A DNA stretch of 64,000 nucleotides from Stigmatella aurantiaca DW4/3-1. Lineage in GTDB: Bacteria > Myxococcota > Myxococcia > Myxococcales > Myxococcaceae. Numbering within the stretch: the first letter of the stretch is position 1; each line of letters opens with the position of its first letter. The stretch is from assembly GCF_000165485.1 (NCBI RefSeq), contig NC_014623.1:2995501-3059500 (forward strand), read 5' to 3'. A program made the position numbers and the translations under genes. This document shows positions 1-64,000 of the stretch, in pieces. The notes under the pieces are model-generated. The model did not search any database. It had not been told where the DNA came from and saw nothing but the letters and a program-made list of their open reading frames with translations.

Positions 1-320
1 GATGCATTGATGACGAAGTACGGTTCGGCTTCTCCTTCTATCGACACCGGAAGAAGTTGCACGTCATCGGGAGCAAGGGTCCTAAAGACATTCGCGATGG
101 CCTCACTGGCGATGGGGGTCTTCTCGATACTAGAGAACGCAAACGTGCGCTTCTCGCCTGGGGTAGCAATCTGAGCCTTCATGCACCCCGGGTCCTCAAG
201 CATTCGTCCATCAGCAAACATCCAAGGCTCCTCAAACGCTTCGCCAGACTCCCGTGTCGGCGTCTCGATGAGCCATTGCGGCACGTCAGCCCTTCTTACC
301 CAATAGAAATTGCGCTCCAC
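1..320 (-). CDS. Imm11-type immunity protein (SitI-like), partial, copy 1
   Basis: Only the N-terminal ~106 codons are inside the window; the gene runs off the left edge. It is the same protein as the complete 195-residue copy at 46345-46932. It begins with GTG one base after the stop of the upstream toxin gene, so toxin and immunity form one unit. It resembles the DUF1629/Imm11 immunity family of polymorphic toxin loci. By analogy with characterised Sit pairs it should neutralise the nuclease domain of the adjacent lipoprotein in the cytoplasm. Its specificity is inferred from position only. Confidence 0.8.
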   Translation of the reverse strand, partial: MERNFYWVRRADVPQWLIETPTRESGEAFEEPWMFADGRMLEDPGCMKAQIATPGEKRTFAFSSIEKTPIASEAIANVFRTLAPDDVQLLPVSIEGEAEPYFVINA

Positions 321-321
321 C

Positions 322-1620
322 TCACCCCTCCACCTTCACAATGAAACTGCGCAGCGGAGAGCCAGGAGTCAAAAGCTCGTCGGAAATATTTGCAAGCTCG
401 CGCATCAACTTGATCCGACAAGTCTCAGTCGTCCGGCAGCGCTCTACGGCTCGTTCTAGTCGATCCACCACTTCCTTGTGGTAGCGCTCGGGGTGTGGCC
501 CCTCATGGCCATTGAGTCTCACTTTGTTCGCTGCGTCCTCAAGTGACATGCCCGCCTTCTTGAAAATCTTCTCGCACTGTGGCGTCCACGGCCCGCCAGA
601 AGCAGCCGAAGCCAGGTTCTTGTTCGTGCAGATGTGGTGGACCGGGCCTTCGGAGTCGCCACGAATATCGTTCGAGTACATCGCGACGGCAGCAGTGGCT
701 CCCGGAGCCAGCGTGACGTTCAGCACTCCAGCAGCAGGCATCGCGATGGAAGTCACGCCGCCGTTCAGTGCCGCCCCGAGGTGGAATCCTGCCTCGGCCT
801 GCGCTCGGAGCGCGGCCTGCGGAAAGCCCGGGAGCTTCGGACCCTGGGCCGCCATCGCGCTCTTTCCGCCGAGAGCCGCCATGACGACGAGAACCAATAC
901 GCGCGTGCCATTCGTACCGAGCACCTTTCCGAAGCGGTGGCCGACGTCCTGCAATTCGATGAGAGTCGTCGCTCTCTCCGCGTCGTCCCACAGCCTGACG
1001 AAGCCTCGGCCAATCTCCCAGACCGGAACAATGCCCAGGTAAGCCACCATGGCCGCCGTCAACGCGACCGCAAGGACCTTGGTGACCGGTTCGGGAAGAG
1101 TCATCGTGAGGAGAAGTGTCAGCGCGGCCGAGGTCACCATGGCCTTGAGCGCTGCTGGATTCAGCACCTTGCCGGCCTCTGCCTCGACGCTCTCCCACAC
1201 GGTGTCGAGCGCGAACGAGAGCGCCATCAACGTGCGGTCCTTGCGCGAGAAAGTCAGACCCGTCCCGCCCACGAGGGTCAAGCAGTCGTCCCCGTCGGGG
1301 CAGAGGCGCGCATACAAGGACTCAGGTGAACTCCCCGAGCCGAAGTCCGCGATTGCCCTCGATGACGTGAGCAGAATCCTGGAGCGCACCCACCCTCGCT
1401 GATCCGCTGCATCCGTTTCGCGGAACGCAACATCCATGCGCACGTCAAGGATGAGCTGCGTGAGGGCCGCCTTGAACTCGTCCTCACTCACTTGGACTGG
1501 GTCAACCTCCACGGACTCGTGGGCCACCCGTCTGCCGTCTCCAGCATCAACGTGGACGACGCGAGGGGTCGCACATCCACCTAGAAGAAGCAATGACGCG
1601 ACGACTCCCAGTAATCGCAC
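322..1620 (-). CDS. SitA5-like polymorphic toxin lipoprotein, AHH-type nuclease, copy 1
   Basis: The protein has 432 residues with a GTG start. Its N-terminus is a lipoprotein signal ending in the lipobox LLGGC, with Cys16 as the predicted lipidated residue. A central part carries hydrophobic segments (residues ~165-205 and ~240-255). The C-terminal ~105 residues hold a VHHI...N motif, two Cys, and a later HEGPHPERYH segment, which fits an AHH/HNH-type nuclease. Sit lipoproteins of Myxococcus xanthus pass between kin cells by TraA/B-dependent outer-membrane exchange and kill recipients without the cognate immunity protein. That role is inferred here. It differs from copy 2 at 12 residues, 11 of them within the first ~106. 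Confidence 0.82.
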   Translation of the reverse strand: MRLLGVVASLLLLGGCATPRVVHVDAGDGRRVAHESVEVDPVQVSEDEFKAALTQLILDVRMDVAFRETDAADQRGWVRSRILLTSSRAIADFGSGSSPESLYARLCPDGDDCLTLVGGTGLTFSRKDRTLMALSFALDTVWESVEAEAGKVLNPAALKAMVTSAALTLLLTMTLPEPVTKVLAVALTAAMVAYLGIVPVWEIGRGFVRLWDDAERATTLIELQDVGHRFGKVLGTNGTRVLVLVVMAALGGKSAMAAQGPKLPGFPQAALRAQAEAGFHLGAALNGGVTSIAMPAAGVLNVTLAPGATAAVAMYSNDIRGDSEGPVHHICTNKNLASAASGGPWTPQCEKIFKKAGMSLEDAANKVRLNGHEGPHPERYHKEVVDRLERAVERCRTTETCRIKLMRELANISDELLTPGSPLRSFIVKVEG

Positions 1621-1749
1621 GTAATCCCCCGAAGCCGAATCACCTGGAAATCAGGAAGAAAGGAATCTTAATCCTTGGATTCTTAGGATCAAAAGTTTTT
1701 ATCGATTTGCTTCTATGTAGGTTCTGGTCGGCGTCCGTGGGAAGTGCTG

Positions 1750-1930
1750 GTGCGGCGGCTGGGAAGGACGTGGGTGCTGCGGCAGAAGGTGGAAGAGTCC
1801 CAGGTGCGCATGGGGCAGGCGCTTCTGGTTGCCCTTCCCCCGCGCCCGCCGGTACATGTCGTCCTGCCAGTCGCTGCTGGAGCACTCGCTCCCCCAGTTC
1901 TTCCATGTGGCGGAGTGGTACCGGCTTTGA
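1750..1930 (+). pseudogene. Decayed 3' tail of a Sit immunity gene
   Basis: Read on the plus strand, this matches the last 60 codons of the immunity gene ending at 39924. The first part aligns in one frame (VRRLG.TWV..K.EESQVR) and the rest in another frame (ARRYM.S.QSLLEHSL.QFF). It is 181 bases against 180 in the intact tail, so one extra base in a C-rich run explains the frameshift. There is no upstream gene body. It looks like a leftover of an older sit cassette at this site. Confidence 0.75.
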
Positions 1931-2108
1931 TGTGGTGCTGCCGCTCTTCGCGCGCCATGAAGGGCGACTGACGCGCAGTCAAGGGCGAAGCGAGCTGGGC
2001 TGAGGGCGCGGTCACATGCCTCAGTCAGCAAGCGCATGCCGAATTGATCCCACTCCGCTTGGGGGGACGGCAGCTTTCATCACGGCGACGGTTGCACCTG
2101 CGCATCGC

Positions 2109-3209
2109 TCATCGATATGGCAAGCGTTTGACGCACTCATTACGCAGAGACCGAATGTTGGGTAGGCACACTGGTGGCGGCCAATGCAACCATGGCTTGC
2201 CCGCCCAGCCCCCCGTCGCACACTCCACCTTCGACCTGTCCCTGACGCAGTAGTGATAGTTGGCAGGCTCGGGCTCCCCATCGCGCCACTCAATGAGCAG
2301 CCAGAGCGGTTCCTGCTCGCTCTGGGACACGCCTGCGGCATTGACCCGGCGTAGGGCAAAGCGGGCCGACAGGTTCTTTCGGGTCCCCTTGCGCCACGTG
2401 CAACGTCGAAAGCCACCTGCCTCCTGAATGCTGAAGGCCAGGTCCGAGACGCTCTGGGACTCCTCTCGGGCACGCCCCTTGTCATCCAAGAGGTAGACAG
2501 TGGTCTGAGAAGACACCGCGACTGCGTAGTGCAAGCCCAGCGAACGCAAGTGCGAACGGAATTGACTGGAACTGCCGTAGGCACTGTCTGCCAAGACAAT
2601 GCCAGGTGGCACACCGTCCTCCATAGCCCGGTCGATCATTTGGAGCGCCAGTTGAGGCTTGGTCTTGAACCGAACCTCTGGAGGAATGCGAGCCTCCACG
2701 CGCCGAGCTATGTCATTGGCCCAGCTATCAGGCAGGTACAGCTCGAAGTCGATGGGCACGTGCTCGGTACGTGTCGCGATGCTCAGGCTGACGCCTATTT
2801 GGCAGTTGGTCACCTTGCCCGCAGAACCCGTGTACTGCCGCTGCACCCCCACCGAGTGCTTGCCCTGCTTGAGAAAGCCCGTGTCATCCACAATCCAGGC
2901 TTCCACCGGCTCTCTCTTCGTCATTGCCTCCAACGCGTACTGGGCCGCTACCCGTCGGACATCCCGGTCGCTCCATTTCGAGTCCACCGTGAAGTGCAAC
3001 AACCTCTGGTGCATGGCGTCCACCCTCTTGGGGGCCGGGCATGCGCGCGCTGCGATAGGCTCTACACTCTTTCGCTCCCCGTCTCCCAGCAGTCCCATCG
3101 CGTACAGGGCGAAAGAGCCTCGCCGACTCTCTTCCTCCAGCACTTCCCCGATTTTCTGGAAGTAGCTCTCCAACCGCTGCACCTCAGCGCCCTCCATCAA
3201 AATCTCCAT
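2109..3209 (-). pseudogene. IS701-type transposase, C-terminally truncated
   Basis: The ORF has 366 residues. It carries the first two catalytic Asp motifs of an IS701/IS4-like DDE transposase: VDDTGFLKQG near residue 105 and LADSAYG near residue 200. The final block with the Y-R-E-like signature and third acidic residue is missing. After NYHYC the reading changes to unrelated sequence (residues ~325-366), so the last ~80 residues are replaced or frameshifted. An 11-base string, acgcagtagtg, occurs near 2245 and again near 3300. I could not define terminal inverted repeats. Probably an inactive copy. Confidence 0.72.
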
Positions 3210-3392
3210 ACCTCATGGGTAGGACGCCGGACGGACAACGCAATACCGGCCAACTCGCTCAGCCTTCGGCTGCTCGCTCTCCCCTCATTCTGACCCGTAA
3301 CGCAGTAGTGTTAACGGGCTGTAAGCGAGAGGCGGGTAGCACTTCGGAGGCCTTGAATACGGTACTGCACGGCGCGCTCTTTGCCTGCGTGT
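3210..3392. other. Intergenic, no gene recognised
   Basis: This short stretch lies between the truncated IS701-type transposase and the end of the DUF4417-like gene. I see no convincing coding sequence, terminator or inverted repeat. It probably holds the decayed right edge of the insertion sequence. Confidence 0.4.
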
Positions 3393-4556
3393 TCACCGCT
3401 CCAGAGTTAGCGGAAGTTCAATTTGACGCGCAGTCTGTGGAGGAAAGAGAGATGTATGTGCTCGACGGCGGAGAACAAATGCGTAGTCGTCGATGTTGTG
3501 TCTGAGAAGGTGGTCGATTGGCGTGCCTGGAGGAAGTGGGTTCCTGCGCCACATTGGTCGTCCGTTCTTTGGCAGAATAAGGCGCTGACGGTGGGCTGCT
3601 TTCTCGAATGGAGTTGAGTCTGAGATAGTGAAAGACGTGAACAATTTCGCGGCGAGTTCGGTGTACTGCGCGCCTCCAACGAGAATGGGGTGAAGTGGAC
3701 GGCCCACTCGTTGCTGTAACTCTGCCAAGCTGTAGAGAGCAGGCTCTCCTAATTGGCGGTTGCGTTGGCCGGTCTGAAATTCTTTCGTCACGGCAGTGAT
3801 TGAGGGTTGCTCGGTCAAAAAAGAGGCCCAGTAGTCCCAGTCTGCGCGTGTCAGCGCATTGAGATGTGGAATGATAGATAATCCTGCTGTTGAGAACTCC
3901 TCTGCGCATCGCTCCATGCGTGCTCGATTCCACAGCAAATGCGAGCGCGGGGCATCGGAAAAGAAAGAGAAGTTTGGGACGGTGATAGCCGAGACACCTA
4001 GGTTTGCTAGAGCTGCAGCGACCTGGGTAGGCGTCCGTGCTGACCGGTTCCTCGCTGACCAGTAATCTTCGATTAGATTGTCTTTAGCGACTGAGAGCAG
4101 GATGATCTGGGTGTCATGATGTAGCTTGAAGCGCGCACGTAGTTCTCGTTCGTCGGTAACCTTCGGGCCGTAGTTTTGTTTGCGCGAGAATCCAAGAATA
4201 TTGAATGTTGGAAGTGCTACGGTCTGACTAAAGAAGGCTCTTGAGCGGCTTGAACCATGCTGGAGAACGGGCACATACAGAGGAAGATGGAGGTTAGAAG
4301 CGTGGAGACGGGGCAGCTGTGCTCGAAGGGTAGGGAGTCCGCCGACTTCTCGCCAACGCGCAACCCACTCTTTGGGCCGACAAAAACAAACCCAGTCGTC
4401 CTTGCAGTTGCCAGAGGTCGCGCACTGGTCGAAGCAGCCGAAAAGATTCGCTTGGCCATCAAGTCCGCCGCACTCCTCGCGTAGATGGCATCCTGTGCAC
4501 CCTCCCAGACGGGGGGGGATTGGGGCGTACGAGGAAGGCATTCGAGAGCAGTTCAT
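3393..4556 (-). CDS. Cys-rich protein with DUF4417-like domain
   Basis: The start is placed at ATG 4556, which overlaps the stop of the upstream gene as ATGA; the open frame runs further upstream but only inside the neighbour. The first ~50 residues hold eight cysteines, with spacing that begins C-x2-C-x5-C and ends C-x-C, suggesting an Fe-S cluster or zinc site. The middle has the pattern TVPNFSFFSDAP...WNR...IPHLNAL, which resembles DUF4417 proteins of unknown function found in phages and mobile DNA. It is the last gene of a four-gene operon. GC is lower than in flanking genes, suggesting acquisition. Function unknown; possibly the effector or a metal-dependent enzyme of the operon. Confidence 0.72.
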   Translation of the reverse strand: MNCSRMPSSYAPIPPRLGGCTGCHLREECGGLDGQANLFGCFDQCATSGNCKDDWVCFCRPKEWVARWREVGGLPTLRAQLPRLHASNLHLPLYVPVLQHGSSRSRAFFSQTVALPTFNILGFSRKQNYGPKVTDERELRARFKLHHDTQIILLSVAKDNLIEDYWSARNRSARTPTQVAAALANLGVSAITVPNFSFFSDAPRSHLLWNRARMERCAEEFSTAGLSIIPHLNALTRADWDYWASFLTEQPSITAVTKEFQTGQRNRQLGEPALYSLAELQQRVGRPLHPILVGGAQYTELAAKLFTSFTISDSTPFEKAAHRQRLILPKNGRPMWRRNPLPPGTPIDHLLRHNIDDYAFVLRRRAHTSLFPPQTARQIELPLTLER

Positions 4557-4930
4557 GAGAGAGCGTTGTCGAAGGAGATTCTTACGGAGAACTCGTTGGT
4601 GAGAAATGAGTGCTCGTGCAATGTGGCAACGAGCATGCCCGCGCAGCCAGGAGCGGAGTTCATCGTTCGTGCGATGTCTGCCGCATCCGCAGGGGAGAGC
4701 GTGCCGACGAGTGTGTTGCCACACATGGCATTGACTCCCGCGGGAGTCGAAATGAGTACAATCTCTTCGCCGATTGAGGGGGCTTCTTCGGAGGTGCACT
4801 GGCAGGTGAATGCTCGCCCCATCAAGTCGGGCGCCAGGGTCAGTAGCGTCTCCTGGCGGAAGTGCTCAAGTGCCTGATCTCGTCCGTGCTTGAACTGTTC
4901 CGTTTGCTTGCGCTTGAAATTCTCACCCAA
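4553..4930 (-). CDS. Hypothetical protein of the GHKL-STAS operon
   Basis: The protein has 125 residues and I recognise no family. It starts at a TTG codon (4930) inside the end of the upstream gene, preceded by a strong ribosome site (gaggtgagc), and ends in an ATGA overlap with the Cys-rich gene. The N-terminus is basic and polar (residues 1-30). The rest has a mixed alpha/beta pattern with three scattered cysteines. No signal peptide or membrane segment is visible. The tight overlaps on both sides indicate coupled translation with STAS-like and DUF4417-like partners. Confidence 0.7.
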   Translation of the reverse strand: MGENFKRKQTEQFKHGRDQALEHFRQETLLTLAPDLMGRAFTCQCTSEEAPSIGEEIVLISTPAGVNAMCGNTLVGTLSPADAADIARTMNSAPGCAGMLVATLHEHSFLTNEFSVRISFDNALS

Positions 4931-5540
4931 AGCTCACCTCGGAGACGACGGGGGAATACAGCCAGTTGCGGCCCTCCTTGATTCGACGAACAAGCCTCAG
5001 TCGGAATAGGTCGGCAAGCCGATTGCTCCAGCCTGTTGCTGTTGGAGGGGACTGCAAAGTGGCTAGTTGAGTCGCAGAAGTGCTTCGTGCGGTGACCACT
5101 CGTTCAAGCGTTTCGGCTGGCGCGGCTTCGATGAATCCGCGCAGCCTAGCTTGTGTTACTTCTGTGCCGCTGATGCGAAGCGCCTCAAGGTAGGGCAAAC
5201 GGCGTGCTTCAAGAACAGTCTGAAGTTCTTCTGCAACCTCAGGCGAGAGGTTTGAGACGACGGGAAACACATTGACCCTGTCTTTGCTGACTGTGGCAGG
5301 CCCTCCTCTGGAGGGCTCATTGACGGAGTCCATGGCAGCTTCCAACAAGGCGATGACTGTTGCTTTGAGGTAGCTGGCGGTAGTTGCTTCGACCCCTGAG
5401 AAGTCGACGACAACGACTGACTCGGCGAGGGCGCCTTGGATGGTGCTGATGAGGCCCTTGTAGTGAGCTTGGCCCAGAGTTGCTCCGTAGAGCTGGGGGC
5501 TGACGCCTTCATGCCTGCTCAGCAGAGAGTATACGAACAT
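4923..5540 (-). CDS. STAS-like domain protein
   Basis: The protein has 205 residues. Residues ~40-70 read VVVVDFSGVEATTASYLKA, the beta-strand/helix pattern of STAS-like (anti-sigma-factor-antagonist) domains with the usual acidic-Ser/Thr loop. The C-terminal ~70 residues look like a winged-helix-type tail (NRLADLFRLRLVRR). It follows a GHKL ATPase gene by 80 bases. GHKL kinase plus STAS protein is the classic partner-switching pair, so reversible phosphorylation or binding between the two is a reasonable inference. Its ribosome site (gaggtgagc) lies inside a hairpin at 5542-5561. GC is lower than in surrounding genes. Confidence 0.75.
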   Translation of the reverse strand: MFVYSLLSRHEGVSPQLYGATLGQAHYKGLISTIQGALAESVVVVDFSGVEATTASYLKATVIALLEAAMDSVNEPSRGGPATVSKDRVNVFPVVSNLSPEVAEELQTVLEARRLPYLEALRISGTEVTQARLRGFIEAAPAETLERVVTARSTSATQLATLQSPPTATGWSNRLADLFRLRLVRRIKEGRNWLYSPVVSEVSFG

Positions 5541-5541
5541 T

Positions 5542-5561
5542 GCTCACCTCGTCACGTGAGC
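5542..5561 (-). promoter_or_regulatory. Hairpin covering the ribosome site of the STAS-like gene
   Basis: This is an inverted repeat with arms GCTCAC and GTGAGC around an 8-base loop. On the minus-strand transcript the 3' arm is part of the gaggtgagc ribosome site, immediately before the ATG at 5540. Pairing would hide the site, which suggests translational control. It may also be a chance use of a strong Shine-Dalgarno sequence. Confidence 0.45.
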
Positions 5562-5600
5562 GAATGAATAAGGGATGTGGAGCTTCGTGTCAAGAGCCTC

Positions 5601-5622
5601 AGCTCACTTCGTGAGGTGAGCT
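5601..5622 (-). promoter_or_regulatory. Second GCTCAC-N8-GTGAGC hairpin at the end of the GHKL gene
   Basis: Arms AGCTCAC and GTGAGCT enclose an 8-base loop, the same layout as the hairpin 40 bases downstream. It overlaps the stop codon of the GHKL ATPase gene (5621). It could be a paired operator, an attenuator, or an RNA element tuning expression between the two genes. Confidence 0.4.
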
Positions 5623-6466
5623 ACAGCTTCCGGGCCCCAAAGGGGGGGCGGAGTGCGCAAATGACGGATAGCTGGAGGCCATGTAGGTCTGACGAGTTTG
5701 TCGTGGTTGCTTTCCGTTCGTTGGAGCAGCCATCAAGAACAAGGCAGGCGGTGTCGCTGCGGAACCGCAATATTCCGTTGAGGTTCGCAAGTGCACGGTG
5801 GAGCGTGCTGAATCCGCCTCCAGATGCCTGATTTGTGCGGCGCGTCGCCCCATTCGTTACGGCCGCCTCAAGGGCAGAGGCTCCATCTTGGACGTGTGCG
5901 TGACGGCTGTTTGTGCGGAGGCTTTTCAGAACGCCACGGCCAATATCGGCTACGGCAAAGGACACCCACTGCTGCTCAACATGGTAGCCCCAAATGCCTG
6001 GGGCGGGCTTCCCTTCCTCGTTGCCGCTGTGCTGCACAATGTTGTCGGCCATCTCTGCGAAAGCTCCCGTAAGGGCTTGGGCAAGAGGTAAAGGGAAGCC
6101 GTTCGTGGTCAGCATGTGCTTGAAACGTTGCTGCAGGGCGGTGCCATGGGAGCCGATAAGGTCTTCGGCACATTCAATTGGGGCGATCTCGACGCCAATG
6201 CGTTCTGTGCTTGGGCGAGGGTGTGCGCCCGCAAGTCGTGCGAGCGTCTCGGACGCTATCTCTGAAGGGGCTGCCCATTTCTCAGCCAAGCGCGCCGCGG
6301 CGGGATGAGTTTGGCGCCATGCTACGTAAGTGCATGCAAGCTCGAAGATTCCTCCGAGCGTTGCTCCATCCACCGCCGCACGTTCAAGGCGACCCAGTCC
6401 GTTCGGCGCCAGAACCATTGCTCGTGCTCGGTCCACATCAAACGCGTCCAATAGAATTGTAGTCAC
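5621..6466 (-). CDS. GHKL (histidine kinase-like) ATPase
   Basis: The protein has 281 residues with a GTG start. It carries the Bergerat-fold ATP-binding motifs: N box EMADNIVQHS (~residue 138), G1 box ADIGRG (~residue 173) and G2 box GGGFST (~residue 217). There is no dimerisation/His-phosphotransfer domain and no membrane segment, so it is more like an anti-sigma/SpoIIAB-type or effector GHKL ATPase than a sensor kinase. The first ~120 residues are not recognised. It heads an operon with a STAS-like protein, an unknown protein and a Cys-rich protein. The N-box Asn needed for Mg-ATP binding is intact. GC is below that of the neighbouring restriction-type operon. Confidence 0.82.
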   Translation of the reverse strand: MTTILLDAFDVDRARAMVLAPNGLGRLERAAVDGATLGGIFELACTYVAWRQTHPAAARLAEKWAAPSEIASETLARLAGAHPRPSTERIGVEIAPIECAEDLIGSHGTALQQRFKHMLTTNGFPLPLAQALTGAFAEMADNIVQHSGNEEGKPAPGIWGYHVEQQWVSFAVADIGRGVLKSLRTNSRHAHVQDGASALEAAVTNGATRRTNQASGGGFSTLHRALANLNGILRFRSDTACLVLDGCSNERKATTTNSSDLHGLQLSVICALRPPFGARKL

Positions 6467-6784
6467 GGGGTGTATGGTATGTGATCACAGAATGTGTGCG
6501 TTCGCAACGGGGCCTGTCAGGCTCTGATGTGCGCTTTGAACGGCAGACCGAAAAATCCCTGTGGTGCCGTGTGTAGATTGGGCAGGACTCTGGAACTGAG
6601 AATCGCAGCGTCTGGGCTTATGGTGGCGCCTGCTGAGCAGCAGCAGTCATTCGCGGGGCAAGGCGGTCTCGAAGCTCTCGGCGAGATCCTCTTTGGCGCG
6701 GACTGAAGGATGGCCCAGCGCCTTCGTGGAGTGTGCGATGGCCGGTGAACTGGATTGGAACTGTGCGGATTCGCAGCCTGCCGC
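6467..6784. other. Intergenic region upstream of the GHKL operon
   Basis: I recognise no gene here. The stretch must contain the promoter for the minus-strand GHKL operon, but I cannot point to convincing -35/-10 boxes. Minus-strand reading near 6640-6712 gives a short tail (HPSVRAKEDLAESFETALPR) that may be the end of a lost gene. Confidence 0.35.
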
Positions 6785-6942
6785 GACCAATCTTACCCGG
6801 CTACGAGTTGGAGCGACGCATGCCGGTCTTGGGGCGAGTTCGCTGGGAACCGCAAACCAAGTGAGAGACGAATCCAGAAAGCAGAGAGAGACGCCCTCCC
6901 AGAAACTTCAGAGTGGAAAGAGCGGGTTTCCGGGGGAATGTT

Positions 6943-6980
6943 GTTAACCTCTGCCCCGATGGTTAACAGCACCTGTTAAC
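6943..6980. promoter_or_regulatory. Three GTTAAC palindromes with conserved spacing, copy 1
   Basis: GTTAAC occurs at 6943-6948, 6962-6967 and 6975-6980. The second repeat copy has the same three palindromes with identical spacing (58724, 58743, 58756), although bases between them differ. Conservation of sites and spacing suggests a protein-binding cluster about 130-150 bases upstream of the hairpin RNA. Confidence 0.5.
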
Positions 6981-7089
6981 CAGTCTCGGCCTCTCGCTCC
7001 CCAGATTGGGCGAAAGAGCGCTCCAGAGGGCGCATTCGACTGCCGAGAAGCGGGGGCTTTTCGCTCTGCGGGGAGAAGAGCGAGAGCGC

Positions 7090-7210
7090 CCTCTTTAGCA
7101 CCGCGAGCCAAAATCTCTTGGGATTCAGGGGCTTCAGCACGAAGGCCCCGCGATGTTCATCGCGAGGCCCGTGTTAAACAAAAAGGCCCTGCCGGTTGGC
7201 AGGGCCTTTC
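7090..7210 (+). ncRNA. Structured small RNA candidate (Pxr-like layout), copy 1
   Basis: Successive hairpins are AATCTC/GGGATT (7112-7125), GGGGCTTC/GAAGGCCCC (7128-7149), CGCGATG/CATCGCG (7149-7164) and a Rho-independent terminator GGCCCTGCC/GGCAGGGCC followed by TTT (7185-7209). Compared with the paralogue at 58885-58990, changes fall in loops, convert a C-G pair to a U-G wobble, or cost only one loop-closing pair, so the structure is kept. Multi-hairpin RNAs in Cystobacterineae include Pxr, which blocks development under good nutrition. Identity with Pxr is a guess from layout. A possible -24/-12-like upstream match has spacing one base too long. Confidence 0.6.
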
Positions 7211-7398
7211 GTTCAGCTCCCCGACTGAAGCCCTGCGCGAACTCGTTCTCGGCGCTCTCTCTAGAGACTGCGACGGAAAACACGATAGACATCATGAGGT
7301 TACGTGCTCCGTCTCAGTCGGTGGCCGATTGAGTGGCCGCAAACTTCGCCGCTGTTTCTAGATGTCGCGGATTGGGGACGGCGTCCCTAATCCTCCCA

Positions 7399-7893
7399 TC
7401 AGGGGGAGCCATCGCGCGGATTCGTAGCATAAACTTCCGCTCTTGCATGTCCCGCGTTTCCCGCGGACCAACTTGCCTGAAGCGATGCCAGCCGCACGTA
7501 CGCGGGTTCGGCACACGCAGCGATCAAACTGGGAGAGGCACAGGTAGCTTTGACGCGCTCATGAGACAGCGACCGAATTCTGGGTGGGCACAAGGCGAAA
7601 ACCTGCGCGGCTCGCGCCGCCATTGGGAGCGGCGCGGGCTGCGTGCGTCGATCCAGCTCGGCTTCGAGCACGTAGATCTGCGCCTTCAGCGCGATGTTCT
7701 CGCGGTAGAGACGCATCGCCTCGGGCATCGTCGAGGTGCGTGGTAGCCGGGTGATGCGGTCGACGGCGGTGAGGAGGGCCTTGTAGTAGGCTAGCTCGAT
7801 CACGCGCAGCATAATGTCGATGGCGCTGACGACGCGCTCGCCAATGCTGATGCGACGTGCCATCGAACACTTGGTGGCGCTACTCACTGGCAT
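7399..7893 (-). pseudogene. Integrase/IS-type transposase N-terminal remnant
   Basis: Residues ~30-85 of this frame (AYYKALLTAVDRITRLP...MRLYRENIALKAQI) resemble the N-terminal region of integrase-core transposases found in myxobacteria and relatives. The helical Leu/Glu pattern that follows (YVLEAELDRR) fits a short coiled coil. Beyond ~residue 100 the reading is unlike any protein, and the DDE integrase core is absent. It directly abuts the methyltransferase gene end, suggesting an old insertion at the edge of the restriction operon. Confidence 0.5.
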
Positions 7894-9159
7894 TCACACC
7901 ATTGGAAGGTCTTCGAGTCGAGCAGCCTGACGAGCGCCGCGTGCTTCAAGGGCGCCACGACCTTGACCGGGTCCTGGGTGAGCAGAGTCATTGCCCACCA
8001 GCACCTTGTACTTCGCTGGAATCCGACGCGTAGGTCGCGATGCTTCTGATGGTTCGCGCCTCGGGGGCATCAGCAGCGGCTTCTCCGAAGACCGCATGCC
8101 GAGAAGTTGGGCGCCAATTGCCCGGGCAAACACCTCGGCCAGCAATGAGGGCACGGCGTTACCGATTTGCTTCTGAACCACGTGACGGCTGCCGCGTACC
8201 ACGACGTCGTCGGGGAAGGTCTGAATCCGGCAGAGTTCTCGCATCGAGAGGCGCCGGTTGTCCCAGTGGAACGGACCGATGGCCGGGCCGGGCTGTGCCT
8301 GAACAGTCCACGACGGCAGGTTCTTCGCGAGCTTCAGTAGGAAGGACCAGTACCGGCGACGCCAACCGAACAGGGGAACGCCGCCACCACGGTCAGTGTG
8401 CCAGAGGTAGTTCGACCCCTCCGGGATCGACGGCAACAGGTCGGCCCAGTGTCCTGTGGCGGCGACGTCTTCTTCGGGATCAAGGACGAGATCGCCAAGC
8501 GCATCCCAAGCGGTGTGAGGCGGCGCGAGATGCAGATCTGCAGGATCGGATTCGGTGACCGAGACTCGATGGGTTGGCGATGGGACGTTGAATACCTTGC
8601 CGTCGCGCGCACCAACAATGATGAGGCGTTTTCGAAGCTGCGGCACGCCGTAGCTCGCGGCGTTGACGACTTGGAACACCGGTCGGTACTTAGTGCCGAT
8701 GCGGCCATTGATCGCCTCGATCTCGTCGAGGATCAAGCGCAGTCCTTCATCTTTGCCCCGGTAGGCGAGGCCTTCGACGTTCTCGAGCAGGAGCGCGCGT
8801 GGTTTGGTCTCCTCCAGCATGCGCAGGTAGGCAGCAAGTGTTGCTGCACGCGGGTCGCTCAGCCGGAGAGCGTCGCCTCGCGCCCAGTAGCCCGCCTTCG
8901 AAAAGGGTTGGCACGGCGGCCCGCCGATCAGAACATCCGCCTCGCCAATCTTCAGGCCGGCAGCCTTGAGTACGTCTTTGCCGCGGACCTTCAGGATGTC
9001 GGTCTCCATGACGGTCCACGACGGACGATTTTCACGCAGCGTCTCGCAGCACGCGTGGTCCATCTCCAGCGCGACTGCGGTCTCGAAGCCGGCGGCCTCG
9101 AAGCCGTAGTCCAGACCACCGGCACCCGAGAACAGGCTGATGACTTTGGGCTTGGTCAT
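7894..9159 (-). CDS. C5 cytosine DNA methyltransferase (Dcm family)
   Basis: The protein has 421 residues. It shows motif I (SLFSGAGGLDYGFEAAGF, near the N-terminus), the catalytic motif IV GGPPCQPFSKAGYW with its Cys, motif VI ENVEGL, motif VIII LRKRLIIVGAR, and motif X QIGNAVP. It would transfer a methyl group from SAM to cytosine C5 and mark self DNA. Its start overlaps the stop of the upstream DUF4420 gene (ATGA). It is the last gene of a four-gene operon with a nuclease-fold protein, a Z1 ATPase and a MORC-like ATPase. The C-terminal ~60 residues after motif X are basic and poorly conserved-looking. Target sequence cannot be read from the protein. Confidence 0.93.
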   Translation of the reverse strand: MTKPKVISLFSGAGGLDYGFEAAGFETAVALEMDHACCETLRENRPSWTVMETDILKVRGKDVLKAAGLKIGEADVLIGGPPCQPFSKAGYWARGDALRLSDPRAATLAAYLRMLEETKPRALLLENVEGLAYRGKDEGLRLILDEIEAINGRIGTKYRPVFQVVNAASYGVPQLRKRLIIVGARDGKVFNVPSPTHRVSVTESDPADLHLAPPHTAWDALGDLVLDPEEDVAATGHWADLLPSIPEGSNYLWHTDRGGGVPLFGWRRRYWSFLLKLAKNLPSWTVQAQPGPAIGPFHWDNRRLSMRELCRIQTFPDDVVVRGSRHVVQKQIGNAVPSLLAEVFARAIGAQLLGMRSSEKPLLMPPRREPSEASRPTRRIPAKYKVLVGNDSAHPGPGQGRGALEARGARQAARLEDLPMV

Positions 9160-10160
9160 GCGGGTACTCCTACGAATAGCTCTGGCAAAAGGTCGGCGTA
9201 CAGCGGAGCGAGTGCGCAGGCCTGGTCGAGGGGCAACTCGTGTGCGTTCGAGAGGTCAGCGACGAACTGCACCCGCTTGATCCCTGCAGGTAGCGGTTGC
9301 GGCACGGTCGGAACGTCTATGGCGCGATACAATCTTAGGGTCTGTCTCGTGGCTTCGAGGTCGAAGCGCAAGTCATCGGCGTCGGCATCCGGCCAGTCGC
9401 GCCCTAGAGAGTCGGCGATGATGGTCTCCAGCCGGGCGGTAGCCTCGTTACCGGCTCGAGTTCCAATCTGTTCGACGAGGTCGAACACGCTCACCCCGTA
9501 CGGAGTCTGTTGCAGCATGAGCGAGGCGATGACCGTCTCGCCCGTGATCGCAGTGCTCAGTTGGTCGAGCTGGAAGTAATGCTCGCGCAGCTTGGTCAGC
9601 GTGGACTTGATCTCGAGCCGATGTGAACCGAGCGCGAAGTCGTGAAGTTCGGTTGGTTCCGAGTGCCAGGCCGAGATGGCAGCCTCAGGTACACGGGCCC
9701 ACGCGATGATCGCGAGTTCGGCCCAGAGTCCTTGGACCGACTGCCTTGGCGCTCGGTTCAGAGCGCAAAACAGCGTGGTGATTCCGTCGAGCGTCCGCTC
9801 CACTTCCTCAGCGGAGGGCGCAGTGACGGAACCGTCGCCCACGTTGCCGAAGAATGCTCCGACCACCCGACAGAAGTAGCGCTCCAGTTCGGCATCGTCG
9901 GCGGTGCAGACAAGTACCGCGAAACGCGCGTGTTCGGAAGTGCCATCGGCGCGGGCGACAATCATCTCTAGCGGAGGTGCGAAGGTGAGGTTCGCCAGCC
10001 GTCGCGGGGTTAGCCCGCTCCCAGTGGTCGCAATTAGGAGTGCCGGCTGATTGGCCGCACTGCGCGCGAGGCGAAGCGCTCCGGCACCATGCGCGATCGT
10101 GTACGCAGCCTCAGGCGAGGGGCGTGGTAGTGCGCGATATGTGCTCCAGAGGTCCATCAT
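9156..10160 (-). CDS. PD-(D/E)XK nuclease-like protein (DUF4420)
   Basis: The start is taken at ATG 10160, which overlaps the Z1 gene stop (ATGA); the longer open frame lies inside the neighbour. The protein has ~334 residues. It contains LWAELAIIAW and HDFALG.HRLEIKST (~residues 150-190), the helix followed by D...ExK that marks the PD-(D/E)XK nuclease core in DUF4420 proteins. This is the likely DNA-cutting subunit of the operon. The neighbouring methyltransferase would protect host DNA, and the Z1 and GHKL ATPases would power or gate cleavage. The catalytic Glu-x-Lys appears intact. Confidence 0.82.
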   Translation of the reverse strand: MMDLWSTYRALPRPSPEAAYTIAHGAGALRLARSAANQPALLIATTGSGLTPRRLANLTFAPPLEMIVARADGTSEHARFAVLVCTADDAELERYFCRVVGAFFGNVGDGSVTAPSAEEVERTLDGITTLFCALNRAPRQSVQGLWAELAIIAWARVPEAAISAWHSEPTELHDFALGSHRLEIKSTLTKLREHYFQLDQLSTAITGETVIASLMLQQTPYGVSVFDLVEQIGTRAGNEATARLETIIADSLGRDWPDADADDLRFDLEATRQTLRLYRAIDVPTVPQPLPAGIKRVQFVADLSNAHELPLDQACALAPLYADLLPELFVGVPA

Positions 10161-12325
10161 TGCCCCTGCGCGATGACGTCGTCCTTGCGGAGTCTGGTGT
10201 GGATATGAACGGCGATCGCCGGCACCGGGCTCTTGAGGTCGGGAACGTTTGAAATCTGAAGCCAATGGAGCTGGAGCGTGACGAACGTCGTGTCATGCAT
10301 CTTCGCGTCGCCAGGATACTTCCCTTCGCCCTTGGCTGACGACCGGCCCTGGTGGAGCTTAATGGCACCCACTCTCGCATCCACGCTTCGCACACGGGGA
10401 TGGCCTGCGTCCATCTGCATGACCAGGACCTGAGCTTCCGGGTTGTCGTCCAAGATGTCGCGCAGCGTGACGAGCTGCCCGTACCAGTCCGCGACGTCGC
10501 CGCCGCGAACCTGATAGGCGAGGAGCACATCGCGGAACAGTGGGGCAAGTGGAGCCGTCGCAACCCGGTGTTTAAAGAACGCCTCGTCGGCCTCGAAGAT
10601 AAGGCCCGCTTCGAATTCGCGAAGCATCACGCCGTTGCGAGCGGAGGCCTCTGGATCAAGGTGAGGCTGCTCTTGCAAGAACCACTCATGGTCGGCCGAG
10701 ATCCGATAGTAGGGGTCGGCGAGGACGTTCTTGCGGGTCGGCTTGAGCTGCGAGTCGAGGAAGAAGGCTCGTCGCCATTCCCGCAGCGGCCGACCACGAT
10801 GCTGCGCGAGCTGGGTTCGCACATCCTCCTCATGGCGCACATACGACCGGTAGGCGTGAATGACATCGGGGTGCAGGTACAGTCTGCAGAGTGAGAGGTA
10901 CGCCTGCTTGTAGCCAAAGAAGCGGGCGCGCTGTTGGATGGTATCGGCGTTCCAGTCACCCGCGCTGCGCGGCATATACGTGACCGTCAGCCCTTCGACG
11001 GTGAAACCGCGGTTGAGCTTTTCGCCACCGACAAGAATGTGGGTCTCGGCATTGTCCCAATCGACCTGGTCGTTGCCGTTGCTCGAGTTGACCTCGCTCA
11101 GGTGGACGTCGCTCACGCAGCGCCGGAGCTGCACGATCAGCTCGTCGAAGGTGGGCAGCGTTGGATCCGTCGCGCGCAGGTCATCGTAGGCCGGGCGAAA
11201 CTCAGCGAGCGTATCGGTGCGCTCATCGTTGTCCTGGCTCCGCAAGCCGGTGGTCCACCTCCCGATAATCGCCTGCACCCACGCTAAGTAGCGCTTGTGG
11301 TCGTCCTGGCGCTGGCTCGGGTGGATCAGCATCGAGATCGGACGAGGCTGGTTCCGAAGTCCTCCCACGGCGGCTCCGACAAAGAAGACGCGCATCGCGC
11401 TGAGCAGCGTTTCGGGCGGTTCTTCCGTTGCGCTGACGTCCAAGTCGTGAGCTGGAATGGCGTGAACGAGCGCGGGGTTGGCGTCGACGCCAAAGAACGT
11501 CTGCCCGCCGGTGTAGCCATCGCCAGGGCGCACGAGCTCGGCGAACGCGGGGGAGAGCATGTCATCCAGCGCAATCAGCAGCGGTGCCTGCGGCGTCGCC
11601 GTGTACTGGAGGTAGGTGTGGTTTGGGAGTGCCGCGCGAACCCGTGCGATGCGCTTGTAGGTGGTTGATGCCTCGGCAGCGTTCGGCTTCGTATTGAGGC
11701 CTGCCTGATCCGCTTCATCATCGAGAATCAGCGCCGGGATGCCGCGCAAGTCGACCTTGCTGAGGAGCGAGGCGAGGCCGTCGAGGTGGGTGTGGTTCTT
11801 CAGGACCAAGTAGAGCAGGGTCTTCTTGTCGTCCTCCCGAAAAGATCCGTCGCGCCAGTCCTCGGCGGCACGCTGGAGATCTCGGACCGCATGCTCGCCG
11901 AACCCCTTGGCCGAGTTAAGGATGCGCCACGCGGATGGCCGCCCCGACGCTTCGCGGAGGTCCTTCTGAAATCGATCAGCGTTCTGCTGCAGGAGGTTGG
12001 TCGTCACGCCGGCCAACAGGATGATGATACGGCAGCCGTTGTCTCGCGCGAGGGCGCTGACCGTGGTCATCGACATCGTCTTGCCACTTTGGACGTAGCC
12101 GATGGCGAGACCCGTTCGGGTATCGTCGGTGGCGCTGGTGAACGGGCGGCAGTTCCGCACGATTGCGAGGGCGTCGTCGCGCACCCGCGTGACTGCCTCA
12201 GAGGTCTTGAGCTTGCCAATCCTCTCCAGATACTGCCCGAGGCTGATCGTGGTCTCGCCGATCACAGGCGACCATTCACTGCCGACAGGGGCAACCACAC
12301 GGGCCTCGTCGAAGGTCGTTGTCAT
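10157..12325 (-). CDS. Z1-domain superfamily II-type ATPase
   Basis: The protein has 722 residues. It carries Walker A (GYVQSGKTMSM, ~residue 80), a Walker B-like LILDDEADQA (~residue 200), and the Z1-domain block VGGEKLNRGFTVEGLTVTYMPR (~residues 440-460) that corresponds to helicase motifs V/VI. Z1 proteins are reported as translocase-like partners in MORC-containing restriction-modification systems. Gene order MORC ATPase, Z1, DUF4420, methyltransferase matches that set. It begins three bases after the MORC-like gene stop. Likely role: ATP-driven DNA tracking or remodelling that licenses the nuclease. All nucleotide-binding residues appear intact. Confidence 0.88.
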   Translation of the reverse strand: MTTTFDEARVVAPVGSEWSPVIGETTISLGQYLERIGKLKTSEAVTRVRDDALAIVRNCRPFTSATDDTRTGLAIGYVQSGKTMSMTTVSALARDNGCRIIILLAGVTTNLLQQNADRFQKDLREASGRPSAWRILNSAKGFGEHAVRDLQRAAEDWRDGSFREDDKKTLLYLVLKNHTHLDGLASLLSKVDLRGIPALILDDEADQAGLNTKPNAAEASTTYKRIARVRAALPNHTYLQYTATPQAPLLIALDDMLSPAFAELVRPGDGYTGGQTFFGVDANPALVHAIPAHDLDVSATEEPPETLLSAMRVFFVGAAVGGLRNQPRPISMLIHPSQRQDDHKRYLAWVQAIIGRWTTGLRSQDNDERTDTLAEFRPAYDDLRATDPTLPTFDELIVQLRRCVSDVHLSEVNSSNGNDQVDWDNAETHILVGGEKLNRGFTVEGLTVTYMPRSAGDWNADTIQQRARFFGYKQAYLSLCRLYLHPDVIHAYRSYVRHEEDVRTQLAQHRGRPLREWRRAFFLDSQLKPTRKNVLADPYYRISADHEWFLQEQPHLDPEASARNGVMLREFEAGLIFEADEAFFKHRVATAPLAPLFRDVLLAYQVRGGDVADWYGQLVTLRDILDDNPEAQVLVMQMDAGHPRVRSVDARVGAIKLHQGRSSAKGEGKYPGDAKMHDTTFVTLQLHWLQISNVPDLKSPVPAIAVHIHTRLRKDDVIAQGQ

Positions 12326-12328
12326 GAA

Positions 12329-14971
12329 CTAGGAATGCTCCACCGAGAGCGCGTTGAGGATCTTGTTCGCGCCGCTGCGCACGATGCTGGTATGGCTGAT
12401 GCCGCTCTTGCGAGCCATGCGCTCCGACAGTGCAAGGGCGGCCAAGATGCGCAGGATAGGCTGCAGCGCCTGCTCGTTGTCGTTGATGAACGCGATGCTG
12501 AATCGGTGGTCGAGGTTGAGCCGAACGGTGAGAACCTCCTCACTGGTTGCGCTCTTCGCGACAGCCGCGACGAAGAAGTCAGCCGCTTGGTCCTGGACGA
12601 GTTGGAGCACAACCCTGATGGATGAGCCCTCCCACGGCAGCACGAGGACATGTTCGCGCTGCTGAAGCACCGCCTTGGGCTCGGGCGACGGCGACACCTG
12701 CTCGACGTCGGCGGCGGGAGGCGTGGCGGCAACTTCGCTGATGGCCTTGCTCGTACTGGCGTCGGCGATGGCCTCGGAGGCATCTGCGAGCGCGTTCGCC
12801 CCAAAGTCCTTCGGAAGTTGGTTTGCCGTCTTCCGTGCGCGGTATCCGTTGGCCTGGTCGAGCAACGGGAAGTCAGGCGAGTTGATCTGTCGCCAAATCT
12901 TGTCGAGGAGTTCGTCCTCGTAGCCTCCCCACTGGATGCCATCTTTCGTGTGCGAGACGTCAAAGCCCTCGACGAACATCTCGCCGATCACTCGCTGTGA
13001 CGCGAAGCTATTGGGCGTGCCGAAAAGAGCGGACGGCTTGTAGGCTTCTCCAACGCTGCCCTCGATGAGTCGACGTCGGCGGAAGACGCTGAAGCCGGCG
13101 TGGACGTGGCTACCCTTCTCGAGGATGCCGGCCCATCCCGTGACTCTACGGTCGCCGAAGTCCACGTCGAACGTCTGGCGCCAGAGCCGCGAACTCGCGT
13201 TGCGAGTCTTGTAGTACGGGGCGTCGAGCAGTTTCGGTGAGTCGTAGGAGAGTTCTTCGACGCTGCCCGCAGTCGTGACACGGAGCTTGACGATGCCCTC
13301 ATTCATGAGGACGCGGTAAATGCTTTGCAGGTGATCTTTGATCTTCGCCAGGGTGCGGCCCTTTGGGCGCACCCTGAGGTCAGTGAGCGTGACGACGGTG
13401 AAGTGGTCGCTCTCTCTCGCCGTGGTAGTCTCGATCGGGAGCACCTCAGCCCCAGAGCGCATGATCGCCGGGATGTTGAAGATCACGGTGCGCTGAACCG
13501 GCTCACCGAGCGCGGAGGTGCGAACGGTCCACTTCTTCGCAAACCAGCAGGCTGCCGCCTTCATGCCGAGGCCGAACTCGCTGAGGCCGGTGGCATCGGT
13601 AGGTGGCGTTGCCGGTGAGAAGGCCCGCGGGAAGTCCACCCAGGCGATGCCACCTGCGCGGTCAGTGATCGCGATCTCGTTGTCGTCGATGTTCACGTCG
13701 ATCACGAGCGGGCCTGCGTGGCCGGCGTCGGCGAGGCGCTGTTGGTTCGAGAGGAAGCTCTGGATAGAGTTGTCGATGAACTCGGCAAGGGCGAACCAAG
13801 GCTTGTAGTTGAGGCGCGCGAACGCGGCGTACATCCCCACCTGTGGGCGGATGTTGAGCTGGCTCGAATGGGCGACCGACCGTGTGGCGGCGGTCGTCGT
13901 GGTTGGCGTGGCCTGGTGTTCGGCGGCCTTCGCCTTGCTCGTCGTCCAGATGCCTTCCGAGAGCATCGCCTGCACATAGCGGTCGATGTTCTCCGGCCGG
14001 AACGCGTATAACGCCTCGCCCGACGTACTCTCGTGCGTGGCGAACCCGGTGTCGGCGGCCTCTTCGAGCAGCGACAGAGGCATGAACATCGAGAACCGGG
14101 TCGTCCGACCCATGCGGCGGTAGGGATCGAAGGCGACGATGACGGCCCGTCCGGGGCCCTGCTCCTGCCAGATGCCAAGCAGCAACTCGTGGCGGTTCGG
14201 GTCGTCGATGATCGGTGTGCCCTGGGCCGGGTTCTGGAAACGGCGTTCGAGGTGACGGCCTCGAGCACTCCCGCCGATGCGGCGCGCATAGATGACTACG
14301 TCGAAGGTCTGACTGTCGACGGTGAGCGTTCCCTTGGTTGGCCAACCCGAGCCGGCGTCGATGACCGCCAGCGCCGGTCGCAGCAGTTCGCCGAGGCTCA
14401 TCGCGGGCGAGGCGTCGTCGCGTGCTGAGCGCTCGGCACGACCGGGCGACTTCTCTGCCACGTCTACACCAACTTCCTCGTCATCCTCCTCCTCAGCCAG
14501 CGCCGTCGCGCTCTCGGAGCGGAGTTGGCTCACGTAGTTTCCGAGCAAGGTGCGCCCGTGAGTTGCCTGCAACTGCGCTTGGAGCGAGTTCGGATCAGTC
14601 CTGAGCAGGGTCGCCAAACGACGAACGGCGCGGGCATCCTCGCGCACCTCGGACACCGTCTGGTCGAGATCGAACTCCTGTGCGACGGGATCGAGACGAA
14701 ACGCCAGCTCGGCTTGCAGGTCTTCGAAAGAGCGCCGCGCCTGACCTCCGAGGTTCGTCGCGACCAAGTTCCAGTCTGCCAACGTCAACGGCCCCGTGTG
14801 GCTGACCAAGTTCGTGAGATCGGGTCCCACACGCGTCATCGCCGCTACGACCATCTGCTCGTGCGTCCGAGCGCGCGGGAGACCATAGTGATCGACGATT
14901 CGCCGCAAGTTGTCGATAGGCAGAACTCGGAGAAGGCGGCGAGACAAGCGAGCTGGGCGACCCGGCGGCAT
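12329..14971 (-). CDS. MORC-like GHKL ATPase of the restriction operon
   Basis: The protein has 880 residues. Residues ~1-190 are helical. Residues ~200-340 form an unrecognised module (GSGWPTKGTLTV...LLGIW...SMFMPLS) of the kind placed N-terminally for DNA recognition. From ~390 comes a GHKL ATPase: N box FALAEFIDNSIQSF, G1 ITDRAGGI, G2 SEFGLGMKAAA. This is followed by an S5-like part with KDHLQSIYR. The layout fits prokaryotic MORC ATPases in restriction-modification operons. It is the first gene of the four-gene unit; the promoter should lie in 14972-15102. ATP-driven clamp closure on DNA is inferred from the family. Confidence 0.86.
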   Translation of the reverse strand: MPPGRPARLSRRLLRVLPIDNLRRIVDHYGLPRARTHEQMVVAAMTRVGPDLTNLVSHTGPLTLADWNLVATNLGGQARRSFEDLQAELAFRLDPVAQEFDLDQTVSEVREDARAVRRLATLLRTDPNSLQAQLQATHGRTLLGNYVSQLRSESATALAEEEDDEEVGVDVAEKSPGRAERSARDDASPAMSLGELLRPALAVIDAGSGWPTKGTLTVDSQTFDVVIYARRIGGSARGRHLERRFQNPAQGTPIIDDPNRHELLLGIWQEQGPGRAVIVAFDPYRRMGRTTRFSMFMPLSLLEEAADTGFATHESTSGEALYAFRPENIDRYVQAMLSEGIWTTSKAKAAEHQATPTTTTAATRSVAHSSQLNIRPQVGMYAAFARLNYKPWFALAEFIDNSIQSFLSNQQRLADAGHAGPLVIDVNIDDNEIAITDRAGGIAWVDFPRAFSPATPPTDATGLSEFGLGMKAAACWFAKKWTVRTSALGEPVQRTVIFNIPAIMRSGAEVLPIETTTARESDHFTVVTLTDLRVRPKGRTLAKIKDHLQSIYRVLMNEGIVKLRVTTAGSVEELSYDSPKLLDAPYYKTRNASSRLWRQTFDVDFGDRRVTGWAGILEKGSHVHAGFSVFRRRRLIEGSVGEAYKPSALFGTPNSFASQRVIGEMFVEGFDVSHTKDGIQWGGYEDELLDKIWRQINSPDFPLLDQANGYRARKTANQLPKDFGANALADASEAIADASTSKAISEVAATPPAADVEQVSPSPEPKAVLQQREHVLVLPWEGSSIRVVLQLVQDQAADFFVAAVAKSATSEEVLTVRLNLDHRFSIAFINDNEQALQPILRILAALALSERMARKSGISHTSIVRSGANKILNALSVEHS

Positions 14972-15102
14972 GTTGGAGCTTTACACGACATGCTCCTCTC
15001 GACCAGATGAGCCACACTCTGATTAGACGATTTTTCGATCAGACCAAACATGTGTTCAGGTGTGTGACAGCATCCGCGCGAGCAAAGACGCGAGGTTACG
15101 GT
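14972..15102 (-). promoter_or_regulatory. Probable promoter region of the MORC-Z1-DUF4420-methyltransferase operon
   Basis: This is the only non-coding gap upstream of the restriction-type operon. It is more AT-rich around 15020-15055 than its surroundings. I cannot assign exact promoter boxes. It also has to accommodate the 3' end of the broken protease gene. Confidence 0.35.
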
Positions 15103-15470
15103 TCAATGGCGACCGGCAGGCCGACCTGGGTGGCGACCGGCGTGCAGATGCCGGTGTCGACGCCGGGCATCTCGATAGAGACCGCCAGCGCGTAGTGCTT
15201 GCTGCGATCGCGCTTGGGCTGGTCCTTCCACCAGCCGCTCACCGGGTAGACTGCAATGACGCCGCGCTCGGCGAGGTCGGCGGCATTGCACGAGAGAATG
15301 TCCGAGTGGAGCGAGCCTCGGTTGCGGGCGTGCTCGCCGAGGTACCACTCCGACTAGTCGCCGCCGGTGGTGGGCTTGGCCTCTCCCTCCTCGAGCGCCT
15401 GCTTGTTGAGGCGCTCGTGGAACTCGGTAGGCGCAGCTCCTGCCAGAGTTATGGAGCGCCCGCCGCCTCG
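15103..15470 (-). pseudogene. C-terminal remnant of an S8 (subtilisin-like) peptidase
   Basis: On the minus strand the last 85 codons read SEWYLGEHARNRGSLHSD...GVIAVYPVSGWWKDQ...YALAVSIE, ending in VAIEP and a TAA stop. This matches my memory of the C-terminal module of defence-associated S8 peptidases that pair with AAA ATPases. An in-frame TAG (15354-15356) sits just before SEW, and the upstream residues (HERLNKQALEEGEAKP) continue the same protein. The catalytic Asp/His/Ser domain is absent. The 5' edge overlaps the last codons of the DUF2357 gene in another frame. A protease gene was apparently deleted here. Confidence 0.65.
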
Positions 15471-17473
15471 CCTGAGCGAGAGGAGCACCGCGCACACGAC
15501 GCGCTCGGACAGAGGCCGCACTCGGGACAGCGGAACTGGTCCAGCGGTCGTTCGGCGCAGGGTTGAGCCCAGACGTCGAGGCCAAGCACACGATCCGGCC
15601 ACTCACGTGCCGACGAAGTGTGAGCCGCTGCTTTCACATCGAGGCCGGGTTGACCGACGTTGAGCGCCCGGTACCGGTGCCCGCAGGCGACGCACGGGCG
15701 CGTCCCCCACTTGCTTCCGCATCCGGGGCAAATCGCCCACCACGTCGCATCGGAGCCGTCGGGCCGCTGGCCTGGGCGGGCCTCTACGAGCCCCTGGCCG
15801 CCGCAGATGGGACACGCGTCGAGCCCAGACAAGCGATGCCGGGCGTCCTCGATGAAGGCGTCGAAGGCGGTGATGGCCTCTCGCGGTGCGACGGCGAAGG
15901 CCTGCTTGGCGGCCTTGGCGCGCTGCGCGTTGGCGTCGAGCTCCTTCGCCTTCGCCGTCGACCAAGCGCGGGTCTCCGCGAACTCTCGGTCATTGGGCGC
16001 GCGGAAGACGATGAGGCGGTCGCCCTCATACCGCAGCCAGTCTCGTCGCCCGGGCCACTCAGGCAGCGCGCGGATCGTCGTCGCTGCGGGGTAGTCCGGA
16101 ACAGCGGCGCGACTGAGCCAGCCATGAAGCAAGCGAGCCATGCGCTCTTCGGAGTCGATCCCCCACGGTGAGCACGCGAACAGCACCGCGCGCTGGCCGA
16201 TGCTCCAGCCCGAGGCGCGGTCTGCATCGACGAGCGCTACCGGGCGACCGACATGAACCACCACGACCTCGTCGCGACCGTCATCGAGGGCTTCGACCTG
16301 CGTGAGCGTGGCCGCTACATCGGCCGTGGTGAGGTCAGCGCACAGAGGCTGCAGGCGCAGAGTGCGCTCGCCGGAGAGCTGCACAAGCCCGTGCGCCTCC
16401 GCCTGCACGCGCACAGGCGACCATCCGCTCTTGCTGAGATCCCAGCCTTTCCCACGCACGGCAGCAGACCATCCCAGCGCTTGGAATCCGCGCACCACGA
16501 GGTGCAGGACGAACCGGTCCCAAGCAGCGGCCTCGCGCTGACGGCGTGCCGCGCGCTGCGCGATCGTCTCATGGTGCTTGTGCCCGAACTTCACCCAAGC
16601 GCGCCAGAGGGCGGCCACCTTGCGGTAGTTCGGATCGTTCACGAGGATGTTCGTTGGCTTGAGGGCGAGCGCCACGGTGCCTCGGCGCGGAACGTGCAGA
16701 TACAGGGGAGTGCCGAGGAGCGTCTGGAGGTCTCGCTGCGCGAGTTCCAGCCGCCTCATCGTGCGATCAAGCTCCTCCTCCGTCTTTGACTCCAACGTCG
16801 TCGACCAGAGTTCCGAGATGCGGTGCGCGCGCCTGAACGACGTTGCTCGGATCTCCTCCCCATAGTCGCGACTGGCGTCGAGGATCTCCTTGATCTTCCG
16901 CAACTCTTCTAGCCGCTTCGCTAGGTACGCGAGCAGGTGATCGACAAGGCGCACCGCGACGCGGTTCTCGTACAGGTTCCACTCGTCCTCGATCTGCCGG
17001 GCAAGTACGCGCGAGGGCTGAATGCTTCGCAGCGTGCGGTGTTCCCAATCACCGGGATGCGATACGAGTTCGGCGACGGCGCGAACCGGCGTGCGCCGCG
17101 CTCGAGACACCGGCAGGCGCTCTTCATCCACGCGGAGGTGCAGGCGCGGTTTGTGGCAGACGTGTTGAAGGTGCTGAAGGTGTCGAGCGATCTCAAGATC
17201 GAGCGGTTGCGGCCGCGCGCGCTCAGCGAGCTTCTGCGCGACCGGCGGTGTGTTCGCGTACGCGTACCAGGTTGCGTTCTCGCCGACGGCCTCGGCGAGC
17301 CTCACGACGGCGTCCGTCTCCAGCTCACCAGGCCATCGGCCGAGTACCGTGTCGGGGTCGATGCCAGCGAATTCGTCGCCGAAGCGCTGTCCATCCGCCA
17401 GCCATGCGTCGCAGAACGCAGGCACCGGGAAGGGATGTTCCGTCCCGTCAAGGCGGGCGACGAACTTGGTCAC
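15449..17473 (-). CDS. DUF2357 protein (McrC-position partner of McrB) with zinc ribbon tail
   Basis: GTG 17473 overlaps the McrB-like gene stop as GTGA and is preferred over the longer frame. The protein has about 674 residues. It resembles the DUF2357 family, which is encoded next to McrB-type GTPases and often stands where McrC nucleases do. The C-terminal ~150 residues hold several Cys pairs (CPICGG, CPGCGSKWG, CVACGHRY, CPECG), consistent with zinc ribbons. I could not assign a nuclease motif with certainty. Its 3' end is abutted by a truncated peptidase gene, so the last ~15 residues may be an altered C-terminus. It belongs to the TerY operon by tight overlaps. Confidence 0.75.
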   Translation of the reverse strand: MTKFVARLDGTEHPFPVPAFCDAWLADGQRFGDEFAGIDPDTVLGRWPGELETDAVVRLAEAVGENATWYAYANTPPVAQKLAERARPQPLDLEIARHLQHLQHVCHKPRLHLRVDEERLPVSRARRTPVRAVAELVSHPGDWEHRTLRSIQPSRVLARQIEDEWNLYENRVAVRLVDHLLAYLAKRLEELRKIKEILDASRDYGEEIRATSFRRAHRISELWSTTLESKTEEELDRTMRRLELAQRDLQTLLGTPLYLHVPRRGTVALALKPTNILVNDPNYRKVAALWRAWVKFGHKHHETIAQRAARRQREAAAWDRFVLHLVVRGFQALGWSAAVRGKGWDLSKSGWSPVRVQAEAHGLVQLSGERTLRLQPLCADLTTADVAATLTQVEALDDGRDEVVVVHVGRPVALVDADRASGWSIGQRAVLFACSPWGIDSEERMARLLHGWLSRAAVPDYPAATTIRALPEWPGRRDWLRYEGDRLIVFRAPNDREFAETRAWSTAKAKELDANAQRAKAAKQAFAVAPREAITAFDAFIEDARHRLSGLDACPICGGQGLVEARPGQRPDGSDATWWAICPGCGSKWGTRPCVACGHRYRALNVGQPGLDVKAAAHTSSAREWPDRVLGLDVWAQPCAERPLDQFRCPECGLCPSASCARCSSRSGEAAGAP

Positions 17474-20088
17474 GCCAACTCCTCGCCCTTCTTCGCGGCA
17501 ATCTCGGTATCGATGAGCGCCACGCACCGCTCGGGCAGGCTGTTTCCATCGAGCTTGCCCCACGCTATCTCCAGCTTGGTGCGCAAGTCCTCAAGCGCTG
17601 CTGCCCGCACGTCGTGTCGGTCCTTCAGCTTCCGCAGCACCTTGGTGACGAGGAGGTGATCCATCGCCTCGCCGACGGAGCCACCCGACTCGACGACGAC
17701 CGGCAGGTATCGCGCGAGCTGGTGCTCGAGGCGGTTGCCCCAGCCGACCCGGAACCGCTGCTGGAGGTCGTCAGCGAAGGGCGCCTTGCGCAGCCATTGC
17801 GTAGCCTTCTGCACGGCTGCGGCCTGGGCGGTGGCGGCCTCTGCGAAGGCGGCCTGCAGCTTCTCGTAGGAGATGGCGCTGCGCTGGCCGCGCTCCTCTA
17901 CCTTGAAGTGCGCCGCCTCCGTCTTGCGCGGCATCTCCATGACGTGGGCGCGGTCGTACGTCTTGTCGGCGAACTCCGCAGTGCTCTCGTCGTGGTTGGC
18001 CGTGCCGATGAACCAGACGTTGGGCGGGACCGGCAGGTGGCGCCCATCGATCATCAAGCGCGGGGCGTTCGTGACCGGGTCGTTCACGAGCGTGAGCCGC
18101 CGAGCCTCCATCGGCTGCTCGAGCGCCGAGAGGAAGTCCGCGAAGAACTGCTCCGGCCGAGACAGGTTGATCTCGTCGAGCACCATCATGAACAGGCGAT
18201 CGCGGTAGGCCGGGGTGCCAGCTTTGTAGAGTGCCTGCAGGAAGTTGGTCGCGTAGTAGTGACGGTGGAAGGCGTTGTAGTAGCCGACGAGGTCCTGGCG
18301 GTCGCGCCAGCCAGCCTGCACCTCGACGATCTCGATTCCGCCACTCACGGCGCTCGTGAAGGCGAGCGGCAGGCTCGTCTTGCCGGTGCCCGAGATCCCC
18401 TGGAGCAACATCAGGCGGGTCATGGCGAGCCCACCGAGGAAGGCCCGCACGTCGCGGTCGGCGTAGTAGAGCGTTCGCCCCTCTACGCCGGTCGCGATGC
18501 GGTGACGCAGATCGACGGCGAACTCCTTGAGCGTCGGCGTCGCCCTGCCGAGAGGCGTCGTTGTGCGCGCCTCCGCCTGGAGTTCCTCCCTCTCGTCGAG
18601 GCTCGTCAGCGCGGTCATCGGGTTGCGGTGATCCTCCTGCCGGGTGAGCTCGTCGACGCGTGCGCGGAGCTCGTCGACCGCCCCGTCGAGGAGCTGTTTG
18701 TGGACCTCGAGCGCCTCCTTGTGCTTGCGCAGCGCCTCGAGCTCGATCGCGGCCAGCCGCCGGGTCGCGAGTTCGCCTTGAGCCTTGGCGAGATCCCCAT
18801 GGAGCATCGCGCGCTCCTCAAGCCACGCGGACCGCATGCGCTCCAGTTGGGCGAGTCGCTCGGCGGCCCGAGCATCGGGCCGCTCCCTGAGCTGCTGAGC
18901 GAACGCGTCGCGGTCCTTCTCGGCAGACGTCAGCGCAGCGAGGATTTCCTCGGGCGAACGGTCTCCGAAGCGGCGATCAAGTTCCTTCCGCGACTCAAGG
19001 TCCTTCCAGTACGCGTCGCGATCGCTGCGTGCGTCGTGCAATTGCTTTTTCAGCGCCTCGGTCTCGTGGCGCAGCTTCTCGGCACGTTCGGCGACTAACC
19101 GTTCTACTTTGCGGTCGAGGCCCGCGCGGTCCTCGTCGTGGAGTTCCTTCGCCGCCTGGAGATCGAGTTCTGAGGCGCGTTGGGACTTCTGCTTCTCGTT
19201 CAGCGTTCGCTCGCGCTCGTCGAGGTCGGCCTCACGCCGATCAAGGATATCGGTGCGGCGCTTGAGTTCCGCCTGCCACGCCGCTTCCGCCTGCTCGCGC
19301 TCCAACGCGAGGTGCGCACGCAGCGCGTCGAGCTTCTCCTTCCTGTTGCGAATGACCTCCTCATCAAGTCGGCGCCGCGTTTCGGCCTCGGCGACGCTGC
19401 GCTTGGCATCCTCCTCTGCCCACTTCGCGGCGCGCGTAGCGGCTTTCGCGCGCAGTTCGTCCTCGGCGCGCTCGCGCCCGGCGGCGATCTCGGCTTCGAG
19501 GCGGTCTCGCTCCTCTCGCAGCCGCTTGACCTCCTCTTCGACGGGCTTGAGGACGCGTGCCTTCTCGGTGAGGAAGCCCTGCTCCGCGTTCAGCTCACGC
19601 TCTGCTAGCCGCGCGCCCTGTTCGGCGAACTCGGCTTCCTTCGCGCGTGCGGCAGCTTCTCGCTGGGCGACCGCCTCGAGACGGGTGAGCAGCTCAAGCT
19701 CCATCTGTTCGGCCGCCTTCTTCGCCGCGGCGATCTCGTCGTCGACGGCCTTCTTTTTCTGCCGGAGCGCCTCCTCCTGATCGCGCCTCTGGGTGGAGAG
19801 GCGCGTCTCCTCGGCCTTGTTGGCAGCTTCCTGCGAACGCGCCTTCTCGAAGAGCGCACGTGCGTTGCCAAGCAACCCCTCGACGCGCTTGAGGTTTTCC
19901 TCGAGGGTCGGCCCTACCGGCTCCGCCACGGCGCCGGTGGGTGCCGGGCCGTGGTCAGTGTTGAGCGCCTCGACCTGCGCCGCCGCTGCGTCGAGCCTCG
20001 TGAGTTGTTCTGCCATGGCTTCCGGTCGCGTGGGCGGTGGCGGCTGTTTCTGGGGCGGCGTGAATTGACGGTTCTTGTTCTTACCCAT
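17470..20088 (-). CDS. McrB-like AAA+ GTPase with long coiled coil
   Basis: The start is set at ATG 20088 (MGKNKNRQF), 14 bases after the upstream stop. The protein has ~872 residues. Residues ~50-490 are a very charged Glu/Arg/Ala-rich coiled coil. Residues ~540-800 form an McrB-type AAA+ module: Walker A LLQGISGTGKTS (~562-573) and Walker B MMVLDEINLSRPEQFF (~636). McrB family members hydrolyse GTP and drive DNA translocation for a nuclease partner; here the partner would be the DUF2357 protein. The coiled coil replaces the DNA-binding domain of classical McrB and suggests filament or partner binding. No loss of nucleotide-binding residues is seen. Confidence 0.87.
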   Translation of the reverse strand: MGKNKNRQFTPPQKQPPPPTRPEAMAEQLTRLDAAAAQVEALNTDHGPAPTGAVAEPVGPTLEENLKRVEGLLGNARALFEKARSQEAANKAEETRLSTQRRDQEEALRQKKKAVDDEIAAAKKAAEQMELELLTRLEAVAQREAAARAKEAEFAEQGARLAERELNAEQGFLTEKARVLKPVEEEVKRLREERDRLEAEIAAGRERAEDELRAKAATRAAKWAEEDAKRSVAEAETRRRLDEEVIRNRKEKLDALRAHLALEREQAEAAWQAELKRRTDILDRREADLDERERTLNEKQKSQRASELDLQAAKELHDEDRAGLDRKVERLVAERAEKLRHETEALKKQLHDARSDRDAYWKDLESRKELDRRFGDRSPEEILAALTSAEKDRDAFAQQLRERPDARAAERLAQLERMRSAWLEERAMLHGDLAKAQGELATRRLAAIELEALRKHKEALEVHKQLLDGAVDELRARVDELTRQEDHRNPMTALTSLDEREELQAEARTTTPLGRATPTLKEFAVDLRHRIATGVEGRTLYYADRDVRAFLGGLAMTRLMLLQGISGTGKTSLPLAFTSAVSGGIEIVEVQAGWRDRQDLVGYYNAFHRHYYATNFLQALYKAGTPAYRDRLFMMVLDEINLSRPEQFFADFLSALEQPMEARRLTLVNDPVTNAPRLMIDGRHLPVPPNVWFIGTANHDESTAEFADKTYDRAHVMEMPRKTEAAHFKVEERGQRSAISYEKLQAAFAEAATAQAAAVQKATQWLRKAPFADDLQQRFRVGWGNRLEHQLARYLPVVVESGGSVGEAMDHLLVTKVLRKLKDRHDVRAAALEDLRTKLEIAWGKLDGNSLPERCVALIDTEIAAKKGEELA

Positions 20089-20102
20089 TCGGTAAGCCTC
20101 TT

Positions 20103-21587
20103 TCAGCGAGCAAGGAGGAGGGCTTCGACGGCCGCGTACGCCGTGTCGACGTGCCGCTGGACCTTCTGAGGCCAAGTCGCAGTACCGTCGTGGGCAGCGC
20201 GATCGCGAGCCGTCGCGAGGTCGTCGAGCCGATGCAGCAGGTCAGGTGACGTCCGAGCGGCGCGGCGTAGCGGATGCGCGTCGTCCCGGTCAGCGCAGAG
20301 CAGCCCGAGCACGACCAACGGCCGGAGAGTGCCGCCACCGTACTGCTCGGCGGACTGGACCTTCCCTCTCCGCACAGACGAGAGAGTCTTGGGCAACGGA
20401 CTCTGGAAGTTCAGGTCGGCGGCCATCGCATCGAGGAGGCGCCGGTTGAACTCCCAGTCGGACTGCGCCAGCTTCATGAACAGCGGCGGTCGCGCGTTGC
20501 GGTAGCGCTCGTACACGATGTGCAGCGCGCGTTCGACCGCACGCTGCGCCTTGACGAGCACGTCGTCCCACTTGTCGAGCGGCGCGTCGTAGCTCTGGGC
20601 CTCGAGCAACGCGCGTTGCATCGCGACGAGTCGGTCTCGCGCTGCCTCGTGCTGGCGGATCGCGAGGGTCAGCCGCTCTTCCACCCTCCACGCCGCTTCA
20701 GCCTGGAACTGCCCCAGCGTCGGCGCGCTCGGATCTGACCCGACGAGCGGCGCGAGCCATGGGCGAAGGCCCTTATGGCTGTCGAGCCGCTCCTCCAAGC
20801 GGGCGCGTAGCTCGACGGCTTCGCCGTGACCGAAAGGATCGTCGACCATCCAATCGCCCGAGTCGTGGCGGCACACGCGCATCGCCAAGAGATAGGGCTG
20901 GGGCCTGTCGTCGACGAAAGACACCCGCTGGAGACGCGGCACGTCGCGATCGTCATCGATCTCCTCGAAGTCACGCTGACGCTGGCGCCGATGGAGCCTC
21001 GCAGCGCGAAGCACATCTCGCGCGGAGGGACGCACCATCACCACGCCGTCGCGGGCGGTGGGGAGAATGCTAAAGGTCCTGTCCTTCCATGGATCGCCCG
21101 CGCTGCCGCTCAGCAGCACCGGCCAGCCGTCGTCGTTTACCTGCACGTCCGCGACCGGAAGATCGCCGGTCAGGAAGCGCGGCCACAACTTGCCGGTGAA
21201 GGCGTCGGAGAGAACGTGTCCCACTTGTGCTTCGTCGGCTGGCTCCTCCTCGATGTCTTCGAGCATCGTGAGGCCACGCTTGGTGGGCTTGCCGACATGA
21301 TCGAGCAAGTCCATCTGCTGGAGTTCCAGCGCGACCAACCCCGCGAGGTCCGGCGCTATGAGGAGCCGCTCGCCCACTTCGTTGATCCGCACGACGCCGG
21401 CTCGCGCAAGACCAAGGACCGCTCGCTGGAAGAGGTTGAGCTTGCGCTCTTTGGGCACCGGCGCGACGACGCGCCAGGCGAAGAGAGGCCAGAGCACCCA
21501 GCGCGCGTTGGGATCCTTGCCGTAGTTGAGTCGCAGGACCGGCGTGTCCTTGTCGAACGCGGGGCCGAAGCTATCGAACGATGCCAT
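20103..21587 (-). CDS. Unknown 494-residue protein of the TerY-McrB operon
   Basis: I recognise no family. The start overlaps the helicase gene end by 17 bases, and the stop is 14 bases before the McrB-like start, so it is a core operon member. The N-terminal ~130 residues have a winged-helix-like alternation of helices and strands (LNLFQRAVLGLARAGVVRINEVGERLLI). The C-terminal half is largely helical. No Cys clusters, signal peptide or membrane segments are visible. It may be a structural or specificity subunit that links the helicase and the McrB-DUF2357 pair. Confidence 0.8.
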   Translation of the reverse strand: MASFDSFGPAFDKDTPVLRLNYGKDPNARWVLWPLFAWRVVAPVPKERKLNLFQRAVLGLARAGVVRINEVGERLLIAPDLAGLVALELQQMDLLDHVGKPTKRGLTMLEDIEEEPADEAQVGHVLSDAFTGKLWPRFLTGDLPVADVQVNDDGWPVLLSGSAGDPWKDRTFSILPTARDGVVMVRPSARDVLRAARLHRRQRQRDFEEIDDDRDVPRLQRVSFVDDRPQPYLLAMRVCRHDSGDWMVDDPFGHGEAVELRARLEERLDSHKGLRPWLAPLVGSDPSAPTLGQFQAEAAWRVEERLTLAIRQHEAARDRLVAMQRALLEAQSYDAPLDKWDDVLVKAQRAVERALHIVYERYRNARPPLFMKLAQSDWEFNRRLLDAMAADLNFQSPLPKTLSSVRRGKVQSAEQYGGGTLRPLVVLGLLCADRDDAHPLRRAARTSPDLLHRLDDLATARDRAAHDGTATWPQKVQRHVDTAYAAVEALLLAR

Positions 21588-24500
21588 GCTCGCCTCCGCA
21601 CAGGTCGGTGAACGCGCGCAGGGCGCGCAGTGGCTTCTTCGCGTCGGTGGCGCGAACGAAGTCTAGATCGCCCACTGCGACGAGCAGCCGGTGCTGTCGG
21701 CTCATCGCGACGCAGAGACGGTTCTCCAGCATCAGGTGGCCGAACTTCCTGCGCTGCTCCTCGTCGGTCTGTCCCGGAAGCTCGTTGCTGCGAGTGACCG
21801 ACAAGAACACCACATCGAACTCCTTGCCCTGGAAAGCGTCGACGGTGCCGATGCGCAGGCGCTCGACCGTTTTCCCCTCATGGTTGAGGGTGGTCAACCA
21901 CTCGTCGGCGACTCGCCATCCGCGCTCGGTGTTGGCCTTCTCGGTCAGGCCGGTCTCGATCATCGCACGCCCGATCTCGTCTACCTGGGCGCTGTAGAAC
22001 GCGATGACGCCGAAGGTGAACTTCGGATCGTGCTCGATGAGCCGCCGGACCTCCTTGGCGATCGCCCGCGCTTCGACGGGACGGCTCTTGCTGGTGCCAC
22101 GCACCTCGCGGCCCGTGCGGCCATCCGCGGGCACATCAAGCCATGCGGCGACGCGCGGAACGCCGTCCTTCACGTAGCCCGGCAGGTCGTGAACAAAGTC
22201 CGTAGCCGCACGCGGGCTCTCGATGGTTCCATCGTCGTGGACCTCATAGAACTCGCGACTGACGTAGGCGCCGAGGACAGGGTGCATCCGGTACTGCGCG
22301 TTCAGCGTCACCGTGCGGTCGATCCCGTCCTTCTGCTGCAGGGCCCGGAGCAGCACCCACATGCGCTCGAACAGGCTGGCTTGGACGGCGTCGAGGGTCT
22401 GCTTCTCGACCGTTCCCTGCTCCACACCCTCTGCGAGCTGTCGCTCCACGTCGGGCTCAAGGAGGTGCGGCAACTGACGGTGGTCGCCGACGAGCACAAC
22501 ACGGCGTTTGGCCATGCTCAGGGGGATGAACAGGTCGAGCGGGTTCGCGCGCGCGGCCTCGTCGACGATCACCGACTCGAACGTCGTCTGGCCTTCGTTG
22601 ATCCCCCGGACCCGGCGCATCTCGTTGCCGGCGGCTTGCTGCAGCGTTGACGCGAGGACCACCGTGTAGTGCTCGAGCGTCTTTCGCACCCCCTCGGGAT
22701 CGGACTCCAAATCGTTCAGGTACGAGACGAGCACTGCTTCGTCGCCCGCTCGCGTCGTTGAGAGACGCCGGTCGACGGCGTCAAGGATCTCAAGCAGCAC
22801 CCGCTGGGTCTCGTCGTCGAGGCGCGGCTCCACCGAAGGTGGCGACTGCGTGAGCCGGTCGATGAGCGCGTCGCGCAACGGCCTGCCGTCGGCGAGCCAC
22901 GGGGGTACCGTCTCGGGCTCCACTGCGGTACAACGTTCGAGAAAGGCGCGCTCGTCCGGCGTGAGCACAGCCTCGAGCCGCTGGAGTGCAACGCACGCCC
23001 TCACGGGGCCGTCGTCGGAGAAGGGGGCGTCGTCCACACGAATACCCCGAGCAGCCTTGACCAGCTTCTCGGTCTCCTCCGGGTCGCCGAGTCCAGCAGG
23101 GCGTTCAAGAGTTGATGCACGCTCGATCGCCTTGTCGCGAAGATCGGGCGGGAGAAGCCCGTAGAGCACGCGCACGAGGTCGCGGATGCGGTTCGCTTGC
23201 TCCGTCGGCAGCGAGCGGGTGCGAACGCAGGCGAGCACGATGTTGCGCGCCTGTGAGAGTCGCTCTGCTTCGGGCGGAACTCGCACCCGAGCGCGAAGTT
23301 GCTCCGCGCGCTCGTCCACGAAGGCCTGCGCCGGATCGAAGGAGCTGTCAGCGCTGCGACGCCGCCGACCAACCTTCATCGTCGGCAGCCCGAACACCTC
23401 GGTGCGCTGCGCGACGTTCTCCACAGCATCGTGCTGCGCGGCACAGACGAGGATGCGATGCGAGAGCTCAACGCCTTCATCGGCGAGGACGGCCAAGCAG
23501 CGCTCGATGGCGGTGATGACCTTGGTCTTGCCGGTCCCCGGCGGCCCCTGGATCAAGCACACGTCGGGCGTGTTGAGAGCGTGCTCGATGGCCTCACGTT
23601 GGCGTTGGGTCGGGCCGCTCGCCCCAAACACCTCGCGAATCACCGGCTTGAGCTTCGGCCCGTCCACGCTGATGCGGCTCCGCCGAGCCATGGGCGCGGG
23701 ACGACCTTCCATCAGCAGGCCGAGCTGCGGCATCGGACACCTGCCGGTTCTCAGCGCCTCCTCGGCACGTTCGCGTCGTTTGAGCCGAGCTTCGTCGCCG
23801 CCCGTCGACAGGTAGAGGTACCCCGCCTTCGGGGGCTTGGGCTGCTCGTCATCGTCGTCCGGGGGAGCCAGATCGATGAACCGCTTGTGCTCGTTCACGT
23901 TGGTGATCGGTGCGCTGAGGCGTTGCACCTTCGGCCCTGACTTCTTTGTCGGCGGTGGTACAGCAGACGAGTCCTCGTCGAACGCGGGCGCGTGGTCGCC
24001 AGCCTCGAGCTCGAAGCGCTCCGAGTCACCGAGCAAGGCGAGTCTTGCTGCGAGATCCTCGCTAGGCGTCAGGTGGAAGCGCCATCCTCCATCCCGCCGT
24101 CGCTCGGAGTTCTGATACTCGATCGCACCGAGGGTGCGAGCCCGCCGCAGGACGCTTTCGCGCTCAAGCTTCTGGTACTCCTGCCAGGTGCGTAGATAGC
24201 TATCGCTGCCCGCTACGGCCTCGGAGAGCGTGGTCCGCACCGCTCCGTGGAGTTCGGCCGCGAGGGTTGCGTCCACGATGGAGACCGGCGCGTAGAGCAG
24301 CATGAGGCGCTGCTGGTTGTTCCTGCCGCCTTTCACGACGCGCTCGATCCGCAGCTTGTTGTCGCGGCGCTGAACGTCGGCGGCGACCTTGAGGCCGTAG
24401 ATGCGGAAGGCATCGACGTTCCCTGAGTACAAGAAGCGCCGAAGCTCTGGAGGTTCGCCAGGGGCGGGAGGAAGCAGCAGCCGGTCCTCCAGCCAGGCAG

Positions 24501-24885
24501 AGACATCGAGTGCGGTGCCACCTACCTTGTGGCCTCTCCGCACGTCGTCCATGACCTTGTCGTCGAGGCCGATCTGCATCGGTGCCGTCTCGCGACGCTC
24601 TTCGGTGAAGCGCCGTGTCTCCAGGACGATCGCCTTGACGGTCGCTTGCGCGACGTAGGCGACGACGGGGAATCCACTCGTCATCACGTCGATGAGCTGG
24701 GTGGTGTCGGGCGGTGTCACGCCCTCGACGGCGCAAACCACGTCTGCGTAGCGTAGGAGGGTCTGATCTCCCGAGCGCACCAGCGTGACCTCTTGCTCGC
24801 GCGCGGGCAACGATTGGAGCGGGCCGCTCGTGGACTTCACACGCAACGTCGCGGGGACGCCTCCTGTGGCTTCGGCGGCCTTCAT
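21571..24885 (-). CDS. Superfamily 1 (Upf1/DNA2-like) helicase
   Basis: The start is ATG 24885, overlapping the kinase stop (ATGA). The protein has ~1104 residues. The N-terminal ~420 residues are unassigned. Helicase motifs are: I LIQGPPGTGKTK (~445), II VIVDEAARANP, III VGDHRQLPH, IV LNAQYRMHP, V TVDAFQGKEFDVVFLS and VI RLCVAMSRQ. These are diagnostic of the Upf1/DNA2 branch, often annotated AAA_12, which moves 5' to 3' on single-stranded nucleic acid. No C-terminal nuclease domain is visible. In this operon it would process or unwind DNA together with the McrB-like and DUF2357 proteins, under control of the kinase-phosphatase pair. Confidence 0.88.
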   Translation of the reverse strand: MKAAEATGGVPATLRVKSTSGPLQSLPAREQEVTLVRSGDQTLLRYADVVCAVEGVTPPDTTQLIDVMTSGFPVVAYVAQATVKAIVLETRRFTEERRETAPMQIGLDDKVMDDVRRGHKVGGTALDVSAWLEDRLLLPPAPGEPPELRRFLYSGNVDAFRIYGLKVAADVQRRDNKLRIERVVKGGRNNQQRLMLLYAPVSIVDATLAAELHGAVRTTLSEAVAGSDSYLRTWQEYQKLERESVLRRARTLGAIEYQNSERRRDGGWRFHLTPSEDLAARLALLGDSERFELEAGDHAPAFDEDSSAVPPPTKKSGPKVQRLSAPITNVNEHKRFIDLAPPDDDDEQPKPPKAGYLYLSTGGDEARLKRRERAEEALRTGRCPMPQLGLLMEGRPAPMARRSRISVDGPKLKPVIREVFGASGPTQRQREAIEHALNTPDVCLIQGPPGTGKTKVITAIERCLAVLADEGVELSHRILVCAAQHDAVENVAQRTEVFGLPTMKVGRRRRSADSSFDPAQAFVDERAEQLRARVRVPPEAERLSQARNIVLACVRTRSLPTEQANRIRDLVRVLYGLLPPDLRDKAIERASTLERPAGLGDPEETEKLVKAARGIRVDDAPFSDDGPVRACVALQRLEAVLTPDERAFLERCTAVEPETVPPWLADGRPLRDALIDRLTQSPPSVEPRLDDETQRVLLEILDAVDRRLSTTRAGDEAVLVSYLNDLESDPEGVRKTLEHYTVVLASTLQQAAGNEMRRVRGINEGQTTFESVIVDEAARANPLDLFIPLSMAKRRVVLVGDHRQLPHLLEPDVERQLAEGVEQGTVEKQTLDAVQASLFERMWVLLRALQQKDGIDRTVTLNAQYRMHPVLGAYVSREFYEVHDDGTIESPRAATDFVHDLPGYVKDGVPRVAAWLDVPADGRTGREVRGTSKSRPVEARAIAKEVRRLIEHDPKFTFGVIAFYSAQVDEIGRAMIETGLTEKANTERGWRVADEWLTTLNHEGKTVERLRIGTVDAFQGKEFDVVFLSVTRSNELPGQTDEEQRRKFGHLMLENRLCVAMSRQHRLLVAVGDLDFVRATDAKKPLRALRAFTDLCGGEHGIVR

Positions 24886-26210
24886 GCCGACCTCCCGATC
24901 ACAGCGACGCGCTGGGGCTTGTCGGGATCCTCGAAGAACACCATCCAGCCATTCGGAGGGATGATGCGCCCACGCCCAGAAACTTCGTGGCGCTCGTCCT
25001 GCGCCTTGCCGACCGGTGCTACCCACGCAGCGCAGCCTGAGTGAGCGCGCACGGAGATGCCGCGTTGGACTGGAATGAGCTCGACGTGAGGTGCGCGCGC
25101 GGCGACGCCGGTCTGGCCCTCCGTCACCCGGCGCGTGAGCACTATGCCCTCGCCGGTCAGCGGAAGCTGCCAGAGCCGTGTCGCGCCCTCGACCAATCCC
25201 TTACCGGGCTGCCACCGAGTGAGTCGAACCGGCGTGATGGGCGGACGCGGCTCCTCGCACCACGGGCACTCCGACGACGTGACGAAGTAAGTGCCTCCGC
25301 AGCCGGCGCAACTCACCGTCTGGTCTGCGGCGACGTGCAGCCGCTCGACCCAGTCAGAGACGCTGGTTCGCCGCTTCCGATCGGTCACGCCCTCCTCGAA
25401 CGTCCGCCGGGCGAGTTCCAAGAGTCGTCTGGCGAGAACGACATCGGCGGGTAACCCCGTCGAGCAGCGATTGCGCTCGTCGGAGGAGTGACCGACCCAC
25501 GGGAGGCGCCCAGCGAAGGCTTCTTCCTCGAGTTCGGGTTCGCCGTCGTTCACGAGATCGCCAATAAGCGGGTGGGTCAGCGTGAGCGTGTGCCACGCGA
25601 GGACGGCGAACGCCCACGCGTCGGAGAGCGACGTGCAACCGCTGGTTCCGGCGACCACCTCGGGGGCGCCGTAACCCGGCGTGTAGATAGCGCGGCGTGG
25701 ATCTGACTCGTGGCTCAGGTTGTCGAGGTCGATCAGCCAGGCCTCGACGGCGTTGATGGGCTGCGAGATGAACACGTTGTTGTGCGACACGTCGGCGTAG
25801 ACGACGCCGCGCGCGTGCAGTCCGAGCAGCGCTTCTCCGGCGTGCGCCAGCAGGCGCAGCCGCCGACGCAGGCTGCCCGTGTCGATGTGCCAGCGCACAA
25901 GGTCCTTGGAGGGAGCCTCTATCAGCGCCTTGATCGGCAGCATGTCACCGAGGAACTCGGCGACGTAGCCGACGTACGGCTTCTTCAGCACCGCGATGGG
26001 CTTTGCGACGTGCAGCCCGGCGAGGTCGAGACGACGGACGAAGGCGAACTGGCGCCGCAGCACCTCGGCGTCGGCACCGGGGTTGAGCAGCTTCACGATG
26101 CGACGGCCCCCCTTGGCGAGCCACACCTCGCCCTGGCCGCCCGCGCCGATCTTCTTCGCGAGCGTATGGACAGCGCCGGACTCGTCGACGACTTGTTGGA
26201 TCGGGGTCAT
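24882..26210 (-). CDS. TerY-P triad protein kinase with zinc ribbon
   Basis: ATG 26210 overlaps the PP2C stop as ATGA and is preferred to the in-frame ATG nine bases upstream. The protein has ~442 residues. The kinase domain has a Gly loop GAGGQGEVW, a catalytic loop YADVSHNNVF in place of HRDxKxxN, and DLD in place of DFG; the catalytic Asp and Asn remain. A zinc ribbon (CAGCGG...CPWCEE, ~residues 305-325) follows, then a ~110-residue C-terminal beta-rich part. A kinase with C-terminal Cys pairs next to PP2C and a vWA protein defines the TerY-P phosphorylation triad. The divergent HRD and DFG motifs are shared by several members of that group. Confidence 0.85.
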   Translation of the reverse strand: MTPIQQVVDESGAVHTLAKKIGAGGQGEVWLAKGGRRIVKLLNPGADAEVLRRQFAFVRRLDLAGLHVAKPIAVLKKPYVGYVAEFLGDMLPIKALIEAPSKDLVRWHIDTGSLRRRLRLLAHAGEALLGLHARGVVYADVSHNNVFISQPINAVEAWLIDLDNLSHESDPRRAIYTPGYGAPEVVAGTSGCTSLSDAWAFAVLAWHTLTLTHPLIGDLVNDGEPELEEEAFAGRLPWVGHSSDERNRCSTGLPADVVLARRLLELARRTFEEGVTDRKRRTSVSDWVERLHVAADQTVSCAGCGGTYFVTSSECPWCEEPRPPITPVRLTRWQPGKGLVEGATRLWQLPLTGEGIVLTRRVTEGQTGVAARAPHVELIPVQRGISVRAHSGCAAWVAPVGKAQDERHEVSGRGRIIPPNGWMVFFEDPDKPQRVAVIGRSA

Positions 26211-26902
26211 GGCTTCCACATCACGAGGAGGGTCTTGTCGTCCCGATGGTGCGGGACGGGCCAGTTGCGCAGCTCACGCGCGAGCGCGCGAGCTGGGTGT
26301 TGAAGAGCGCCAAGTTCGTCTGCGACCCAAGTGGCCAAGTCACTGATGCGGCCGGGTTCGAGATCCTCGGACACACCGTCGGTGGCGAGCACGAGCCGCT
26401 CTTGCGGGGCCAGGGGCTCGACGAGCGCGAAGGACCAGTCCGCGAGGGTGTGCGGCGTCCCGAGCGCATGGGTGAGCCCGAAGCCCTCACTGCGCGATGG
26501 GTGGACCACGACGGCACCGTCCGCCCCACGCCGAGCGATAAGGCCGTCGCCGAGCTGCGCTTGGGCAGCTCGACCATGTCCGTCCTCGGCGTAGAACAGG
26601 CAGGTGGTCGACGCTTCGTCCGCTGCGACACGCCCGAGACGAAGCCGCCAAGCGGCCTCGACAATCCGAATCATGTCCTCGACGACGCCCACGGGGGACC
26701 GCTGCCAGAGCCGCCACGCGTCGCGCACCGCCAGCGCTGCGGCGCGGGAACCCTCCCTCGAGCGGGGGCGGCTCCCCATGCCGTCGCAGACGACCGCCAA
26801 GCTCGCGTGGGGAGCTGCGACCGCCAGCCAGGCATCCTGGCACAGCAGCCCCTCCTGCATGTGTCCCGGGCCGCGAACGCTTGTGGCCACCACGCGAACC
26901 AC
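26207..26902 (-). CDS. PP2C-type protein phosphatase of the TerY-P triad
   Basis: GTG 26902 overlaps the TerY stop as TAGTG and gives a 231-residue single-domain PP2C; the longer open frame is inside terY. Motifs are VVCDGMGS (metal-binding DGxG, ~residue 40), a QLGDGLIAR-like strand near ~100, LATDGVSE (~170) and the final HRDDKTLLVMW (~220). These supply the acidic metal ligands of PP2C enzymes. It would remove phosphates placed by the adjacent kinase, on a shared substrate or on the TerY vWA protein. No membrane segment is present. Tight coupling on both sides indicates fixed stoichiometry. Confidence 0.86.
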   Translation of the reverse strand: MVRVVATSVRGPGHMQEGLLCQDAWLAVAAPHASLAVVCDGMGSRPRSREGSRAAALAVRDAWRLWQRSPVGVVEDMIRIVEAAWRLRLGRVAADEASTTCLFYAEDGHGRAAQAQLGDGLIARRGADGAVVVHPSRSEGFGLTHALGTPHTLADWSFALVEPLAPQERLVLATDGVSEDLEPGRISDLATWVADELGALQHPARALARELRNWPVPHHRDDKTLLVMWKP

Positions 26903-27558
26903 TACAGGTCCCAGCCGCCGTTCGGATCGCCCGCCGACGGAGCGACGTTCGGGTTCGCGCTGCGCGAACGCGCCGACACGCTCATCGTGACGAGTTGGAA
27001 GAACTTGCGGATCTGGCGAGCTTCGTCGGCGCGGTACACGCGAGCCTCGGGATCGGCGAGGAAGGCCTGAAGGACGGCGTGGTCGGCGTCGGCGCCGATC
27101 GCGAGCGCCATGCGGAACGCCTTGCCGCCGCGCTCGTTCTTGAGGAGCGACTCGAGCGGCTGCTTCCACTCGTCCGTGGGCTGCCCGTCGGAGACGAGCA
27201 CGATGGTCGGGCGGTACGCGCGGCTCGGCACCGCGTTGCGGTCCTCCACCATCGTGCGGGCGAGATCGAAGGCGGCGCCCATCGGAGTGCCGCCGTTCGC
27301 GCCGAGGTCGGTCCACGCGGCATCGCGGGCGCGGCCGAGCGGGAGGTGGACTCGCGACTGGCCTCCGAACGTGATGACGGAGACGTGGACCTCGGCGCGG
27401 AGGTCGGACTCGTCCTGGAAGGCTTCGATCATCTCGCGCACAGCGAGGTTGAGCGCCTGGATCTTGCCGTCGACGCCCATGCTGCCCGACACGTCGGCGA
27501 GCACCACGACCGGCAGCGGGCGCGCCGCCTGGGTGGTGAACTCCTTAAGCTTGCTCAT
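26902..27558 (-). CDS. terY: TerY-like von Willebrand factor A (vWA) protein
   Basis: ATG 27558 is chosen because it has a strong ribosome site (GGAGG) at ideal spacing; upstream in-frame starts at 27651 and near 27600 lack one. The protein has ~218 residues. The MIDAS metal site is complete: DVSGSMG (~residue 21), the Thr in GGTPMG (~89), and the Asp in LVSDGQP (~120). TerY proteins are stand-alone cytosolic vWA adaptors that work with a PP2C phosphatase and a kinase. It is the first gene of the seven-gene operon, whose transcript probably starts near 27690 from a sigma54-type element. Confidence 0.88.
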   Translation of the reverse strand: MSKLKEFTTQAARPLPVVVLADVSGSMGVDGKIQALNLAVREMIEAFQDESDLRAEVHVSVITFGGQSRVHLPLGRARDAAWTDLGANGGTPMGAAFDLARTMVEDRNAVPSRAYRPTIVLVSDGQPTDEWKQPLESLLKNERGGKAFRMALAIGADADHAVLQAFLADPEARVYRADEARQIRKFFQLVTMSVSARSRSANPNVAPSAGDPNGGWDL

Positions 27559-27701
27559 CTGTCCCTCCGTGCTGGTGGTGAGGTGAGTCACATTATCCAT
27601 CCCCCTGGGTTTCGTGTGGTTTCTGGTCGGGTTCGTGTTCTTCATCGTCATGGCGGTTCGGTCCTCTCGATGGCAGCACCAACGCAGTCCACGGGGCCAA
27701 T

Positions 27702-27717
27702 TGCATGTGGCGCGCCA
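27702..27717 (-). promoter_or_regulatory. Sigma54-type (-24/-12) promoter of the terY operon
   Basis: Read on the minus strand this is TGGCGCGCCACATGCA, against the consensus TGGCACG-N4-TTGCA. The invariant GG and GC are 10 bases apart as required, and only two consensus bases differ. It lies 144 bases upstream of the terY start and near a divergent gene for a sigma54-type AAA+ regulator. Part of it is a GTGGCGCGCCAC palindrome, so a dimeric binding site is an alternative. Confidence 0.6.
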
Positions 27718-27959
27718 CGTGCCGCCAGATGGCCGAAGTACCTAATTTTACAGGAGAGCGAGGTCGATCATCAAACTCGCTGAGCGTCGACTTGCTCCCA
27801 GATGAGCAGAAACGTGCCGATGGTATCGTTCAGCATATCTTTGCTCACGCAGCGGCAGCATGATGCCGACGTGGCCCTCGTTTGCTCAGCAAGTGGCGGG
27901 ATTCCGGCGACTTCGTCGGCTGGCACTCTCCTTGAGATAGCCGGCGGTGGAGGTTCACC

Positions 27960-28283
27960 ATGCTCGCCTACGAAGCCGATCGTCGACCTACGCGCCACTA
28001 CAATGCCCGCGCTGCCGAACGGGCGCTCCGCTCCGACATCGAGGAGTTCCTCATGACGTGGGGAACGGAGACGCGCGCAGCCGGCGCCACGCACATCACC
28101 TTGGTCCGCCGCGACCTTCCCTTCGAGCTGCAGGACAGCGAGGAGGCGGATCGTGCCGAAGGGTGGATCATCGTCGCGAGTGACGATGGCTCCCTCATCA
28201 CCTGCTACCGCAGGACCGATGCTTGGCGCTTCGTTCGGCGGAAGAGCCAGATGCGCCCGCGTCGGCGCTCTCGGAGGATTTGA
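27960..28283 (+). CDS. Small unknown protein upstream of the CARF-AAA+ regulator
   Basis: The protein has 107 residues and a good ribosome site (GGAGG six bases before the ATG). It is followed after 28 bases by the regulator gene in the same direction. It contains GWIIVASDDGSLITCYRR near residues 68-85, a beta-hairpin pattern also seen in DUF4258-like small proteins, and a very basic C-terminus (RPRRRSRRI). An overlapping minus-strand frame of similar length lacks a ribosome site and family-like features. It may be a co-regulator, nucleic-acid-binding protein or small toxin. Function unknown. Confidence 0.6.
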   Translation: MLAYEADRRPTRHYNARAAERALRSDIEEFLMTWGTETRAAGATHITLVRRDLPFELQDSEEADRAEGWIIVASDDGSLITCYRRTDAWRFVRRKSQMRPRRRSRRI

Positions 28284-28311
28284 GCATGCAGCAACGAAAG
28301 GCTGACGTCCG

Positions 28312-30099
28312 ATGACGACCACAATCTCCGTGTCATGGGTGTCGGTCAACAACGACCCCTACGAGCGCGCGAAGGACGGCAGCTACCTCGAACGCGATGG
28401 CGAGAAAACGCCGGGCCCTACGCTGGAGTTCCTCTTCAACGCCGCTTCACCCATCGCGAACCGCGTGAAGAAACACTACGTCTTCGTGCGGCGCCCGAGG
28501 ACGCCCGAGACGGGCGGACGGCTCGTGCATCCGCGTGAGGCCGACGTCGCCGACGAGCTGGTCAAGGCGATCGAGGACCGGAAGGGCGCGCCGGAGGTGA
28601 AGCTCGTGTGGTGGGACACCGGCGCGCCGCCGACAGACCACCGCGAGCTCTTTCTCTTCACGGCCCGCGCGCTCGCCGACATTCGGCGCGAGAACCCGCG
28701 AGCCGACATCGTCGTGAACATCAGCCCCGGCACCCCGGCGGCTCAGACCGTGATGCTCCTCGCGCTTCAGGCGCGGTTGGCAGGCGACGACGTTCGGGCG
28801 TTCCACGGCACGCCTCGGGACAAGCGACGCGGGCCGAACGATGTCGTGCGAGAGGTGCCGTGGAACCTGCTCGCCGAGCTCGCGGCCACGCCCACCGAGG
28901 TCGACGACGCGGGCACAAGGCCCACCGAGTGGAGCCTCAATCGTGCGCGCTCTCCACGGCTGCGCGAGGTCGCCACCCTCGTGAACCAGTACGGCGGGGT
29001 TCCCTTCCCTGTGCTCGTAATGGGCGCGCGAGGGACCGGCAAGACCGAGATCGCGCGCAGGCTGCGTGAGGGGTTTCGCGAGTGGACGGCGCAGTCGCTG
29101 TCAAAGTGGGACTTCCACCTTAATTGCGCTGAGTTCCGAGGCGACGCGAACATGCTGCGGAGCGCGCTGTTCGGTCACGTGAAGGGGGCCCACAGCCAGG
29201 CGCTGAAGGACGAAGCTGGCCTCCTCGAGAAGGCGGCCGACGACTGCGTGTTCCTCGACGAGATCCACTGGATGAACCCGCAAGCGCAGGGCCTGCTGCT
29301 TGTCGCGCTTCAGCGGAACGGGAGCATCCGTCGTATCGGTGGCGACAAGTCGATCCCGGCGAAGTTCAGGCTCGTCGCAGCGACAAACCAGCCGCGCAAC
29401 ATCCTCCGCGAGAAGCTCACGCCGGACTTCCTCGACCGCGTCTCGGATCTCGTCATCGAGCTCCCCGAGCTGCGTGACTGCCGCGAGGATCTCGGCGATA
29501 TCTGGAGGTCCGTCGTGCGCCGCGCGTGCGAAGAGCTGGTGCAGCGCGACCCGGCGCGCGCGATCGGCAGTGGCACTGGCTCTGGGCGTGTCGACGATCT
29601 CGTCGCCGAGTTCCAGCCCCATCACGCCAAGGTCGAGCGCGCGATCGGCGCGATGCGCCTTGCAGGCAACTTCCGAGATCTCGAGAAGCTCGCGCGGCGG
29701 CTCCTCGTTGGTGGGCTCGCGAAGGGGCGCTTCCTCTCGTTGAAGGACGATCTCGTGCGCTCGGAGTTAGACCGCCTCCGCAAGGAGGAGCGCATCGACG
29801 CGGAGCAGGGGGCGGGCCCTGCGACGTCGCTCGTCGACGAGTTGCCGACGGTGGCGCGCTGCGAGGACTACTTGCGCGAGGTTCGCGACGCTGGGACGGT
29901 GCTCCCCGGTCCGGCAGCGGTCGACGAATGGGAGCGTCGGCTTCTGATCGCGGCCCACGCGGTCGGCGGCAGCGGGGCGAAGGCTGCGGCGCTGCTCGGT
30001 ATGAACGCGCGGACCTTCAACGCGAAGATGGAGAAGTGGGACGCGGCAACGACGTCAACCGGCAAGGGGCGGCATCGTGCGCGCTCGGACTTCGAATAG
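28312..30099 (+). CDS. RtcR-like regulator: CARF-like sensor fused to sigma54-type AAA+ domain
   Basis: The protein has 595 residues. The N-terminal ~190 residues contain VVNISPGTPAAQTVMLLAL (~140-160), the nucleotide-binding loop pattern of CARF domains that sense cyclic oligonucleotides; RtcR regulators have such a domain. Residues ~215-430 are an AAA+ module with Walker A GARGTGKTE and Walker B CVFLDEI. A C-terminal Fis-type helix-turn-helix (AAALLGMNARTFNAKM) follows. The sigma54 contact loop normally GAFTGA reads GAHSQA (~residue 300), so activation of sigma54 may be altered. It is divergent from the terY operon and presumably controls it. Confidence 0.82.
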   Translation: MTTTISVSWVSVNNDPYERAKDGSYLERDGEKTPGPTLEFLFNAASPIANRVKKHYVFVRRPRTPETGGRLVHPREADVADELVKAIEDRKGAPEVKLVWWDTGAPPTDHRELFLFTARALADIRRENPRADIVVNISPGTPAAQTVMLLALQARLAGDDVRAFHGTPRDKRRGPNDVVREVPWNLLAELAATPTEVDDAGTRPTEWSLNRARSPRLREVATLVNQYGGVPFPVLVMGARGTGKTEIARRLREGFREWTAQSLSKWDFHLNCAEFRGDANMLRSALFGHVKGAHSQALKDEAGLLEKAADDCVFLDEIHWMNPQAQGLLLVALQRNGSIRRIGGDKSIPAKFRLVAATNQPRNILREKLTPDFLDRVSDLVIELPELRDCREDLGDIWRSVVRRACEELVQRDPARAIGSGTGSGRVDDLVAEFQPHHAKVERAIGAMRLAGNFRDLEKLARRLLVGGLAKGRFLSLKDDLVRSELDRLRKEERIDAEQGAGPATSLVDELPTVARCEDYLREVRDAGTVLPGPAAVDEWERRLLIAAHAVGGSGAKAAALLGMNARTFNAKMEKWDAATTSTGKGRHRARSDFE

Positions 30100-30772
30100 C
30101 CGCTTTCTTCCATTTTCGGCCATTCGGCTCGGCCCTGGTAACGGCACGCGCGCCCAGGTACGCGTAGGGTGGAGGACCAGTGGTTCGAGGGCGTCGCGGG
30201 GGCTCGTGGGGCTCACAGGGAGGACAAAGGCCTGCGGCCCGAAGCGCTGGGGGACACGCGCGCACGAACGGGGCGCCACGCGGAGGAGGCGCTGGCGCGC
30301 GGGGCTGACCGGGGCTGCGCGCCAGGTGGGCCGCGTAGCGGCCAGCGGGGCTCAGTGGCGAGAGGGCAGATGGGCCGGGGAAGTGAACGGCGCGCTGGAG
30401 TCCGGCCCGCTGGGCGGAGTGTGCTTCCGGGCGCGAATTCTTGCTCCGACTCATACTGCGGTGCTCGAGCACTTGGTGACTGGCCGCTCTAACCCCGCGA
30501 ATCTACGGAGTCTCCTGCTTCAGGCGTGTGTTTCCGCGCGACAGGCGGCAGCTCCACGGGGAAAGTGAACGGATGCGGCCTGGCTCGGCGAAAGTGCCCG
30601 CGTTCGCTTTCGGGGCGCGAATTTCCTTGGGGTTGGTGAGGGGCTCCACTGGATGGGTCGAAAGGTCCTATTTTAGTTTGGGCCAGTCTTGGCAGGATGA
30701 ACCTTGGGCATTGAGCCGCAGTGCCATCGATTGGGACAACTGCTTGGCGGGCAGCCTCTCCCAGGAGCGCGA
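30100..30772. other. GC-rich non-coding region
   Basis: Frames here have no family-like features and the plus-strand 163-residue frame is basic, low-complexity and has no ribosome site. I see no convincing RNA, repeat or terminator beyond general G-rich strings around 30150-30420. It may hold the promoter of the broken gene at 30773. Confidence 0.4.
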
Positions 30773-31546
30773 ATGCGAGTATTGGTTCAGGACAAAAACG
30801 GTGCGTCCCATCCTCTTCAGCTGGATGAGGAGATTCTCGCGCGACATGAGGCCGACCCCGCGTTACCGCCGGCCTGCGAAGGGATCTTTACCTGTGAGGC
30901 GCGAGTGCTGGATGTCTGGCGGTATACCGTTGAGGTTGGTCCGGGCGGTGCTGTGGCTCTAATTGCGCATGAAAGCGGGACAGTTAACGGCTCACAATTT
31001 GCCGATCGCCCAGCGGCCGATGCTCTGGCAGAAGAAACAGCTGCCCCTGTGCTGCTACTTCTTCTGGAGTCACCTCATACGGCTGAATACCGCTTCGAGG
31101 CTGATAGGTTGATCCCGAGAGTTCCGGCGCAAGGCACCTCTCCTGGTGATGCAGGTGAAGCAATCCGGCGTTACCTGCACATCGTTGTTGGTAAGCTCAC
31201 CCTGCCAGTAGGGTGCTATCGTCTAGTGATTGCCAATCCTGTGCAGTATCAGTGCTCGCTCGGTCAATGGTACGGCAAGATGCGTCCGGTGATCCGCAAT
31301 CACGTTTGGAGACAGATCTGGAGTCTTGCGTTCATTCAATGCTAATTCATCTCGCGACTGGCGATTTATAAACCCGTTGCGGTGATCAATTGCTGCACTG
31401 GTGCTCTTAAGTCTGGTGTCCGTGATCTGCTGTTGATGTGTGCCAATCTAGTCATGGAGCGTGGCTACCTCCTGTACGAGGCTCCGCATCCTTCGGTGCA
31501 GTGGAATACCCTGCAGGCGAAGATTCCTGTGAGGCGGTTGGGCTAA
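30773..31546 (+). pseudogene. Unknown gene split by an in-frame stop codon
   Basis: ATG 30773 has a ribosome site (aggag) and opens a frame with VLLLLLESPHTAEY and RLVIANPVQYQCSLGQWYGK. It ends at TAA 31343-31345, but the same frame continues for 66 codons with protein-like sequence (KPVAVINCCTGALKSGVRD...YEAPHPS) to TAA 31544-31546. A single change of GAA to TAA would explain the break. The ESPH...NPVQYQ...INCCTG pattern recalls a uracil-DNA-glycosylase-like fold, but I am not sure. Length without the stop would be ~257 residues. Possibly inactive, or read through. Confidence 0.62.
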
Positions 31547-32023
31547 CTTTCCAACCGAGAGAAATCTTGTGAGTCGTAGTCCAACCTCATCCGGGCCTTC
31601 AGGATTGAATCCACGAGGGTATCTTCATTCACCGTGCGGTTTGGAGAAAGCAGTGTCGAGGTCCGTGACGTCGCCGCCTTCGACCTCCGCGCCCACCTCG
31701 CCGCGCTCAGCGGGTGTCGTCTCCCGCGCGGCGCGCAGAGCCTGAGCATGCCGTGCCTGGAGGCCTTCCAGCGAGAAGGTTGTGTGCAGATCCTGGCGGG
31801 AGTCGGCGCCGCCCATAATGACGTCGCGGCTGATGAGCGGCCGAGCACCCAGCGGCAGCGTCGCGATGATGCAGTCGACGTGTTGTCCGAGGCTCTCTGG
31901 GAGTTGTGGTTGCGTCGGCATGCGCAGGCACAACGACAAGCGACTGCGTGGGACGAGGAGGAGCGCGCGCATGGCTGAGCCGCAGACTCTCAACTTGTCT
32001 TCTTCCGGGGACAGAGCGTCCAT
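31543..32023 (-). pseudogene. Frameshifted minus-strand gene remnant, unknown
   Basis: Starting at ATG 32023 (MDALSPEEDK), one frame reads LPESLGQHVDCIIATLPLG and continues to GGDVTDLDTAFS near 31645. A second frame then continues with PNRTVNEDTLVDSILKA to the stop at 31543. The two parts join smoothly if one frameshift is removed, giving ~160 residues. I recognise no family. The gene ends tail to tail with the split gene at 30773-31546. Plus-strand frames over the same bases look worse. Confidence 0.42.
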
Positions 32024-32066
32024 GGTTTTCGCCCGAGGGCGTGCTGCCCCGGACGAAGGAGACACC

Positions 32067-32609
32067 ATGGCGAAGAAAGGGACGGCACGGGCCGCGCGCC
32101 AGCAGTTGGCGGACGTGCCGCAGCAACTGGCTGCGCTGGCCAGCATGTCGGTGCCGGAGCTGGCGGAGAAGTACCTGGAGGTGTACGGCGAGCCCACGCG
32201 CAGTCGGAACAAAGGCTACCTGCAGAAGCGCCTGGCCTTCCGGATTCAGGAACTGGCCGAAGGGGGCCTCTCCACGCGCGCCGTGGCACGCATTGCGGAA
32301 CTGGGCGACAAGCTCCCCGAACGCTGGCGGATGCGGCAGGTGCAGGAGAGCAAGCCCGCAGCCCCGCCGCCTCCTGCGGCAGCGGACGGGCGCGACGCGC
32401 GCCTACCGGCGCCAGGTACGGTGCTGACGCGCGTGTACAAGGGCACGCAGCACCAGGTGACGGTGCGTGAGGGCGGCTTCGAATACGAGGGCCAGTTGCA
32501 CCGCAGCCTCTCCAGCATCGCCAAACAGGTGACGGGGACGGCGTGGAATGGCTTCAGATTCTTCGGCCTCAAGCACGGCGGCTCGAAGCAGAAGGAGGTG
32601 ACGCCGTGA
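32067..32609 (+). CDS. DUF2924 protein of the serine-recombinase cassette
   Basis: ATG 32067 has an aagga ribosome site; the longer open frame upstream is unlikely. The protein has ~180 residues. It contains YGEPTRSRNKGYLQKRLAFRIQ (~residues 35-57) and, in the C-terminal half, a basic RVYKGTQHQVTV...FEYEGQLHRSLSSIAKQVTG pattern. This is the DUF2924 signature. Such proteins are repeatedly encoded just upstream of large serine recombinases on mobile DNA; the C-terminal part resembles a small DNA-binding domain. The stop overlaps the next gene (GTGA). Confidence 0.85.
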   Translation: MAKKGTARAARQQLADVPQQLAALASMSVPELAEKYLEVYGEPTRSRNKGYLQKRLAFRIQELAEGGLSTRAVARIAELGDKLPERWRMRQVQESKPAAPPPPAAADGRDARLPAPGTVLTRVYKGTQHQVTVREGGFEYEGQLHRSLSSIAKQVTGTAWNGFRFFGLKHGGSKQKEVTP

Positions 32610-32802
32610 GCGGCCCCTCCTTCTTCCAAACGCACATGGGACATCGCTTCGTCGAGGGGACGGTGCCGCAGCTCGTCCGAGAGCTGCAACGACTCAACGG
32701 CAACCTGGAGCGGCTGGTGGCCACGGCGGAGTTGCTCGCCGGGCAGAAGCAGTCCTCGGGCGCCGAGCCTGTGGCGCGGACGCCTGGGGATTCGGAGGGG
32801 AG

Positions 32803-32806
<4 letters not shown>
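32606..32806 (+). CDS. Small accessory protein of the recombinase cassette
   Basis: The protein has 66 residues and is too short for most gene finders. GTG 32606 overlaps the DUF2924 stop, and the stop overlaps the recombinase start (ATGA). A helical heptad stretch (LVRELQRLNGNLERLVATAELL) suggests a small coiled-coil partner. Function unknown. Its place between coupled genes makes it very likely real. Confidence 0.68.
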
Positions 32807-34352
<1,546 letters not shown>

Positions 34353-34356
<4 letters not shown>

Positions 34357-34775
34357 GTACAATCCTCGAGTCCCAGCCAGCGGAGGCAAGCCTCGTAAGC
34401 GCGTATTTCCACAGGGTGCGCCGGGCGGAGGTGAAACTCCGGGAAGGGCAACGGTCCCCGCCGCGACAGGAGATGCGGCGGTCGGCTCACGCAGCGCGGA
34501 TGTTGGCCCTGGCCCACCATGTGGAGGCTGCGATTGGGCAGGGGCGGTTGAAGAGCGCTGCGGACATGGCCTACCAACTGGGTTTCACGCGGGCACGTAT
34601 GACACATCTGCTCGACTTGCTCCTGCTGGCCCCGGACATCCAAGAGGAGGTGCTGTTCCTTGAGGCCGTGGATGGGCAGGAGCCCCTCAGCGAGCGAGGC
34701 CTTCGGGCCATTGCCCACGCGGGAGCCTGGGAGGTGCAGCGGGAGCGTTGGCGCGAGGTGAGCGCTTCATTTTGA
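34353..34775 (+). CDS. Helix-turn-helix accessory protein of the recombinase cassette
   Basis: The protein has 140 residues. GTG 34353 overlaps the recombinase stop (GTGA). A ParB/KorB-like helix-turn-helix is visible at ~residues 68-95 (SAADMAYQLGFTRARMTHLL). Genes of this kind accompany myxobacterial serine recombinases and may act as recombination directionality or regulatory factors, which is inferred from position. It ends about 180 bases before the sitB-like gene. Confidence 0.75.
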
Positions 34776-34956
34776 GGCTCTTGTAAGCGACGGAGCCCAT
34801 GTGGGCTGGGCCTTCGTCGCAGAGGGCCTGACGAAGTCGAGCTGTTAGCGACACCTTCACCTCCATGCATTCACCTGCGGCCCAAAGCCCTTGTCGGGCC
34901 GAAGGAGGAACATCTGCTCCTACCGCCCCTGCAGGGGCCATTCACGGGAGGCGTCG

Positions 34957-36402
34957 ATGTGCATGCGTTGGAGCTGGGCCGCCGTGTGGGTGTGGCTGTT
35001 ACCCGGAGCAGGGTGGGCGGAGGAGATGGCCTCCTCGGAGAACTTTGACGCCACCATTCGGAGACTGGAGGAGGCCATCTCCGACAAGTCTTCCGGCGAG
35101 GAGGAAGAGGGAGAGGCTCAGCCCGAGGAGGAGGCTTCTCCACCCGCCACGTCCGACGTGACACCCCCGTGGACGAACCTGCTGCGCATGGACGCGGCGA
35201 CGTGGACGTTGCTGCCGCGCAGGGGCGTGGGCACCGACGAGGGCTTCGTGCAGGTGGAGCCGATGGTGGCCTTGGGGAGAGGGGAGTCGTTCCGCCTCAT
35301 TCTCGGGGCGCCCGTACGGCTGCGGCTGTGGGGCGGAGGGGAAGGCGCGGGACCCATGAGGAAGGAGGACTGGGACACGCTGTCCGACTGGGGGCAGGTG
35401 GTGCGCCTTTTCATGGTGGGAGGGGACACGCCCGACTCGGTATGGCTGGGGATGATGGAGGGCTACTCCCTGCTGTCCGGGCACCTGGTGCGGCGCTACG
35501 GCAATCGCGTCAACCCCGATTCCCATCCCGCCGGAGTTATCGCCACGGGGGCGCTGGGGCCGGTGTACGCGGAGGTTTTCGCCTCGGACGTGCTGAGCGC
35601 TCGCCTGATGGGGGCGGAAGTGGCTCTGGATGTACAGCACGTCCTTTTCGGCCGTCCCCCTGTCCCGGGGCGGTACACGTTGGCGCTGTCAGTGGTGCAT
35701 GACTGGGGGCGGGTGGACGGCACCTCAAGGCCCCTGACGCTGGCACACCTAGACGGCACCGCCGTGGTGCTGCGGCGAGGGCACAAGGGCAAGAGGGTGG
35801 AGGCACACCTGTTGGGCGGGTGGGGCGGACGCCCAGGTGAGGGCGGGGCCTGGGGCGCGGTGGCGGGCATGGGGGTGGATGCGCTGACGCCGACGGTGGA
35901 CCTGCGGGCCCGCCTGGAAGGGCGCCTGCTGCGAGGAGGCTTCCGCCAGGGCGCCTTTGGCCCGGACTACGAGTTGGCGCGCTTCCAGGTGGCGGGCCCG
36001 GCCTCGGGGCCGCTGGCGGAGGCGTCCTTCCCGGAGGGGTATTCCGCCTACGGGGAGGTGATTCTCAACTGGGACGCGGTGCGCTTAAGTGGCATGCGCC
36101 AGCGGCACCTCTTCCTGTCCCTGGGAGTGGAGGCCTTCTCCTGGGGCCGGGTGGACGTGGATGGGCGGGTGGAGGTGCAACTCTTCCATCGGGACTTCAG
36201 CCTGGGCGTCGGCGGGCTGGCGACGGCCATGGGCCAGCCCGGAGCGCGCTACCTCGTCTCCGGGGAGGCCCGGTGGCGTTTCCTGGGAGGTAACCTCTAC
36301 GCGCTGGGGCAGGGCGGCACGCTGCTATTTCCCACGCCGGAGGGGACGCTGAGGCCGGGGGCTTTCGCGGCCGTGGGGCTGGGGGTGGACAATGCGCGCT
36401 GA
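34957..36402 (+). CDS. SitB-like exported protein, probable outer-membrane beta-barrel
   Basis: ATG 34957 follows a gggagg ribosome site. The protein has ~481 residues with a signal peptide (WAAVWVWLLPGAGWA), then an acidic linker (~residues 30-60). The rest alternates Gly/aromatic beta-strands, as in outer-membrane barrels. It is the first gene of a three-gene set and overlaps the lipoprotein toxin gene by 11 bases. In Myxococcus, sitBAI cassettes carry an upstream sitB that assists the SitA toxin; the same role is inferred here. No cleavage-site Cys is present, so it is not a lipoprotein. Confidence 0.68.
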   Translation: MCMRWSWAAVWVWLLPGAGWAEEMASSENFDATIRRLEEAISDKSSGEEEEGEAQPEEEASPPATSDVTPPWTNLLRMDAATWTLLPRRGVGTDEGFVQVEPMVALGRGESFRLILGAPVRLRLWGGGEGAGPMRKEDWDTLSDWGQVVRLFMVGGDTPDSVWLGMMEGYSLLSGHLVRRYGNRVNPDSHPAGVIATGALGPVYAEVFASDVLSARLMGAEVALDVQHVLFGRPPVPGRYTLALSVVHDWGRVDGTSRPLTLAHLDGTAVVLRRGHKGKRVEAHLLGGWGGRPGEGGAWGAVAGMGVDALTPTVDLRARLEGRLLRGGFRQGAFGPDYELARFQVAGPASGPLAEASFPEGYSAYGEVILNWDAVRLSGMRQRHLFLSLGVEAFSWGRVDVDGRVEVQLFHRDFSLGVGGLATAMGQPGARYLVSGEARWRFLGGNLYALGQGGTLLFPTPEGTLRPGAFAAVGLGVDNAR

Positions 36403-38593
36403 GGGACTGGCGCGAGGCGGAGTGGGCCTGGTGCTGGCCCTGGCGCTCCTCACGGTGGGGTGTGCCTCGCTGCCCTCCCGGGCGGGCCCTGGGGGCACTA
36501 TGGCTGCTGTCTCGGGCGCGGCGCCCCTGGTGGCCTTGGGGCGGAGTACCGTCGCGAGTCTCCCTGAGGGTGACGTGTTTGAGGACTTCGATGACGAGGA
36601 GTCCGCGGTCGAACCGCTCCTGCACCGCCGCCGGGCCACGCCGTCTCCCAGCCCTGGAGGAGGCGAGACGTCGCCCCTGGGTGGGGTGGGCCCCTTGGCA
36701 GGTGTCTGCGGAGAGGTGTCCTCGGGCTGGCCGCACCTGGACTCGGAGGGGGAGGTGTTGGCGCCCTTCTTCGAGTGCACCACACCTGCGGCCTTCCTGG
36801 CCTTGCAGCGGCAGGCGGACATGCCCCGGCTGGTGGAGGCGCTCTCGGACTGGAACGCCGTCCGGCTGGGCGCCCTGGGCCCTCTGGAGGCCGAGGCCGC
36901 CCGCGTTCTCCTCCAGAAGCGCGCGGCTTTCCTCGCCACTGCTGTCGAGAGGCACGGCGTAGCCCAGGCGGAAGTCCTCGCCCTCTTCGTGCTGCACACC
37001 ACCCACGACGATGAGGTGCGGCAACTGCTGCACCTGCTGGCCGAGGACAAGCTGCTCCAGCGCGCCCTGGGGGCCATGGAGAGGGTGCGCGAGGAACTGA
37101 AGCAGCGGGGCCTGGCCCTCACCGACTTCTCCGAGCGAGCCTTCCGTGCGGGCGACATTGCGCGCGGGCTGGGAAGGGTCGCGGATGACGTCGCGGCCTC
37201 CGTTCCCCTCGTCGGCGGAAGCCGCGCCGTGGAGTCCTCGCTCCAGGCCCAGCAACTGCCCCCGCTGTACCGGGAGGCGTACTGGGAGGTGGAGCGGGCC
37301 CAGTACCTGGGGGCTTTCGCGCCGGGCAACGTGGCCCTGGCGTCCTTTGACTCCCTCACCTTCGGGGTGCCGCTGGGCTTCTACCACCTGGCGGCGGGGA
37401 CGGCGCAGGGCGGGGCCTCGTTGGCCAAGGGGGAGTACGAGGAGGCCACGCGGCAGTTGGCGCCCGCGGCCCTCATGGTGGGCCTGTACGCGGGAGGCAA
37501 GGGGGCGCGTGCCTTTCGGGAAGCGGGCCTCTCCCGGCGGGAGGGGGCTCGGCTCCGGGCGGTGGTGCCCCGCGTAGAGGCGTTGAAGGCGGTGCTGGAG
37601 AGATTGGAGGCGCGAGTCGGGGAGAGCGTGGTGGGGGAGTTGGCCCGCTACCTCCAACAGAGCGGGGAGTCGGCCCGCTTGGTGGCGGAGTGGGGCGAAG
37701 CGGGCGCGCTGGCGCTTCACGAGGCGCGAGGCAACGTCGCTCAAGCACAGGCGACGTTGGCGGTGCGGCACCGTGAGCCCCCGAGTGTCGTGTCCCCCGG
37801 CGGGGGCACTGGGAGAAGGAGTGGGACTCGGCCCTCCGTGCCCCCCGAAGCGGCAGGCCTTCCTGCGGAGGTGGCGGAGGCGAAGTTCAAGCAGTGGGAG
37901 GCGGAGTTCCCGGGGGAGCGGCTGTCGATGGACGTGGCGGAGCTGACGAGGCACCGCCAGGCCCTGCAGAAGGCAGCTCCTGCCGAAGTCACAGCGGAGC
38001 CCCTCTGGGCCGACTACGTGGCGTACCTGGAGACGAGGGCCGCGGAAATCAAGCAGGGGGTTGCGGAGAAGGGGCCGCTGAAGTGGGCGGGCTACAAACT
38101 CGTGCGTGACCGATATGCCCGGGGCCTGGCCTTTGAGAGGAAGATGGTCGCCCTCCTGAAGGAGGACGCGGCTCGCCCGAGGGCGCAGCGGCGGTGGCTC
38201 AAGGACTTCGACCAGCCCCGCATCGAGACGCACGTGGGGGTGGCGAAGGCGGACCTGCGCTTCGTGGATGTGCTCGTCATCGAAGAGGGCCACGTTGCTG
38301 GCCCGCGGCCGCGCGTGGAGACGTTCAGCTTCAAGAGCCGGGACCTCAATCGCCTGAGGAGGAGTGAGCTGACGGCGCAGATGAGAGCAGATGCGGGCGA
38401 CGCCTTGCTGTACTACGGAGAGACGGTGGACATTAGGCGGCCTGAATTCAAGCTCCGTGGTATGCCGGTAAAGGTCGAAAGGGTCCGCCTCGTCTATGAA
38501 CGCAAGCTTGCGCCAAGCGATACGGACATGCTGACGAGTGTGGTGAGGAACGTCAAAGAGGATGTCAAGGGAGTGGAGGTCTTGTTTCAATGA
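36392..38593 (+). CDS. SitA6-like polymorphic toxin lipoprotein, nuclease-type C-terminus
   Basis: The protein has 733 residues. The lipoprotein signal ends in LLTVGC (Cys ~25). The long central part is helical with a hydrophobic segment near residues 355-375. The C-terminal ~150 residues contain THVGVAKADLRFVDVLVI and VETFSFKSRD, a D...(E)xK-like pattern suggesting a PD-(D/E)XK-type nuclease fold. GC falls sharply in the last ~150 bases and into the next gene, as expected when toxin tip and immunity gene are exchanged as a module. Delivery by outer-membrane exchange is inferred from Sit homology. The stop overlaps the immunity gene start (ATGA). Confidence 0.7.
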   Translation: MRAEGLARGGVGLVLALALLTVGCASLPSRAGPGGTMAAVSGAAPLVALGRSTVASLPEGDVFEDFDDEESAVEPLLHRRRATPSPSPGGGETSPLGGVGPLAGVCGEVSSGWPHLDSEGEVLAPFFECTTPAAFLALQRQADMPRLVEALSDWNAVRLGALGPLEAEAARVLLQKRAAFLATAVERHGVAQAEVLALFVLHTTHDDEVRQLLHLLAEDKLLQRALGAMERVREELKQRGLALTDFSERAFRAGDIARGLGRVADDVAASVPLVGGSRAVESSLQAQQLPPLYREAYWEVERAQYLGAFAPGNVALASFDSLTFGVPLGFYHLAAGTAQGGASLAKGEYEEATRQLAPAALMVGLYAGGKGARAFREAGLSRREGARLRAVVPRVEALKAVLERLEARVGESVVGELARYLQQSGESARLVAEWGEAGALALHEARGNVAQAQATLAVRHREPPSVVSPGGGTGRRSGTRPSVPPEAAGLPAEVAEAKFKQWEAEFPGERLSMDVAELTRHRQALQKAAPAEVTAEPLWADYVAYLETRAAEIKQGVAEKGPLKWAGYKLVRDRYARGLAFERKMVALLKEDAARPRAQRRWLKDFDQPRIETHVGVAKADLRFVDVLVIEEGHVAGPRPRVETFSFKSRDLNRLRRSELTAQMRADAGDALLYYGETVDIRRPEFKLRGMPVKVERVRLVYERKLAPSDTDMLTSVVRNVKEDVKGVEVLFQ

Positions 38594-39924
38594 AGCTGCT
38601 GACCCTTAGAGACCTGAACGTTGAAGATACGCTGAGGTTTTCGTTCGACGGGTCATTCAGCCATCGTAATGCGTTGGAGCGTGAGCTGGAGCCCTTTCTT
38701 GAAGGGCTGGAGTCTCATGCTGGCGATTGGATGCCCGACCTTGTAAAGGGCAATCGGCAGCGTAGATATTCGCGTAATGCTGTCGTGGTGGCTCTGAAAG
38801 AGCGCCAAGATCGGTACGGTTCGACAGTTGGTTTGCATCGAACTACTTTTCCGGCCGTCTCTTTGACAATTGATATTGGGCTTGCACTCACTCCTGCGAA
38901 AATACGTATCTGGCTTGATGTGCAGCCTGTATCCTTCTTTTCGGACCAGGAGCGCTGCGAGGAGTTCGTGAAGGCAGTTCGCAGATGGGGTTCGATGTAT
39001 CCGACTCCCTACGCTGTGGCGCACAGTGCAGCGGACAGGCAGTTGGCTGATTTTCCTCGGTTTGGCCGCGATGACGAGACGTGTGAGAGGCATGGGACCG
39101 ACACGGTCTACGAGTTGTTCTGGCTGAACATCTTCGGCCCCAAGCTCGTGGAAAGCATTGGCCGAGAGAGAATGCTCTCGACGCCTGCGCACCTTGTGGA
39201 GGAGCTTCCCAATGGCTCCATCCTCCTGGTGCTACGGCCTTCCGCCGCCGACTTCGCTAGTGAGGAGGCTCGCGTGGCCCAGGCCCGAGCCCACGTCCAC
39301 CTTCGGCCGGACCTCGACTTCGACACGGTGCTACGCACGCTGAAAGATCGCAGTGCCGCGCTCGCTCCCGTCGAGCCGCGCTTTCATCCCGATGTGGCGC
39401 CTTTCCTTTTTCGGCTGCCAGATGAGTTCTCCATCAGCGAGCGGCAGCGGAAGATTGCCGAACTCAACGCCTTCCGGCCGCTCGCGCCGGAGGAGTGGCT
39501 GCCAGCCGCCCTTCCCTCGGATGTGGAGAATCCGGAGCGCATCGTCGAATCCTACGGAGACTTGTCCGAAGGACTCGTGGCAGCGCTGCACACGAAGGTG
39601 CCTTCCCTCATGGAGGAGACGGCCGAGTCACTCACGGACCTGGACTTCTACTTCTGGAGGGAGAACTTCCCGGAGCGGTACACGCGAGAGCTCATCGACG
39701 AGCACACCGCACCAGCGCTAGGGGCCTACCTGGGTGGCGTGCTGGTGCGGCGGCTGGGCGGGAGGTGGGTGCCGCGGAAGAAGCTGGAAGAGTCCCAGGT
39801 GCGCGTTGGCAAGCGCGTCTGGCTGCCCTTTCTCCGCGCCCGTCGGTACATGCAGTCCCGCCAGGCGTTGCTGGACTACTCGCTCACGCAGTTCTTTCGG
39901 GAAGCGGAGCGGCACCGGGGTTGA
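38590..39924 (+). CDS. Probable Sit immunity protein
   Basis: The protein has 444 residues and is coupled by ATGA to the toxin gene. The first ~185 codons are clearly lower in GC than the rest. From ~residue 190 (HLVEELPNGS) codon use returns to high GC. The last 60 codons (39745-39924) recur as remnants at 1750-1930 and 48362-48541, next to the other two Sit loci. I infer a specific N-terminal part that binds the toxin and a shared C-terminal part. It may belong to the Imm52-type group, but I am not certain. No signal peptide, so it is cytoplasmic. Confidence 0.68.
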   Translation: MKLLTLRDLNVEDTLRFSFDGSFSHRNALERELEPFLEGLESHAGDWMPDLVKGNRQRRYSRNAVVVALKERQDRYGSTVGLHRTTFPAVSLTIDIGLALTPAKIRIWLDVQPVSFFSDQERCEEFVKAVRRWGSMYPTPYAVAHSAADRQLADFPRFGRDDETCERHGTDTVYELFWLNIFGPKLVESIGRERMLSTPAHLVEELPNGSILLVLRPSAADFASEEARVAQARAHVHLRPDLDFDTVLRTLKDRSAALAPVEPRFHPDVAPFLFRLPDEFSISERQRKIAELNAFRPLAPEEWLPAALPSDVENPERIVESYGDLSEGLVAALHTKVPSLMEETAESLTDLDFYFWRENFPERYTRELIDEHTAPALGAYLGGVLVRRLGGRWVPRKKLEESQVRVGKRVWLPFLRARRYMQSRQALLDYSLTQFFREAERHRG

Positions 39925-40256
39925 TTGACGGTCGCCTTTGGGCCCGCTCACCGGCCGGGCGTTCACGTCAGTGGCGGCCGTGAGGGGAACTGCGGCGCCA
40001 TCGCAGTAGGAGCCGAGCCACTGGATTCCGGCTGGATGTAGGACCGCCCGGGTGGGCAGGGAAAACGGGCTGCTCATCGCCTACCTCCTGTCCCAGCCCA
40101 GTTGCCGCGTACCGCTTGCCTCTTGTTGGAGGCACGTTGCTCTGGGGCGGCAAGGTGTACCGCGAGAATTCCGCCGCATCTCCCGGACTGTGGGATTTGA
40201 GCCCACTGCGCGAGTGCCCATGATGGTAGCGTGGCAATCCAGGAGGTCACCCATCA
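39925..40256. other. Intergenic between sit cassette and kinase pair
   Basis: I recognise no intact gene. A short minus-strand reading (HPAGIQWLGSYCDGAAVP) around 39950-40050 could be a gene remnant. Near 40185-40215 the minus strand has a T-arm-like hairpin (GTGGG...CCCAC with a CTCAAAT loop) but no other tRNA part. The ribosome site aggaggt for the DUF2381 gene is at 40240. Confidence 0.4.
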
Positions 40257-41165
40257 TTGTTCCAACCGCTTAGATTGTCCCTGGTGCTCGTGCTCCTCTG
40301 GGGGACTGCGGCACCAGGTGAGCCCGCGCCTGGGGAGCGCATCGAGCGCACGCGGACTGTCACCGTCGCGAGAGGCCTCGACGAGCCGCTGCCCGAAGTA
40401 CGTGTCGCGGGGGATGTGCCCACGCTGCTCCTCTTTCCCTCGCCGATTCAGAAGAAGACCCTCACCTTCGATGAGTCTCGGATCCGCGTACTGGACGCTG
40501 GGGAACTCTCGGTGATCATCCAAGCCGTGGCGGACCTTCAGGAAGGCGAACGCCACGAGATCGGGGTCTTCTTTGCCGATGGAAGGGCGCCGAGGCGGGC
40601 TGCTTTCGTGCTCGTCACCGACCTCACCGAAGTGGACATCCGGATCGACGTGAGGCGCCCCGAGCTGCCCGCCATGCCTTGCCCGAACGAAGCTCAGCCC
40701 CGGGCGCCACTGCCGGAGGATTTCGTGTTGCTCGGCTATGTGGGCGAGGAAGGTGTTTCGGCGACACCCATCAAAGATGTTGATGCTCCATCTCAGGGTC
40801 TTTCGGCAGTGGTGGGGTATTCTTATCGCGGCCATGGGTGGGGACTGGTAGCTGTGCTGATCAATAATCACTTCTCTCAGCCTCCATGGACACCGCGACA
40901 AGCAACGTTTACAGGAACACGAGGACCGTCGCTTCAAGCGCGGCTGGTGGTGGAGGGTGAAGGCATGATCGGTCCAGGAGAACAAGGGCGAGTGCTCGCC
41001 GTGGTGGACATGCCGACGTTGAGTGCGGACACGTTCTTCACGTTGGAGTTACGTGGAGAGAGCGGCCGCACTCTCAAGCTTCCGAACATACGGTTTCCGA
41101 AAGCGATGATGGAGGGGGGCAATGACATCGAATCTGCTGAGGCTGCCATCTGGTGCCATTGTTGA
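40257..41165 (+). CDS. DUF2381 family exported protein
   Basis: The protein has 302 residues. A TTG start is used, with an aggaggt ribosome site nine bases before it. A signal peptide (SLVLVLLWGTAAPG) is followed by a beta-rich extracytoplasmic protein. The features match the myxobacterial paralogous family TIGR02268/DUF2381, which is typically encoded directly before a membrane Ser/Thr kinase, as here. The stop lies 44 bases inside the kinase gene, so the two are translationally linked. The function of the family is unknown; it may bind the kinase's outer domain. Confidence 0.82.
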   Translation: MFQPLRLSLVLVLLWGTAAPGEPAPGERIERTRTVTVARGLDEPLPEVRVAGDVPTLLLFPSPIQKKTLTFDESRIRVLDAGELSVIIQAVADLQEGERHEIGVFFADGRAPRRAAFVLVTDLTEVDIRIDVRRPELPAMPCPNEAQPRAPLPEDFVLLGYVGEEGVSATPIKDVDAPSQGLSAVVGYSYRGHGWGLVAVLINNHFSQPPWTPRQATFTGTRGPSLQARLVVEGEGMIGPGEQGRVLAVVDMPTLSADTFFTLELRGESGRTLKLPNIRFPKAMMEGGNDIESAEAAIWCHC

Positions 41166-42867
41166 CGGCTGGCATGTTTCAAGGGAACTCGGCAATGGTG
41201 GGTTTGCCGTCGTCTATTTGGTGGAGAAGAACGGCAAGCCTTACGCGCTCAAAGTGGCACGCCATCGCGATGCCAGCGGGGACGACAAGCAGACACATGC
41301 CCGGATGGTGCGTGAGGCTACGACACTCCTCATGCTGGATCATCCCAACATCATCCGGCACAGGGGGTATGGCTACGCGGAAACGGGCAATATGTATGTC
41401 GTGTTGGAATACGTGGACGGCTGGACGCTGGCAGAGTGGAAGGAGCGCAAGCACCCCACGATCCATGAAATCTTGCGAGTCTTCGTCAAGCTCGCTTCCG
41501 CGCTGTCGTACATGCATGAGCGGGGCGTGCTTCATCGGGATTTGAAGCTGGTCAACGTCCTGATCCGCAAGAGCGATGGGGAGCCCATCATCATCGACTT
41601 CGGCTGCGCGACCTACTCAATGGCCGAAGACCTGACAGAAGAAGGGTTGCCACCGGGGACCGAGCGCTTCCGAGCACCCGAGCAGTTCAAGTTCCTGCGG
41701 GAACACAAGAAGGAGCATCGGGCACGGTATGCCTTCAGGGTGGCCGACGAGATCTTCGCGTTTGGAGTCATGCTCTACGAACTGCTGGCGGACCCGCGAC
41801 CGGCGGAACATCGGCCGCGCATCGCCCTGAACAACCTCATGATGCCACCTCCTCCGGTACGGGCGGCGAATCCCCGGATACCCTTGGCGCTCAGCGAACT
41901 GGTCGAGAGGATTCTTTCTCGGGACCCCTCCAAGCGCCCCGTTGACACGGAGGCCCTCCGTCGCGAGTTGGAAGAGCACCTGGAGCGCTCGGGGGCCGAG
42001 TACATGGTGCCCGCCCATGCTCCCTCGGAACAGTGGCCGTCCGAGCCTTCAGGGGTTGGGGGGCCTCCTGGGGGGCCTTCCAACGGCCCTAGGCTGCGCA
42101 AGAGGGCCTCAAGGGCGCTCGCTGCAGGCGCCGCACTGGTAATGGCCCTGACCGCGGCTGTGACCTTCTGGCGCGTCTCTGGAGACGTTCCCTCTCCGAT
42201 TCCGGACCATTCCGCACCGTCGATGACCTCTCCCCTTGATATGTCCCTCCCGAGCCCCGCGCCGATCGTCCTCCCCCCGGCGCCGGACGTTGGCCAGAAG
42301 GAAGGTTCCACCGTGAAGATGACGACACCTGAAGTCCCGACCCAAGAGCGCCGCACGCGCGTGCGCAACAAGGTCAGTGCTGCCGAATGTGCGGGGCTGT
42401 CCCTCGTTGCGGCACTGGCAGCGGGCTGCCCCAGTTCTCAGATCCGGCCCGAGTCCTTCACCTGTCCGGCCGGCGCCGCGCTGGCCATGGAGGACCATCT
42501 TCATTGGGAGACGGGAGACCGTTTCACGCTCGTAATCGATGACCGTCACAACAAAGAGGGTAGAGTCTGGTTCACCCCCGGCTCAGATGTGGTGGGGGTT
42601 GTCCCGAAGATGAAAGGGCATGACCGGAGGCAGCTCGAAGTGGCCCCCCCCGGGACACGCTTCTATGGGAAGGCTTACTACCTTTCTGACAAGATGGGCC
42701 GCGCGGACGGGCCTGCGCTTGTCGTGAGGTACGACCGCGTGAAGCTTCCTGGGCAGGATGAGCACCCCATCTGCTTCGTCGTAGAGGGGCGCTCCTACGG
42801 CTTCAAGGATGGTCGCGTGGAGGCAAGCAACTACCTCTCGGGCCGAGTCGTGGACCGCTGGCCCTGA
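41122..42867 (+). CDS. Membrane Ser/Thr protein kinase (Pkn type)
   Basis: The protein has 581 residues. The eukaryotic-type kinase domain (~17-290) has Gly loop LGNGGFAVVY, Lys in YALKVA, catalytic loop LHRDLKLVNV, DFG in IIDFGCA, and activation segment PPGTERFRAPEQ; all catalytic residues are present. One membrane segment lies at ~residues 330-350 (ALAAGAALVMALTAAV). A Pro-rich linker follows, then a ~150-residue extracytoplasmic domain with three Cys. It pairs with the upstream DUF2381 protein. The start has a ggaggg ribosome site. Confidence 0.92.
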   Translation: MTSNLLRLPSGAIVDGWHVSRELGNGGFAVVYLVEKNGKPYALKVARHRDASGDDKQTHARMVREATTLLMLDHPNIIRHRGYGYAETGNMYVVLEYVDGWTLAEWKERKHPTIHEILRVFVKLASALSYMHERGVLHRDLKLVNVLIRKSDGEPIIIDFGCATYSMAEDLTEEGLPPGTERFRAPEQFKFLREHKKEHRARYAFRVADEIFAFGVMLYELLADPRPAEHRPRIALNNLMMPPPPVRAANPRIPLALSELVERILSRDPSKRPVDTEALRRELEEHLERSGAEYMVPAHAPSEQWPSEPSGVGGPPGGPSNGPRLRKRASRALAAGAALVMALTAAVTFWRVSGDVPSPIPDHSAPSMTSPLDMSLPSPAPIVLPPAPDVGQKEGSTVKMTTPEVPTQERRTRVRNKVSAAECAGLSLVAALAAGCPSSQIRPESFTCPAGAALAMEDHLHWETGDRFTLVIDDRHNKEGRVWFTPGSDVVGVVPKMKGHDRRQLEVAPPGTRFYGKAYYLSDKMGRADGPALVVRYDRVKLPGQDEHPICFVVEGRSYGFKDGRVEASNYLSGRVVDRWP

Positions 42868-43028
42868 GAACGCGTGCCAGGGGGGACGTGACAGGTAGGC
42901 TCAGATTGTCGCCTCGCTCGCTCGAACGACATCGAATGACCTGGGGGGTAGTTCCCTTTCGTCCAATCCTGCGGGTAATATTCCCCTGCGTCGCGTCGGC
43001 TCGGTGCCGCGCGAGCGGAGGGACGAAC

Positions 43029-43510
43029 ATGTCAGCAACCGGTTTTGGAGTTCCAAAAGGGGCGATTCTCTTCGAGGAAAACGGCTTTCAGTACGAATTC
43101 CGCGAATACTTGGGAGAGATTCACCAGGGGGTTCACCTCCTTTTGGCGTGGCAACGGGCAGGGGGGCAGCCCCAAGACAAGGTGCTGATCAAGGCGATTG
43201 GCCCTTCGAGTGCCACCCATCCGCCGATATCAAGAATCAAGCGGGCCCGGGTGAGGCTGGAAGAGCAGGTGCGCCTCTCAAAGTTTCTTGTCCACCCCGG
43301 GATCCTCGAAGTCCATAAGATGAAGCAGGTCGAGGGGACTTTGTACGTGGTCAACGAGTTCCCGAGCGGGAACAGCTTGAGTTCTCTGCTGACGCTCGTG
43401 GGGGAGTGCCGACGGTGGTATTCGTCCGAGTTCACGATGTTTGTCGGTGCCCGAGTCGCAGACGTCTTAGTATCCGCTGCACGAACCCCGTCTGGGATGA
43501 GCCTGGAGAT
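43029..43510 (+). pseudogene. Ser/Thr kinase gene, 5' part (disrupted by IS66)
   Basis: ATG 43029 opens a kinase N-lobe: FREYLGEIHQGVHLLLA stands for the Gly-loop region, KVLIKAIG supplies the Lys, and EGTLYVVNEFPSG the hinge. The reading stops being kinase-like after FVGARVADVL, just before the expected catalytic HRD loop, where the IS66 left end begins. The matching C-terminal part is found on the other side at 46057-46360. The ~130 residues with catalytic loop and DFG are gone, so the kinase cannot be active. Confidence 0.75.
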
Positions 43511-43554
43511 GCGCGCAGAGTGGGGCGATGGACGCGAGGCCCTCACAGCCAGCG

Positions 43555-45285
43555 CTATCGGGACGATCCGTTCGCCGCAGCCTCCTGTTGCGGCGCCGGG
43601 AGGAGAGGCGGCGGGACGGTGAGAGGACCGATCTCTGCGGCGAGTTCCCGGCTGTCGAGGCGAGCCCGGGTGCTGGCCCAGTAGAGCGGGGCGAGCTCCA
43701 GGTAGCGCTCCCTGGGCCAGTGGGCGAGCACGCGGAAGAGGTCTCGCAGGTATGCCTCAGGGTCGAGCCCGTGCAGGCGTGCCGAGGCGATGAGCGAGAG
43801 GATGTTGCCGACACTCTGGGCGTGGCCGTCGCTGCCGACGAAGAGCCAAGCCTTCCTGCCTACGGCGATGCGCCGCAGCGCACGCTCCGAGCGGTTGTTG
43901 TCGAGTACGAGCCGGCCATCGTCGAGCACCCGCATCAGCGCCTGCTTCTGGCGCACCGCGTAGCCGAGAGCGGAGCGCAAAAGGCCCCGCTCGTCGCGCA
44001 CCTTGGAGTACTCGTCTTCTGCCCAGCGGAAGAAGGCCTCCAGGTGCGGGCGCAGGTGCGCGTTGCGCAGGCGGTGGATTGTCTGCGGGGTATCGGCTTT
44101 CCAGGCCTCCTCAAGCGCGAAGAGGCGGCCGATCCGCGCCAGTCCTTCGCGCGCCACCTCGCTCTTGGCGCAGGTGGCCTCCCAGAATTTTCTGCGACAG
44201 TGCGACCAGCACCCCACCTCCTCCGGGCTGTCGTGCTCGGTGGGCGGTGTGTCGGGCTTTCGGAACAGCACGTCGTAGACACTCTTGGCGTCGGCCTGAA
44301 TGTAGCCCGAGTAGCCTCGGAACAGCTCCTCGACCACGGCGCTGGTCTCTCGAGGTGTGTACTCGAAGAAGACGTGGTCCTTGTCCGCCAAGAGCACAAA
44401 GTAGTGGCCGCGCCGACAGGGCTGGCGGGCCCCGTCGGGGCGCTTATCCGGCTGCACGCAGATGCCCGTCGCGTCGGTCGCGATACAGAAGGCGGTGCGC
44501 AGGGCTTGCTGGCGCGCAGCGGCCACCACGGTGGCTCCCACGCTCGCCCCCGCCTCTTCGACCCACCGGCTCATCGTGCCGCGGTCCAACGGGACGCCGT
44601 CGCGGGCTGCACGCTCCTCAAGGCGATGCAGCGGCAGCCCGTCGCAGAACTTCTCGCTCAACACGTGGGCTAGCATCGAGGGCGCCGCCAGCGAGCGCGG
44701 CAGGACTTCCGGCGGCACCGGGGCAGTCTCCACCTGCGCTTCGCCGTCCCGGCCCAGGGCGCGGTACTTGACGCGCGCAACCACCAGGCGCCGCATGCCG
44801 CCACGCTGCCAGGCCAGCTTGCTACTCTCCTCGAAGCCAATACGCTCGGCCTTGCCCTGAGCCACCAGCTCTTCGAAGAGTGGGTCGGTAATCTCCACCC
44901 GCTTCTCTTCCAGCGGCAGCGCCTTCAAGTCCCGCCGCCCCGAGGGCTTGCGCTTCTTCTTCTTGTCCGAATCGCCTTCCGCCGGCTGGCCCGAGGTCAT
45001 GCCTAGCGTGCCGGCGACCTCCTCGAGCGCACGCAGCTTCTGGGCAAACTCCAGCTCCAACTGCTGGGTATCCACCCGCTCGGCCTTGGCGACGAACAAG
45101 CGACGCTTGAGCAACTCCAACTCCAGCCGCAGCCGCTCATGCGAGGCACGCAGCACGTCCCGCTCGTTCTCCAGCTGCGCGCTGCGCTGCCTCTCGGCGC
45201 TCAACAGCGCTTCGAGCTCGGCGATGCGCGCCAGGGCTGCGGAAGCCGGCTCGTGCAGGGACACCTCGGCCTTGTAACCCTTCAC
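43555..45285 (-). CDS. tnpC: IS66 transposase TnpC
   Basis: The start is probably GTG 45285 (VKGYKAEVSLHEP). The protein has ~576 residues. The N-terminal leucine-zipper-like coiled coil (ARIAELEALLSAERQ) is followed by a linker, a zinc-finger-like region, and the IS66 catalytic core: ATDATGICV with catalytic Asp, GYIQADAKSVYD, and LDNNRSERALR near the C-terminus with the third acidic residue. The gene looks intact, so the element may still move. Confidence 0.9.
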   Translation of the reverse strand: MKGYKAEVSLHEPASAALARIAELEALLSAERQRSAQLENERDVLRASHERLRLELELLKRRLFVAKAERVDTQQLELEFAQKLRALEEVAGTLGMTSGQPAEGDSDKKKKRKPSGRRDLKALPLEEKRVEITDPLFEELVAQGKAERIGFEESSKLAWQRGGMRRLVVARVKYRALGRDGEAQVETAPVPPEVLPRSLAAPSMLAHVLSEKFCDGLPLHRLEERAARDGVPLDRGTMSRWVEEAGASVGATVVAAARQQALRTAFCIATDATGICVQPDKRPDGARQPCRRGHYFVLLADKDHVFFEYTPRETSAVVEELFRGYSGYIQADAKSVYDVLFRKPDTPPTEHDSPEEVGCWSHCRRKFWEATCAKSEVAREGLARIGRLFALEEAWKADTPQTIHRLRNAHLRPHLEAFFRWAEDEYSKVRDERGLLRSALGYAVRQKQALMRVLDDGRLVLDNNRSERALRRIAVGRKAWLFVGSDGHAQSVGNILSLIASARLHGLDPEAYLRDLFRVLAHWPRERYLELAPLYWASTRARLDSRELAAEIGPLTVPPPLLPAPQQEAAANGSSR

Positions 45286-45349
45286 GTCCGCGCTGTCGAT
45301 ACCCACCTGACAGGTAGGGGCCACTGCGTGCGGCCCCTCTGCACTGCAC

Positions 45350-45691
45350 TCAATGCGGGCGAGGACCTCGACGCGGCGCCTCCACGCGCAGCCCGTCCAG
45401 CAACTCCTCCAGCACGTGCTCCTCCACCACCAGGTGGGTGGCTCCCTCCTCAAGCCCTTGGGGCACCTGGAAGCAGCCGGTGTCCAGTCGCTTGTAGAAC
45501 AGGCACAGCCCTGTCCCATCGTAGAAGAGCACCTTGAGCGCCGTGCGCCTCCTGCCGAAAAACACGCACAAGGCTCCACTGCGCGCCGGGCGCTCCAGTC
45601 GCGTCTCCACCAGCCCGCTCAGCCGCTCGAATCCCCAGCGCAAATCGATGGGCTCCAGCCCGACGAAGATCTCCACGCCGTGCGGAATCAT
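45350..45691 (-). CDS. tnpB: IS66 accessory protein TnpB
   Basis: ATG 45691 overlaps the tnpA stop (TAATG). The protein has 113 residues. It contains GLEPIDLRWGFERLSGLVE, CVFFGRRRTALKVLFYDGTGLCLFYKRL (in part), the hallmark of the IS66 Orf2/TnpB family needed with TnpA for transposition. The frame is intact. Confidence 0.9.
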   Translation of the reverse strand: MIPHGVEIFVGLEPIDLRWGFERLSGLVETRLERPARSGALCVFFGRRRTALKVLFYDGTGLCLFYKRLDTGCFQVPQGLEEGATHLVVEEHVLEELLDGLRVEAPRRGPRPH

Positions 45692-46047
45692 TACGCCCCG
45701 CTCCGTCCGTCGGCTCCGAGCGCCTCCAGCGCCACCCCGACTGTCGCTACCTGTGCTCCAGGCGGCACCAGCACTCGTGCGCCCTTCACTTCGATGATGA
45801 CCGCCACCGACTGCGCCGCGGCCTCTACGGGCTGCGGAGGCTTGGGCTGGGTGCCGCGCACCAACCTCACCAGGGGGATTGCACCTTCCACTTCCTCCCG
45901 TGCTGCCTCGGCCAGTCGACTGGACCACCGGTAGAGCGTGCCTGCCGTAAACTCCTGGCTCTTGCAGTACTCCCCGGCGCTCTGCCCGCTGGCGCGCCAG
46001 TCCTCCACTCGCTTCTTCCACATCTCGATGTCTACCATGCGCCCCAC
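45691..46047 (-). CDS. tnpA: IS66 accessory protein TnpA
   Basis: The protein has 118 residues. An N-terminal helix-turn-helix (WKKRVEDWRASGQSAGEYCK ... GTLYRWSSRL, in parts) fits IS66 Orf1/TnpA. It begins nine bases inside the right terminal inverted repeat. The frame is intact and overlaps tnpB. Confidence 0.85.
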   Translation of the reverse strand: MGRMVDIEMWKKRVEDWRASGQSAGEYCKSQEFTAGTLYRWSSRLAEAAREEVEGAIPLVRLVRGTQPKPPQPVEAAAQSVAVIIEVKGARVLVPPGAQVATVGVALEALGADGRSGA

Positions 46048-46056
46048 CTTGCGCGC

Positions 46057-46360
46057 TCTGGCTCAGCTACTCCAGACGGGGCTCATGCAGCGGATACCGG
46101 AGGGACTGCGCATGACGCGGCGCAAGCTCCTCCATCCCGAGTGGGAGAAGCGCTATCAGACGGCGGGGGAGTTGGGGAATGCTCTGCGCCGCTGGCTCGG
46201 AGAGCTGACCTTGAGCCCCGCCGATGCGGTCGAGGAACTGGAAGGCGTCGTGAATGAGGCTTCGGCGCGCTGGGCCAGAGAGGGAGTGGAACGCTCTCTT
46301 TCCGCTAGAAGAAAGCTCCACCATTCGGCTCTCAGCATCGATCGTCAGAGAGGCTCGTGA
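46057..46360 (+). pseudogene. Ser/Thr kinase gene, 3' part (disrupted by IS66)
   Basis: Right after the IS66 end the plus strand reads LMQRIPEGLRMTRRKLLHPEWEKRYQTAGELGNALRRWL in pieces, which matches the end of a kinase C-lobe (the P..RYQTA.EL pattern of myxobacterial kinases), followed by ~60 residues to the TGA at 46360. It belongs with the 5' part at 43029-43510. The stop overlaps the end of the convergent immunity gene by 16 bases. Confidence 0.7.
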
Positions 46361-46932
46361 GGGCCGGTCACGCGCTCGAACGATACCCCCAGGTTCCCGA
46401 CCTGTTCGAGCGCGTTCTTAATATCCTCTGATACGATGAAGGCGGTCTTGAACTTCATCAGCCGAAAGACATGGGCGCCCTCGGTCTTCGAGGGGGCGAT
46501 TCGCAGGCCGTAGATCCAACGGTACTCTCCTTCATATTCAGGAAAAGGATCGTCCTCTGCGTAATGCTGCACTTCCTGGCATTGTTTTTCATCAATGCAA
46601 TCAATCACTTGGGATGCATTGATGACGAAGTACGGTTCGGCTTCTCCTTCTATCGACACCGGAAGAAGTTGCACGTCATCGGGAGCAAGGGTCCTAAAGA
46701 CATTCGCGATGGCCTCACTGGCGATGGGGGTCTTCTCGATACTAGAGAACGCAAACGTGCGCTTCTCGCCTGGGGTAGCAATCTGAGCCTTCATGCACCC
46801 CGGGTCCTCAAGCATTCGTCCATCAGCAAACATCCAAGGCTCCTCAAACGCTTCGCCAGACTCCCGTGTCGGCGTCTCGATGAGCCATTGCGGCACGTCA
46901 GCCCTTCTTACCCAATAGAAATTGCGCTCCAC
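46345..46932 (-). CDS. Imm11-type immunity protein (SitI-like), complete, copy 2
   Basis: The protein has 195 residues with a GTG start, one base after the toxin stop. The pattern NFYWVRRADVPQWL at the start and GLRIAPSKTEGAHVFRLM...AFIVSEDIKNAL near the end fits the DUF1629/Imm11 family of immunity proteins. The N-terminal half is the same as the copy cut by the left edge of the window. It should bind and block the AHH nuclease of the adjacent lipoprotein. No export signal, as expected for protection against a toxin acting in the cytoplasm. Confidence 0.82.
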   Translation of the reverse strand: MERNFYWVRRADVPQWLIETPTRESGEAFEEPWMFADGRMLEDPGCMKAQIATPGEKRTFAFSSIEKTPIASEAIANVFRTLAPDDVQLLPVSIEGEAEPYFVINASQVIDCIDEKQCQEVQHYAEDDPFPEYEGEYRWIYGLRIAPSKTEGAHVFRLMKFKTAFIVSEDIKNALEQVGNLGVSFERVTGPHEPL

Positions 46933-46933
46933 C

Positions 46934-48232
46934 TCACCCCTCCACCTTCACAATGAAACTGCGCAGCGGAGAGCCAGGAGTCAAAAGCTCGTCGGAAATA
47001 TTTGCAAGCTCGCGCATCAACTTGATCCGACAAGTCTCAGTCGTCCGGCAGCGCTCTACGGCTCGTTCTAGTCGATCCACCACTTCTTTGTGGTAGCGCT
47101 CGGGGTGTGGCCCCTCATGGCCATTGAGTCTCACTTTGTTCGCTGCGTCCTCAAGTGACATGCCCGCCTTCTTGAAAATCTTCTCGCACTGTGGCGTCCA
47201 CGGCCCGCCAGAAGCAGCCGAAGCCAGGTTCTTGTTCGTGCAGATGTGGTGGACCGGGCCTTCGGAGTCGCCACGAATATCGTTCGAGTACATCGCGACG
47301 GCAGCAGTGGCTCCCGGAGCCAGCGTGACGTTCAGCACTCCAGCAGCAGGCATCGCGATGGAAGTCACGCCGCCGTTCAGTGCCGCCCCGAGGTGGAATC
47401 CTGCCTCGGCCTGCGCTCGGAGCGCGGCCTGCGGAAAGCCCGGGAGCTTCGGACCCTGGGCCGCCATCGCGCTCTTTCCGCCGAGAGCCGCCATGACGAC
47501 GAGAACCAATACGCGCGTGCCATTCGTACCGAGCACCTTTCCGAAGCGGTGGCCGACGTCCTGCAATTCGATGAGAGTCGTCGCTCTCTCCGCGTCGTCC
47601 CACAGCCTGACGAAGCCTCGGCCAATCTCCCAGACCGGAACAATGCCCAGGTAAGCCACCATTGCCACCGTCAACGCGACCGCAAGGACCTTGGTGACCG
47701 GTTCGGGAAGAGTCATCGTGAGGAGAAGTGTCAGCGCGGCCGAGGTCACCATGGCCTTGAGCGCTGCTGGGTTCAGCACCTTGCCGGCCTCTGCTTCGAC
47801 GCTCTCCCACACGGTATCGAGCGCGAACGAGAGTGCCATCAACGTGCGGTCCTTGCGCGAGAACGTCAGACCCGTCCCGCCCACGAGGGTCAAGCAGTCG
47901 TCCCCGTCAGGGCAGATGCGCGCATACAAGGACTCAGGTGAACTCCCTGAGCCGGAGTCCGCGATTCCCCTCGATGACGCGAGCAGAGTCCTGGAGCGCA
48001 CCCACCCTCGCTGATCCGCTGCATCCGTTTCGCGGAACGCAACATCCATGCGCACGTCAAGGATGAGCTGCGTGAGGGCCGCCCTGAACTCGTCCTCACT
48101 CACCCGGACTGGGTCAACCTCCACGGACTCGTGGGCCACCCGTCTGCCGTCTCCAGCCTCAACGTGGACGACGCGAGGGGTCGCACATCCACCTAGAAGA
48201 AGCAATGACGCGAAGACTCCAACAAAGCGCAC
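46934..48232 (-). CDS. SitA5-like polymorphic toxin lipoprotein, AHH-type nuclease, copy 2
   Basis: The protein has 432 residues with a GTG start and the lipobox LLGGC. It is the same protein as copy 1, with an identical C-terminal nuclease part (VHHI, HEGPHPERYH) and 12 substitutions, 11 of them before residue ~107. The single later one is Ala to Val in a membrane-like segment. The conserved 3' half together with the immunity gene suggests gene conversion between copies. The function should equal that of copy 1, so both copies belong to one immunity group. Confidence 0.82.
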   Translation of the reverse strand: MRFVGVFASLLLLGGCATPRVVHVEAGDGRRVAHESVEVDPVRVSEDEFRAALTQLILDVRMDVAFRETDAADQRGWVRSRTLLASSRGIADSGSGSSPESLYARICPDGDDCLTLVGGTGLTFSRKDRTLMALSFALDTVWESVEAEAGKVLNPAALKAMVTSAALTLLLTMTLPEPVTKVLAVALTVAMVAYLGIVPVWEIGRGFVRLWDDAERATTLIELQDVGHRFGKVLGTNGTRVLVLVVMAALGGKSAMAAQGPKLPGFPQAALRAQAEAGFHLGAALNGGVTSIAMPAAGVLNVTLAPGATAAVAMYSNDIRGDSEGPVHHICTNKNLASAASGGPWTPQCEKIFKKAGMSLEDAANKVRLNGHEGPHPERYHKEVVDRLERAVERCRTTETCRIKLMRELANISDELLTPGSPLRSFIVKVEG

Positions 48233-48361
48233 AGAATCCCCCGAAGCCGAATCACCTGGAACTCAGGAGGAAATGAACCTTAATCCTTGGATTCAGAGGA
48301 GTCAATTTTTTATTGATTTGCTTCTTATGATGGTTTTGGTTGTCGACCTGGGGATGTACTC

Positions 48362-48541
48362 GTGCGGCGGTTGGGTGGGACGTGGGTTCTGCAGGCGAAG
48401 ATGGAGGAGTCCCAGGTGCGCGTTGGCAAGCGCGTCTGGCTCCCCTTCCTCCGCGCCCGCAGGTACACGCAGTCCTGCCAGTCGCTGCTGGACCACTCGC
48501 TCACGCAGTTCTTCCATGAGGTGGAGCGGTACCGGCCCTGA
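48362..48541 (+). pseudogene. Intact-frame 3' tail of a Sit immunity gene
   Basis: The 60 codons (VRRLGGTWVLQAKMEESQVR ... QFFHEVERYRP, then TGA) match the last 60 codons of the immunity gene at 38590-39924, with the same length of 180 bases. No gene body precedes it. It lies upstream of and opposite to the sitA5-like gene, as at copy 1. Confidence 0.78.
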
Positions 48542-48702
48542 CTGGGGCATGGTCGAGCCTGACTGCGGCGGCGGCTGGGAGGGGCCAACAGCGACCGCCG
48601 TGGTCATCGTGTTAACCACCTTCAGGTAACTCCTTTGGGGGAGAGCCGATGATCTCTTCGATGGAAGCGGCGTACGTGCCTTCGCTCAAGCGGGGTCTAT
48701 CT

Positions 48703-49551
48703 CTATGTCGAGTTCTCGGATTCCGAATCCTTCTGCGCTCCCTGGATGAGTGCGAGAAAGATCGATTGCATCTGGTTTGTCCGTTCCCAGCCGTCGCGGA
48801 AGTCAATGAATTCTTCGGGCGACGCGAGAGTCACATCTGGGCCGAGAGCCTTCGCGAAGTGGTACGCGGCCCAGAGGACACGCCGCGCGTGCTCGTACAT
48901 TTCCCAGAAGCAAGCCGCGTCGCCCAATAGATCGCTGCCTGAAGCATCGTCGGCGATCCCAAAGCTCCCCAGCGGGTGCAGACGCGGTGTTACGTGAAGC
49001 ATTTGACTGTGGGCCTTGTAGTCGACAGCCTCAGATAGGTCCTGCGCCTTCTTCCCGAGCCTATCGGCATGCCGCTGACGAAGCACCCGGGGGTCGAACT
49101 TGTCGCGGCGCATTTTCTCGCTCCATGTGAGCCACTCTTCGACATGTGAGGGAGAGGCCGCGAAGTCGCGCAGCAAGAACTCAATCTCCATGACTCCGCG
49201 CATCGAATCGTGAACGACCGAGTGTATACCGGACAGCGAAGCCTCAAGACCGACGGCGAAGTAGGCTGTGGTCCGTGCGATGAGCAGGGCCGCCTTCGCC
49301 AATCGCGTGTCGCCGCGATACGTGGCCTCGTATGACGCGAGCCGCCCCAGCAGTTCTTCGAAGCCACGAAGGCGCGCACCTCCAGCCAAACTAGCGAGGC
49401 GCCGCGTGCGGTTTTCCTGTGCCTTTGAGAGTACCGTTGCGCAGAGGGGATGCGTTTCCTTCAACGCGGAGAGTTGGTCAGGGTACGGCGACGGGGGCTC
49501 AGCGACCTTTATGCTGGATTCTGACTTCGGGGTCGTCTCGTTATCTGACAT
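48703..49551 (-). CDS. Hypothetical protein, DUF5677-like pattern
   Basis: The start is placed at ATG 49551 (MSDNETTPKS); the longer open frame upstream runs into a decayed transposase. The protein has ~282 residues. It is mostly helical, with ARTTAYFAVGLEASLSG and MEIEFLLRDFAASP, a pattern seen in DUF5677-type helical proteins of unknown role. No Cys motif, signal or membrane segment is visible. It stands alone between a Sit locus and an IS1182-type remnant. The family call is tentative. Confidence 0.6.
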   Translation of the reverse strand: MSDNETTPKSESSIKVAEPPSPYPDQLSALKETHPLCATVLSKAQENRTRRLASLAGGARLRGFEELLGRLASYEATYRGDTRLAKAALLIARTTAYFAVGLEASLSGIHSVVHDSMRGVMEIEFLLRDFAASPSHVEEWLTWSEKMRRDKFDPRVLRQRHADRLGKKAQDLSEAVDYKAHSQMLHVTPRLHPLGSFGIADDASGSDLLGDAACFWEMYEHARRVLWAAYHFAKALGPDVTLASPEEFIDFRDGWERTNQMQSIFLALIQGAQKDSESENST

Positions 49552-49779
49552 AAATGCGAGCATATAGCATCCGCCACGCAGCAAGATGGCTAGCAGCGTG
49601 CGGCGTTTCTCTGCCTGGCGAGCGGGAGACCCGCTCAAGGCGGCGTGAAAACTCGCGCGGGGCTGATTCGGACGGCGAACTGGCGTGTGCTTCGAGTGAT
49701 GCCGCACCCTTTGAGGGTGCGCGCCGGGCAAACCCATGCCCGAGCGTGACGACCGTGCGAGCGTTTCGGAGCGGTGAAG

Positions 49780-51598
49780 CGAGCTACGCGGCTCGCTTTG
49801 CCGCCTTCGACTCTGCCTCGGCCTGCGTGGCCAAGGTTCGCGCGAGGAGACGGAGATTGTGCGCGAGCGCTATCGCGTGCACTTGGAGCTGGGCAGCCCG
49901 AAGTCCAAAGGCTCGGGCATTTCGACCTCCGTGCCGGACCCCCTCGTTGATGAGCCTCTCGCCCTGTGAGCGCTCGCGGTACGCCTCGCGTACTTGAGGG
50001 TCACGCCAAGCCTCCCGCGCATCCCGAAGCTCCTTCTCGTGGGGATGAAGCACGAGGCGGCGGCCGCCCTCTCCTTGCCTCGGCACGCCTCATTGAGCGG
50101 GCACCCGTCGCAGACGTCCTTGGGCCAGACGAAGAGCGGCGCATGCGCCCCGTGTTCGCTGGACCAGAACAGTCGCCGGTCGACGCTCGTGACGCCGTGG
50201 GGGCAAGTGACTTGGTGGAGTCGAAGTCGACGGCGAAGCGAGCCTTACCCAGGCGACCCTCCTTGTGCTCCACAGGAGGCGGAGGCGAAAGCAAGCAGAC
50301 GCCGAGCGTCCGTTGGACGGTGTGTCGCAGGTGCGCGCCTCCGTACGCGGTATCCCCGAGTACCCGGTCGAGACTCTCGTAGAGTTCGTTGGCCCGGCGA
50401 ATGAGTCGGTAGGCCGGCTGCCCGTCGTGCACGTTCCGGCTCGTGACGGTGAGTGACAGCAGAAGCCCGCTGGCGATGTCGCCGAGCAGATGGACTTTGA
50501 AGCCATCGAACGTCTGGCTCTTCTCTTCCGCCCATGCCGTGCCTCCGGGTCGCTGAGGCTGATGAGGCGATCGGCGGCCACTTTTCGGGCCACGACGAGT
50601 TTCCCGTTTCCATCAGTCTCCAGGTCCTGGCTGACAACGCGGAGGAGGTGGCGGCAGCGGCGGAGGACCGATTTTTGAAGAGAGGCACGGACTGCATCGG
50701 AGCCGAGGGTCCGTCGGATGTCGGCCACAACGGTGGTGACGGTTTCAGCAAGCTTGCTGACGACCCTCGCACGAGCAGCGTCGTCGTGCCAGTCGACCCG
50801 GAATGCACCCTTGGTACTCTTCTCGAGGAGCAACGGCGTCTTCCACTCCTGCGCGACGGCCTCGAGTGTCGCCCGCGTCGCTCGCGCCCACAGAGAAGCC
50901 AGGCTCCGCAGGCCGTCTCCAATGAGGCGGACCGTGTCCCGAACGGCGCCGTAGCACCCCATGGGGGTGCTGTCCGTCACCCACGTGGGTCGCCGCTCCC
51001 TGGCAATGCCAGCGCTCAAGCAGGCACGGACGACGTGTTCGTGAAGCAGTAAGTAACGAGGCAGCTGCGTGTCCCCGTGACGTTGCTGGAGAAACTTCTC
51101 GAATTTGCGAAGCGTCTTCTCACTGGGCGTGTCGCCGCCGAGTTCCAGGCCCATCGCTGCTCGCCAAGTGATATCGGTGGCCGCTCGAGCCACAGCCCCT
51201 CGTCGGCTCATCCCCTGCTCGGACCACCGCAGCACGATGAGCGCAGCCAACACGACCGGCGGCCAGGCATCGCGGCCGCGACCTGTACGCCCAGACCAGC
51301 CGACGAAGAGCCAGTCCGGGAGCCAGGTGGACCGGTGCCTGGCCAGCAACCATGCAACGGTGCCCGGCTCGAGGCACCGCGGCGCAACGAACTCAGGGTT
51401 GAAAAACGACCCAATCGAGATGGCACGTAGAGGCAAGCGCAGGGCTCCCGGTTGAGGCGCTCGCAGACCACGGTGCTTTCGGCGAAGGTCCTGGCGGCTC
51501 CGGTCGTCTGCGGTGGCGCGTGTCCAAGCCACTGTGAGATCGCATGCGCTCCGGAGCCGTTCCAAGCCCCAAGACTCCGGCAACTCGTAAGGGATCAA
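49780..51598 (-). pseudogene. IS1182-type transposase, frameshifted
   Basis: The N-terminal part (ISIGSFFNPEFVAP ... RWSEQGMSRRGAVARAATDITWRAAMG, in parts) fits IS1182/DUF772-type DDE transposases, and VTDSTPMGCYGAV carries the first catalytic Asp. Near 50545 the reading moves to another frame (NVHDGQPAYRLIRRAN, then LGDTAYGG with the second Asp). It moves again near 50220, after which a Cys-rich tail (CDGCPL) appears. At least two frameshifts make it inactive. Terminal repeats were not found. Confidence 0.68.
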
Positions 51599-51660
51599 TT
51601 TTCCTGCGAGATTTACTTTCCCCGCACGCTGCTAGGACGAGGGAAGGCAGGAGCACGTTG

Positions 51661-51824
51661 GCGTATAGGCGGGATGGCGGCCATGTGGAGGGTGAGTGCT
51701 GGAGCGGAGGTGCCGAGGAGGGCCGCTGACGGGGGCCGCCCGAGCAGTGAGCCAAGCGGGTGGAGAAGCCGCGCAGCCCCTTGGAGTACACGTCGACCCT
51801 GGCCGCCCCCCTATGTGGTGCGCG
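51661..51824. repeat. 164-bp direct repeat, copy A
   Basis: It begins GCGTATAGGCGGGATGGCGG and matches 57292-57455 over its full 164 bases in the same orientation with roughly ten substitutions. The pair encloses the TPR-CHAT gene. Neither copy has terminal inverted repeats that I can see. Copy A interrupts a short-chain dehydrogenase fragment. Confidence 0.8.
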
Positions 51825-51905
51825 ACGCAGCAGCTTCGCACACGCCAAGCCGATGCCAGACGAGGCTTCCGTGACAAGGACGACCTTGGCTTTGCCCATC
51901 CCCAC
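51825..51905 (-). pseudogene. N-terminal stub of a short-chain dehydrogenase
   Basis: From the start at 51905 the frame reads KAKVVLVTEASSGIGLACAKLL, the Rossmann nucleotide-binding start of an SDR enzyme (TGxxxGIG with Gly changed to Glu). Homology stops at the 164-bp repeat. Only ~27 residues remain. Confidence 0.6.
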
Positions 51906-51920
51906 AAAATATCAGCAGAA

Positions 51921-54900
51921 TCAGCGATCTGGGGGATGGTAAGCGCCGTTCAGAGGGTTGCGCATTCCAAGGGGCTGTTCCCTCGGAGTGATGTCCCAAC
52001 GTGACTGGGTCATCCTCAGCTCCGGCTTCGGTGTCCAAGGACGAGCAGGCGTGATGGCGCGCAGGGGGGCATCGCTGCCCAAGACGATGAAGGGAGCCCA
52101 AGCATGGGGATGGGGATGGGTCGCCCGCAGAGAGAGCATGGCCTCGCGCAGGGCGAAGGCGCGGCCTTGTCCCGCCAAGAGGTTGCGGTAGTAGAATTCC
52201 ATGAGAAGGTGAGTGGAGTTGTCATTGACCTTCCAGAGACTCACGAGCACGGTTTCAGCGCCGGCGGCCATGAACGCGCGGCGAAGGCCATAGACGCCTT
52301 GGCCGAGGTGAATCTCGCCGCGGCCCGTGTCGCAAGCGGACAGGACGACGAGCTGAGTGCCCCAGAGATTCAGCCCCGCCAGTTCCAGTGCCGTGACCAG
52401 GGTGGCTTGGGGAGAAAGGGCGGTGCCCGGGGCCGCGATGCGGGCGCTTGCCAGGGCGAGTCCAGAGTTGAGCAGAGGCTCCGCCTGGGGAGGAGGTGGG
52501 CTGCCCAAGGAATTGACGACGGCCAAGCCACGAGAAGTGGGGGGAGAGGAGGAATTGCCGAGGAAGAAGCCGTGGGTGGCCAGGTGGAGAATGCCCGGAG
52601 TGGGCAGGTTCAGAAGCCGTTCCTTGGAAGCGTCGGAGCCGAGGAAGAGCTGGGCCTGTGGCAGAAGGCGTTGGATGCCTTGGGCCTCCAACCGGGTACC
52701 CGGCAGGGGGACCCAAGCACTTCGGGTCACGTCTGGGGGCGGATCGGCGAAGAAGCGCGCCAGCGCGTTAGGGAACAGTGAAGCGGTGGAGGATGGCGGA
52801 GCGCCGGAAGGTGCAGAAAGCGAGGGAGAGGTGAAGTCTGGGTCAGCGAGTACGAAGACGGAGGAGGAAGGAGCGCTATCCAAAGGACTGGGCAGCAGTT
52901 CACGGCCAGAGGTGAGGTAGGTGAAGTCGAAGGAATCCAACAGGAAGCCCTCGCCGTCATGCAGCGCGGAAAAGGGGATGAGGTTGAGCTGGCCATCGGG
53001 AGAGAGGAAGAGGCGGCGGGTAGTGCCCAACTGGGCAAGCAGAGGCCGGAAGGCAAGCTGGTAGAGCTGTTGTGAGGTGGATTGAAAGGAGACCTCACGC
53101 TCGGCCAAGGCGTCGCGAAGGCGAGAGGCGGCTTGGTCAATCGGGACGGCAGGGCCCAGGTCCACGGCACGAGTGGAGGCATCCGGCAAAAGAACCAAGG
53201 CCAGGTAGCGTTCCTGACGGGGTGTCTTCGCGAGAGGCGTCCCGGGTTTAGGGACGAGAGGGCTGTCCACGTAGACGATGAATTCAACGAGCGCGGCGTC
53301 CTTGGGAAGAGAGGCGGCGACGTTGGAGACAATGTCATCGGGTGAAGGAAGGGAGGAGAGCGCGCGAAGGGATGCGGAGCGTTTGGCCAGGTCCGCTTCG
53401 ATCGAGTCGCCCTCTTGCGCGAGGGACTGGAGGCGCTGTTGGTAGGCGTCTGAAGGAAGAGCGCCTGGGCCCGAGAGGGATAGAGCGGCCAGTTGGGTAC
53501 GCAACCCCTGGAGGCGCTCAAGGACATCTCGGTCTTCGGGGCTCAAGCTGCGGTAGAGGGTACGAGAAATGGTGGCAGTCTCCGAGATGGAGCGGCCCTT
53601 GAGAAGCAGAGAGGCGCTGAGGGCCAATCGTTGAACGCGGGCATCCTGAGGGTGGGCGCGCAGCAGGGCATAGAACTGCTGCTCACCAGAACGCAGATAG
53701 GAAAGAAATGTGGAAAGTCGGACCTCGGAGAAGTCGAGGGCCTCATGGCGCAGGCGCCGCTCGGAGATGGAGAAGGAGCGAGAGAAGAGAGGCAAAGCGT
53801 CAGAGAGACGATGCTGGGCCAAGCGAAGTTTGCCGAGTTCGTTAAGTGATTCAGCAACGAGAGGGTGATGGGTGCCGAGAGTTGCCTCTCGAAGAGCGAG
53901 CGCGCGTTGGTGGAGGGGCTCGGCCCGGCCATACAACCCCTGGTCTCTGTAGAGGTTGGCCAGGTTGTTGAGGAATAGGGCGACATCGGGATGGCTGTTG
54001 CCGAGGGAGGCCTCGTAAATGGCCAGGCCTCGCCGGTAGAGGGGCTCGACCCGGCCATACAACCCCTGATTTCTGTAGATGTTGGCGAGGTTGTTGAGGG
54101 AGTTAGCGACGAGGGGATGGCTGTTGCCGAGGGAGGCCTTGCGGATGGCCAGGGCCCGCCGGAAGAGGGGCTCGGCTTGGCCATGCAACCCCTGGTCAGT
54201 GTAGAGGGTGGCCAGGCTGTTGAGGGCGGTGGCGACGAGGGGATGGCTGTTGCCGAGGGAAGCCTCGTGAATGGCCAGAGCCCGCTGGTAGAGGGGCTCG
54301 GCCCGGCCATACAACCCCTGGTTTCTGTAGATGTTGGCCAGGTTGTTGAGGAATAGGGCGACATCGGGATGGCTGTTGCCGAGGGAGGCCTCGCGGATGG
54401 CCAGAGCCCGCTGGTAGAGGGGCTCGGCTTGGCCATACACCCCCTGGTCAGCGTAGAGGGTGGCGAGGTTGTTGAGGGAGGAGGCGACATCGGGATGGCT
54501 GTTGCCGAGGGAGGCCTCGCGGATGGCCAGAGCCCGCTGGTAGAGGGGCTCGGCCCGGCCATACAACCCCTGGTCAGAGTAGAGGGTGGCCAGGTTGTTG
54601 AGGGCGGTGGCGACGAGGGGATGGCTGTTGCCGAGGGAGGCCTCGTAAATGGCCAGAGCCCGCTGGTAGAGGGGCTCGGCTTGGCCATACACCCCCTGGT
54701 CAGCGTAGAGGTTGGCGAGGCTGTCGAGAGAGGAGGCTACGTCGGGATGGCTGTTGCCAAGGGAGGCCTCGCGGATGGCCAGAGCCCTTTGGTAGAGGGG
54801 CTCGGCCCGGCCATACAACCCCTGGTTTCCGTAGATGTTGGCGAGGTTGTTGAGGGCGGTGGCGACGAGGGGATGGCTGTTGCCGAGGGAGGCCTCGTAA

Positions 54901-56471
54901 ATGGCCAGAGCCCGCCGGAAGAGGGGCTCGGCTTGGCCATACACCCCCTGGTCAGAGTAGAGGTTGGCCAGGTTGTTGAGGGAGGAGGCGACATCGGGAT
55001 GGCTGTTGCCGAGGGAGGCTTTGCGGATGGCCAGAGCCCGCTGGTAGAGGGGCTCGGCTTGGCCATGCAACCCCTGGTCAGAGTAGAGGGTGGCGAGGTT
55101 GTCGAGGGAGGCGGCAACATTGGGATGGCTGTTGCCGAGGGAAGCCTCGTGAATGGCCAGAGCCCTTTGGTAGAGGGGCTCGGCCCGGCCATACAACCCC
55201 TGGTTTCTGTAGATGTTGGCCAGGTTGTTGAGGGAGGAGGCGACATCGGGATGGCTGTTGCCGAGGGAGGCCTCGCGGATGGCCAGAGCCCGCTGGTAGA
55301 GGGGCTCGGCCCGGCCATACACCCCCTGGTCAGCGTAGAGGGTGGCCAGGTTGTTGAGGGAGGAGGCAACATTGGGATGGCTGTTGCCGAAGGAGGCCTC
55401 GCGGATGGCCAGAGCCCGCTGGTAGAGGGGCTCGGCTTGGCCATACACCCCCTGGTCAGCGTAGAGGTTGGCCAGGTTGTTGAGGGCGGTGGCGACGAGA
55501 GGATGGCTGCTGCCGAAAGAGGCTTCGTAAATGGCCAGGGCCCGCTGGTAGAGGGGCTCGGCCCGGCCATACAACCCCTGGTTTCTGTAGAGGTTGGCGA
55601 GGTTGTTGAAGGCGGTGGCGACGAGAGGATGGCTGCTGCCGAAAGAGGCTTCGTAAATGGCCAGGGCCCGCCGGAAGAGGGGCTCGGCTTGGCCATACAC
55701 CCCTTGGTCAGCGTAGAGGTTGGCCAGGTTGTTGAGGGCGGTGGCAACGAGGGGATGGCTGTTGCCGAGGGAGGCCTCGCGGATGGCCAGAGCCCGCTGG
55801 TAGAGGGGCTCGGCTTGGCCATACACCCCCTGGTCAGCGTAGAGGGTGGCGAGGCTGGCGAGGGAGGAGGCGACATCGGGATGGCTGTTGCCGAGGGAGG
55901 CCTCGCGGATGGCCAGAGCCCGCTGGTAGAGGGGCTCGGCCCGGCCATACAACCCCTGGTCAGAGTAGAGGGTGGCCAGGTTGTTGAGGGCGGTGGCGAC
56001 GAGGGGATGGCTGTTGCCGAGGGAGGCCTCGTAAATGGCCAGAGCCCGCTGGTAGAGGGGCTCGGCTTGGCCATACACCCCCTGGTCAGCGTAGAGGTTG
56101 GCGAGGCTGTCGAGAGAGGAGGCTACGTCGGGATGGCTGTTGCCGAGGGAATCCTCGCGGATGGCCAGAGCCCGTTGGTGGAGGGGTTCGGCATGGGACA
56201 AATTCCCGTTCAGTCGATAAAGGTTCCCTACCAGATTTAGGCAATTGGCAACTTCTGGATGTGTACCGCCAAGCACGGCCTCCTTGAGCGAGAGCGCGTG
56301 CTCAGCTTGGGTAAGGGCCTCAGAATACTTGCCCAAGTCCCTGAGCTTTGTTGCCTCGTCGAAGCTCGCCTGAGCTTCTAGCAGCCGTGCATCTGACTTC
56401 TCGTCGCTGGCCAGGCCTTCTGATATGAAGCAAAGAACTAGCGCAATCGTCAAGCTGACGGTCTGAAGCAT
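51921..56471 (-). CDS. TPR-repeat protein with C-terminal CHAT (caspase-like) protease
   Basis: ATG 56471 is chosen because it has a ribosome site and begins a signal peptide (VSLTIALVLCFISEGLAS). The protein has ~1516 residues. About 20 tandem 42-residue TPRs of kinesin-light-chain type (consensus AEPLYQRALAI.EASLGNSHP) fill residues ~45-885. A coiled region follows, then a CHAT domain from ~1150 with catalytic His in HLATHGFF and Cys in LSACDTGRG. CHAT proteins are separase/caspase-like peptidases; TPRs would sense or hold a partner. Repeats 1-3 and 12-14 are nearly identical, showing recent internal duplication. With a signal peptide it would act outside the cytoplasm. Confidence 0.9.
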   Translation of the reverse strand: MLQTVSLTIALVLCFISEGLASDEKSDARLLEAQASFDEATKLRDLGKYSEALTQAEHALSLKEAVLGGTHPEVANCLNLVGNLYRLNGNLSHAEPLHQRALAIREDSLGNSHPDVASSLDSLANLYADQGVYGQAEPLYQRALAIYEASLGNSHPLVATALNNLATLYSDQGLYGRAEPLYQRALAIREASLGNSHPDVASSLASLATLYADQGVYGQAEPLYQRALAIREASLGNSHPLVATALNNLANLYADQGVYGQAEPLFRRALAIYEASFGSSHPLVATAFNNLANLYRNQGLYGRAEPLYQRALAIYEASFGSSHPLVATALNNLANLYADQGVYGQAEPLYQRALAIREASFGNSHPNVASSLNNLATLYADQGVYGRAEPLYQRALAIREASLGNSHPDVASSLNNLANIYRNQGLYGRAEPLYQRALAIHEASLGNSHPNVAASLDNLATLYSDQGLHGQAEPLYQRALAIRKASLGNSHPDVASSLNNLANLYSDQGVYGQAEPLFRRALAIYEASLGNSHPLVATALNNLANIYGNQGLYGRAEPLYQRALAIREASLGNSHPDVASSLDSLANLYADQGVYGQAEPLYQRALAIYEASLGNSHPLVATALNNLATLYSDQGLYGRAEPLYQRALAIREASLGNSHPDVASSLNNLATLYADQGVYGQAEPLYQRALAIREASLGNSHPDVALFLNNLANIYRNQGLYGRAEPLYQRALAIHEASLGNSHPLVATALNSLATLYTDQGLHGQAEPLFRRALAIRKASLGNSHPLVANSLNNLANIYRNQGLYGRVEPLYRRGLAIYEASLGNSHPDVALFLNNLANLYRDQGLYGRAEPLHQRALALREATLGTHHPLVAESLNELGKLRLAQHRLSDALPLFSRSFSISERRLRHEALDFSEVRLSTFLSYLRSGEQQFYALLRAHPQDARVQRLALSASLLLKGRSISETATISRTLYRSLSPEDRDVLERLQGLRTQLAALSLSGPGALPSDAYQQRLQSLAQEGDSIEADLAKRSASLRALSSLPSPDDIVSNVAASLPKDAALVEFIVYVDSPLVPKPGTPLAKTPRQERYLALVLLPDASTRAVDLGPAVPIDQAASRLRDALAEREVSFQSTSQQLYQLAFRPLLAQLGTTRRLFLSPDGQLNLIPFSALHDGEGFLLDSFDFTYLTSGRELLPSPLDSAPSSSVFVLADPDFTSPSLSAPSGAPPSSTASLFPNALARFFADPPPDVTRSAWVPLPGTRLEAQGIQRLLPQAQLFLGSDASKERLLNLPTPGILHLATHGFFLGNSSSPPTSRGLAVVNSLGSPPPPQAEPLLNSGLALASARIAAPGTALSPQATLVTALELAGLNLWGTQLVVLSACDTGRGEIHLGQGVYGLRRAFMAAGAETVLVSLWKVNDNSTHLLMEFYYRNLLAGQGRAFALREAMLSLRATHPHPHAWAPFIVLGSDAPLRAITPARPWTPKPELRMTQSRWDITPREQPLGMRNPLNGAYHPPDR

Positions 56472-56708
56472 TTTATTCCTAAGATGGATTTTGTGATGAC
56501 TGTGCTGAATCAGCAGGGTGAACACAGTCATCATCTAGGGGCGCCCAACAAAAGTTGCTGCTGAGGAAGGCCTCTCGGGTCGAGGGTTTCAACGCTCATC
56601 TAGCAGGCTGCTGAGAAGTGGCTGAAGGGGCTGGTGGAGAAACTGTCGGCTGAGTTACCAGCCTCTGGAGAGAACACAGGAAAAGGACAGGAGCCCTAGC
56701 GACAGTGC
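56472..56708. other. Upstream region of the TPR-CHAT gene
   Basis: No gene recognised. The stretch 56440-56540 is AT-richer than its surroundings and probably holds the promoter. A longer in-frame start at 56534 exists but would bury the signal peptide. Confidence 0.35.
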
Positions 56709-57291
56709 TCACTGGGTGATGGGCACTTTCACCAAGGACTGTAAGTCGAGCGCCTTGACGCCCACCACGTGGCGGCACTTCCAGGAGCAGGAGGTGGCGT
56801 CCCGGATGAACGCGTCCTCACGCTCGATATACGGGCCGTCCTCGTTCTCGGCCAGGCGCGCGGCCACCAGGCCATCCACGGGATTGCCCGGCGTGCTGGC
56901 GAGATAGAGCGCGGTGTCATCGAGCCGGTTCTCGATGATGGGCACCAGGCTGGACACCCAGGTGGGTTGGGCCGAGTCCAGCCCGGAGGACTGGGGGCGG
57001 CTGCCGAGGGCGAGGATGCGCTCCACGGCCCCTTCCAGCTCCGGGCCGCATCCGGGCCGCAGATCAGGAAGCGCGGGGCCGCGGAGAGATGGCCACCGCC
57101 CAGCGCGGTCTGACGGCGCAGCAAGAGCCGGGCGGAGTCGAGCGAGGTGGCATCCAACTGCCCGGCCACGGGGGCGATGTTCTTGTGATCCGCGTGGAAG
57201 AGGGCATTCCCGTTCGCCATCGTAGGGCCCGCCCCGCTGTTCTCTGCGAAGAGACCATAAGCAGGTCGCTCTCCTTTCGGCGCGAGACCTG
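56709..57291 (-). pseudogene. Phage head protein (Mu-like protease/capsid) C-terminal remnant
   Basis: From ~57290 the minus strand reads AYGLFAENSGAGPTMANGNALFH, then LDATSLDSARLLLRRQTAL and APRFLICGP, a pattern typical of Mu-like prophage head/protease proteins. Near 57045 an 11-base tandem duplication (CGGCCCGGATG) shifts the frame. The next frame continues ELEGAVERILALGSR ... WVSSLVPIIENRLDD to a stop at 56709. The N-terminal part is cut off exactly at the 164-bp repeat. It is a dead prophage fragment. Confidence 0.68.
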
Positions 57292-57455
57292 CGTATAGGC
57301 GGGATGGCGGCCATGCGGAGGGTGAGGGCTGGAGCGGAGATGCCGAGGAGGGCCGCTGACGGGGGCCGCCCGAGCAGTGAGCCAAGCGGGTGGAGAAGCC
57401 GCGCAGCCCCTTGGAGTACACGTCGGCCCTGGCCGCCCTCCCATGGGGTGCGCGG
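57292..57455. repeat. 164-bp direct repeat, copy B
   Basis: Same orientation and length as 51661-51824. Its left edge coincides with the break in the phage head gene. Right of it the sequence is unrelated to the copy A flank. Confidence 0.8.
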
Positions 57456-57596
57456 CAGGGGCTTGGCACTCTTGGCCCTGGCGGCTTGAGCCTCAACACC
57501 ACGCGGCCTGAGGGGGCTCGCGCGGCGAGGCCAGCCTCGCACCTGCCGTGGGCAGGCCCAAGTGCTCCAGAATCGCTCTGACCCCTCCTGCTCCCT

Positions 57597-58411
57597 TCAC
57601 GGACGCCAACACCCTTCAGCCTGCCTCCACTCCTCAAGCATGCCAACACATCCAGGGCGAACGTCCTTTTCAGCAGCCCGGCCCAGTCCAAACGGGGTGT
57701 GCGCTCCTTCCAAAGGCTCCTCCACCGTCGCGGCAAAGGCGGGGCTCTCCTCCTCCTGCCCCGGCTCCGCCCCTGCTTGAGGGAGCAGAAATGGACGCAC
57801 TTTCGCGCTGCAGGGAGTGCGCCTGGTATGTCTGCAGCGCGTCCTCGGGCCCTTGCGCGGGCAGGGCCCCTCTGTTCTCCAGCAGGCGCAGCCCCCGGTG
57901 GCCCACCCCGTAGGCCCTGCCGCCGTGCCCTCCGTCGCTGCAGGGCGTGCCCCCGCGCGCAGGAAGAGGGTGAGGACGTCCGAGAGGAGCCCCACGTCCT
58001 TGAGCAGCACCCACCGCACCCGATGCGGAAAGGACAGCGTCCACTGCCGGTAGGGCACATGCGGCAGCACCTGCTCCACCAAGTGCACTGCCGTTACGTG
58101 CGCTCGCTTCGCGTTGCAGGAGGGACACACCCCTTGTCCCTTGCACGAGAAGGCGACGAGAAACGCGTACTTGCCACTCTCGCCGCGCACCCGCGCGAAG
58201 CCGTGCGCCAGCACTCCGCACTCCAGGTACCGGGCTTACGTCCCGCTCCACGTACCGGGGCAGGCCTCGCCCCACCTCTCTCCTCCGCCAGCAGCGTGGC
58301 TAGGCGGTCCTTCACCGCCTCGTACAGCACCGTCCCCTCCGGCTGCCTCCGCCGGTACGCCCACCCGCGATCCTCCACTCGCTCCTCCCCTGCCACACCT
58401 TTCCAGGGCAC
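57597..58411 (-). pseudogene. IS91-type (Y2) transposase remnant
   Basis: Three frames together give [19 protein letters not shown] (58340-58280), LPRYVER, then [33 protein letters not shown] and [19 protein letters not shown] in pieces. This is the zinc-binding N-terminus and start of the HUH/Y2 domain of IS91/IS801 transposases. Reading degenerates after ~57950 and the catalytic Tyr region is not found. At least two frameshifts are present. Confidence 0.65.
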
Positions 58412-58723
58412 ACGCTCCTATCCGCCTCCCACGGGGTTCTCGTGAGCCTTGGGAGACCGGGGAACTCAGGCCGCGTGCCTCCAAGCAGATTGCCCCTGTT
58501 GGGCCGCATGTGCCCCCAGTGAGCAGACGACGGGGCCGCTCCTCAGGACCCAAGGGCCTGCCATGACTTATCTCACCCGGGGTACGAGTCGGAGCGTCGC
58601 ATGCCAGCCTCGTGGAGGGCTCGCCAGGAACCGCCAACCAGGTAAGAGACGAATCAGCAAAGTAGAGAGAGACGTCTTCCCAGGAACTTCAAAGCGGAAA
58701 GAATGGGTCTCCGGGGGATTGGT

Positions 58724-58761
58724 GTTAACCGACTTCCCAATGGTTAACAGCACTTGTTAAC
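58724..58761. promoter_or_regulatory. Three GTTAAC palindromes with conserved spacing, copy 2
   Basis: GTTAAC at 58724-58729, 58743-58748 and 58756-58761, with spacings of 19 and 13 bases exactly as in copy 1. Likely binding cluster upstream of the hairpin RNA. Confidence 0.5.
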
Positions 58762-58869
58762 CACTCTCGGCCTCTCTCTCCCCAAAACGGCGAAAGAGCG
58801 CCCTAGAGAGCCCAGTTGGCGGCGGACAAGAGGGGGCATCTCGCTCTGCGGGGTAGAGGGTCGAGAGCA

Positions 58870-58990
58870 CCCTCTTCAGCACCGCGAGGCAAAATCCCTT
58901 GGGATTCAGGGGCTTCAGCACGAAGGCCCCGCGATATTCATCGCGAGGCCCATGTAAAACAAAAAGGCCCTGCCAGTTGGCAGGGCCCTT
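58870..58990 (+). ncRNA. Structured small RNA candidate (Pxr-like layout), copy 2
   Basis: Hairpins AATCCC/GGGATT (58893-58906), GGGGCTTC/GAAGGCCCC (58909-58930), CGCGAT/ATCGCG (58930-58945) and terminator GGCCCTGCC/GGCAGGGCC followed by CTT (58966-58990). The first hairpin has a C-G pair where copy 1 has a U-G wobble. The third hairpin loses only its loop-closing pair, and the terminator changes only in the loop. This pattern is expected for a functional RNA. Confidence 0.6.
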
Positions 58991-59180
58991 CGTTCAGCTC
59001 CCCGAATGAAGCCCTGCGCGAACTCGTTCTCGGCTTTCTCTTCAGAGACTGCGACGGAAAACACGAGAAAAATCATGAGGTTAGGCGAGTTCGGGAAAAT
59101 TCGGGGTCCGATTGAGACTCCGCAAACTTCGGTGCGGCTACTCCCGCCTATCGCGAATTGGGGATGCCGTCTAGCATCCT

Positions 59181-59433
59181 ACAGAAGGCGTGAGACGGGT
59201 GGATGTGGGTATTTGTCGGTGAATGTAGCTGGCGCTCTGTCTCCAACGGTGGCACTACCTCCGGCTTCCGCTCGTGCGGCCTTTCCTGCGCGTCCCCTTG
59301 GCTGAAGCCATGGTGCCCCACCCTTGGGGCGCGAGCATTCCTTGGACCGACGGGTCGCCTTGCGTGGAGCGCCCTAACAATGGCGCGCCGGCGGCACCGG
59401 CCGCTGAACGCTGGGCTGGAGGCGGACCCAGGG
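59181..59433. other. Intergenic between sRNA repeat and IS630 element
   Basis: I see no gene, repeat or clear terminator. Frames over it are short, with no family-like content. Confidence 0.35.
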
Positions 59434-60645
59434 CTAGTGGACTGTCCGCGAAGTAATTCGACATAGTCGTGGGGAATGCCTACCTCTGGTGGATGAGGAG
59501 ACGCCCACCACGACTTGTTCGCCTCTCACCCGCCGAGGTCGCCCACCTTCAGGCCTTGGTACGAGACGGACGTATCGAGCAGCGCATTGCGCGTCGAGCA
59601 CGCATCTTGCTGGCCATGAGCGAGCCGGACACCGTCGTCTCGGAGTTGGCTGAGCGACTCGAACTGGACCGGACCACCATCTGGGCGCTGTGCCGCCGCT
59701 TCGAGCACTGGGGCATGCAGGTCGTCGATGATGCGCCTCGCCCAGGCCGCCCAAGGCGGCTTTCCCCCCCTCCAGCGCGTCGAAGTGGAGAGGCTGGCCT
59801 GCTGTGAGCCAGCGGGCATTGGCCTGCACATGACTCACTGGTCCACTCGCAGCCTGGCCCAGGCGGCTCGCCTGCAAGGCATCGCGCCGACCCTCTCCCA
59901 CTCCACCGTGGCGCTCATCCTCCGGGACGCGGACCTGCAACCCCACCGCTCTCGCTACTGGAAGACTCCTGTTGCCGACAACACCTTCCGCACCCTGTCC
60001 GCGCCCATCCTCTGGTGCTACGAGCGCGCAGCCGCTCTGGCACAGCAGGGCGAGGTGGTCATGTGTGTGGACGAGAAGCCCAACATCCAGGCACTGGAAC
60101 GTCGCCGCCCCACGCACCCGATGCGGCCAGGCCTCATCGAGCGGCAGGAGTTCGAGTACGTGCGGCACGGCACGGTGAACCTCTTGGTCAAGCTGGTGGT
60201 GCACACCGGCATGATGCGGGGCTGGTGCCTGGAGCACAATGACTCCGCTTCCCTGCGGGCGGTACTGCCTCAAATACTGGGAGAGCACCGAGAGGCTCGC
60301 CGCATCCATCTCATCTGGGACAACGGCTCCAGCCACATCGCTCAGGAGACGAGGGACTTCTTACGCCGCCACGACTCTCGTGTTCGTGTCCTCTTCACTC
60401 CTGCCCATGCCTCCTGGCTTGATCAGGCAGAGTTACTGCTGCGCGCCTTCGAGGCGCGCTACCTCCTGCGGGGAAACTGGACCAGCCGCGCCGAACTCAT
60501 CGCCCACCTCGACGCCAGTTGGCCCGAGTACAACCGCCTCTACGCCCACCCCTTCACTTGGTCCTGGACGCGGGCCAGGATGCAACAGTGGGTTGCTCGG
60601 CATGGCTCCTGACTATGTCGAATTACTTCGCGGACAGTCCACTAG
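59434..60645 (+). mobile_element. IS630-family insertion sequence with perfect 35-bp ends
   Basis: The terminal inverted repeats are identical over 35 bases (59434-59468 and 60611-60645), beginning CTAGTGGACTGTCCGCG. A TA is found just inside each CTAG end, as expected for the TA target duplication of IS630/Tc1 elements. Perfect ends mean a recent insertion or recent activity. The right end lies 33 bases before the PIN-domain gene. Confidence 0.9.
59493..60612 (+). CDS. IS630-family transposase in two frames (frameshift at a C7 run)
   Basis: The first frame (from ATG 59493) encodes an N-terminal helix-turn-helix (AERLELDRTTIWALCRRFEHWG). Homology passes to a second frame (from ~59770) with the DDE domain: VMCVDEKPNIQALER, HLIWDNGSSHIA, and SWLDQAELLLRAFE with the third acidic residue. 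The switch occurs at TTTCCCCCCC (59761-59770). This may be programmed slippage, which some IS630 elements use, or a single-base expansion that kills the gene. Perfect terminal repeats argue for an element still active recently. Confidence 0.82.
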
Positions 60646-60678
60646 CATCAGGCCTGTGGTCTAGCGGGGGAGTGCCTT

Positions 60679-61929
60679 GTGGCGAAATGGGTCAGCCAAG
60701 CGGAGACAAGTTCAGCATCGAGGACTGCCCAGCAGCGGATCCAGTACCTCACGTCGCTGGTGCCCGATGTCGATGCCGTCCTCGCGCGCTACTTCGCGAC
60801 GCGCCCAGACGGGGAGGACGTGACTCTCGAAGTCCTCCGCTCCCTAGGGCGGGAGCGCATTGCAGCAGTCTCCGGCACGCGGACGCCTGCCGAGATGAAT
60901 CAGGACGTCGGACTGCTCGTGGCAATTCGCTTGGCGGGCCTCTTTGGCGCGTGCCAGGTGATGACGCTCCGCGAGGACGACGGAAAGAGGGTCGCCACCC
61001 GCGACGCTAGCCGAGCTGGTCTCGACTGGGTCTCTCGGTACACGCCGCACCGGGTGCTTTCCGAGGACTCTGCGGACCGTATCATCCTGGACACGAACAT
61101 CGTCAGGTACATCATTCAGGGCAGTACGAATCCCGAGAACGTCCTCGACCTTGTGGATCTCGGCCGCCTCAAAGGCGACCACAAGGTCTCCATCGCAGAT
61201 GCCGCATGGGCCGAACTTCTTGAGGCGCTCGTCCGGCACACGGGGGGGATGTCATCGGAGGAGTGGGCGCGGAATGTAGGACAGTTCGGTGCTGTCCTCG
61301 ACCCGGAGTTGCCCATATTGCCCGGTGGGCGCGAACTGGCCATCCTCAGTGGCTTGGTCGCTTCTCCAGAGTTCAAGTTCTCTGAGGTGGCGCCGTTCTA
61401 CCGTGCAGTCTGGGGCTACACTTCTGGAGCGACCTCGGCCGAAGACCTGCTGAAGTCGTACACCTACAAGACGGAAGACGGCCGGGAGTATGTCATCGGC
61501 CCCTTGGACTTCTCGTCCCCGATGAAGGTCTTCGGGGAGAGGGCCGCCAAGTGGGAGACGTATATCTCCAATGTGGCATTGGGCATTCCACTGGACCTTG
61601 AGCAGCACGTCGCTGCGGTTCGGTCCGGCCTCGCAGTGGACATGCCGATGCAGGCCGTGGACCGCTTGGGGCTTTTCGTCCACGCGGTTGCTCACTACGC
61701 GGTCGAGGCGAACAATCCGGCTAGGCCCTATGAGGCGGACATCAACGACGCCGTGGATCTCGATATCCTCTACGCTGCTACCCTCCCGGCTGTTGTCTGC
61801 ACCACGGACAAACGACTCCAGCGAATAGCGCGAAACACGGGCTCCTCCGAGGGCTGGCGCGTGATGACGCCGAGCGAACTCCTGGCGTGGTTGCGGAACC
61901 AAAACTCGCAGGCAAAGCCATCTATCTAG
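60679..61929 (+). CDS. PIN-domain (ribonuclease-like) protein
   Basis: GTG 60679 starts a 416-residue protein. PIN-like motifs are RIILDTNIVRYI (~residue 137), DAAWAELLEAL with an acidic residue (~175), and DINDAVDLDILYAATLPAVVCTTDKRL (~357-385) with the remaining Asp ligands; together they form a Mg-binding nuclease site. The long insert between first and last motifs is unusual, since classic VapC toxins have ~130 residues. No antitoxin gene is adjacent. The IS630 end 33 bases upstream must have changed its native promoter. Possibly an RNA-cleaving stress or defence effector. Confidence 0.78.
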   Translation: MAKWVSQAETSSASRTAQQRIQYLTSLVPDVDAVLARYFATRPDGEDVTLEVLRSLGRERIAAVSGTRTPAEMNQDVGLLVAIRLAGLFGACQVMTLREDDGKRVATRDASRAGLDWVSRYTPHRVLSEDSADRIILDTNIVRYIIQGSTNPENVLDLVDLGRLKGDHKVSIADAAWAELLEALVRHTGGMSSEEWARNVGQFGAVLDPELPILPGGRELAILSGLVASPEFKFSEVAPFYRAVWGYTSGATSAEDLLKSYTYKTEDGREYVIGPLDFSSPMKVFGERAAKWETYISNVALGIPLDLEQHVAAVRSGLAVDMPMQAVDRLGLFVHAVAHYAVEANNPARPYEADINDAVDLDILYAATLPAVVCTTDKRLQRIARNTGSSEGWRVMTPSELLAWLRNQNSQAKPSI

Positions 61930-62254
61930 GAACTCATGGAACGGCTGGAGTGGATTCGAGGTCGGCTCGTCGAGCAGGGACGCGCGGATCTCGCTCGACT
62001 TGACGTGCAACCGAAGGCGCTCTGGAGGCACCCATGGCTCAGCGACCGAACTATGAGAGAAGCTCAGACTCGAACCATTTGCAATGGATGCATTGCCTCC
62101 GGGTTTTGCATCCTCGCTGGGCGAGTTGCCAAGGTTTCCGGAGCGCTACCCTCAATTGTCGGATCTCACCCGAAAATGAGTAACTGGCCCTTGAAAGAAC
62201 AAGAGGGGCAAGCCCCTTCTGTAGTCTGTGGACGTATCGCCAGATGAGAGTAAT
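61930..62254. other. Intergenic with a possible gene stub
   Basis: A plus-strand frame from 61936 begins protein-like (MERLEWIRGRLVEQGRADLARL) but loses plausible composition after ~40 codons. It may be the truncated start of a lost gene. No RNA or clear promoter boxes recognised. Base composition becomes AT-richer toward 62254. Confidence 0.35.
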
Positions 62255-64000
62255 ATGACTGATCACGAAGACCTGGGGCCCTTACCTAGGGCCGAGCGTA
62301 GCAATGAGCTTGAGCGGGAATGCATCGCCGAGCTTCAGCGGCGCCTGCCAGTTGACCGACTAGTCTTTCGCCGTGAAGGCTCTGATGACTTCGGTGTCGA
62401 TGGGGCATTGGAATTGCTCGTGGGTGGTTTTGCCACAAACTTCAGGGCTGATGCGCAACTCAAGGCAACTGACCACCCACAATTCAATCGCGATGGAACG
62501 CTGTCGCTCGCAGTCGATGTGTCGAATCTGAATTATCTATTGAACGGCTTGAGCCCCATCTATCTCCTGTATGTCGCCCCGATGGGAGAGATTTTTTATG
62601 CCTGGGGTCAAGATGAAAAGAGGCGAATCGAGACGAGTAGCTCACGTTGGCGTGAACAGAAAACCGTGGTTGTACGATTTGCCCGGCGTATGGATGTCGC
62701 AGGGGTGGATGATATTTGTGAGAGAATCAGGGAGGAATCCTCGATTCGTCGAAGTTTGGATGGCGACCAACGCAAGGGCAAGCAGGATGCTCTGACATCC
62801 GAACCGCCGGAACAGCAGGCTCGGGCAAAAGAATTTGAGAGTGAGCGTGCCCGGCAGATCGAGGAATCTAGAGCATATTCAAAGCAGCTCTATGAGGAAA
62901 AAAAGAAGGCCAAGCCCAAACTTAAAAGACACTGGGAAAAGGTGCTTGATCAGAAGCTCAGCAATCGAGAACTGGAGGGCTTCGCCAATAAGCTTCAGTT
63001 CTTCGATGTGCATGAGATTATGGAGGCGATCAGTATTGCTGCCAGCAAGGAGCTCGATAGCTATGTGCCGTACGTGCATGGTATTTTGAACCGATGGCGC
63101 GATGCCCCGGCGTCACGGTCGCAGGTCGGCCGGGGGCGCGATTCGCAGCCGCCTGCCACTTTGGCAGTAGGCCGACGAACTGCGAAACAGGCGTCCCCAA
63201 TTAGCACTGCATCCGAGCAAAAAGTGACGGCGACCTTGCCCCCGTTTCAGCAGAGTCCGGATAAGGAGGAAGCTGGCGAGCGCTCGGATTTCTTTGCTAT
63301 GGCTCTGTTTGAGGACCTTGAGCCGAGCGAGCCGGATAAACGCTATACGCTCGTTCGTTGGCACATGCTTAACTTTGAAGATGGCGTGCTTGACGCCTCG
63401 GGAGCGGAGTCTTGCTCCTTTCCGTATTTTCACATGGCGGCAGCACACATTCCACCAAGCTCGATTCCGCTCGAGTCCATGAGTCTTGATGCAAAGATGC
63501 GTCCCCAAGGCTGCTCTCCATTGCGAGAGATGCAAGGATATGTGACTTCTTGGATGGTGAGCAAGGATGACATGAGGAGCCACGATCCCCAAGCAGCTAT
63601 GGAGCGATGGGTTCGCGGCACGAAGGATGAAGATATCCAGAAGCATTCGAACCCAAAAGGGATGTACATATTGGGTCTTTGGGTTCACAAGCCGACGAAC
63701 AATGAGCATGATCTTCGAGGATATCTTGTATGTCGTGCCAAGATCGTGGGAGAAGGAGAGGAGCCGAAGTTTCAATCTCGAGGGACGTGGCATCTGCACG
63801 AGGCCATCTCCTGGCTACCCTCGCCCACTCTGATGATGCCCGATTGGCGAATGTATGCCGATGAGAAAGATGTGCCAGCTCGACGTTTTGCTATGGAAGA
63901 CAAGCCAATAGCCACCTGGTATGCTCCAACTGAAGTTGTTGAGGAGCAGTCGGATTCGTGGGGTGAACACTCAGGCGACGCGGCACCTCAACAGAAACGG
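62255..64000 (+). CDS. DUF4365 nuclease-fold protein, 3' end outside the window
   Basis: ATG 62255 opens 582 codons without a stop up to the window edge. The N-terminal ~140 residues match DUF4365: ERSNELERECIAEL, EGSDDFGVDGALEL and ADAQLKAT, the E...D...E-Q-x-K arrangement of a PD-(D/E)XK-like core. A charged helical stretch follows (ARAKEFESERARQIEE, ~190-240). The C-terminal ~250 residues are of unknown type. The gene is clearly lower in GC than its neighbours, suggesting recent transfer. DUF4365 proteins are common in defence and toxin contexts. It may be a DNA- or RNA-cutting effector. Confidence 0.85.
   Translation, partial: MTDHEDLGPLPRAERSNELERECIAELQRRLPVDRLVFRREGSDDFGVDGALELLVGGFATNFRADAQLKATDHPQFNRDGTLSLAVDVSNLNYLLNGLSPIYLLYVAPMGEIFYAWGQDEKRRIETSSSRWREQKTVVVRFARRMDVAGVDDICERIREESSIRRSLDGDQRKGKQDALTSEPPEQQARAKEFESERARQIEESRAYSKQLYEEKKKAKPKLKRHWEKVLDQKLSNRELEGFANKLQFFDVHEIMEAISIAASKELDSYVPYVHGILNRWRDAPASRSQVGRGRDSQPPATLAVGRRTAKQASPISTASEQKVTATLPPFQQSPDKEEAGERSDFFAMALFEDLEPSEPDKRYTLVRWHMLNFEDGVLDASGAESCSFPYFHMAAAHIPPSSIPLESMSLDAKMRPQGCSPLREMQGYVTSWMVSKDDMRSHDPQAAMERWVRGTKDEDIQKHSNPKGMYILGLWVHKPTNNEHDLRGYLVCRAKIVGEGEEPKFQSRGTWHLHEAISWLPSPTLMMPDWRMYADEKDVPARRFAMEDKPIATWYAPTEVVEEQSDSWGEHSGDAAPQQKR

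Follow-up and report, generated by a model that had tools for sequence, protein, structure and literature searches.

The window analysed here, a stretch of 64,000 nucleotides from the genome of Stigmatella aurantiaca DW4/3-1, carries a gene for a CARF-AAA+-HTH regulator that begins with ATG, encodes 595 residues and lies exactly where the first-pass annotation had placed it (Table 1). The gene is divergent from an operon which, by gene content and order, is the TerY-P + CoCoNuT arrangement described in the relevant parts of Bell et al. 2024 (PMC11090510). The helicase, VWA, PP2C and kinase genes of this operon are clear; a HEPN domain is recognisable only as an R-x4-H motif, and the match to DUF2357 is weak. 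The McrB-like GTPase matches AAA_5 below the Pfam cut-off and PADLOC PDC-M26A at E 1e-33; it has the NxD motif of the CoCoNuT Type II / III-A GTPases, as defined in the account of those types (PMC11090510). Directly 5' of the regulator lies orf107, which has no Pfam match itself and is related to small ORFs located by other CoCoNuTs, all seven of which match DUF4258 in Pfam. BrnT/RelE-like proteins are reported at this position in the sections of Bell 2024 on such loci, where the RtcR_PspF1 family, its domain order and its link to CoCoNuTs are also already published (PMC11090510).

Table 1. Features of the regulator, the divergent operon and the region between them (positions within the 64,000-nucleotide window)
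Feature	Position	Strand	Basis or remark
CARF-AAA+-HTH regulator (RtcR_PspF1 family)	28312..30099	+	ORF, profile matches, structure models
Regulator domains	CARF ~aa 1-190; AAA+ ~213-400; HTH_8 541-576		
L1 loop GAHSQA replacing GAFTGA	29185..29202	+	aa 292-297; alignments
orf107, 107-aa ORF directly 5' of regulator	27960..28283	+	homology
Sigma54-like -24/-12 element CTGGCACTCTCCTTGAG	27920..27936	+	GA at -12; one copy in genome
Dyad GGCA-N6-TGCC, candidate upstream activating site	27854..27867	.	ends 54 bp before GGCAC of plus element
Sigma54-like -24/-12 element GTGGCGCGCCACATGCA	27702..27718	-	faces TerY-P/CoCoNuT operon
VWA protein (TerY-like), MIDAS DVSGS	26902..27558	-	start set at MSKLKEF; ORF open to 27651
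PP2C phosphatase	26207..27031	-	Pfam; 5' end approximate
Ser/Thr kinase, C-terminal zinc ribbon (C-x2-C ... C-x2-C)	24882..26219	-	Pfam and motif
UPF1-like SF1 helicase, CnuH-like	21571..24882	-	PADLOC MkoA E 6e-86; 5' end approximate
CnuE-like (position)	20103..21587	-	C-terminal R-x4-H (RDRAAH), HEPN-like motif
McrB-like GTPase, CnuB-like	17470..20091	-	Walker A GISGTGKT, NxD motif NHDE
CnuC-like (position)	15449..17563	-	DUF2357 match weak, E 0.007, below cut-off

Further genes are found on either side. A 1.9-kb direct repeat (96% identical; 1-1925 and 46613-48536) flanks a 46-kb stretch containing the defence genes, and each copy encodes a protein of 432 aa (12 differences between the two) in which an AHH nuclease domain is present, matched in the first copy at E 2e-23. 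An MZA-like set (7894-14971, minus strand) lies downstream of the CoCoNuT and is co-directional with it, and consists of a C5 methylase, a DUF4420 protein (MzaD-like, weak), a Z1 protein (MzaC-like) and a HATPase with MTaX1. A large serine recombinase (Resolvase, Recombinase, zinc ribbon; 32803-34356, plus strand) is encoded 2.7 kb 3' of the regulator. Three consecutive genes with no Pfam match (34891-39924, plus strand) also stand near the regulator in the genome G070 (L090 1550-6652; 49-62% identity), where the defence cargo differs; the set possibly marks a shared insertion address. The window also encodes a Ser/Thr kinase (41122-42867, plus strand) like the MAD6 and PD-T4-6 defence kinases (E 3e-54 and 1e-49), and a TPR-CHAT protein (51921-56534, minus strand) with a long internal repeat array, 82-89% identical in DNA.

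The regulator matches the PADLOC model PDLC01994 (RtcR_PspF1--CARF_AAA_HTH) over its whole length (E 9.3e-162, 537 bits; residues 2-575, model positions 2-467 of 468). In Pfam, Sigma54_activat (PF00158) covers residues 213-381 (E 4.2e-30) and HTH_8 residues 541-576 (E 6e-4), and a weak match to Csm6-CARF (residues 120-150, E 0.005) lies below the cut-off. Walker A (GARGTGKT) and Walker B (VFLDE) are both unbroken in the translation, as the first-pass annotation had it, and the likeness to RtcR which it proposed is borne out by profile searches, in which RtcR is a relative. A plain RtcR is ruled out, the score against the RtcR equivalog NF038308 (NCBIfam) being 143 bits where the curated cut-off is 650 bits. 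In the genome overall there are 51 matches to the regulator, with none other inside the window; one protein elsewhere in the genome (L002) is RtcR-like with GAFTGA.

An AlphaFold2 model of residues 1-205, built on 28 aligned sequences (pLDDT 88.6, pTM 0.84) and including NISPGTPAAQTVM at residues 136-148, has a Rossmann-like CARF fold. Its top Foldseek matches are to Csm6 (6tug, E 1.8e-8), and in VIA the same structure is matched with Z 17.2 and an rmsd of 2.3 A over 150 residues. The 50 Foldseek and 50 VIA matches listed are all CARF proteins. The sequence profile alone reaches Csm6 weakly (E 0.012). Because of the model and its Csm6 matches, the assignment of the predicted N-terminal fold as a CARF domain, which had been suggested from the letters alone, is firm, and the sensor part of the regulator is of a known kind. 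Its structural neighbours are cA6/cA4-binding Csm6 proteins. E. coli RtcR is described, in the passages of PMC9650030 on this point, as not responding to oligoadenylates in vitro. The full-length model (pLDDT 80, pTM 0.49) resembles NtrC1 and other bEBPs, and its placement of the domains relative to one another is not firm.

The L1 loop of the AAA+ domain is altered. In an alignment to PspF, F85 is replaced by His, T86 by Ser and G87 by Gln, with no change at the first Gly or at either Ala (PspF numbering as in the review literature). The regulator therefore lacks the intact GAFTGA (Phe or Tyr at position 3) by which a bEBP is recognised. Seven of 60 aligned homologues form a clade with variant loops: GAHSQA in the window, L016, L015 and L017, GVHSQA in L011, GSHSTA in L019 (Massilia) and GSSNLA in L018. 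Phe occupies position 3 in 53 of 53 homologues outside this clade and in none of the seven inside it; position 4 in the 53 is Thr in 48 and Ser in 5, and the sister lineage of the clade also retains Phe (GAFTGA). L010 and L016, whose contigs are equal in length and whose coordinates match, were counted once. The count left out 22 loci, namely duplicates (L009, L010, L067-L072, L026, L023, L042), other or partial proteins (L074, L076, L087, L088, L027, L038, L041, L049, L053) and the broken gene L073/L086. Among these, Phe is present in L027, L038, L049, L074, L087 and L088, the loop of L076 (a bEBP without the CARF motif) reads GAATGV, and a search for the loop in L041 and L053 found none. L073/L086 (in G047), probably a broken gene copy to judge from its frames, is a CARF-bEBP spread over two open frames with the loop GSCTDA, without Phe.

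The loop-variant clade has an SH-aLRT support of 100 in both of two trees made by a quick method, the second of which added L097 and omitted 19 of the 60 rows. Its stem is long: 1.59 in the first tree and 0.91 in the second, where L097 splits it. The AAA+ domain of the clade is set apart by further substitutions, among them Ala (Asn in L019) for Glu in Walker A, Cys for Thr before Walker B and Met for His at 448. Between the window regulator and five relatives (L019 left out), dN/dS is 0.10-0.17 overall, 0.06-0.14 in the AAA+ domain and 0.05-0.19 at residues 281-312 around the loop (0.05-0.09 without L018), values that indicate purifying selection in the clade. Since six relatives are also without the canonical loop, a local sequencing error is ruled out, and with dN/dS well below 1 so is a pseudogene. 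The altered loop reported in the first pass is thus real and lineage-wide (7/7 clade members), and the close homologues share it rather than carrying canonical GAFTGA.

Among the fetched loci, a Phe-loop regulator stands co-directionally just 5' of the VWA gene in 14 rows (L020-L026, L028, L029, L031, L032, L040, L042, L046; L025 and L026 are near-copies) and divergently in a single one (L038, a gene in pieces); in L035 and L036 it lies 3' of CnuB/CnuC-like genes. Where a loop-variant regulator has a CoCoNuT in view, in four loci (window, L016, L017, L019), the arrangement is always divergent. At the Roseomonas locus L021 the genes from VWA to CnuE are 76-86% identical to those of the window and a CnuB fragment is 55% identical, while the regulator is only 34% identical and has a GAFTGA loop; closely similar effectors are joined here to different switches. 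Two other members of the clade have a different setting. L015 (Minicystis) and G070, the genome of L011, both carry orf107, an MkoA-like helicase, X, a PLD protein and the regulator, in that order; in L018 the regulator follows the end of a PLD gene (59% identity, 175 aa). The sister G1050 (GAFTGA; 44% identity in the CARF domain) likewise has orf107, helicase, X, PLD and regulator. In each of L089 (G070), L015 and L101-L102 (G1050) a Mokosh-like operon has its own CARF regulator as the last gene, and on plasmids of Vibrio rumoiensis and Klebsiella pneumoniae (L103 1-2739; L104 1-2739) a PLD-type gene is followed by a GAFTGA regulator, which is sigma54-type and 27% identical to L019. The simplest history, which we infer from these gene orders, would be that the regulator of a PLD operon underwent the loop change and came to be paired with CoCoNuTs later.

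In a broader sample of genomes, L019 is the sole match among 399 of its order, and matches occur in three of 398 genomes of its phylum (L019, the Phe-loop L094, and L095). In the family of Minicystis, five of 108 genomes have a match: that of L015, L097 (the GAFTGA sister), L098 and L100 with Phe loops, and L099, in which no loop was found. A plasmid origin was rejected, the window regulator having no plasmid match at E 1e-30; with L019 as the query five plasmid records are found, of which the best two (Vibrio, Klebsiella) are 27% identical and have GAFTGA. A phage origin was likewise rejected, as none of 49 matching phage records covers 80% of the protein; the ten listed cover 33-49% of it, outside the CARF domain.

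The intergenic region carries sigma54-type elements facing both ways, whose scores all rest on our own matrix, made from the general sigma54 consensus. The minus-strand sites 5' of VWA score 11.5 bits in the window, 12.9 in L016 and 14.4 in L017, above the 95th percentile (10.6) and below the 99th (16.1) of the best scores in random 500-nt stretches of 13 Phe-loop loci (a set without L026, a copy). The plus element CTGGCACnnTCCTTGAGAT is present 5' of orf107 in all five loop-variant loci that have orf107. Its score of 9.9 is within the random range and it is without GC at -12. With at most one mismatch CTGGCACnnTCCTTGAGAT occurs once in each of five of the seven genomes searched and is absent from the G1050 and Massilia genomes; the reversed pattern, used as a control, has no occurrences. 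In 932,379 bp there are five divergent pairs of sites, each of at least 9.9 bits and 190-210 bp apart (a range set after the pairs had been seen). Loop-variant genes are fronted by four of these pairs (202, 202, 200 and 199 bp), one in Massilia. The window, L016 and L017 have DNA in common, and therefore only L019 is independent support for the spacing; its minus site faces a 396-aa ORF (8001-9191) that stands between the site and VWA. In L015 and G070, which have no adjoining VWA gene, the T of TGG is gone (the L015 sequence extends about 3.5 kb in that direction). Phe-loop CoCoNuT loci have a sigma54-like site of at least 11 bits nearby in 12 of 13 cases, ten of them between the regulator stop and VWA and two (13.6, 14.3) 5' of the regulator instead; the remaining locus scores 8.6. 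Sites of the -24/-12 type are thus kept, most plainly where the CoCoNuT operon is present, and rpoN was found in 8/8 genomes searched, among them the genomes of the window, L015, L017, L018 and L019.

The same geometry is seen 5' of orf107 in the sister lineage. G1050 has the dyad GGCA-N6-TGCC, 56 bp, GGCACGTCTCATGCA and 38 nt from GGCAC to the ATG; the window has the dyad, 54 bp, GGCACTCTCCTTGAG and 38 nt. The dyad lies at 54 bp (at most one mismatch) in four of five loop-variant loci, L017 being the exception; L017 also has two additional bases before the orf107 ATG. No such dyad was seen in L019. Single dyads are weak evidence, given their rates in the pooled loci (0.037 per kb exact, 0.73 per kb with at most one mismatch), and it is the repeated position that counts. 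At -12 the GAFTGA relative G1050 has GC and the five loop-variant loci have GA. The threonine of GAFTGA is reported, in the parts of PMC7057263 that treat it, to sense DNA downstream of -12, and a co-adaptation of loop and -12 is therefore plausible. Strict co-variation is unsupported, since L019 still has TTGC at its plus site and the window, L016 and L017 still have TGC at their minus sites. The contrast between loop and -12 is one evolutionary event.

From the sequence and the models, the locus offers a CARF sensor, intact Walker motifs, an HTH, divergent genes, two-sided elements and a dyad, and the regulator is likely the on-switch of an anti-virus (CoCoNuT-type) gene cluster. It would be a ligand-gated enhancer-binding protein for the TerY-P + CoCoNuT operon and for its own orf107-regulator operon. 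The HTH would bind the dyad or dyads; a nucleotide or RNA-end ligand may bind the CARF domain and relieve inhibition as described for RtcR; and the AAA+ ring would then remodel sigma54-RNA polymerase at both promoters, with the His-Ser-Gln L1 loop re-tuned in how it touches region I of sigma54 and -12 DNA, a re-tuning to which the GA-for-GC at -12 of its own promoter may belong. That the protein is a ligand-gated activator, still acting on sigma54 promoters via its changed loop, we put at roughly an even chance. The more specific proposal, that the HSQ loop fires sigma54 polymerase without a Phe-Thr-Gly core and co-evolved with the GA-for-GC at its own promoter, is tentative and somewhat doubtful. 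If true, an activator loop and its promoter fork would have been matched anew in nature, in the switch of a defence system.

The two-sided sigma54-type sites favour, without proving, a different contact with sigma54, one of the possibilities raised in the first pass, over its loss. Neither these sites, nor the neighbouring defence operon, nor the published family had been noticed there. Against an activator stands a published rule: in the parts of Francke et al. 2011 on the loop (PMC3162934), Phe at position 3 of GAFTGA tolerates only Tyr, and other replacements are inactive. His should therefore abolish sigma54 activation, and by this rule the regulator is no sigma54 activator. The loop of L018, GSSNLA, looks as if it were decaying. 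The main rival to an altered sigma54 activator is a protein that no longer activates with sigma54 and serves instead as a ligand-controlled repressor or anti-activator. It would sit on the dyad or the promoter elements and hold both operons off until freed by the CARF ligand, with another bEBP firing the promoters. The rule and the L018 loop speak for such a repressor, as do the change of Phe in all seven clade members and in none of the 53 others, the loss of GC at -12 in the plus element, and some 50 other AAA+ matches in the genome that could supply the activator. Within the window, however, there is no further match to the regulator; the AAA+ domain is under purifying selection (dN/dS 0.06-0.14), which implies that the motor is still used; and in L015 and G070 the regulator stands last behind effectors, as in the GAFTGA sister G1050. 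We consider a repressor unlikely, if well short of negligible.

Activation of a sigma70-family polymerase, in the manner of TyrR, HupR and Caulobacter NtrC, has documented cases behind it in the sections of PMC3162934 and PMC12421884 on such proteins. It fits poorly with the conserved -24/-12-type elements on both sides and with the rpoN of every genome searched, and, by eye, a -10 box belonging to TTGAGA in the plus element would coincide with the start codon of orf107; we regard such activation as improbable. Lastly, the protein could be a plain CoCoNuT-associated RtcR homologue whose loop substitutions are neutral and make no working difference. The architecture and the association are those already described in the account of CoCoNuTs (PMC11090510), and the Walker motifs are unbroken. 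Phe is nevertheless kept in 53/53 other aligned homologues, so the change cannot be put down to neutral drift across the family as a whole, and this explanation seems very improbable. An altered sigma54 activator remains our preferred reading.

Three things are apparently new: a lineage in which the sigma54-contact loop has been replaced; sigma54-type sites at either side of the intergenic region, which in four loci stand 199-202 bp apart; and CTGGCACnnTCCTTGAGAT before orf107, with the geometry of the sister promoter and GA for GC at -12. The string GAHSQA was not found in the main texts of the literature searched, and GAFTGA and CARF were mentioned together, in the portions of text covered, only in connection with Salmonella bEBPs and enhancer-dependent polymerase. 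In the passages of PMC3162934 concerned, GAFTGA is treated as a signature that a bEBP must have to open sigma54 promoters, and predictions of how CoCoNuT-type systems are controlled have so far come from gene order, according to the sections of PMC11090510 on regulation. The clade and its GAFTGA sister with the same promoter geometry offer a natural comparison for the recognition of -12 DNA by the loop, and for asking whether a defence operon can take a changed trigger; a concrete promoter pair, a candidate operator and a regulator are offered for a CoCoNuT-type system.

Among known systems, the RtcR_PspF1 (PDLC01994)/CoCoNuT RtcR-like regulators are the closest, resembling the window in domain order and whole-length HMM match and, as far as the description of their loci goes (PMC11090510), in the TerY-P + CoCoNuT-like operon and the small DUF4258-type ORF. 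They have a Phe loop and are co-directional, whereas the window regulator has GAHSQA and is divergent; the candidate operators also differ, being GGCA-N6-TGCC in the window and CGGAAG-N4-CTTCCG in four of ten Phe-loop loci looked at. RtcR, the activator of rtcBA, is CARF-AAA-HTH and sigma54-type like the window regulator, the loop of which is altered. PspF shares the AAA+ domain (best PDB sequence match, E 4e-20) and, unlike the window regulator, is without CARF and has an intact GAFTGA. TyrR, DhaR, HupR and Caulobacter NtrC are AAA+ bEBP homologues with a defective sigma54 loop, as here. Lacking a proper GAFTGA, they are reported in the relevant parts of PMC3162934 and PMC12421884 to be linked to sigma70; the window regulator differs from these sigma70-linked proteins in pairing a substituted loop with retained sigma54-type sites.
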